Shown here: positions 1 to 37,185 of the stretch, piece by piece | Position numbering within the stretch: the stretch's first letter is position 1 | Layout of the letters: the number at the start of each line of letters is the position of its first letter | From: Cafeteria roenbergensis | Lineage: Eukaryota; Sar; Bigyra; Bicosoecida; Cafeteriaceae | Reading direction: 5' to 3' | Assembly (NCBI GenBank): GCA_008330645.1 | Contig: VLTN01000109.1 | Location: 1-37,185, forward strand | Length of the DNA: 37,185 bases | The notes under the pieces: generated by a model | What the model saw: the letters and a program-made list of their open reading frames with translations, nothing else | Databases searched by the model: none | Told to the model about the DNA's origin: nothing | Program-made: the position numbers and the translations under genes

Positions 1-626
1 CCTGGGCCGCGCCACGGGCTCCGTGCGCACGCGGGCCGGCGCGGCGCAGGGGATCGTGGTCCGCCCAGGCCGCCGGCCGGCACGACGCTGTGGTGCGACG
101 GCCGGGCGGCGCCGGGGTCCGGAGTCGGAGTCCGGAGTCGAACCCGAACGGTTTTGTGCGGCAACGCGTCGTCTGGGAGATTCGACAAGGCGACCTTCCC
201 GCACCCTACTTCGCAACAGCTCAACGCCGCACGGCCCGGGCGCGGTTCGTGATCGACCACCTGTACCTGGGGTCGCCGACCAGCATTCCTCCGTCCGCGC
301 CCCCTCGGCTTCCACCTCCGAGACCATGCCCGACGACCGGTCCAGCAATCGTGCTGGCAACGTCTCCGGACCCGGGGTATCGCCGGTCGAGCTTGCCCGT
401 GGAGGCTGGCACGTACGTGGGTGTTTCGCTGGTCAGCCCGCTTGCGGGAGGCCCTCGCTTGGGCACAAGCCAGATGGACCTCCGACGTCGCCTTGCATCA
501 TCAGGCGCTCAAAACCGCTGTCAGCTGCCTCGAGCAGCCATTCCTCAGCCTGCGGCTGTCAGTGAACTTCAACCTTGTCGATTGTTGCAGAGCATTCGCA
601 GCTGCTGCTGCCTCCGAGCGTTAATC
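1..626. other. Unassigned GC-rich region upstream of gene A
   Basis: Several long open frames cross this stretch on both strands, as expected by chance in DNA with so few A/T-rich stop codons. None gives a peptide with a recognisable domain, signal sequence or repeat. A short direct repeat (ccggagtcgg-type) lies near 112-140, and gtacgtggg near 414 could be a splice donor. The region could hold an upstream exon, a promoter or more of the frame-disrupted beta-helix part of gene A. I see nothing that decides between these. Confidence 0.4.
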
Positions 627-3600
627 ATGTCCAGCGGGGCGGCAATGGACGTTCGCGGCGAGCTGTCGGGCGTGCGGCACCTCACGCTGGATTGCGGGCG
701 CCGCCGTGTCGCTGGGCGGGTCGGCGGCGTTCGGGTCCAGGACGCGTCCACCTCGGGCGTGGACGGCGAGTGGCCCGCGTGTGGCGTGCGCCGCCGGCGT
801 GGCGTCGTGCTCGTCGGCGGGCGGGGCGAGGCGGCGCAGGCCGGTACGGCCTTCGAGTCGCTCGCTCCTCGGCGACGCGTCCCTCACGCTCGACGCGGGC
901 GTGCGGTCGGTGGGCGCGGCCGCAGGTTGGACGTGCTGGCCACCGTCCGCAGAAGTGACGGCCGCTGGGTCCGCGCACGACGCAGCTGCGGCTGGTCGCG
1001 CGCGACGGAACTGCGCCTGGCGCCCGCGCCGCCATCCGCGCCGACGGCAATCGGGTTCGCCGGCGGGAGCGGGACGCGAGCCTGCTTCGAGGGCGACGAC
1101 GCCGGCGAGGGCGGGATGCACGGCGGCGGGCCGGCGGGACAGACCTGCGGCGACTACGAGTGGCCCGTGCTGGCCGGCGCGGGCGGGTCGGGCGGGGCGT
1201 CGGGCGGGTCGGCGGGGGGTCGTTGCTCATCCAGTGCAACTTCACCGCGTCCAGCTCCGTCGACCTCGCCGGCCTCGTGACCGTGGACGGCGCTCCCGGT
1301 CGTGCAGCGCGGTTGCGGGTGAAGTCGCCGGCGGAGGCGGAGCTGCTGGCTCGCTGCTTGTGGTCGCGTCACGCCTGTCGGGGACTGGTGTCATTTTGCT
1401 TCAGGTGGGGATGCGGTGCCTGCTGGCTCCGGCTGGGCCCAGCAACGGCGGTTCCGGTGGGCGGATCTCGTTTTTGGGTGGCACCTCGACGTTTGAAGAA
1501 CATTGAGCTGCTTTCGCGCCTCGAGATTCTCGGTCACGCCACCATCAGCGTCAAGCCTGGGGGGCACTCCCCCGATTCAGAATTGTCTCTCCTCCAAGTT
1601 GAGCAGGTTTCCGGGGACGGCAGCGGCAGCCTTCGTCTGCAGGCCGGCACTTCGGTCGTCGTAACCGGGGGCGCCGCGTCGTGGAGCTCCTCCAACACGG
1701 AGACGCATGCGATTGTGCGGGACTCTGCAGAGGTCGCTACGTATTCCGTTCAGCGCGTGGTGACAACCCAGGCCGAGCTCAAGGGGTTGCGCATTGCTGT
1801 GGACGTCGGCGCCCAGGTCGTCCTGCCTCCGAGCATCGCCGTTTGCAACGCCACCGTGGAGGCGGCCGGGAGCGTGATTGGGCCGCGAACCATCAAGCAC
1901 TGTGACGCTGACGGGGACGACGTGGGCCCACTGCCCGTGACGGGGTGTACCAACAGCTCCGCTGAGAACTTCAACCCTGCCGCCACGGTGTCCAACAGCT
2001 CGATGTGCGCGTTCGACCGCATCCCGGGCTGCACAAACCAGCTCGCACTGAACTTCAGCCCCTTGGCAGAAGTGAATGATGGCTCGTGTACATTCAGCGA
2101 CTCGTTCGCTAGCGGCTGCGCGTACGACGCGGCGCTGAACTTCCTGCCCGGCTCGCTCGACGACGGCTCCTGCAAGTTCCCAGACTACATCGGACTGGAG
2201 CAGCGGTTCAACCGGCTCAACTCATCCTGCGCAGACGAGCGGACAACGCTGCTGCTGCAAAATCAGATGCTGCTCCAGCTGCTGGAGGGGGCAGGGAGCG
2301 GCAATGCGAGCTGCGGGTCTGTGGCCAGTGCTGACCTGCTCGCTCAGTTCAAGGCGCTTGACGACGCCCTGCAGGCGATGCGCGCTGACCGGGACGAAGC
2401 GCTGGATGCCTCCATGCTGCTCGACTTCCAACTCAGAGACGCCAGGCGCGACCTTGCCCTGGCAATTCAGCTGGCTGCTATCCGCGCCACCCGCATCGTG
2501 GGCTTGGAGTCGAGGACGATCGAGCTGGAGACGGCTTTGGGCGACGCTCGCTCTCAAGTCAGCTCGCTGACGCTAGAGTTGGCGGCGGAACAAGCGCAAG
2601 GTGCTCAGGCGGAACAGCGAGCAGCCGACCTGGCGCTTGAGGTGGAGAGCCTTCGGGGAAGCATTGCCATGCTGAACGCCTCTCTCGCGACGCTCAGCGC
2701 TGAACAGCTTCAGTCCAGCTTGTTGGCCCAACGGCGACTTGCCATGGTTGAAGAGCTCCAAGCTCAGCTGGCTGGACTTGAGCTGGAGGCGCAGCTGCTC
2801 AGGACGGACAATGCAGTGCTCTCGAGCTCGTGCGGCGTGCTGGACTGGACAGACTCGGTCGACCCTTGCCCTGTGAACGGGCCGGTGGCTTGCTCTTCGC
2901 TCAGCTCGGCTGGCTCGGTGTGCAAGTCGGGGTCATCTTGCGCGAGCGGCGTCTGCAAGCGCGGAAACTGCACCCAAGCCAGCTGCGCTGACGGAATCCG
3001 GCAGGGGTCGCCCGGGGAAGATCACTTTGAGACCGACACCGACTGCGGCGGGACCTGTGGGCCGTGCGACCGCGGCTCGCGCTGTCAGAATGCCTCCGAC
3101 TGCAGCGATGGCCTGGCATGCCTCTTGGGCACCTGCCAGGCCAGCTCGCTGGATCCCAGCTCGGGCGGTGGCGCCTCGGCAGCGGTGGACGTCAATGCCA
3201 CTGGCCTCGACGACTTCAGCCACTGTGCTTCCTCCCAGCAGTGCACCTCGGGTGTGTGCCGGTCGGTGGGCGCAGCCTTCAGCACTCCGAGCGTCGACGC
3301 GCCAGGACTCTGCGCGCCTCCCAGCCTCTCTGACGGCGTGACCAACGGGGACGAGCCTTGCTCTGACCGGCTGGCGGGCGCCGGCATGTGCCAGCTTGGC
3401 GAGACTTGCCGCGTTGAGACGGATTGCGCCACGGGAGGGGCTTGCAGCGGCGGCGTGTGCCAGGCCGCCAGCTGCGACGACGGCGTGTTCAACCCCGCCG
3501 CCGAGAGCGACGTCGACTGCGGATCCGCCCCGGGGGGCGGAAACGCCTCTGTCGGCTGCCCTGGCTGCCCCGTGGGGCGCGGTGCAGCGCGGATGCCGAC

Positions 3601-6600
3601 TGCCTGTCCGGCTCGTGCTTGGGAGCGCGTGCGCGTCGCTGCCGTCGTGCTTCAACCAGGTCAGGACGGCAAAGAGACGTGCACCGACGGGGGCGGCCCC
3701 GACTGCCCGCCCTGCGCAGACTTGCTCGGCTGCGACAGCGACAGGGACTGCGGCTCCGGGGTGTGCAACCCGCTGGCTCGCGTGTGCGAGCGTCCGTCGT
3801 GCAGCGATGGCAGGCGCAAACGGCAAGGAGACGGGAGTCGACTGCGGGGGCGACTCGGGGTGCGCGCGCTGCCCAGCTGGGAGCCGGTGCTCTGCTGGCA
3901 CCGACTGCGCGTCGCGGTCGTGCTCGGGCGGCTTCTGCGCCCAGCCCACCTGCTCGGACGGCATCGCGCAGGTGGACGAGGGCGCCGGGCGGCGACTGCG
4001 GCGGGCCTCGGTGCGCGCTTTGCCAGCCGGGGGTGTCCTGCTCTGACTCGGCGCAGTGCACCGGGCTGTGCGTCAGCGGCCTTTGCGAGGCGCCAAGGTG
4101 CGACAACGGGGTGGCGGACGGACTGGAGCACGGCGTGGACTGCGGCCCGCCCGAGTCCGGCTGCCCTCTGTGCTCGCCCGGGGCGGCCTGCCGCAGCGAC
4201 TCAGCGTGTGTCGGAGCCTGCAGCGCTGGAAAGTGCGCGCCGCTGTCGCAGTCTGACCTCCTAAACCTCACCACTGCATCGGGAGACTGGGGACCGGCGT
4301 GGGGGGCAAGCGAGGGCAGGGTCTCCTTGGTGTGCCCGGCGGGCAACGGGACGTGCGGCGGCCTGTGCGGGCCCTGCGGGGAGGGGCTCGGCTGCGCTGC
4401 GCACTCCCACTGCGGCGACGGGCTGCTGTGTTCGTCAGGGGTGTGCCGGCCCACGTGCGCCGGGCGGTGCGGCTCGGGGGGGTGCGGGCTGTGCGAGGCG
4501 GGGCAAGAGTCGCCTGCTGCCAGCGCGTGTGTGTCTGGGCTGCGCGACAGCGCCAGCGGCCGGTGCATCCTCCCTGGCCACTGCGCCAACGGCGTGCTCG
4601 ACGCCGACGCGGGCGAGACTGCGACAGACTTGGGAGGGCCATGCGGGTCGCTCCGCGGCTCTGGCGCCAAGTGCCGACTTGGCTCGGAGTGCCTGAGCCG
4701 CTTCTGCCACCCGCAGCAGGGCGTCTGCAGCGTGGAGCACTGCGCCGATGCGGTGCTCTCGGGCGACGAGACCTGCGTGGACGGTGGCGGGTCGTGCGCT
4801 GCTGGCTGCGGCCCGCTCGCCGCGTGCCAAGTGCACGAAGACTGCTCCGCCGCGGACTCGAGATGCGTGGACGGTGCCTGCTCACTGCCGCGCAACTGCA
4901 GCAACGGCCGGCAGGACGCCGGCGAGGTGGCTGTGGACGTCGGCCCCGCCTGCGGGCTGACAGCCACGGGGGCGCCTGCCAGGTGGACTCGCAGTGCTCG
5001 TCGGGGAGTTGCCGCCTGCCGTTCTCGGGCGCCGCGCTGGGAACGTGCGGAACGGGCAGCTGCTACGACGGCGTGTGGCAGCGCGACCGCGAGGCCGACT
5101 TGGACTGCGGCAGCGCATGCGGCAGGCAGCGGCTGTGCCCCGCGTATGCCCGATGCGAGGAGGCCGCGGACTGCGCCTCTGGAAGGTGTGGCGGTGGGGT
5201 TTGCCAGCTTGCCGCCGAGTGCGCCCCTGGAGACTGCGGCGGAAAGTGCGCGCCCTGCCCCCTGGAGCGGGCTTGCGCTGTGGCCAGCGACTGTCTGAGC
5301 GGACGCTGTGCGTTCGGCGTGTGCGCGCGCCAGGACATCGGCTCAGGGACCGCCAGGATCAGCGCCTCGGCCTCGGCACTGAGCAGCAACGGCGTTAGCA
5401 CGGGCTCTAACTCCGCCGCGGCGCCCGCAGTTCAGCTTCTTGGTGGACGAGTCGGCGGTGCTGCAGGCCGGGGCGCCGTTCGTGTCGAGCGTGTCGCCCG
5501 CTTCGGGAGCGTCGGGAGTTGGGTCCAGCGTGCGCCTCTCGGGAGGCAACTTTGCCTCGTCGCCGTCGGCCAGCTTCCGCGTCGTGGTTGCGGACGCCGC
5601 CTCACGCGTGCGGCTGGCGGGGTCGATGGCGGCAGCCTGCTCGCCTCCGGCGGACTCGTTCATCGACTGCGGCGTGCCATCCCACCCTCGCGGCTCGGTC
5701 GTGCTCGTGCTGGAGTACTCGGTCTCTGGCAGCAGCGCTGGCCCTTGGGAGCGCGCCCAGGCGTACTTCGCCAGCACAGGGGCGTTCCGCATCACCGGGC
5801 GCTCCGGCTTCGCCACCGGCATCAAGCTGCTGCAGGCGCCGGCGTCCCTTGTGCGGGGCGAGCTGCTGCAGCCTGCGCCTCGCGCGGTGCTGGTGGACGA
5901 CTTCGGGCAGGCTGTCGAGAGCGACTCTTCCACCATTGTTCGCATCGCCGCCTTCTCGGGCGAGCGGGGCTCCGAAGTGGCCACCCTCCAGCCCGTGGCC
6001 GGGCCGCCAGCCTCCGGCTCGGCCATGCCCTCCCTGTCCGTCGCAGCGCGGAGCGGCGTCGTCCAGTTCGATGGCCTCGGAGTTGCCGCAACGAGCCTGG
6101 CAGTCGGCAGGCAGCTGCGCCTCGTGCTCTCGGCGGAGACGGGCGACGAGCGCTCGGTGCTGGGCACGTCGACGGACTTCGTTCGGGGCTACGCAGGCAC
6201 GGCTGGTCTTGGCGGGCGATCGAGCTTGAGCGGCTGCGGCGTCGTGGACGCCCGAGGCCTCTGCTGCGAGCCGCCGCTGTGGCTGGACTCGTGCGGCATC
6301 TGCTCGTCGGCAGCGGCGGCGAGTGCCAAGTCCTGCGGGATCCGCATCGAGCTGCCGGTCCGCGTCAGGGCGACCGGCACAGGCGCAGCGGGTCTGCCCT
6401 CTGAATCCGTCCTTGCTCAGCTTCGGGCAGGGGTTGGGGCTGTGGCAGGCTTTGCCGAGGCTGCGACCGCCAGAGCCGTGGTGATGCCGCCGCTGTCGTC
6501 TGGGGGCGCGGCGCTCGTGGGCAGCAGCGGTGCCTCTGGCTTCAGCGCCGACGGACCCTTCGTCACTGGCGCGCGCATGGTGGCAAGCGCGGTTGTTCCG

Positions 6601-9066
6601 CCTCCGAGCGGGGGATGGCCCCCGAGCGGCCCGGGCAGCCGCACGAGCGTGGAGGCCCGCCTGCGGTCCGCAACGCAGGACTCAGCAGACCCTCTGCTGG
6701 GCGCCGCCTCCGGCCCTGTCAGCTCCCAAGGCGGGGCCTTGGAGATGGATAGCGCCCGGGGGTCGGTGGTGTTGGAAGGCACGATCGTCTGCGCAGCCCC
6801 GTGCCCGCCTCCCGGGGACTGGGCGGCGGGCTCGGACTGCCCGCTCTGCGCGCCAGACCCGGAAGGCGTCACCTCGAACGCCTCGTTGCTGCAGGCGGCT
6901 TGGGTCGAGGCCGTGGAGCCAGAGGCGATGGAATCGGGCAAGGGCGTTTGCAACGCCTCCGTGGATGCCGCGGCGCTCCCCGTCGCAGTCTTCGGCGACG
7001 AGAGCGCGACCGAGAGCGCTCTGGCGGCGGCGCACACCGTGGTGCTCCTGTCGACAGTCGGGCTTGCCCTGCTGCAGGGAGTGATCGACTCCTCCCGCGC
7101 GGTCTGGGGGGCGCCTCCCCTCCACTCTGGCCCTGGCTCGGCCATCGCGTCGGCGCTGCCGTCGCTCGCTGTGGTGGGCATGGGCGTGCTGGACGTTGCG
7201 GACCACGGGCAGTTCGCGGTGATGCTCTCCCAGCTGCACCTGACTGCCCCGCCAGTGCTGCGGCGCAGCGGCGAGCTGCTCGTGTCGTCCACGGGGCTGA
7301 TTCCTGGAGTCTGGGGTGTGCTGCGTCCGTCGCCTCCCTCGGACATGGTGTGGGGACCGCCGAACGCGTCGTCGTACAGCAACGCATCGGTGGCGCAGTC
7401 GGAATCGGGACTTCCCGGCGGAGGCGAGGCTGCTTGGTGGCTGGCCTTCCCGGAGGACCCTGTCGGCGACTCGAGCGTCCCATCGTCGGTGCGGGCGCTG
7501 GCCTCCCCGCTGGGTGCCCGCCCGGAGGACTTGCTCGAGCTGGGCGCAGTGTCGCTTGCTGCCACGGAAGCGGCTTTTGCGCTGGCCTTCGGATTCCTCA
7601 TCGTGACTTCCTGCTTCCTCACAAGGCCGGACAGCCGCGCGGGCTCCGGCGCGGGCAAGCCCATTCCCTCGTCTGAGTTCTCCGTGGTCACTCCTTTGCG
7701 GGCTGGCTCCGTGAAGGCCAAGGCTGGCGGCAAGCGCGGGTCGCTGGTGCCGACCAAGCCGGCCGGAGCGGAGGAGCCCAAGCCCGCCGAGCCTCGGAGC
7801 ACCGCGTCGCGGCGTCCACGCATCCACGGGCCGACCGCGCTGGCCAACAGGCTGGCTGTCGCGATGGCGGCTGTGGCCAGCATCTACTTTTCGTCGCTGA
7901 CGCTCGCCGGAATGTTTGAAGTCTCGCGCGTTCCAGGCGGGCCGAACGACGCCGCTGACCACCGCCTCGCCGGGTGGCTGCTGCTCTTCGGGTTTTCGCT
8001 GGGCTTCGTTGCGCTGCAGGCGCACAGCGTGCTGCGGCAGCGGCCGTTCGCCTGGTTGGCGCCCCTGTGCGGCTGCTGCCGGCAGCTGGGGAGCGCCCCC
8101 GGCGGCGGGCCGGTCCACGTGGGCTCGCCGCCGTACTTGGTTCACGCCCACCAGGGCCGCGGGGCGCGCGTCTTTGACGCCACTGGGCGCTCCGACCACG
8201 AGCGCGCAGCGGGCCGGTGGTGGCTCCTGGCGGCGCTCGGCGACCGCTTCGCCACTTCGATGCTCCTCGTGGCCCTGGACTCGCGGCCCGGAGCGCAGGT
8301 CGGGGCCATGCTGGCCAAGCAGGTGCTGGTCCTGACGCTGCTCCTGGCCACCACGCCCGCGTCCTCGGGCGCTGCGCACGCCGTCAAGACGGTCGTGGTG
8401 GTAGGGCGCGCCGTGGTCCTGGCCATGGCGCTGGCCTTCGTGCCTCCGTACGGACTGCCCGACCTGGAGGCCATGCGGCTGGTGGGCATCCTGATGGTGG
8501 CCGTCCAGCTGGCGCTGGCGTTGCTCGTGTTCGCGCTGGTGGCGGTGCGCTTCCCCTTGCTGGCTCGCTTCGCCGCGGCGACGCTGCCCTGTGCTTCTGC
8601 CAAGCGCAAGCACGCGCATGACGTGGTTTCTGGAGCCGCCTCTGGCGGGCCAAGCAGTCTCGCGCTCCCTGGCGGCCGGCACGCTGCTCGGGCACATGGC
8701 AACCAGTTGACTTTGCTGGCTGAAGATGCGGGCTCCGGAGTGAGCACAACCGCCCGAAACCCGATGTGGACCCAGAAGGCTGGGTTCAGAGCGCTCGGCC
8801 GCAGCGCGCAGGGCGTAGAGGCCGAGAGCAAGGCGAGCTGCACCGACGGCAGGGCGGCTGAGGCTCCGGCAGCCGCCAAGCCTGGGCCGCAAGAGCTAGC
8901 GATGCTGGAGGGGATGGCCAGGGCATCGAACGCCTCCGCCGCCAAGCTGCTAGCCAAGGGTGCAGCCGATGCCGCGCGGCGCGCACGCGGCCAGGCGCAT
9001 CGCCGGTCCACCCCGACGCGCGCTGCGCCGCCCTCCAGCAATGCCAAGGACGGCGGGAAGGATTGA
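627..9066 (+). CDS. Gene A: giant modular cell-surface protein with cysteine-rich repeats, IPT/TIG domain and 7-TM C-terminus; 5' half frame-disrupted
   Basis: One protein appears to run through successive frames on the plus strand. In order I see: a Gly-rich segment with CGDYEWPVL and GGSGGRISF motifs (about 1080-1480), typical of parallel beta-helix-like protist surface proteins; three GC...NF.P....DGSC repeats; a coiled coil; about 13 Cys-rich units; an IPT/TIG-like segment (SVSP...GSSVRLSGGNF, 5480-5600); a GVVDARGLCC...DSCGIC module (6235-6310); seven hydrophobic helices; and a disordered tail to the TGA at 9064. From about 5430 to the end the frame is clean. Upstream, the domain signature jumps frame near 1213, 1395, 1433, 1490, 3575, 3620, 3658, 3812, 3985, 4970 and 5425, always over a few bases and with no room for introns. 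The start is unresolved; ATG 627 is only a placeholder, and no signal peptide was found. The likely role is surface adhesion or sensing, by architecture only. It may be a decaying gene or an intact gene carrying sequencing indels. Confidence 0.6.
1943..2179 (+). repeat. Three GC...NF.P....DGSC repeats in gene A
   Basis: Three units of about 26 residues each start with GC, contain a [AL]-x-NF-x-P core (AENFNPA, ALNFSPL, ALNFLPG) and end with (D/S)xSxCxF (NSSMCAF, NDGSCTF, DDGSCKF). This matches the acidic, calcium-binding-like GCxDxxAxNYxPxAxxDDGSC repeat common in secreted bacterial and protist proteins. The repeats lie directly before the coiled coil. Two cysteines per unit suggest an oxidised, extracytosolic setting. 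Confidence 0.8.
2191..2830 (+). other. Coiled-coil segment of gene A
   Basis: About 210 residues are rich in Leu, Ala, Glu, Gln and Arg and nearly free of Pro, with leucines at heptad-like spacing (for example ERTTLLLQNQMLLQLLEG and SLTLELAAEQAQGAQAEQR). Two short Cys/Gly breaks occur near 2305-2330 and at the end (SSSCGVLDW). It separates the DGSC repeats from the Cys-rich array and could be a stalk or a multimerisation segment. Confidence 0.7.
2830..5340 (+). repeat. About 13 cysteine-rich repeat units in gene A
   Basis: The unit consensus is roughly CxDGxxNGxExxVDCGGxxCxxC followed by GxxCxxxxDCxSGxCxxGxC, with six to eight cysteines per unit. Examples are TDTDCGGTCGPC, NGKETGVDCGGDSGC, EHGVDCGPPESGCPLC and EEAADCASGRCGGGVC. 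I count about 13 units by following the cysteines across frames. The consensus is what shows the frame changes: where cysteines stop in one frame they resume at the expected spacing in another. Such arrays are extracellular and disulfide-bonded. No enzymatic motif is visible. Confidence 0.75.
7532..8572 (+). other. Predicted seven-transmembrane C-terminal module of gene A
   Basis: Seven hydrophobic segments of 20-30 residues are readable by eye, near 7532-7622 (AFALAFGFLIVTSCFL), 7846-7920, 7966-8033 (GWLLLFGFSLGFVAL), 8215-8280, 8305-8364 (KQVLVLTLLLATT), 8380-8450 (TVVVVGRAVVLAMALAF) and 8474-8572. A basic Lys/Arg/Pro-rich loop of about 75 residues separates the first two. A Ser/Ala/Lys-rich tail of about 165 residues follows and would be cytosolic if the N-terminus is outside. 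A large ectodomain plus seven helices resembles adhesion-type receptors in layout, but I recognise no GPCR motif. The count needs a topology predictor. Confidence 0.55.
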
Positions 9067-9587
9067 GCCAAAGGCTTCTTCGCCTGGCTCAAGGGCGATG
9101 CGCATCTCCTTGACGGGGCGGACGTGCCAGCAGACCTCGGCGGCAGCGGCCGGAGCACGCCACGTCAGCCGCTGCCTGTTCCAGCCGCCACCTGTGCCAG
9201 TCTGGGCACCATCGCCGAAGGTGCGCCATTCGTTTATCATAGACAGGGGCACATGCTGCCTCTTTTCTGGTCCCACGCGCTCAACACCTGGCCGAAGCGG
9301 TTCATATGTTCATCTTGTGGGCAAGCAAGCCGTCACACAGAACGCTTGCCGCTCGCCTTGCGGGTTCGATTTTGCTTTGCGTGACGCGCTGGTGGCCTTT
9401 TGCGTGGCGTGTGCCCCGACGACCGCTGCGATGCAATTGCTGAAACGCATGCGAAGGCCTTGCCTCACACACCGGCCTAAGCGCGCGAAACAAGCAACTC
9501 CAACACCAGGCATGCGAATGGCAGACGTGATGCAGCGTTTCCGGATGTGACGCCGCCGTCCTCAACGATTTTCCCTCCCCGAGCAGT
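9067..9587. other. Intergenic region between convergent genes
   Basis: This holds the 3' flanks of gene A (+) and of the GYSRL-repeat gene (-). Open frames here give no recognisable domain. A ggttcgatt at about 9362-9370 resembles a tRNA T-loop but has no pairing stem. I see nothing else. Confidence 0.5.
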
Positions 9588-11252
9588 CTAGTCGTCCATG
9601 GCGTCAGTCTGCTCGACCAGGGGAGTGCAGCGAATGCACTCTAGCCGATGCGCTGTCAAGTCGGGGTGGAAGAGAGTCATCTCTGTTGCGAAGGACCCAG
9701 CCAAAGCTGCTGCTGTTCGAACAGCCAGAGCCACCTCTTTTCGCCTGGCTGCCTTCAGCGCCTGCAGCGGACCCCACGACTGCGCAGCGGGATGATCAGC
9801 CCCCGCGCCGTTCAAGAGCCCTGTGTCTCGCTGCTCAGAGCGGCGGTCATCCTGCGTGACGGCTGGCCCAGCCACGCCGGAGCGCGGCACCACGACCACT
9901 TGCACGCCAGCTCCCTGCCGGCTGTGTCCCCCCATTCCAACTGGCGACATGAATGCATCTGAGCCTTGCGTCCTGGTGTAACCTCCCCGGTGGGGCAGGG
10001 GCGCGCTGCTCTGCCGCACCAGTGCGCGGGGCGAAGCGCCAAGGGACCTGGCGGCGGGCAGCCGGGAATACCCAGCTCCGTCAGCAGCATGAGCAAGCGG
10101 CGTGCTCGTGGCGGAGGGCCGCGCCAGGAGGTTGCCAAACTTGCCTGGTTGTCGGACTCTTGAGGGAGTGCCGGTTGCGGCCGCCTGCCGCAGCAACTGG
10201 TGCTGGGGTGTCTGTTGTTCGCGTAGCCTGGATTGCGAGCAAGAAGGCAGTGAGCTGTCATGCCCCCCCCTGGCTTTGCTGTCCTGCCCCTGCGAGCGTG
10301 GTTCCGATGCCCCGCCTGAACGTGTTCGGTGGTCAGCATCGCGGCGCTGCGCGCCGGTGGTCGGGGTTCCGTCCGCCGCGCTCCGCCGGGGCAGTGGCGC
10401 CGGCGCAGCACCGGGAGTTGCGGGGAGGGTGCGTGCGTAGCCCGCTTGTCTCCTGTCCCACCTGCTCCCGGAGGTTGGTGGCGCCGCGAAGTCGGCCGGC
10501 GACAGCACCTCCGGCCAGCTGCTATCCGCCGCCGGCGCCGACTCAGCGCGTGCGATTGAGGGCGCGGGCCCAAAACGGCCCATCGACGACTGTCCTGCCC
10601 GTGCATGCGCGCTGGGGCCCGTGATTCCCCCTGCAGCGCTTGAAGTGGCGACGCCAGGAGCGCTGGCAGCCGCATCGCCTGCTGCGTCAACAGCAGCACC
10701 GCCATAGCGCCCGCTTTCCCAACTGGCCACGCCAGACATAGGGGAGCGCAGCGGAACTGAATCGTGTCCGGCGCGACCCCACTGGGCGCCACTGCGGTCA
10801 CCAGGGCGCGCGCTTCCCGGGACCGTCCCTAACGGTGGCATTTGTGCCTGAGGTGAGGTCCACGGCCGCGAGAAAGGTGAGGGCCCGCCCGAAGCAGTGG
10901 CCGGGAGGCGGGAGTAGCCCTCTTTTCCAGGCGTGAGGCGGCTGTAGCCGTCGCGGGGAGGCTGTTCCCAAGCGCGCCCGCCTGGAGTTGGCGCAGCACC
11001 GCGAGGGGTGGCCGAGGTGTCCTGCCCTCGCGCCGACATCCACGCAGGAACCGGCCTCTCACCTCGCATCGGCAACCGCGACGCACCTGACGTGCTTGCC
11101 GCTCCGTCGCCTGGCTGCTGCGCGCCCGCCCAAGCTGGTCTCTTGGGAGGGGGCGCACGCTGGCTCGCCGGCGACTGAAGCGGTTCGCCGCTGTTCCCCG
11201 ATGCAGCATCCGACGAGTCGCCCGGCAGGCGCTTGCGGCCTCGGCGGCCCAT
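9588..11252 (-). CDS. Disordered Ser/Pro/Ala/Gly-rich basic protein with GYSRL-like repeats
   Basis: This 554-residue open frame is read from an ATG (MGRRGRKRLP) to a TAG. The frame stays open 345 bases further upstream but has no clear conserved sequence there, so I take the start that gives the strongly basic N-terminus. The protein is low-complexity, with no signal peptide or membrane helix. A five-residue motif G-Y-[SAT]-R-[LT] recurs at residues 102-106, 112-116, 271-275, 394-398 and 424-428, often followed by P-A-[TA]. The last 60 residues are more ordered, with an Ala/Leu/Val-rich segment at 508-520 and two cysteines at 539 and 542 (ECIRC). I do not recognise a family. The basic, disordered make-up would suit a cytoskeletal, nuclear or scaffold protein, but that is only a guess. 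Splicing is possible but not required. Confidence 0.5.
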   Translation of the reverse strand: MGRRGRKRLPGDSSDAASGNSGEPLQSPASQRAPPPKRPAWAGAQQPGDGAASTSGASRLPMRGERPVPAWMSARGQDTSATPRGAAPTPGGRAWEQPPRDGYSRLTPGKEGYSRLPATASGGPSPFSRPWTSPQAQMPPLGTVPGSARPGDRSGAQWGRAGHDSVPLRSPMSGVASWESGRYGGAAVDAAGDAAASAPGVATSSAAGGITGPSAHARAGQSSMGRFGPAPSIARAESAPAADSSWPEVLSPADFAAPPTSGSRWDRRQAGYARTLPATPGAAPAPLPRRSAADGTPTTGAQRRDADHRTRSGGASEPRSQGQDSKARGGHDSSLPSCSQSRLREQQTPQHQLLRQAAATGTPSRVRQPGKFGNLLARPSATSTPLAHAADGAGYSRLPAARSLGASPRALVRQSSAPLPHRGGYTRTQGSDAFMSPVGMGGHSRQGAGVQVVVVPRSGVAGPAVTQDDRRSEQRDTGLLNGAGADHPAAQSWGPLQALKAARRKEVALAVRTAAALAGSFATEMTLFHPDLTAHRLECIRCTPLVEQTDAMDD

Positions 11253-11761
11253 GCTGCAGGAGGCTAGATGTGGGGTTTGGGGCGAGCGACAACCAGAGAC
11301 CCGCAGGTTGTGACGCTCAGCGTGTGTTGCCTGTTTCCTGTTCGCGTGCAGTTGAGCAGGCGGCGTGTTCAATTCAGTTGACTCTGCCGCAACCCGAAAT
11401 GTCAAGTTGCTTGCCTGGAACTCTGACGCCTGCGCAAGCGTGCCGAGGGCCACAGCCAAGCTCGACCTGGACCAAACATGCTGTCGCGCTGGGCGGCTAC
11501 ACGTATGCAGATGGAAGCATGGAGGGTCCGTTTGGCCGTCGAGAATTGGATGGAACACAAACTTTGCGTCGGGACTAGGATGCCGTGGACAGGCCATGGG
11601 TGCGCCATATCAAAGAGCCAGGGGCAGTGGAGAGCCAAGGGACGCCGCTGCGGCTGAGGCCTGCATTCCATTGCGCCATACCAGCTGTCTTTGCCGTTGC
11701 CCGGGGCCTCCGGATTGGAGGCCAGCCAGCCAGCCTGCAGAAGGACGCGACACTGACGCAT
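11253..11761 (-). other. Intergenic region between two minus-strand genes
   Basis: This lies between the stop of the duplicated-exon gene (11762) and the chosen start of the GYSRL-repeat gene (11252). It should hold the 3' end of the former and the promoter of the latter. Open frames on both strands show no recognisable sequence, and I see no clear core promoter element. Confidence 0.4.
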
Positions 11762-14274
11762 TCACTGCGGCGCCCCAGCTCGACGCCCCAAGCCCTTAGC
11801 CACCGGAAGCTTCTCCGGGCTGCCGGGCCCGCCGGCCCGTCGCCCCAGGCCCTGGGCGGGAGCAGCCCTTGGGGCCGCAGTTCCCTTGCTGGTCTTGGGG
11901 GCGGGCGCACCTGCGGAAGCTGCAGAAGCGCCAAACTTGTCTGCGAGTAGGGGTCACACCTTAATCATGCGACGAAGCAGTCAAAGGCCGAATAGCAACA
12001 GGAGCAGACTGCGTGCCCAGACCCAGGCCGCTGCTGGGGAGGGAGCAGCAACGCTTCACGACCGACAGCGGCCAGCCCTCACTGTGCTTCGACGACAGTG
12101 AAGCTGCAGCTGGCTCCCGGCGGAAGAATCCGGCGTGAGATGCAGCCCCGCCAACTCCAGCGCCAGCCGGCGCCTTCTTGGCTGCAGCCGAAGCAGCGCC
12201 AGCCGGCGCCTTCTTGGCTGCAGCCGAAGCAGCGCCGGCTGGCGCCTTCTTGGCTGCAGCCGAAGCAGCGCCGGCTGGCGCCTTCTTGGCTGCAGCCGAA
12301 GCAGCGCCGGCTGGCGCCTTCTTGGCTCCGGTGACGGCTCCCGGGGTGCTGCTGGCAGGCTTGGGCCTCGCTGCTTTGCCAGCCGCCTTGGTCGTGTTGG
12401 CAGCAGCTCGCTTGGCCAACTCAGGAGCACTGAACTTGTCTGCGAGCAAGGGCAAACTCGTGGCTTCAGGGGTGACGACAGGGCGGGCGCAGTTGCTGCG
12501 TGGCGGCGCAACTCTCTGGGCTTCCAGCACTGCGCTCGCAAGCGCGACGGGCAAGCCAAAACTGGCCACGGGGGCAGCAGTGCCGCAGGCGGCAGGCCAT
12601 GTCGGCTCCGATCCGTGTGGTTTGGGGCCACGGGGAGGGCGCGCGCTCACCTGCTTTCGATGACAAGGACGCCGCAGCTGGCTCTCGGCGGAAGAACCCT
12701 GAGGCAGCGGGAGCTCCGCCATTCGAGGCAGGCGCCGCTGCTTGAGCTGGTGTGGGTTTTGCTTTCGATAGAGATGCAACCTTGGTGGTGCGTTTCGCCG
12801 CTGCCATCGCTGCCCAGTGAGTGTTGCTTCCCTGGGGCCGCGGTGAGTGTTTGGCTGCGAAGCAAATATTGGAGCCGTCGTGCCAACAGTGATGTGCCGC
12901 AGTCGTCCTGAACGGTCCGGCCTGCGGCACGTGCATCCTATTCGTGTGTGTGGGAGACATGACGAAGCGGGGCCACACGGCAAGCCACGCACTTTGGGCC
13001 GGGTGCCTTCGCCAGTCAGGTTCACCCATGCTCGCCTTCCCAGCCCTCCTCTCAGGCGCTGCAGCCTGCATTCGCCGCTTACCGCGCCCCAGCGGTCCGC
13101 TGGGCCGCCCCGCTCGTGCGGGGCACCGCAGGCTTGGCCGGGACACCGCCTCTTGAGGAGACGCCACTTCCAACCCTGCCACCCACGCACACCTTGCGCG
13201 GCGCGGCTGAGGCTGTCCCCGAGGTTGCCGCTCCCGACAATGCAGGCTTGGCCCTGGCTGCCAGACGCTTGGTAGGTGCCCTGGCCTCCACCGGGCCAGC
13301 AAAGCCGACGATGTTGCCTGCGCCCCGTTGCACGCCGGCGGCCTGGGACCCCGTCTTGCGCGTCAGGTCCTTGGCCCCGCCCAGGCCGTTGACGACACCC
13401 TTTCGCTTCTCAAAGGCGCAGTCGGGCTTGCCTCCCTTGGCAGCAGTCGCGGTGACGGAGCGCGTTCGGCCCTGCACCACCTGCTTGATGTTTGGGCCGC
13501 CCGCGCCGAACCCTGCCTTGCGCTTCTCAGCCACTGCGCGGCTGCGCTCCGCCCTGGACGGAAGAGCCGACGCGGCGGCCTTTCTTGGAGGGTGCGACGA
13601 AGCGGCGGCTGCCGCGGATGGCGCCGCCGCGCTGCCGAGCTTGCGCCCGGGCCCAGACATGGCTGTAGAGGTCCCGCCGCCAAGCTTCCGCCCTGGGCCA
13701 GCAGCAGGAGCAGCCGAGCTTCCTGCTCTGCGCGTCGGGGCGGCCGCCGGCGCGGCAGCCGCGCCGGGTTTGCGCGCCGGACCAGCGGCCCGTTGAATGG
13801 ACGTTCCCGAGTTGCCATCCGCAGCCCCGACGCGCTTGAGCGACTTCACGTGGCCAAACATCTCTGCGATTCGGCAAACGGACGCAGGGTGGCCGGGCGA
13901 CGATTGCGCGCATCACTGCCGCTCGCGCCGGGACGCAGACGGCGAGGTCGAAATTCAGCGCCTCCGACAGTCTCAGCCGCCTGCGCACGCCCTTGTGCGC
14001 CACCGCCGCCCGAGCTCGGTGACAGCGAGCAGCGCGTACATACGTTAACGTCAAGTTCGGCCATGTCTGGCCGAAGCCGGCCGTTCGACGGCGGCCGGAG
14101 CCCAGTTGGCTCACCTGTTCCCTGCGCGAGTCCGGCGTCGCGCGCGGCGTGCAAGTACCGCTCCGGGATGGAGACACACCCGCTTCGGACCGTCCCCTCC
14201 TCCTTGGTAGCATCGATGCGCGTGAGCTCCCCCGTGACCGGGTTGACCTTGACAGCCCCTCTCCTCGATGCCAT
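11762..14274 (-). CDS. Multi-exon Lys/Ala/Pro/Gly-rich basic protein with duplicated exons
   Basis: I infer five exons on the minus strand. Exon 1 is 14274-14044 (MASRRGAVKVNPVTGEL..., 77 codons, donor GTATGT). Exon 2 is 13861-13083 (donor GTAAGC). Exon 3 is 12854-12651 (donor GTGAGC). Exon 4 is 12439-12083 (donor GTGAGG). Exon 5 is 11940-11762 (ends GLGRRAGAPQ then TGA). Exons 3-5 join in phase 1. Exons 4 and 5 both begin after ctcgcag with DKF or NKF, and exons 3 and 4 both end in GFFRREPAAASLSSK. The exon 2 to 3 join is not resolved: the phases disagree by one base, so a small exon or a shifted site lies within 13082-12855. A G[PL][GA]R[KR]xG motif recurs in exons 2 and 5, and a KKAPAGAASAAA array fills exon 4. 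The make-up resembles linker-histone tails or microtubule-associated proteins, but I cannot name a family. It diverges from the EHD gene. Confidence 0.6.
12083..12854 (-). repeat. Tandemly duplicated phase-1 exons (exons 3 and 4)
   Basis: Exon 3 (12854-12651) and exon 4 (12439-12083) are both phase 1 at each end. They close with the same 15 residues, GFFRREPAAASLSSK, followed by a GTGAG donor. The head of exon 4 (DKFSAPELAK) matches the head of exon 5 (NKFGASAASA), with the same ctcgcag acceptor. The pattern is that of an ancestral exon copied in tandem whose middle has diverged or expanded by minisatellite growth. Confidence 0.65.
12160..12339 (-). repeat. 36-bp minisatellite encoding KKAPAGAASAAA units
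   Basis: Five tandem units of 36 bp begin at 12160, 12196, 12232, 12268 and 12304; the last is partial and diverges into TPGAVTGAKK. Units differ mainly at cagcc versus ggctg, a synonymous change. Each unit encodes 12 residues of a Lys-Lys-Ala-Pro plus Gly/Ala/Ser block like a histone H1 tail. The plus-strand frame through it (PAPSWLQPKQRR) is a shadow. Confidence 0.9.
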
Positions 14275-14542
14275 GGCAGCCAGTGCGGCAAGCACGAAAG
14301 CCCGTGGAACACGCTGCGACTGCAACTAACGGGGTCCGTTTATGCAAGCCGAGTCCGAGAACTATGGCAGAGCCAATCCCAAATAGGCAAAGGTGGGAAA
14401 CGCCGAGTTGACGCCGCCAGCTGCAGCGATCCGCCTGCGCCCCGGATTTCGCGCGCCTCGCGCGGCACCCCGCGCGCCCGCCGGCCAGACGCCGCCGCGC
14501 GCCTCGTGCTCCCGCGGACCAGGCCAAATCTCGCTCCCAGCC
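14275..14542. promoter_or_regulatory. Divergent promoter region with CCAAT box
   Basis: The basic-protein gene starts at 14274 on the minus strand and the EHD gene at 14543 on the plus strand, so 268 bases must serve both. A ccaat pentamer (14373-14377, in agccaatccc) lies 166 bases before the EHD start codon. A tttatgc run at 14339 is the only A/T-rich element. Assignment as promoter is by position, and the CCAAT call is weak because five bases occur often by chance. Confidence 0.4.
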
Positions 14543-16345
14543 ATGGCAGCAGCAGCGGGCGCCGGTGCCCGGCATCGCTTCTCGTCCACGGAGGATGTGG
14601 CCAACGAGCTCAAGCGGCTGTACACGACGTACCAGCGGCCTCTCGAGGAGAACTACCTGTACGGCGAGTTCCACAGCCCCATCCTGACCGACGCGGACAT
14701 CGACTCGAAGCCCATGGTGCTGCTGCTGGGCCAGTACTCGGTGGGAAAGACCACCTTTATCAAGCACCTTCTGGGCCGCGACTTCCCGGGCATGCGCATC
14801 GGCCCCGAGCCCACGACGGACCGGTTCACGATCATCATGAGCGGGGAGGAGGACCGCACGATCCCCGGCAACGCTCTCGCGGTGGACCGCGACATGCCGT
14901 TCACGAGCCTGCAGCGCTTTGGCACGAATTTTATGAGCCGGCTCGAGGCCGCCCAGTGCAAGGCTCCGGTTCTGGAGCGCGTGACCCTGGTCGACACGCC
15001 GGGCGTACTCTCCGGCGAGAAGCAACGCGCAGGCCGCATGTACGACTTTCCCCGCGTGGTGGAGTGGTTCGCAGCGCGGGCCGACATGATCCTGCTTCTG
15101 TTCGACGCGCACAAGCTCGACATCTCCGACGAGTTCAAGAGCACCATCGAGGCGCTGCGCGGCAACGACGACAAGATCCGGGTGGTGATGAACAAGGCCG
15201 ACATGGTGACTGGCCAGCAGCTGATGCGCGTGTACGGCGCCCTCATGTGGGCGCTGGGCAAGGTCATCGGCACGCCCGAGGTGCCTCGCGTCTACATCGG
15301 TTCCTTCGCAGACTTTGGCTACAAGAACCGCGAGTTCGAGGTGATGTTCCGGCGCGAGCAGTCGGACCTGCTGCGCGACCTGATGGCGCTGCCGGGCAAC
15401 TCGGCCACCCGCAAGGTGAACGAAATGGTGAAGCGAGCGCGCCTGGCGCGGGTCCACGCCCTCATCATCTCGCACCTCAAGCAGAAGATGCCCTCGCTGT
15501 GGGGCCACAAGAAGACCCAGGAAAAGCTTGTGGCGAACATGCCGCAGGAGTTCTTCGAGGTGATGAAGGCCCACCGGCTGCCCAAGGGCGACTTCCCCGA
15601 CATCGCGCGCTTCCGGGAGGTTGCCGCAACGTTTGACTTTTCCAAGTTCAAGCACCTCGACAAGCGCCTTCTGGCAGCCCTGGACGAGGTGGTGTCCTCG
15701 CACATCCCCGCCATCCTGTCGGAGCTCAGCCGCATCCAGGCCGAGGAGATCCGCCGGGACAGGGAGCTCGCGGCGTCGGCCGACACCATCCTCGCCATCA
15801 CCGACGGGGTCATCTCCTCCAAGCGCCTAGACGCGGCCACGCCCGGCTTCACCGACGCCTCGGCCATGCGCCACGAGACCGCGTCCTCCACCGGATCGGG
15901 CGGCGCCTCAGCCGCGGCCGCGGCAGCCACCCCGCCCCCCCCGGCGGCCACTTCGTGGGCATCCACCGCGGCCGCCGCAGCGGCCCCCGCAGCCGAGTCC
16001 GCCAGCGGCGCCGCTGGCAACCCCTTCGCCTCCCCTGGCTCCGACAGCGCCTCCTGGTCCCGCATGGTGAACAAAACCGCCCGCGACGCCGACTTCTTCC
16101 GCATCCCCGGCGCCAGCGAGGCCTACAAGGTTGCGGGCGGCGAGGTGCGCGACACCATGCTCGCCTCCGGCCTCGCGGCGCCCCAGCTGTCCAAGATCTT
16201 CAACCTGTCGGACCACGACTCCGACGGCTACCTGGACGACGAAGAGTACGCGCTCCTCCGCTACCTGCTCGAAGCCGTGGCCGACGGCATGGAGCTCCCG
16301 GACACGCTTCCCGAGCACATGGTGCCGCCCAAGCAGCGCCGCTGA
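14543..16345 (+). CDS. EHD: EHD-family membrane-remodelling ATPase (dynamin superfamily, C-terminal EH domain)
   Basis: This 600-residue protein has no intron. The P-loop is GQYSVGKT (63-70), followed by the family hallmark FPGMRIGPEPTTDRF (81-95). The DxxG motif is DTPG (151-154), followed by LSGEKQR, and NKAD (217-220) is the specificity motif. The helical middle domain runs from about 285 to 410. A linker at 440-505 is rich in Ala, Pro, Thr and Ser and contains NPF (493-495). The C-terminal EH domain (about 506-600) has an EF-hand loop DHDSDGYLDDEE (557-568) and ends in LPEHMVPPKQRR, as in animal EHDs. In the family, EHDs hydrolyse ATP, oligomerise on membranes and act in endocytic recycling, with EH domains binding NPF motifs. 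Animal EHDs are about 535 residues; the extra length is the linker. The start is the first ATG of the conserved frame; upstream in-frame sequence is low-complexity. Confidence 0.97.
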   Translation: MAAAAGAGARHRFSSTEDVANELKRLYTTYQRPLEENYLYGEFHSPILTDADIDSKPMVLLLGQYSVGKTTFIKHLLGRDFPGMRIGPEPTTDRFTIIMSGEEDRTIPGNALAVDRDMPFTSLQRFGTNFMSRLEAAQCKAPVLERVTLVDTPGVLSGEKQRAGRMYDFPRVVEWFAARADMILLLFDAHKLDISDEFKSTIEALRGNDDKIRVVMNKADMVTGQQLMRVYGALMWALGKVIGTPEVPRVYIGSFADFGYKNREFEVMFRREQSDLLRDLMALPGNSATRKVNEMVKRARLARVHALIISHLKQKMPSLWGHKKTQEKLVANMPQEFFEVMKAHRLPKGDFPDIARFREVAATFDFSKFKHLDKRLLAALDEVVSSHIPAILSELSRIQAEEIRRDRELAASADTILAITDGVISSKRLDAATPGFTDASAMRHETASSTGSGGASAAAAAATPPPPAATSWASTAAAAAAPAAESASGAAGNPFASPGSDSASWSRMVNKTARDADFFRIPGASEAYKVAGGEVRDTMLASGLAAPQLSKIFNLSDHDSDGYLDDEEYALLRYLLEAVADGMELPDTLPEHMVPPKQRR

Positions 16346-16934
16346 GGCAAGCCAGCCCCGCTGCGGCCGGCCTCGCGCGAGGGGGCAAGCCTCCCGCCAG
16401 CCCCGCTGCGGCCGGCCGCGCGCGAGGGGGCAAGCCTCACGCCCGCGCAGCGGCGCTCTGAGCTCCCCTCGTCTTCGGCGAGGCTCGCTTTGCGGGGCCG
16501 TTGAGCAACCGGGTGGCTGTGATTGTGTGTGTGCTCGTGGTTTGAGCAGGTGTTGGTTTGCGGGTGCGCCCCTGCGCTCATGGTTGCGAGGCGCAGCTGT
16601 GCATGCAGCCTTGCACCTGAAGCGGCATCGTTTGCGGTGTGAGCGCCGCTGGGGAACAGCACATGCACTCGGTCCCTGCAGCGTGCGGCCGCGTCGAATC
16701 GCGAAGGCGCGCGAAAACGCGACATTTTGCCCGCGCCCCACAGGCCCTGGGCGGCCGTCGCGCGTGCGCGCACGAACTCGCACACCCATGTCAAACCGCG
16801 CGCGACCGGGTCGCCAAGCGTGCCTCCAGAGGCGCAGCAGCGGAGCGGCGCGACACCGAGTGCAGGAGACAAAACACACACAGATAGACATACTCTCCCT
16901 TGCACTGTGCAACCACCCGCGGCCGGCCAGGCAG
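16346..16934. other. Intergenic region between EHD and uS11m genes (convergent)
   Basis: This is the 3' flank of both the EHD gene and the minus-strand ribosomal protein gene. It begins with a 45-bp tandem repeat. A GT-rich stretch lies near 16515-16565. Open frames on both strands are shadows or low-complexity, with no recognisable protein. Confidence 0.5.
16351..16440 (+). repeat. Two-copy 45-bp tandem repeat just after the EHD stop codon
   Basis: Units at 16351-16395 and 16396-16440 both start gccagccccgctgcggccgg and differ at about two positions (t/g near unit position 23 and c/a near 44). A partial match (gaggcaagcc) precedes the first. The array starts six bases after the EHD stop, so it lies in the 3' untranslated region. 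It contains cggccg palindromes that could pair in RNA. Confidence 0.85.
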
Positions 16935-17357
16935 TCAGAGTCGCCTCGTCTTGCGCGGGCGGCAGCCGTTCGTCGGGAATCCCGTCAGGTCCTCGAAGCT
17001 GGCGATGCGGAACCCGGCGGCCGCGATGCTGCCGATGGCCGACGACTGCCCGCTGGTGGCGCCCCGCAGGCGCACTTCCACGACGGAAAAGCCCTTCTCG
17101 CGGGCGCGGGCCGCGGCCGCCTGGGCCGCCGCAAGGGCGCCCTCTGCCGAGGAGCGCTCCGGCCCGCGGAACCCAACGGCGCCAGCGGAAGACTTGGTGA
17201 TGACCCGTCCGCCTGGGGTCGCGAAGCACACGTGCGTGTTGTTCAGCGAGCAGTTGATGGTCACGAAGCAGTCCGGGCGGGGCCGCATCGGGAGGCTCTT
17301 AGACTTGCGGAAGATGTCCGCGATGCGCTGGCGCACTGCGGTGCCCGCGGCCGCCAT
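16935..17357 (-). CDS. MRPS11: Mitochondrial small-subunit ribosomal protein uS11
   Basis: The product is 140 residues, from an ATG to a TGA. The bacterial-type S11 core is clear: INCSLNNTHVCFATPGG (about 34-50), KSSAGAVGFRG (about 55-65), the Ala-rich helix around EGALAAAQAAAARAREKG, VEVRLRGATSGQSSAIGSI, and the C-terminal NGCRPRKTRRL. uS11 sits on the platform of the small subunit near the mRNA exit, together with uS7. The short basic N-terminus (AVRQRIADIFRKSKSL) could act as an import signal. The bacterial-type ending argues for an organellar rather than cytosolic protein. Mitochondrion is preferred because red-lineage plastids usually encode their own rps11, but a plastid home is not excluded. 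It is divergent from gene B and convergent with EHD. Confidence 0.92.
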   Translation of the reverse strand: MAAAGTAVRQRIADIFRKSKSLPMRPRPDCFVTINCSLNNTHVCFATPGGRVITKSSAGAVGFRGPERSSAEGALAAAQAAAARAREKGFSVVEVRLRGATSGQSSAIGSIAAAGFRIASFEDLTGFPTNGCRPRKTRRL

Positions 17358-17804
17358 GTTGCTCGCTGCCGCGCTCGCCGACGAGGGCGAACAGCTGTTT
17401 CGGCGCCCGGGCCTGGTCCCCCGGTCGAGTGCCGCCTCCGGGGTTCGGGGCGGGGGCGCGCCTTCGCGCAGCCGCGAGGACCAGACCAGACGCCGGCCAG
17501 GCTCTGCCGAGCTCGGCAGGCGATCGACGACGGCTCGCGAGTTGCGCTCTGGCGTTTGTTTTGCCGCCGTCGAGATGAGAGGGCTGCAGAGTCCGAGCCG
17601 CCGTCAGCTGCAGCGCGCGCGCGCGCTCCTGGCTACGCGCCCGGGAGCAGCGAGGGCGCCGCCCCCTGCACTTGGGCACTTGTGCGCCTCATTCCCCCCC
17701 ACGCTCTTGACCTCCGAGGCTCCGGGAAGTCCGCGGCTGGAGGCGAGGGCCGAGGGTTCAACAACGCGCCGTTGCTCGGGGCTGAGGCGCGTGCACACGA
17801 ACAG
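17358..17804. promoter_or_regulatory. Divergent promoter region of uS11m and gene B
   Basis: These 447 bases separate two divergent start codons. No TATA-like or other core element stands out. A run of seven GC dinucleotides at 17613-17626 is the only simple repeat and could adopt Z-DNA. Open frames here are low-complexity shadows. The role is assigned by position only. Confidence 0.4.
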
Positions 17805-20800
17805 ATGATTGCCGGGCTCTTCCTCGGCCTGGCGTGGCTGGCCTCGAGCGCGCGTGGTGCCAACCCCGGTGAGAAGAGGGGCGGCTTGGCCTGCCGCGCG
17901 AGCCCCGTGGAGCGCTTCCCTTGACGCAGGCCGATTGGCCCGTCTCTCCTGCGACTGGAGAAGCGTCCGGCCCGCATGTCCCGCCAAGCGCGGCAACAGC
18001 ACGAAGCACTGCAATGCCTTTTCCCCCCGCCGCCGCCTCGGGGGAGCTGCAGACCAGCGGAAGCCGCGAGCCTTGTGGTCAACCCTGACTGGCCTGTCCG
18101 GTCGGCGGTCGCGGTGCTCGAGACGGCCGGGGGCGCAGCTGCGCGGCGCGCAAAGCGATGACGGTGACGCGGCCACCTGGCCAAGCTGTCGCCGAAGCTT
18201 CTCGCTCTCTCGTCCTGCTCCACGCGCGCAGTCCGGACCCTGATCTCGACATCGAGCAACAAGAAGGACGTGTTCGACCTCAGGGACAAGTTTGGAAGCT
18301 CCTTCAGTCGCACGTCTTGGAGCAGCAGTGCTTGGGACGGTAAGTAAACCGCGCGCTGCTTCAACCAGCCGAACCGAAGCCTGCGCTGCGCCCCGAAGGC
18401 GAGCACCGCGTGTTCGGAGCCTTCTCCGCGATAGCCTGTGGTGCGTATGGCTTGCGACTGGGCCGATCCAACCGCAGACGCGTCGTGGTCAAAGACCAGG
18501 AGCTCGGCCTGCGACGACAAGCGGATTGGCATTGCGTTCCAGTTTAACGACGAGATGATTGTTCACGAGGTTGTCATCCAGTGGTACCCCGACTCGGGCA
18601 CTTCAGACCACTACGACGACAACCGGGCGATTCAGGTGCGCGTGGGCAACAACATGGGCTTCAACGACCGTCAGTTTGGAAACTCCGCCTACGACGACTG
18701 CCCCGGCACGAGCGGCTGGCAGGACACGGGTGGCAAGTGGACCGTTCGCCACTCGACCCTGAACCAAGCAGGCAAATACATTTCGTTCGTGGCCAAGTCG
18801 GACGACTGCGACTGCGACGACCGGCGCGCCCGCGCGCTCGGGAGCGCCAATGCATCCGAATTCGGCATGGCGTCAACCCACGGGCGGCGCCTTGCTTTCT
18901 ACTGCGGTCAGCGAGACTGCGCGAAGCTAGCGATCACGGACGCCTGGGCTTACCAGTACAGCTGCCCTGCGGGCACGTACCCGTCCGACGTGAATTCCGT
19001 GGCCAATGGCAACTGCGTTCAATGCGAAAGTGGCTATTGGTGCCCCGGCGGGGTGCTTGGCATGTCGGCGAGCACGTACAAGAACTCGTGCCCGTCCGGG
19101 AAGATCGGCTTGGGGAGCGGAAAGTCCTCGCAGGACGAGGCTTGTGGGGGCTGCCCCGCCGGTCAGGTCATCACCGGCAGCAGCTGCGCAGCCTGCGCGT
19201 CCGGGTCGTACTGCCCAGAGGACACACAGACTGAGTTCGACTGTCCCGCAGCCTTCTACTGCCCCACGCCCGCGTCCAAGGTTGCGTGCGGCGGAACCAG
19301 TCTGTGCCCCTTGCGGTCGACGGCTGAGCAGGACTGCCCGGCCGGGTATACGTGCAGCCAAGGACTGAAGGCGCAGTGCCCCCAGGGCTTTTTCTGCCCC
19401 GCAGGCCAGGGGACGGCCTCTCCTTGCGAGCAGGGCCACTTCTGCCCGGCAGGCGCAGCGTCGCAGACAGCGTGCTCCGTCGGCGAGCTCTGCCCCGCAC
19501 AGTCGGCCTCCGCGCAGCAGTGTCCGACAGGGAAGTACTGCTCGGCAGGCCTAGCGACGGCGTGCCCTGCGGGAACGTTCCGCGAGGCGACTGGCGCGGC
19601 AGAAGTGACCGACTGCGAGTCGTGCCCAGCAGGCACGTTCGGCGCGACCTCGGGCGGCTCGTCCGCCGCGCAGGCCTGCAGCCAGTGTGCGTCCGGCTCC
19701 TGGAGCCTCGCTCGCACGACGTCATGCTACCCTCGCCTCTTGCGCGTGGAGGCCGCCGACACTGACGGCGTGGAGACTGGCTTCTCGGTGCTGGACATCG
19801 TCACTCTGACCTTTGGCACGCCGGTGGCCAGCCCGGAGCAGCCGGGGACGACCGGTCAGCAGCTTCAGCTGCCCCCCGTGGGAGCCACAGCGACCTCGGT
19901 CCACGGAACGGGCGTGTACTCTGCCATCGTCTTCTGGTCGAGGAGCCTCTCGGACCCTGGCCGCGTCTTTTGCAGCTCCGGCGACGCGGCAGTCATCGCC
20001 GCGGTCGCCAGTCTCGCTGGTGTGAGCGCCGGCGCAGTCACGGGGTCCGTTGCGCTGCTTGGGGACGGCGCCACGCAGCTCGGCGCGGAGTGGACCACCG
20101 CGCTTACGCTCCGAATCGAGGTGCGGGACCCCAAGAACGTAGACCCGGACCTCGTCGATGTGGACGCGTCGCTCCTCAACGCCTTTCCCGCTCCCGGACG
20201 CATCGGGGGGCAGCTGGTGCCCGCCAACGCGAACGCGGAGGCCGGGGCCAACAGCGTGGTCGTGGGCGGCAGCTGGGGCGTGGCCGGTCCCCCTGCGCTG
20301 TCGTCGGTGATTCTGCGCGACACGGGGCGAGCGGAGGGCTTCGGTCCCGGGGACAGCATGGAGCTGCAGTTCAACCAGGTGCTGGGCGGCAAGAGCCTTG
20401 CGGCGGTGGCTCAAGCCTCTGGCGCCAGCTCGGTGGCGCGCGCCATTGTGGAGCTCTGGCCGGCGGGCGCAACGGAGCCGCTGGACGGATGGGAGGGTGA
20501 CGCGCAGTGGGCAACCCGCGAAAGCGTGAGCCCCGACGCGCGCCTGGTCGGAGCTGGCGACGTGCCGAGCCAAAACACCTCCGCCATCGTGGTGACGTTT
20601 TCCGCCGCTCCGGACGCCGCCGCCCTGTCGCCCGCGGCCACGGCCGCGCTCATGGGCGGCTTCCTCTCCGTGCGGGTGCTCACGGCGGCCGACCTGCGCG
20701 GCATACCCCCCATGCACGTGCTGCCGCCGGCCAACAACTCGGTGCTCTCCAAGGGCAGCTGGGGCGAGCTGCCCGCCACCCCCGTGTTCCGCTCCCACTC

Positions 20801-21420
20801 GGAAGCGTCTGCCGTCCTGTCCTGGCGCGAGCCCCACAGACCCCAGGGCACCCTCCGCGTGTCTGTTTGGGTGGGGCTGGGCCTTCAGGGCTTCGTCGCG
20901 ACGTGGTGCGACGCCGGGCCCATGGACGAGAGCCTGTCCGGCGCGGACGCGGGGCGGGACATGGTCGCCGTCGCGCGGGCAGCCTACCCGGCCGGCCTCG
21001 GCAACGCGTCGGTGGCGCAGGCGCTGGGCGCGTCGGGCGCGTGCGCCGCCGCCTTCGTCGAGCTGCCCGCCACAGATGCCGAGCTTGCAAGGGAAATCAC
21101 CCTGCCGCTGCTGCGCACCAGCACGGCCCGCCTCGACCCCTCGCGGTGGTTCCTCGTGGGCGTGGCTGCGGTGTTCAACGGCATTGTGGGCCCCTTTGCC
21201 CCGGCCGTGGACGCGACACCCATGCCGCTCGCGCGCGCGTCTCTGGGCCACGGCAAGCAGCCGTCAGGCGAGGCCGAGCTGCCGAGCACCGAGTGCGTGG
21301 TCCTCGACTGGGCCAGCCACGGCGGTAACGGCGCTGCCGCCGCCTGCGCCCCGAGCTCCGTAGCGCTCACGCCGCAGCAGCGCCGGGCCTGCCGCTGCCG
21401 ACTCCGCGGCGGCGGCGTCG

Positions 21421-21453
<33 letters not shown>

Positions 21454-24400
21454 GCGGCGGCGGCGGCGGAAACGACGTGCCGGGGGCCATGGGCGTCGCG
21501 GGTGGCTCTGCGCTCCTCTCCACCGTGGCCATGTCAGTGGATGGCGTCTTCACCACGAGCGAGCTAGGCACCGCGGGCGGGGAGTTCTTCAGCGTCATCG
21601 GCGACGGGCTCCCCATCTCCACGGCAGGCGCTGCCCTCTCCGCCGACCACGAGCAGGCCCTGAGGCCGCAGCTAGCCGCAGCCATGGAGGCCCTCGCGAC
21701 CAGGGAGGCGTCGCTCGACGGCCTCTGGAACGCCCCGCCCGCGGCCACCCGCGAGGCCGTCGTCACAGCTCGGGCCGCGGGAGCGGGCAGCCCGCTCACG
21801 CCCTACCTGGCTGTCTCGTACGGCGGCGGGACCGGCGGGAAGACGTACGAGGCGGTCGTCGACGAGTGCTCCGTCGTGACCGAGGGCCACGTGCTGCGGT
21901 GCCTGTCGCTGCCGGGGGTGGGCCGCGGCCACAGCGTGAACATCAGCGTCAACGGCTTCGGCATGCGGGCCCCTGCGCGAGCGGCGCTCGAGGTCAGCGG
22001 CGACCTCGTCACTTGGTACGGCGCCGTTGCCAAGGCGACGCTGAGCTACGCCGCCCCGTACATCCAGTCCTTCTCCTACGAGGCTTCGGACGGCCTGCCG
22101 ACCGAGGGGGGCACGCTGGTGACTCTGACGGGCCGCCACTTTGGGCCCGCCGGCGCCTCGCACGTGGACAGCGTTCGCTTCACGCCCTCCCGGCACAACG
22201 CCTTTGAGTTCGTCGCCGTCAACTGCACCGTGTCCGTGGCGCACGTGGCCATGCAGTGCGTCGCGCCGCCCAACGCGGGGGACCGTGCGTACTGGAACGC
22301 CACCGTCGCCAGCCAGGAGAGCTTGCTCCCTTCGACGTCGTCGGCGCCCCCCGGCATCACCGAGCTGCAGCTCGTCACGCGGGCGATGCTGGCCAGCGGC
22401 GCGGGCAGCAACGAAGGCCTGCGCAGCGCAGTGCTCCGGGTGCTCGGCAGGGCCTCGTCCGCGCCACCAGCCAACAGCTCCGGCGGGCAGGGGTCAGAGT
22501 CCCCGCCCGCCGCGAACTCGACCCTGCCGTCGAACGCAAGCGCCGGGAGCGGCGACGCTGTCCTTGATGCGTTCGACGCGGCCACAGGAACGGACGCCGC
22601 GTCGCTCATGGAGCTGCCAACGAGCGGCGGGTCGCTGGTGCTCATCCGGGGCCACGACTTCGGGCCGGACATGTCCTTCATCGCACGGGTGTGGGCCGTG
22701 CGGCCCGACGGAGTGCTGAAGCAGCTCTTCTCGCAGGACGTCGACGAGGCGCGCCGCGGGACCCTGGCGACAACGCCCACTGGCTGCGCCATGGCAGCGC
22801 AGCACACTGCTCTTGTGTGCCGCACGCTCCCGGGCGCGGGGCGCGGCTACTTCTGGCGGGTGCAGGTGCTGGATCAGAGCAGCGAGGCTGCGCCTGTTGC
22901 CACCTCGTACGCCGACGTGATCATCGACGAGATGCTGCCCAGCGACATTCCCTCCGAGGGCGGCACCGTGGTCGTGAAGGCCCGCAACCTCCCGCCCGAA
23001 AACGACGACCTCGTGCTGCGGCTCGGCTTCAACGGCGGAAACATCTCCCGCATCACTCGCAGCATCACCAGCCCGCTCACGGAGTTTGAGTTTGTCGCGC
23101 CGCCCGTCGTCGTCAGCCGAGTGATCGACCCCGCAGGCTCCAACGGCTCTTCGGCCGCGGCCTCTGACGAGGCCGTCCTCGTCCCCGTGACCCTCTCCGT
23201 CGCCGACCGCACCGCCGCGGCGTTCCTGCCCATTGCCCTGCCTCAGGTCGAACTGTTCGACGCCGACTCGCTGAAGCGGCGCCCCAGCGCGCTGGACGTC
23301 GACACGCCTCCCGCGGAGGCCGGCGGCCGCGACGCCATCCTGCTGGAGGTGTACGGCTCGAGCTTTGGCGGCAGCATTGACGGGATGCGACTCACCCTGG
23401 ACGGTGAGCTCTGCATTCCGCTCACCCTGCGGCAGATCGAGCTGCACCTCTCGCTTCCCAGCGCCTTTGACCCGCACCGGCAGTTCTTCTGCTGGACGTC
23501 CAAGCGCCAGGGCAAGCCCGCGCTGATCGACGTGGCCGCGAGAGAGGCCATCGGCTCGCCCAACTACGACTTTGACGCCATCAAGACGCCACCGACCCTG
23601 ACCTCCGTCGTCGTGGTCAACGCCAGTACCGACGTACAGGTGGCGACGGGCACCGAGCTCGACACTATGGGCGGCCAGCTCCTGCGGGTGAGCGGGGCCG
23701 CGCTGGCAGCGGTCACGTCCCTCGAGCTCATCGTGCTCGCCCCGGCCGCGTTCCCGTCCCAGCCTCCGAGCGAGCGAACGCCTCTGTTTGTGTCGCCGTG
23801 CGAGATGGTGCCTCGGCGCGACGTTGCAGAGTCCACGGGGGAAGACCCCTGCCCGTGGATCGGCGGGCGGATCGACGACCTCCCCGCATTCTGCGCCACG
23901 GACCGCGCGCTGTGGTGCCGGTCTACGGTCGGCATCGGCGGCTCGCTCTTCGTGCGCGCCGTGAGCGCGTCGGCTGCCGCCGAGGTGTCGGGGTGGTCCG
24001 CAAGCGCCATCGCCGGCTTTCGCCAGCCCGTCATGCACAGCGTGGCGCCGGCCACCCTGGCCACGACCGGCGGCGACACGCTCCAGGTCAGCGGGGCATT
24101 CTTCGGCTCAGCAGACCTCCCGCAAGGCGGCGCCTCGGCCGGCACTCTTGACGCGCCTGCCGTGCTCGTCGGGGGGCGGCCATGCCCGTTGCTCTCGCGG
24201 AACGACTCCTTCTTGGCGTGCGTGTCGCCGCCCGGGGTGCGAGGGCAGGAGGCCGTCACCGTCACGGTCCAAGGACAGGCGGCGCTTGCGAGCGGCGGCG
24301 CGGCGCAGGGCGAGGCAGGCCTTCTCGTGGCGTACCGTCCCCCGGTGGTCGAGCGCGTTCGTGGGTTTGAACTCGAGGGCGCGAGCGGGCCTGCGCCAAC

Positions 24401-27400
24401 TGCGACCCAGGAGACCGTCCCTGGCCGCTTGGAGCTCTCGACCCGCGGAGGCTGGCTGCAAGTCGTCGGGCGGGACTTTGGGGCCTCGCCGTCGGTGTCC
24501 CTGGAGGACACGGCAACGGGCGTCGCCATTGCATGCGCTGCCGATGACAGCGTCCGGCCAGCTGCCACCCCGGGCCACAACGAGACCTGGTGCCGCGTCG
24601 CGCCGGGAGACGGAACGTCCTACCGCGTCGTTCTGTCCACGGGCGCTGCCAGCCTTGGCGGCAGGACAGCGGTCGCGCCGATGCGTTTCGGGTTTCGCCG
24701 TCCCAGGATCGTCGCAGTCTACTTTGACACGCTGGACGCGACTGCGCCGCAGACTGCAGCGCTGACCCTCAACCGCGACGCAAGCCTCTCAAGTACAGGC
24801 AGAGTGCCAACGGGCGGCGGCTTCGTGCTGCACGTCGTCGGCGACAGCTTCTCGGCTTCCGCCCGCGTAGTGGTTGGCGGGCTTGCTTGCAACGTAATCG
24901 CCGGCGTTGTTCGGGCCGGAGCCCCGCTCGGCCTCGGCGAGGTTGTTGAGCTCGGGGACGGGGTCCGGGGAGCTGCCTACCTGCCGGTTGACCTCGACAC
25001 CTCTGGCCTGAAAGTGCCTGGCGCCTCCTTCACCGTGCGCCCCCCCGTCGCGGTGACGTCCCCTCCAGGGGAGGAGCGCCGCTGGGTCACGCACGAGCTG
25101 GTTTCGTGCGCTGCGCCCGCGGGCTCGGGCGCCGTGAACCTCACCGTCTTCTCGAGCTCGCAGCAGAGCTCCCAGCCTGTGCGAGTGAGGTACGATCCCC
25201 CGTCCGTGGCTTCCATCGCGCCGCCGTACGCCCGGGCGAACCTTCCCGACGCCGCTACCGCGCCGGACCTCAGGCTTGGCGGCGAGAACTTTGGAGCCGT
25301 GACTGTCGCCCTCGACACCCAAACTACGGTCGTTTCCGTGCTGGCGCGCAGGCTGCTGTCTGCCCCGCAGCCGGCTGCCTCGCCATCGGCGAGCGCGAGC
25401 GGACGGCGACGGCTGGGGGGCTCGGCGCTCGCGCTCCCAGAGGTGTCGCGCTTCGAGCCGCTGTGCGGAACCACGCTCATGTCCTCGCCGAACAGGGAGA
25501 TCCTGTGCTCTCCCGCGGTCAACACGTTTGTGGGCCTCCTGCTCGTGCAGGTCACCGTGAACGGCCAGCAAGCCCAAGAAAGGGCTCTCCTGACGCTGTG
25601 CCCTGTGAATTTCTTCGGCGGGCCCGGCGAGACCTGCAAGCAGTGCCCCGAAGGCGCATTCTGTGCGGGGGGCTTCTCGGAGCCCCAACCGCTCCCCGGC
25701 TACTTCAAGCGCGCTCCGTCCTCCTTCCTGGCCTGCAACCCGACCATCGCCTGCAGGGGAGCCGACGCTGCGGGCATCCCAAGAGCCGAGTTTCCGTTCC
25801 AGGACCTCACTGTCGGGCACTGGCAGCAGCAGTCAGTGGGCGTCAACGTCACCCTGGAGCCAACCTTTGCCGAGGCCCGGCAATCCGGGAACGGCGACGC
25901 AGCGCCGTCTGCCTCTTCGACACCCAGAGCCCTCGTCCGCAGGCGGGCGCTTGCTGGAGCCAGCAACGAGCCCACAGCCGCCGCCGAGAGCCAAGCCGCA
26001 GCCACCGAGGAGCTTCGTCTTGGGAGCTGGAACGAGGCCGCCGGGGCAAAGAGCCTGCCCCTGCACGCCGTCTTCCCCGCCAACGGCAGCCTGTCGATGC
26101 TGTTGGACCGCTACCGCCTGGAGGCGTCCACGGCCCTCAACTCGCAGTGCTTGCAAGGCTACCGCGGGGTGCGCTGCGCGGCCTGCGCGGACCGCTTCTA
26201 CCGCCTCGAGGGCCGCTGTGAGCCGTGCCCCGAGCTCGCCTGGCTCATGATCCCCGGCTTCATCCTGGGGCTGCTGGCCCTGCTCGGCGTGGCGTCCTTC
26301 CTCCAGAAGAAGAACGTGCAGCTGGCCGGGCTGTCCGTGGGCGTGGACATGATGCAGATTCTCTCCGTGTTCGCAGCGCTGGACCTGAGCTGGCCGGTCG
26401 AGATCCGCACGGTGTGGACCACGGTGTCCATGACGACGTTCAGCATCCAGATCCTCGCGCCGGAGTGCTCCGTCAAGCTCGAGTACGCCGACAAGTTCTT
26501 CGCGGTGGCCGCCATCCCGCCCGTGCTGGCAGCCGGGTGCCTGGCGATTGTGGCGTTCGAACTGGGCCGCCGCTTCACGAAGAGGTGGCGTCGCGCGTCC
26601 AAAGCCGCTGCCCAGAGCGCCTCAGAGCCCTCTCGGACAGCGGCCGAGACGCCGTCCTGCTGGACTGCCGCAGTCGCCTGCTTGACGTGCTCGCGCGGCA
26701 GCAGCGTGTCGCAATCCCGTGGCGGGGATGACGCCCGCCTGCCGCTGAGCGGCCCGCCGTCGCTCATTCCGCAGCCGGGAGGCCTGCAGGTGAGCGGGGG
26801 CAGCCACGCGTCCGTCGTGGCTCGCATGGCGGCGGCCTCTGGCCGAGCACAAGAGGGCAGCCTCGCGGCAGTGGCGCGAGCGACGGGAACGGCTGAAGAC
26901 GATGCTGACGACGGGGACCCAACCAAGCCCGCCTCGGCGGTGGCCGCCTCGGCCATTGACTCTGGCCTCGGCCTGGCGCTGACGCTGCTGTACTTTGCCT
27001 ACTTGACCGCCACGCGAAACGCCCTTCAACCTATGGACTGCACCGTGGTGGAGGCAGCGGACGGGTCTGGCAGCCAAAAGGTGATGAAGCTTGAGCCCTC
27101 GGTCGTGTGCGACGTGAGCTCGGACAAGACGTACGCCCAGGTCCTCCCTTGGGCAGTCATCACGCTCCTCCTCTACGGGCTCGGGATCCCGCTGCTCTTC
27201 GCTGTCATGCTCTTCACCAGCCGCAAAGCCATTGTGGCTGACCAGAAGTTGTTGGCGGTCGGCGAGGGCCACGTGAGGGCCACAAACCCCAACTTCTCGA
27301 CCCGGAAGCGCCTTGGGAGGCTCTACGCAGACTACAAGCCGGAGGTGTACTGGTGGAGGCTTGCCCTCACGGCCAGAAAGGCCCTCGTGGCGACGGTGTC

Positions 27401-28754
27401 CATCCTGTTCACTGGCACGCCGGTGTTTGCCGCCTCGGCCACTGCACTCATCCTCTTCGTGTCCTTCCTCATGCACTCCCGCTACCAGCCCTTCCTCCAC
27501 GCGCCGCCGGTCTCGAAGGCTTTCATGGCTCTTGCCGATGAGCTTGACGACGGAGCTGCGGGTGGCGAATCCTCGACTGCAAAGGGCGGCAAGGCGGCTG
27601 CGGGGTCGCCTGCCGGCGGCAAGGGGGCAGGTGGCAAAGGCACGGCCGCTGCGCGCCCACGCACAGGCTGCCGCCGGTGCGGGTGCAAGTGCCGCCGGCT
27701 GGGCCTTCCTGCCGGCCTGGCCATCTGCCTTCGCAACACGTCCCCAATCTTTGCGGTGTGCCTTGCTGCCGCGGAGTCAGACCTCGCCGCTCGCCGAGTA
27801 AACACGCGGCCGGCCATCAACTTCGAGCCCCCTCCCGCGCCCAAGCCGCGGGGACGCCGAGCCAGCATCGCTGTGAAGCTTGCCCGCCGAATGAGCCTGG
27901 GCGGGGCTGCCATTGCCGGTCGCATGACCGCTTCGAGGACAAAGGGCACCCCAGCGCAGGGCATGGGTCCCCTTGCCATCCAAATTCCCAAGGCGCCGTC
28001 GTCACCTCGGCACACTAGGCCCAGGAGCCCAAGCTCCCCAGTGTCCCCGCTAGCCAGCAGCCCGCCTGCAGCGGCTGCCAGGCGAAGCGCAAGGCTCGTG
28101 GCCTTTGCAGCGGCGGCCGCTCAGGCAATGGAGGCCCAGGCTCGGCAAGAGGCTCGCGAGGCTGCGCGTGCCGCCAAAGAGTCCTCCCTTTCGTTCGTGT
28201 TTGACTACAACACCCTTGAGGGATCGTTCTTGATCACCGGCGTGCTCGTTCTCATGGGAGGCCTCGCCTTTTCGTCCAACGCCATCAAGCCAGGATCCGT
28301 TGCATACGTCATCGTGGTGGCGGCCATTGTGCTGTTGGTGGTGGGTGCTCTTGGGAGCTTTGTTTGGATCCTCGGCTTCGAGCTGTACCGCTCTCTTCGC
28401 TTTGCGGATGTGCTAACCAAGGCTCGCATGTTCCAGGACTCGGTGCTCGCAAAGTCTGTCCGGGCTAAGCGGACAGCAAGCGTCCTCGCTCGGTTTGCGG
28501 GCGAGTCGGCGTCGAGCAAGGCGGCTGCGAAGTTGCGAGCCGTGGTTCGTGCCCGAGCCAACTCAAGGCAGCTGGAAAAGTCCCAGCCCATCCAGCCAGG
28601 GACGTCCTCGGCCCTGACATCGTCCCCGCCACTCTCGAGCCGCGCTATGGAGCCGCGCGGCAAGCAATCGCGAAGCGTGCCCGATCTGAGCCCGACCAGA
28701 TCGCGAGGAAACCCCCTCGCGATGCGAGACAGCTCCGAGAGGCGCAGACAGTGA
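17805..28754 (+). CDS. Gene B: giant IPT/TIG and cysteine-rich multi-pass surface protein (three exons)
   Basis: The exons are 17805-17868, 18232-18339 and 18478-28754. They sum to 10,449 bases, a multiple of three, giving 3,482 residues. Exon 1 encodes a signal peptide (MIAGLFLGLAWLASSARG). Residues 22-215 look like a discoidin/F5-8C-type carbohydrate-binding fold (VVIQWYPDS, IQVRVGNN). Residues 219-477 are ephrin-receptor-like Cys repeats (CPAGTY, CESGYWCPGG, CPQGFFCPAG). Next come beta-sandwich-like segments, a poly-Gly tract (about 1034-1055) and roughly eight IPT/TIG-like segments (about 1250-2340), each with a GGT-type start as in EGGTLVTLTGRHFGP. A second Cys-rich block (about 2430-2640, CKQCPEGAFCAGG) precedes a multi-pass region: seven or more helices to residue 3065, a disordered cytosolic loop, and two final helices (about 3307-3355). 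YKPEVYWWRLALTARKALVA is typical of the C-terminal module of large protist proteins of this class. Likely a plasma-membrane adhesion or sensor protein; ligand unknown. Confidence 0.8.
17869..18231 (+). other. Intron 1 of gene B
   Basis: The donor GTGAGA follows the signal-peptide exon after codon position 1. The acceptor is preceded by a long pyrimidine tract (cttctcgctctctcgtcctgc) and ends gcgcgcag. Splicing joins the signal peptide in frame to VRTLISTSSNKKDVFDLRDK. An earlier acceptor at 17929 would give a 61-base intron but leads into a frame with a stop at 18241-18243. Confidence 0.75.
18340..18477 (+). other. Intron 2 of gene B
   Basis: The donor is a consensus GTAAGT after SRTSWSSSAWD, again at codon position 1. 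The acceptor aaccgcag at 18477 restores the frame and gives AWDDASWSKTRSS. The nearer acceptor at 18434 (gatag) has a better pyrimidine tract but puts the next exon in the wrong frame. Confidence 0.7.
21406..21469 (+). repeat. (GGC)n trinucleotide repeat encoding poly-Gly in gene B
   Basis: About 21 codons of ggc are interrupted by two gtc (Val) codons, giving GGGVGGGGGGGGGVGGGGGG. The interruptions split it into three runs. It sits between beta-sandwich segments and would be a flexible linker. Its length could vary between alleles. Confidence 0.95.
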
Positions 28755-29480
28755 CATCGGGTCCTGCAATGTGCGGGACGCACTTGCTTGCGGCGAGACG
28801 TTACGGTGGGGTACGCCCGGGAAGCCCTCGTGGGCTTGAGCACCGGGTGCGCTCGCTTCTTGAAGGGCGCTAACGATTGACGATCGGCGAGGTGCAGCTC
28901 TGCCGTAGGAAGCAGAGCCACATGCGCTCGCGAGGTTTTGCGGTGGCGTTTCGACGCCAACCAAGTTGAACAGCAGCCCTAGTTTTCGATCATTCCCATG
29001 GTCCGAATCCGGCGGGTGGCAATGCTGCAGCGCATCACGCTTCTTCATCCACCCTCGGTTCGAGAAAGCATCACCCCGACGTCTCCATGTTGGGTGGAGT
29101 CATTCTCGCGCTCGATGGGTGTCGCGTGGGCGACGCGGCCGATATAGTATTTGACAACCTGACAACGACCTTTCGTGTCCTGGCAACTTTGCTCCTGAGC
29201 GAAACGTGTGCGTTGCCTCGCCCCAGCTTGGATCCGGCTTGTCGCCGACTGGAGGCAGGCTCAACCTGCGTAGTTTGTTTTTTTCTCGACGATGCCGCTT
29301 GCTCACCCTGCCTTCGTTTGAACTGGGAAACATCCATGTGGTTGCCGCGGCACGCGCACCCCGGGATGTGTCATCCGTGCAGTTGCGTCGAGCCTTCAAT
29401 CTGCCTTCGACTGCCACTTTGAATCGAGCGCAAACACACAGCGCAGAGCGCACACAAAACCGAGGTTGTCTCAGCACCAT
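28755..29480. other. Intergenic region between gene B and the retroelement array
   Basis: These 726 bases contain the 3' flank of gene B and then sequence of visibly lower GC than the genes. Open frames on either strand give no recognisable protein. A t-rich run (gtttgtttttttc) lies at 29275-29287. I see no target-site duplication or partial element before the first repeat at 29481. Confidence 0.5.
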
Positions 29481-29640
29481 TTGGGGGGTCCGAGGAGACA
29501 CTCGCGTCACCATGCCACACACTCGATTCACAGACTCATTAAGAACCAATCCAGCAACATCCATCACAGATGAATCACAAACCGCGCCAAACCCACAATC
29601 CCAAGTCCCAAGTCCCAGATCCCTGCCATCACACCGCTGT
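29481..29640 (-). repeat. Orphan 3' end of the retroelement (third copy)
   Basis: This matches the 3' untranslated region of the two larger copies, including ctcgcgtcaccatgccacac, the cacaaaccgcgccaaaccca block and the ccaagtcccagatc motif. It lacks the coding part. Its outer end has six G where the other copies have eight. About 44 unrelated or highly diverged bases (29641-29684) separate it from the end of copy 1. It is either a heavily 5'-truncated insertion or the remnant of an internally deleted unit. Confidence 0.85.
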
Positions 29641-29684
29641 CTGGTAACGCCTCCGATTCGCCCTGGTGCGTGTGATAAACATCG

Positions 29685-29864
29685 TTGGGGGGGGTCGAAA
29701 ACTCGCGTAACCATACCACACACTCGATTCACAGACTCAGCAATCACCAATCCAGCAACTCCATCACCGATGAGTCACAAACCGCGCCAAACCCACAATC
29801 CCAAGTCTCAAGTCCCAGATCACTCCCATCACACTGCCACGAGTCGCCAATCAGCCGCCCCTGC
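29685..29864 (-). repeat. 3' untranslated region of retroelement copy 1
   Basis: These 180 bases after the stop codon are markedly richer in A/T than the coding part. They contain short internal repeats (gggacttgagacttggga on the minus strand) and end in eight C. The same length and sequence, with few substitutions, follow copy 2. In RLE-type elements the 3' untranslated RNA is recognised by the reverse transcriptase for target-primed reverse transcription, so this is the likely priming structure. Confidence 0.75.
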
Positions 29865-32800
29865 TCACCGCATACGCTCCACCTGCTGTCGCAGGTACTG
29901 CGTCTGCCCGATCAGCTGGGTCGCCAGTCCCTTGGCGATGACCTCGTTCAGCCTCGACAGCCAGCGAAAGGCCCAGCGCGCACGCTCCCTCGGCCGGTCA
30001 CCAAAGGCCGTGTCCGCCACCTTCTTGAGGAAGGCGAAGGCCGCCGGTCCCATGCGTCCCGTGGTCGTGATGACGAAGGGCACAATGGAGCTCATGTTGT
30101 CCTTTGTAGCTGAGCTCTTCTTGTACTCCCTCATCTTGTCATTCTCACGGCGCTCGAGAAAGGCGTCCATGTTCTGCAGGCCCTGCGTCACGTAGGACTT
30201 GCTCACCGCCGAGGTGATCTGCACGTCGACGAGACAGGTGGTCTCGAAGTCGACGTGCACCCGCAGGTCCGGTCGCTTGCGCGCGGCCTCGCTGGACCCC
30301 GGCTGGGACCCGAAGCGCGTCTGCCCGTCCTGCCAGCTGGAGGGCTCCACCACCGACTGTAGTCCCGCCGAGCGCACCGCCGCGTGCAGGACGTCGCGGA
30401 CGTCGTTGTGCGCCCGGATGGTGGAGCCCTTGCCGCAGCGGCAGCGTGCCAGGTGGTGTGCCACGCCCGAGACCCCGCCGATGTGGACGGTGCCTCTCGC
30501 GGTGGTGTCCCGCTGCACGCACGCGCAGTTGATCGACACGCCGTCTGGCACCACGTGGTCGGCCTCGGAGGCTCCGATGCGGTAGCGTTCCACCACCGCG
30601 AACTCCTCGTCTGTGAGCCCGCGGGGCCCCATCATCGTGTTGCGGAGCCAGTAGTGCGTTCCCGGCACGCACGCCTCTCGGAACGCGACCAGGTCGCTCA
30701 TGACGCGCAGCATGGCCGGGTCGTCGATGTTGGCGACACGCTTCTCCGGCGTGTCCTTGGCCAGCGCCTCGGCCCTGCAGCGTGCTGTGCAGGCCCTGCG
30801 CGCCTTGGCCAGCCGGCGCAGGAAGACGCACTCGTGCTTGATGCGCAGCATGTCATCGTGGTGCAGCACCATCTTGCGCTGCCAGGGCGCCTCGGTCTGC
30901 TCGTTCGCCCGCGCCGTCACCCCGTCGCCGTACAGGCACTTGCGGAGCTTGGCCTTCAGCTCGCCCGGCAGCTTACCCAGGGTGTCGGGCAAGAAGCCCT
31001 CGAACCCTGTCGCTGCGGCCAGGCAGCGGGCTCCCTTGCAGGCCCTGATGAACTCCTCCACCAGGTTTGCCGCTGCCTCCATGTCATCCGACGACTCGTC
31101 GTCAGATCTGAGCTCCATCATCGCCTCCAGCGCCAGCTCCTCGATCTCGGCGCGCAGCTCTTCCAGGCCCTCGACAGCCCCCGCGATGTCCGACCTCCAC
31201 ACATGCGCCAGCTGGTAGCGCTTCTTCACCCTGGCGGCATGAAGGTCGGCTTCCTTGCCCACGACGCAGTCCTTGTCCGGCCTGAAGTACCGTGCCTCGG
31301 TGCAGGCGTCCTTGTACTCCTTGCTGTCCCGCTCGTAGTCCCGGTAGGCTCCCTTGGCGACCTCCTCGCATCGCAGCAGGATGTCGCCCACCTCCTTGGT
31401 CGCATCGCTGCGGTCTGAGCGCTTCAGCGAGCTCCTCACGAGTTTCTTGAGCGAGATGCCCTTCCAGTTGGGGTCGTTGCCGTCCGCGTCCGCGTCGGGT
31501 CCGTCCCTGGCCAACCCGATCGCCGGCGTTTGCCTGACCGAGTAGACCTGTGCCGCATCCGCTCTCGGCTGTGCGGCATCAGATGTCTCTTGGCCGGTTG
31601 GAGCGCCAGCCGCACTAGCTGCCGCTGCGCCGCCGCCGCTCGTCGTCATCTCGGTCGCCGCTCCCGCCGCGCTGGCGGCAGCCGCACCTCCGCCGACCGT
31701 CTGGCCCCCGCTTGTCGGTGTTGGCTGATGCCCCGGTTCAGCCGCTCCCCCCGTACCGCTGACGAGCCACCCATCCAGCGTACCTGCAAGCTGCTGCCCG
31801 TGCGCCGGGCCCTCCTCGCAGTCCTCCTTGGACTCGCTCTCTCCGACCGCCGGGTGGTCCACCCACGGCGTGCCGCCCGCTGCAGCAGCCGCCGCACCTG
31901 ACTCATCCTCCGCTTCCGCCTCGCCGGCGTTGGCTGGTCCCGCTCCGGCACCACTCCCCGACGCCGCTTCGCCTCCGCCTCCACCAGTGCCGGGTCCGTC
32001 GAGGGCCTCCTCCGGCGGTGGTGCCATCTCGAACCGCCCTTTCCGCATGTCCCGAACGGCCTCGATGAAGCCCGCTGTCGCCTCGAAGCGGAACTGCGCC
32101 ACGCCAGGCAGGCCCATGCCCCCGGCTTTGCAGCCCCTGCTCAGCATCTTTGCCAGCCTCATCTGAGCGTAGCCTCCCTTCTTCAAGGCCGGGTTGGACG
32201 CTGCCGATGCGAGCCGAGTCACACCGTCGGCTTCCCGGCCCAGGAGCGCCCACCACGCCTCCCGCCTTGCGTGCTCGTCCGGCAGCCCCCGAACAAGCGC
32301 CTCGATGGCCTTGGACATGGCCTCACGGAAGCCGTCCTCGGTCACCGTGCACATCTCGTCCGAGAGCGCGTGGCCGATCGCATCCAGCTCCGTCTTGTGC
32401 GCTACTGCCGACAGGTTGGCCAGCAGCGCCGCATGGAACACCGCCAGCTCCTGGCCCGCCGCCGCACCCGCTGCTCTGTGCAGGTAGCTGAACTTCTGGC
32501 CCACCACCGACAGCAGCAGGTGGTGCGCCCGCTTGAGCCCGCAGACCTCGATGCCCGCGAGCAGGCGCTCCGCGGCCGGCCCAAACTCTTTCTCCAGTCG
32601 CTTCATCGAGTGCTCAAGTGCCACCTCCGGCGGGAGTTCCTCCCCCACAGGACACTGCAGCACCGCCACGCTCCGTTCGGTGAGGTGGCACCCCTCCAGC
32701 ACCGAGGGTGGGGACCCTGGATCGTCCCTACTCCGCTTCATCTCCCGCCGAATTCTGGCTTTGGTTCTCTCGAGCTGTCCTCGCTTGCACAGCACCTGGG

Positions 32801-33677
32801 TCTTGTCGGCGTTCATCCGCAGCCCCACCGTGCTGAGCCGCTCGGCCAGCATCTGGGCTGCCTTGAAGGCGCTCCTCCTCGGGCCCACGAGCGTCGTGTC
32901 GTCGGCCATCTGCAAGATGAGCACATCTGGGAAGGCGCGCCTCACCTCGTCCACCAGGGGGTGCACTGCGATCGCAAACAGTGCGCCCGCTGCCGGGTCG
33001 CCTTGACGCACGCCCCTGTTGGACTCCAGCTCAAAGACCTCGCCCTCGTCCGTGGCAAAGAGGAGCGGGCTGGACGAGCCGTACAGCGCCAGCACCGCCG
33101 GCACGAGCTTCTCGTCCAACCGCCGCACCTCCTCGATCATCGCGCGCCTGGAGACGGAGTTGTAGGCGTTGGCCATGTCCAACGCTACCACCACCGTTCT
33201 GATCTCTCCCTCCTCGAACGCGGTGCGGACAGCATGGACCAGCCTGCACGACCCGTCTCGGCAGCCCAGGAACTGGAAGCGCAGCTGGTCCAGCAGTCCG
33301 TGCTTCCCCAGGATGGTGTTCACCACCTTGCCCACCAGCTTGCCCAGGCCCGAGACCATGGCCACCGGCCTGATCTTGCCGTTTCCCTTGGGAATCGCCA
33401 TCAGGGTTGACGACCCAAGGACCCTGCGCTCCTCGGCAGAGAGGTCGTTCCTCAACGCCCTTCGGACAAATGACACGAGCGCATCCAGGTCCTTCTCGGC
33501 GATGTTCTCCAGCTGCTTCGCGACCATGCCGTCCGGGCCCACGGCCTTCTTGTGCGGCATCGACTGAATCGCCGCCGACACCATTTCCCGGAGCTCGGAG
33601 TCGGTGAGGTCCGGCGCTTCTCCCTCCACTGTGCCGTCGACCACCTCGTCCTCGCTCGGGTGCAGGTGAATGAACAT
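29865..33677 (-). CDS. Retrotransposon polyprotein: reverse transcriptase plus restriction-like endonuclease (copy 1)
   Basis: The frame is 1,270 residues from the in-element ATG (MFIHLHPSED). RT motifs in order are AVGPDGM (45-51), ALDMANAYNSV (catalytic Asp 167), RGVRQGDPAAG (221-231) and MADD (257-260), the last giving the catalytic Asp pair. A thumb/connection region runs to about 550. Residues 550-705 are Gly/Ala-rich low complexity with a doubled GGGAAAASAAGA. A charged region of unknown function follows (about 735-1000). The C-terminus has CAC (1051-1053), HHLARCRCG (1074-1082), RAHNDVRDVL, then RPDL (PD at 1136-1137) and LVDV (Asp 1151), fitting the RLE nuclease of the R2/CRE/NeSL type. 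The frame is unbroken, implying recent activity. It also extends 13 codons upstream into copy 2's 3' end to an in-frame ATG at 33716. Confidence 0.88.
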   Translation of the reverse strand: MFIHLHPSEDEVVDGTVEGEAPDLTDSELREMVSAAIQSMPHKKAVGPDGMVAKQLENIAEKDLDALVSFVRRALRNDLSAEERRVLGSSTLMAIPKGNGKIRPVAMVSGLGKLVGKVVNTILGKHGLLDQLRFQFLGCRDGSCRLVHAVRTAFEEGEIRTVVVALDMANAYNSVSRRAMIEEVRRLDEKLVPAVLALYGSSSPLLFATDEGEVFELESNRGVRQGDPAAGALFAIAVHPLVDEVRRAFPDVLILQMADDTTLVGPRRSAFKAAQMLAERLSTVGLRMNADKTQVLCKRGQLERTKARIRREMKRSRDDPGSPPSVLEGCHLTERSVAVLQCPVGEELPPEVALEHSMKRLEKEFGPAAERLLAGIEVCGLKRAHHLLLSVVGQKFSYLHRAAGAAAGQELAVFHAALLANLSAVAHKTELDAIGHALSDEMCTVTEDGFREAMSKAIEALVRGLPDEHARREAWWALLGREADGVTRLASAASNPALKKGGYAQMRLAKMLSRGCKAGGMGLPGVAQFRFEATAGFIEAVRDMRKGRFEMAPPPEEALDGPGTGGGGGEAASGSGAGAGPANAGEAEAEDESGAAAAAAGGTPWVDHPAVGESESKEDCEEGPAHGQQLAGTLDGWLVSGTGGAAEPGHQPTPTSGGQTVGGGAAAASAAGAATEMTTSGGGAAAASAAGAPTGQETSDAAQPRADAAQVYSVRQTPAIGLARDGPDADADGNDPNWKGISLKKLVRSSLKRSDRSDATKEVGDILLRCEEVAKGAYRDYERDSKEYKDACTEARYFRPDKDCVVGKEADLHAARVKKRYQLAHVWRSDIAGAVEGLEELRAEIEELALEAMMELRSDDESSDDMEAAANLVEEFIRACKGARCLAAATGFEGFLPDTLGKLPGELKAKLRKCLYGDGVTARANEQTEAPWQRKMVLHHDDMLRIKHECVFLRRLAKARRACTARCRAEALAKDTPEKRVANIDDPAMLRVMSDLVAFREACVPGTHYWLRNTMMGPRGLTDEEFAVVERYRIGASEADHVVPDGVSINCACVQRDTTARGTVHIGGVSGVAHHLARCRCGKGSTIRAHNDVRDVLHAAVRSAGLQSVVEPSSWQDGQTRFGSQPGSSEAARKRPDLRVHVDFETTCLVDVQITSAVSKSYVTQGLQNMDAFLERRENDKMREYKKSSATKDNMSSIVPFVITTTGRMGPAAFAFLKKVADTAFGDRPRERARWAFRWLSRLNEVIAKGLATQLIGQTQYLRQQVERMR

Positions 33678-33679
33678 CG

Positions 33680-33859
33680 TTGGGGGGGGTCGAAAACTCG
33701 CGTCACCATGCCACACACTCGAGTCACAGACTCATCAAAAACCAATCCAGCAACTCCATCACCGATGAATCACAAACCGCTCCAAACCCGCAATCCCAAG
33801 TCTCAAGTCCCAGATCACTCCCATCACACTGCCTCGAGTCGTCACTCAGCCGCCCCTGC
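33680..33859 (-). repeat. 3' untranslated region of retroelement copy 2
   Basis: It is the same length as that of copy 1 and runs directly into the coding start of copy 1 without intervening bases. An ATG inside it (33716) is in frame with copy 1, so the tail of copy 2 doubles as the leader of copy 1. Confidence 0.75.
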
Positions 33860-36800
33860 TCACCGCATACGCTCCACCTGCTGTCGCAGGTACTGCGTCT
33901 GCCCGATCAGCTGGGTCGCCAGTCCCTTGGCGATGACCTCGTTCAGCCTCGACAGCCAGCGAAAGGCCCAGCGCGCACGCTCCCTCGGCCGGTCGCCGAA
34001 GGCCGTGTCCGCCACCTTCTTGAGGAAGGCGAAGGCCGCCGGTCCCATGCGTCCCGTGGTCGTGATGACGAAGGGCACAATGGAGCTCATGTTGTCCTTT
34101 GTAGCTGAGCTCTTCTTGTACTCCCTCATCTTGTCATTCTCACGGCGCTCGAGAAAGGCGTCCATGTTCTGCAGGCCCTGCGTCACGTAGGACTTGCTCA
34201 CCGCCGAGGTGATCTGCACGTCGACGAGACAGGTGGTCTCGAAGTCGACGTGCACCCGCAGGTCCGGTCGCTTGCGCGCGGCCTCGCTGGACCCCGGCTG
34301 GGACCCGAAGCGCGTCTGCCCGTCCTGCCAGCTGGAGGGCTCCACCACCGACTGCAGTCCCGCCGAGCGCACCGCCGCGTGCAGGACGTCGCGGACGTCG
34401 TTGTGCGCCCGGATGGTGGAGCCCTTGCCGCAGCGGCAGCGCGCTAGGTGATGCGCCACGCCGGAGACCCCGCCGATGTGGACGGTGCCTCTCGCGGTGG
34501 TGTCCCGCTGCACGCACGCGCAGTTGATCGACACGCCGTCCGGCACCACGTGGTCGGCCTCGGAGGCTCCGATGCGGTAGCGGGTGACCACCGCGAACTC
34601 CTCGTCTGTGAGCCCGCGGGGCCCCATCATCGTGTTGCGGAGCCAGTAGTGCGTTCCCGGCACGCACGCCTCTCGGAACGCGACCAGGTCGCTCATGACG
34701 CGCAGCATGGCCGGGTCGTCGATGTTGGCGACACGCTTCTCCGGCGTGCCCTTGGCCAGCGCCTCGGCCCTGCAGCGTGCTGTGCAGGCCCTGCGCGCCT
34801 TGGCCAGCCGGCGCAGGAAGACACACTCGTGCTTGATGCGCAGCATGTCGTCGTGGTGCAGCACCATCTTGCGCTGCCAGGGCGCCTCGGTCTGCTCGTT
34901 CGCCCGCGCCGTCACCCCGTCGCCGTACAGGCACTTGCGGAGCTTGGCCTTCAGCTCGCCCGGCAGCTTACCCAGGGTGTCGGGCAAGAAGCCCTCGAAC
35001 CCTGTCGCTGCGGCCAGGCAGCGGGCTCCCTTGCAGGCCCTGATGAACTCCTCCACCAGGTTTGCCGCTGCCTCCATGTCATCCGACGACTCGTCGTCAG
35101 ATCCGAGCTCCATCATCGCCTCCAGCGCCAGCTCCTCGATCTCGGCGCGCAGCTCTTCCAGGCCCTCGACAGCCCCCGCGATGTCCGACCTCCACACATG
35201 CGCCAGCTGGTAGCGCTTCGTCACCCTGGCGGCATGAAGGTCGGCCTCCTTGCCCACGACGCAGTCCTTGTCCGGCCTGAAGTACCGTGCCTCGGTGCAG
35301 GCGTCCTTGTACTCCTTGCTGTCCCGCTCGTAGTCCCGGTAAGCTCCCTTGGCGACCTCCTCGCATCGCAGCAGGATGTCGCCCACCTCCTTGGTCGCAT
35401 CGCTGCGGTCTGAGCGCCTCAGCGCCCGCATCACGAGTTTCTTGAGCGAGATGCCCTTCCAGTTGGGGTCGTTGCCGTCCGCGTCCGCGTCGGGTCCGTC
35501 CCTGGCCAACCCGATCGCCGGCGTTCGCCTGACCGAGTAGACCTGTGCCGCATCCGCTCTCGGTTGTGCGGCATCAGATGTCTCTTGGCCGGTTGGAGCG
35601 CCAGCCGCACTAGCTGCCGCTGCGCCGCCGACACCCGTCGTCATCTCGGTCGCCGCTCCCGCCGCGCTGGCGGCAGCCGCACCTCCGCCGACCGTCTGGC
35701 CTCCGCTTGTCGGTGTTGGCTGATGCTCCGGTTCAGCCGCTCCCTCCGTACCGCTGACGAGCCACCCGTCCAGCGTACCTGCAAGTTGCTGCCCATGCGC
35801 CGGGCCCTCGTCGCAGTCCTCCTTGGACTCGCTCTCTCCGACCGCCGGGTGGTCCACCCACGGCGTGCCGCCCGCTGCAGCAGCCGCCGCACCCGACTCA
35901 TCCTCCGCTTCCGCCCCGCCGGCGTTGGCTGGTCCTGCTCCGGCACCACTCCCCGACGCTGGCTCTCCTCCGCCTCCACCAGTGCCGGGTCCGTCGAGGG
36001 CCTCCTCCGGCGGTGGTGCCATCTCGAACCGCCCTTTCCGCATGTCCCGAACGGCCTCGATGAAGCCCGCTGCCGCTTCGAAGCGGAACTGCGCCACGCC
36101 AGGCAGGCCCATGCCCCCGGCTTTGCAGCCCTTGCTCAGCATCTTTGCCAGCCTCATCTGAGCGTAACCTCCCTTCTTCAAGGCCGGGTTGGACGCTGTC
36201 GATGCTAGCCGAGTCACACCGTCGGCTTCCCGGCCCAGGAGCGCCCACCACGCCTCCCGCCTTGCGTGCTCGTCCGGCAGCCCCCGAACAAGCGCCTCGA
36301 TGGCCTTGGACATGGCCTCACGGAAGCCGTCCTCGGTCACCGTGCACATCTCGTCCGAGAGCGCGTGGCCGATCGCATCCAGCTCCGTCTTGTGCGCCAC
36401 TGCCGCCAGGTTGGCCAGCAGCGCCGCATGGAACACCGCCAGCTCCTGGCCCGCCGCCGCACCCGCTGCTCTGTGCAGGTAGCTGAACTTCTGTCCGAGC
36501 ACTGACAGCAGTAGGTGGTGCGCCCGCTTGAGCCCGCAGACCTCGATGCCCGCGAGCAGGCGCTCCGCGGCCGGCCCAAACTCCTTCTCCAGTCGCTTCA
36601 TCGACTGCTCTAGAGCCACCTCCGGTGAGAGGTCCTCCCCCACAGGACACTGCAGCACCGCCACGCTCCGTTCGGTGAGGTGGCACCCCTCCAGCACCGA
36701 GGGTGGGGACCCTGGATCGTCCCTACTCCGCTTCATCTCCCGCTGAATTCTGGCTTTGGTTTCCTCGCGCTGTCCACGTTTGCACAGCACCTGGGTCTTG

Positions 36801-37185
36801 CTGGTGTTCATCCGCAGCCCCACCGTGCTGAGCCGCTCGGCCAGCATCTGGGCTGCCTTGAAGGCGCTCCTCCTCGGGCCCACCAGCGTCGTGTCGTCGG
36901 CCATCTGCAAGATGAGCACATCTGGGAAGGCGCGCCTCACCTCGTCCACCAGGGGGTGCACTGCGATCGCAAACAGTGCGCCCGCTGCCGGGTCGCCTTG
37001 ACGCACGCCCCTGTTGGACTCCAGCTCAAAGACCTCGCCCTCGTCCGTGGCAAAGAAGAGCGGGCTGGACGAGCCGTACAGCGCCAGCACCGCCGGCACG
37101 AGCTTCTCGTCCAACCGCCGCACCTCCTCGATCATCGCGCGTCTGGAGACGGAGTTGTAGGCGTTGGCCATGTCCAACGCTACCA
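33860..37185 (-). CDS. Retrotransposon polyprotein, copy 2 (5' partial)
   Basis: About 1,108 codons are visible, equivalent to residues 164-1270 of copy 1, starting in VALDMANAYNSV and running open to the same QVERMR end. By hand I count about 30 residue differences over the shared length, roughly 97% identity. They cluster in the linker after the MADD motif (NTSKTQ versus NADKTQ, KRGQREE versus KRGQLER) and in the low-complexity region. The RQGDPAAG, MADD, CAC...HHLARCRCG and RPDL...LVDV motifs are all retained. No stop or frame change occurs. The frame is open at the window edge, where the codon read as a start is TTG, so this is not the true N-terminus. Confidence 0.88.
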   Translation of the reverse strand, partial: VALDMANAYNSVSRRAMIEEVRRLDEKLVPAVLALYGSSSPLFFATDEGEVFELESNRGVRQGDPAAGALFAIAVHPLVDEVRRAFPDVLILQMADDTTLVGPRRSAFKAAQMLAERLSTVGLRMNTSKTQVLCKRGQREETKARIQREMKRSRDDPGSPPSVLEGCHLTERSVAVLQCPVGEDLSPEVALEQSMKRLEKEFGPAAERLLAGIEVCGLKRAHHLLLSVLGQKFSYLHRAAGAAAGQELAVFHAALLANLAAVAHKTELDAIGHALSDEMCTVTEDGFREAMSKAIEALVRGLPDEHARREAWWALLGREADGVTRLASTASNPALKKGGYAQMRLAKMLSKGCKAGGMGLPGVAQFRFEAAAGFIEAVRDMRKGRFEMAPPPEEALDGPGTGGGGGEPASGSGAGAGPANAGGAEAEDESGAAAAAAGGTPWVDHPAVGESESKEDCDEGPAHGQQLAGTLDGWLVSGTEGAAEPEHQPTPTSGGQTVGGGAAAASAAGAATEMTTGVGGAAAASAAGAPTGQETSDAAQPRADAAQVYSVRRTPAIGLARDGPDADADGNDPNWKGISLKKLVMRALRRSDRSDATKEVGDILLRCEEVAKGAYRDYERDSKEYKDACTEARYFRPDKDCVVGKEADLHAARVTKRYQLAHVWRSDIAGAVEGLEELRAEIEELALEAMMELGSDDESSDDMEAAANLVEEFIRACKGARCLAAATGFEGFLPDTLGKLPGELKAKLRKCLYGDGVTARANEQTEAPWQRKMVLHHDDMLRIKHECVFLRRLAKARRACTARCRAEALAKGTPEKRVANIDDPAMLRVMSDLVAFREACVPGTHYWLRNTMMGPRGLTDEEFAVVTRYRIGASEADHVVPDGVSINCACVQRDTTARGTVHIGGVSGVAHHLARCRCGKGSTIRAHNDVRDVLHAAVRSAGLQSVVEPSSWQDGQTRFGSQPGSSEAARKRPDLRVHVDFETTCLVDVQITSAVSKSYVTQGLQNMDAFLERRENDKMREYKKSSATKDNMSSIVPFVITTTGRMGPAAFAFLKKVADTAFGDRPRERARWAFRWLSRLNEVIAKGLATQLIGQTQYLRQQVERMR

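Follow-up and report, generated by a model that had tools for sequence, protein, structure and literature searches.

The window analysed is the entire 37,185-nt contig VLTN01000109.1 of Cafeteria roenbergensis. At positions 29479-37185, three copies of a single non-LTR retrotransposon, two longer ones and a short 3′ fragment, lie head to tail, and the array reaches the right edge of the window, which is the contig's own right end.

The tandem array in VLTN01000109.1

The features of the array are as follows (RT, reverse transcriptase; RLE, restriction-like endonuclease).
29479-29637, minus strand: copy 3, the innermost 5′-truncated 3′-end fragment (~160 nt), adjoining chromosome-interior DNA; from identity to copies 1 and 2 and sequence reading
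29638-29674, no strand: non-element spacer of 37 nt from copy 3 to copy 1; from the junction tally
29675-33667, minus strand: copy 1, 5′-truncated, with its 3′ end toward the chromosome interior; from identity and the junction tally
29678-29697, minus strand: conserved 3′ terminus of copy 1, an oligo-C run then CAACGATGTT, without poly-A; from sequence reading
29865-33667, minus strand: copy 1 ORF, N-terminally truncated, the open frame continuing into the 3′ end of copy 2; from the ORF list
30225-30527, minus strand: copy 1 RLE motif block, CxC-x21-Hx3C-x8-RxHN ... RPD-x13-D; from motifs
32787-33395, minus strand: copy 1 RT domain (Pfam RVT_1, E 3.2e-20); from profile and PDB sequence searches
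32886-32915, minus strand: QMADD motif in the copy 1 RT; from motif position
33668-33672, minus strand: 3′ tail of copy 2 (5 nt, GAATG on the plus strand), directly abutting the truncated 5′ end of copy 1; from junction reading
33668-37185, minus strand: copy 2, ended by the right contig end; from identity and contig extent
33860-37183, minus strand: copy 2 ORF, continuing past the contig end; from the ORF list
34220-34522 and 36881-36910, minus strand: copy 2 RLE and RT motifs, respectively; from motif positions

Copies 1 and 2 share 97.3% identity over 3,534 nt (29658-33190 against 33652-37185), and their conserved 3′ terminus, AACATCGTTGG, begins at 29678 and 33673, an offset of exactly 3,995 bp. 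The third 3′ end (29500-29637) has 90.6% and 92.0% identity to the two longer copies. The alignment and termini thus bear out the first-pass annotation, which had described two units at this offset plus a third 3′ end, all in one orientation. It was also right that no host DNA separates copy 2 from copy 1, as the junction at 33667/33668 holds the 5-nt tail GAATG alone. The 37 nt between copies 3 and 1 have no match to the element; in the junction tally this spacer appears as a 40-nt filler, which is counted up to AACATCG and hence includes the bases just before it. Because the element is the only direct-repeat family in the window (ungapped repeats of at least 100 nt) and occurs on at least 55 contigs of the assembly, the window's contig included, the array is not a chance arrangement.

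Anatomy and coding capacity of the element

Among the loci read, the fuller copies have tandem 72-bp repeats at the 5′ side and a long ORF whose length, added up across two loci, is about 1,820 codons. This ORF carries RT and RLE motifs as well as an N-terminal zinc-finger-like motif, CxxC...HxC. Most copies are 5′-truncated at varying points, and the copy 1 ORF begins about 554 codons downstream of the likely start. The 3′ terminus is nearly constant across these loci, consisting of C8, CAACGATG and a short TTCA-type tail, with the stop codon about 190 nt from the element's 3′ end. Judging by the start of the first-strand cDNA, the element RNA is predicted to end in GUUCAUUCA or close to that.

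Copies that are often 5′-truncated yet share a constant 3′ end are a trait of non-LTR retrotransposons, and the RT is of the LINE/R2 type: in addition to the RVT_1 match, R2 chains come first among the PDB matches (E 4.6e-5), with LINE-1 next. RVT_1 was the only Pfam family found in the 1,288-aa copy 1 ORF, and none was found in a 1,166-aa 5′ reading from another locus (L131). A C-terminal CCHC-like motif with RHN/RHD and (R/K)PD...D motifs after it, present as 13 distinct motif strings among the loci read, supports at motif level the earlier classification as an RLE-type non-LTR retrotransposon. The RLE part had no relevant match among PDB sequences, the single hit being an unrelated protein (E 0.38), and no relative was confirmed in IMG/VR.

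Over the shared ORF, copies 1 and 2 have 97.3% protein identity, in agreement with the roughly 97% first reported. The frames had also been called intact; they are open, with no internal stop in either copy, but incomplete, copy 1 being 5′-truncated and copy 2 ended by the contig edge. Third codon positions hold 46 of the 76 mismatches, and the substitution rates (dN 0.0136, dS 0.0530, dN/dS 0.26) show purifying selection on the element ORF in this single pair of copies.

Placement, orientation and junctions across the genome

We searched the assembly from which the window comes (36.3 Mb in 167 contigs; the host genome is GC-rich), using contig ends as a proxy for chromosome ends. The copies found lie near contig ends with the 3′ end inward. 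In a placement tally pooling four overlapping searches, three of them represented by 40 scored candidates out of 217, 296 and 299, so that internal or diverged copies may escape it, the nearer contig end is faced by 150 of 158 matches; on contigs of at least 100 kb the same is true of 116 of 120 matches, giving head-to-tail arrays with 3′ ends inward as for HeT-A, and 45 of 48 contig/orientation groups are fully concordant. Four contigs (C3, C17, C28 and C30) have the element at both ends in opposite orientations. A search with the 5′ region, in which all candidates were scored, gave 13 concordant matches out of 14, the remaining one being on a 40-kb contig. When the ends of C1-C20 were sampled blind to the matches, the element was present within the last 500 bp of 12 of 39 readable ends, 11 of them oriented as expected; among the 12 is the left end of C3, which continues into the element and was itself in the reference. 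Ten further contigs among C21-C34 had the element at 4 of 20 ends, always in the expected orientation.

Exceptions that face the farther end are two matches at the right end of C85, C59:32737, C12:32853 and, on small contigs, three matches on C107 and one on C114, while at the left end of C10 an element fragment points the wrong way. Several arrays stop short of the contig end, with DIRS-like or virus-like DNA distal to them. The outward strand of the arrays is rich in pyrimidines, with a GC skew of about -0.19 and an AT skew of about -0.3, the opposite of the corresponding strand of canonical telomeres. A majority of solitary copies at unrelated sites, which the first-pass annotation had raised as a contrary outcome, was not seen in the tally, and we reject an ordinary dispersed LINE on orientation and placement near contig ends.

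Contigs tend to end in repeats, and many here end within the element, as would be expected if contigs had broken in repeats and tandem order had been misassembled. We consider such an artefact very improbable: breakage in a dispersed repeat should yield both orientations equally, not a single orientation in 45 of 48 groups (scored matches), and some contigs read through arrays in which several copies differ in truncation point. We reject a purely artefactual origin on the single orientation together with the many distinct junctions.

At 56 of 70 junctions, the tail lies 1-63 nt from a 5′-truncated copy, and at 44 of these the separation is at most 10 nt, mostly the tail itself. Equal-length repeat units, of 389 bp at C4 and C14 and of 1,053 bp at C76, suggest that some arrays grew by recombination, and to this extent the unequal crossing-over proposed at first reading is supported in places; alone, it leaves the single orientation and the varied truncations unexplained. 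That arrays arose mainly by unequal exchange or break-induced replication of a few insertions, rather than by repeated transposition, seems quite unlikely. Sampled junctions are mostly unique, which simple exchange would not produce, and because truncation points (at most of the 56 tandem junctions), tail lengths and filler differ between junctions, independent additions are favoured.

A minority of sampled junctions contain short stretches of irregular, TTAGG-like DNA, with the G-strand running outward. TTAGG occurs within 25 nt of the 3′ end at 8 of 72 junctions (0.2% in random 25-mers drawn from the loci read) and TAGG at 14 of 72 (1.3% in such 25-mers); within the same reach CCTAA occurs at none of the 72 and TAGG is absent from 58. 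The 14 TAGG junctions are spread over 9 contigs, one being the element's own sequence and another nearly so. The sequence at the left end of C7 is ACCCTAACCTAACCCAACC. Exact pattern searches of the assembly found no three-repeat run of TTAGG, TTAGGG, TTTAGGG or TTTTAGGG.

SART and TRAS have an APE-type endonuclease and are inserted inside TTAGG tracts. The comparison with them in the first-pass annotation fails, as no telomere-repeat tract was found with these exact patterns and the element has RLE motifs, with RVT_1 its only Pfam match in the two readings searched; we reject SART/TRAS-like insertion for lack of such a tract in these pattern searches. A broader alternative, to which we assign a minor but real chance, is a site-specific element that nicked and inserted into telomere-repeat tracts that were later lost, with arrays forming secondarily. 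Nicking and insertion of this kind has been proposed for MoTeR, FoTeR, SART and TRAS, and FoTeR and MoTeR are similar in anatomy to the present element. The conserved RLE motifs in their 13 strings and the TTAGG-like nucleotides at some junctions are also consistent with it, whereas the lack of any three-repeat run and the near-direct joining at 44 of 70 junctions argue against it.

Probable attachment to chromosome ends and known telomeric elements

It is very likely that the window array forms the inner portion of an array at a chromosome end, built of an RLE-type telomere-attached element that is added by target-primed reverse transcription. Among the mechanisms listed in the first-pass annotation, telomere-type attachment is the one that placement and orientation near contig ends support, and the best reading of its mode of working is one like that of FoTeR/MoTeR, Giardia GilM/GilT and Drosophila HeT-A/TART. 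With the help of the element protein, the 3′ hydroxyl at a chromosome end would serve as primer for reverse transcription of the element RNA, starting from the tail, and each such event would leave a new copy with its 5′ side facing outward. The exposed 5′ end would erode, may sometimes gain a few irregular TTAGG-type nucleotides by telomerase-like healing, and could then prime the next copy. Repeated rounds, with some unequal exchange or break-induced copying, would generate arrays that probably help maintain chromosome ends.

More tentatively, and with somewhat less than even likelihood, many or most chromosome ends may be kept mainly by this RLE-type retrotransposon, telomerase having been lost or reduced to supplying a few irregular TTAGG-type primer nucleotides. 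The Telomerase_RBD and TERT_C profiles had no match in the genome, nor did a human TERT query; these searches say nothing on the presence of telomerase, since both profiles also scored 0 of 14 in control genomes and the TERT query lacked a control. The DNA primase large subunit, an unrelated family, was detected at E 6.8e-76.

HeT-A, TART and TAHRE of Drosophila are not RLE-type elements, Zepp is grouped with L1-type elements, and Chlorella has telomere repeats. FoTeR of Fusarium oxysporum and MoTeR1 of Magnaporthe oryzae belong to a CRE-type clade and resemble the present element in being RLE-type, in their long RT ORF, in being confined to chromosome ends or embedded there, and in their frequent truncated copies and telomere-like DNA at 3′ junctions; FoTeR also has zinc-finger motifs at the N terminus and tandem repeats ahead of its ORF (PMC12857005, PMC7367193). 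MoTeR1 differs in its C-x2-C-x6-H-x3-C-x9-RHD motif (PMC12857005), compared with the longer CxC-x21-Hx3C-x8-RxHN here. FoTeR junctions are described with 3-7 canonical repeats, while those here have at most short irregular TTAGG-like bits and, unlike in FoTeR and MoTeR1, most copies join almost directly; several canonical repeats at 3′ junctions were found neither in the sampled junctions nor in the assembly pattern searches.

Giardia GilM/GilT also form unidirectional head-to-tail arrays at chromosome ends with 5′ truncations, but lie between subtelomere and telomere repeats, whereas no canonical repeat run was found here, and have unusually long 3′ UTRs, in contrast to a stop about 190 nt from the 3′ end (PMC5537684, PMC10088271). 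The Drosophila elements likewise form head-to-tail arrays that replace telomere repeats, with 3′ ends toward the centromere and terminal target-primed reverse transcription; they have poly-A tails instead of a TTCA-type tail, and telomerase loss is established there and not for C. roenbergensis (PMC5537684, PMC4700185). Zepp of Chlorella vulgaris is comparable as a non-LTR element at microalgal telomeres (PMC10088271, PMC5537684). Among the papers listed by our searches of the open-licence literature on telomeric retrotransposons, we saw the established cases but nothing both RLE-type and telomeric from an alga or similar organism.

Few lineages are known to carry retrotransposons at their chromosome ends, and among these Drosophila is the well-established example of doing without telomerase. 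If chromosome ends in C. roenbergensis are indeed maintained by a retrotransposon, this would be a second origin of retrotransposon-built telomeres, outside insects and with a different endonuclease class, and a mixed state, with single junctions marked by both kinds of end extension. The combination, in a GC-rich eukaryote, of an RLE-type element, no canonical repeat run found in the assembly and some junctions recording telomere-like nucleotides ahead of an addition would make a switch from telomerase to retrotransposon directly testable. It is also relevant to the question of whether natural ends can serve as primers for an element that has kept its endonuclease.

Element copies and the encoded protein

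The window makes up all of contig C109 (37,185 bp; GC content 58-76% per kb) in a genome assembly of 36.3 Mb and 167 contigs. Three element copies lie near its right end.

Element copies in the window, all in the same orientation
29479-29637: copy 3, short 3' fragment
29675-33667: copy 1
33668-37185: copy 2, cut by the contig end

These positions bear out the first-pass annotation of one-orientation tandem units plus a third 3' end; the offset that it gave, 3,995 bp, separates the conserved 3' termini of copies 1 and 2, which are 97.3% identical. As it also claimed, no host DNA lies between these two copies, where the junction consists of the 5-nt tail GAATG and nothing else. The frames that it called intact are open in both copies, but both copies are incomplete on the 5' side. 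The dN/dS of 0.26 (dS 0.053; single pair compared) suggests that source copies of the element encode a working protein.

Fuller copies start with 72-bp tandem repeats, present as 14.8 copies (99%) reaching the edge of sequence stretch L131, and fewer and degraded in stretch L126. A long open frame follows the repeats, and its start codon is a guess because the L131 frame is also open through them. In L131, 554 codons lead from the Met of MTAPQM... nearly to the RT domain and encode an acidic stretch and a CKRC...HGC motif; copy 1 supplies about 1,266 further codons from there onward, so that the protein of about 1,820 aa is a composite length summed from two loci. The RT domain matches Pfam RVT_1 (E 3.2e-20), with R2 as the nearest PDB match (E 4.6e-5). 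In the C-terminal part, CxC-x21-Hx3C-x8-RxHN and RPD-x13-D (13 distinct strings among the loci examined) follow one another as the motifs of restriction-like endonucleases do. The 3' UTR measures about 190 nt, and the sense-strand 3' end reads ...CGAGTTTTCGACCCCCCCCAACGATGTTCA(TTCA)n, without poly-A.

Position and orientation at contig ends

Four DNA searches of the same genome, among which the same copy may recur, gave 48, 47, 14 and 49 matches; three scored 40 of 217, 296 and 299 candidates, respectively, and the 14-match search scored all 14. The element's 5' side faces the nearer contig end in 150 of the 158 matches listed from these overlapping searches (55 contigs). On contigs of at least 100 kb, this is the case for 116 of 120 listed matches and 45 of 48 contig/orientation groups, and opposite ends of C3, C17, C28 and C30 carry the element in opposite orientations. 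The eight discordant matches listed are on C85 (98142 and 99725), C59 (32737), C12 (32853), C107 (three; 40 kb contig) and C114 (one; 31 kb). The wrong-way copies on C85 span 98142-101936, and a fragment at the C10 left end is also in the wrong orientation; rearrangement is a possible cause at both sites, since both adjoin a DIRS-like terminal repeat. On C12 and C59 the discordant copies are short, truncated at the 5' side, and may be relics. Preceding the C12 copy, 9 nt match the 3' end of the element in inverted orientation, which may be chance or the trace of a fusion or inversion.

Contig ends were also sampled regardless of matches. Among C1-C20, the element occurs within the terminal 500 bp at 12 of 39 readable ends (the 40th is N), 11 of them oriented as expected; the left end of C3, counted among the 12, is itself part of the reference, and the sequence there continues into the element. 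Ten more contigs (C21-25, 27, 29, 32-34) carry it at 4 of 20 ends, all four as expected. The majority of sampled ends have no element in the last 500 bp, and many contigs may end within chromosomes.

Junctions and telomere repeats

The loci examined contain 70 distinct 3' junctions, of which 56 have a 5'-truncated copy 1-63 nt away, with a gap of at most 10 nt, mostly tail, in 44 and at most 24 nt in 52. The other 14 come after sequence unmatched to the element references used, and at least one of these (in stretch L035) follows the element's 72-bp 5' repeat and not host DNA. In a further count of 72 junctions, TTAGG occurs no more than 25 nt from the 3' end at 8 (against 0.2% of random 25-mers taken from the loci examined) and TAGG at 14 (against 1.3%), while the reverse complement CCTAA occurs at none of the 72 and 58 have no TAGG. 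This strand bias is that of outward-pointing telomere DNA. The 14 TAGG junctions, for example AATATAGGTTAGGTTGACTG, GGATAAGATTTAGGTATGAATG and GTTAAGGTTTAGACTAGATTAACG, are spread over nine contigs; since one is part of the element itself and another is a single base away from element sequence, 12 look like added nucleotides.

Exact pattern searches of the assembly found no three consecutive units of TTAGGG, TTTAGGG, TTTTAGGG or TTAGG. At least two CCTAA in the last 150 nt were seen at one of 89 contig ends scanned, some of them picked for having matches and one being N. This end, C7 left, reads ACCCTAACCTAACCCAACC, then DIRS-like DNA, then the element 3.3 kb inward in the expected orientation. 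The array's outward strand is rich in pyrimidines (GC skew near -0.19 and AT skew near -0.3), unlike the strand composition of canonical telomeres. Terminal repeats are often missing from assemblies, and the FoTeR paper describes their loss from the assemblies it used (PMC12857005). Telomerase_RBD and TERT_C had no match in the genome, these two families matching 0 of 14 control genomes, and neither did a human TERT RT query, which was without a control; as a method check, the DNA primase large subunit was detected (E 6.8e-76). The genome may still encode a telomerase.

Proposed mechanism and neighbouring DNA

The window array is very probably part of a chromosome-end array of an RLE-type retrotransposon added by target-primed reverse transcription at ends, a confidence slightly reduced because two of the 14 TAGG junctions match the element itself, exactly or to within one base. 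To the observed location, orientation, truncation, tails and filler of the copies we add a mechanism in which the chromosome 3' end would prime first-strand synthesis on the element RNA tail, making (TGAA)nCATCGTTGGGGGGGG the first cDNA bases. The 5' side would be shortened by incomplete synthesis or erosion, telomerase-like healing would now and then add a few TTAGG-type bases, and the following copy would then attach. The putative RLE may nick near-terminal duplex or be retained for another step. Recombination or copying also multiplies array units: equal-length units of 389 bp (C4:5423-6429, C14:7270-7884) and 1,053 bp (C76:121125-146765, an array also showing 8.3-8.9 kb spacing) give a regularity that appears to be a sign of such events within arrays, as reported for MoTeR arrays (PMC7367193).

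The element would work like HeT-A/TART and the GilM/GilT and FoTeR/MoTeR arrays. In its CxC-x21-Hx3C, the first spacing is not that of the MoTeR1 pattern given in PMC12857005, and we do not file the element in the FoTeR/MoTeR clade because it shows neither that clade's REL spacing nor its canonical repeats at 3' junctions. It would be a variation on the known systems, a chromosome-end element of the RLE type whose junctions carry almost no repeats. A bolder interpretation, that a retrotransposon maintains the telomeres of a protist, is tentative and less likely than not.

Lower-GC DNA lies distal to arrays at two contig ends, in L079:2095-5000 (C1:1521595-1524500; 46%) and L157 (C8:741501-744500; 41%). 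It carries an ORF with an integrase core, along with a DUF3223/HNH-like ORF on C1 and ankyrin repeats on C8. The two stretches have translated sequence in common, the C1 one opens with a 132-bp perfect palindrome, and by eye they resemble a virus-like element, Polinton-like or otherwise. A DIRS-like family, recognised by eye from RT and tyrosine-recombinase-like ORFs in C7 and C107, lies within or adjoining arrays (window 28793-29000; L020, L032, L048; C7:1-3338; L080); the window example, just inside the array, is a terminal-repeat relic about 91% identical to three other contig ends. Further inside the window are a 36-bp tandem repeat (12158-12327; 4.7 copies, 98%) whose frame reads alanine/lysine/proline-rich repeats, and three open frames: one for an EHD-type GTPase with an EH domain (14387-16345), one of 3,439 aa from stop to stop that contains a TIG domain (18435-28754) and one that matches a TRP channel (5383-9066).
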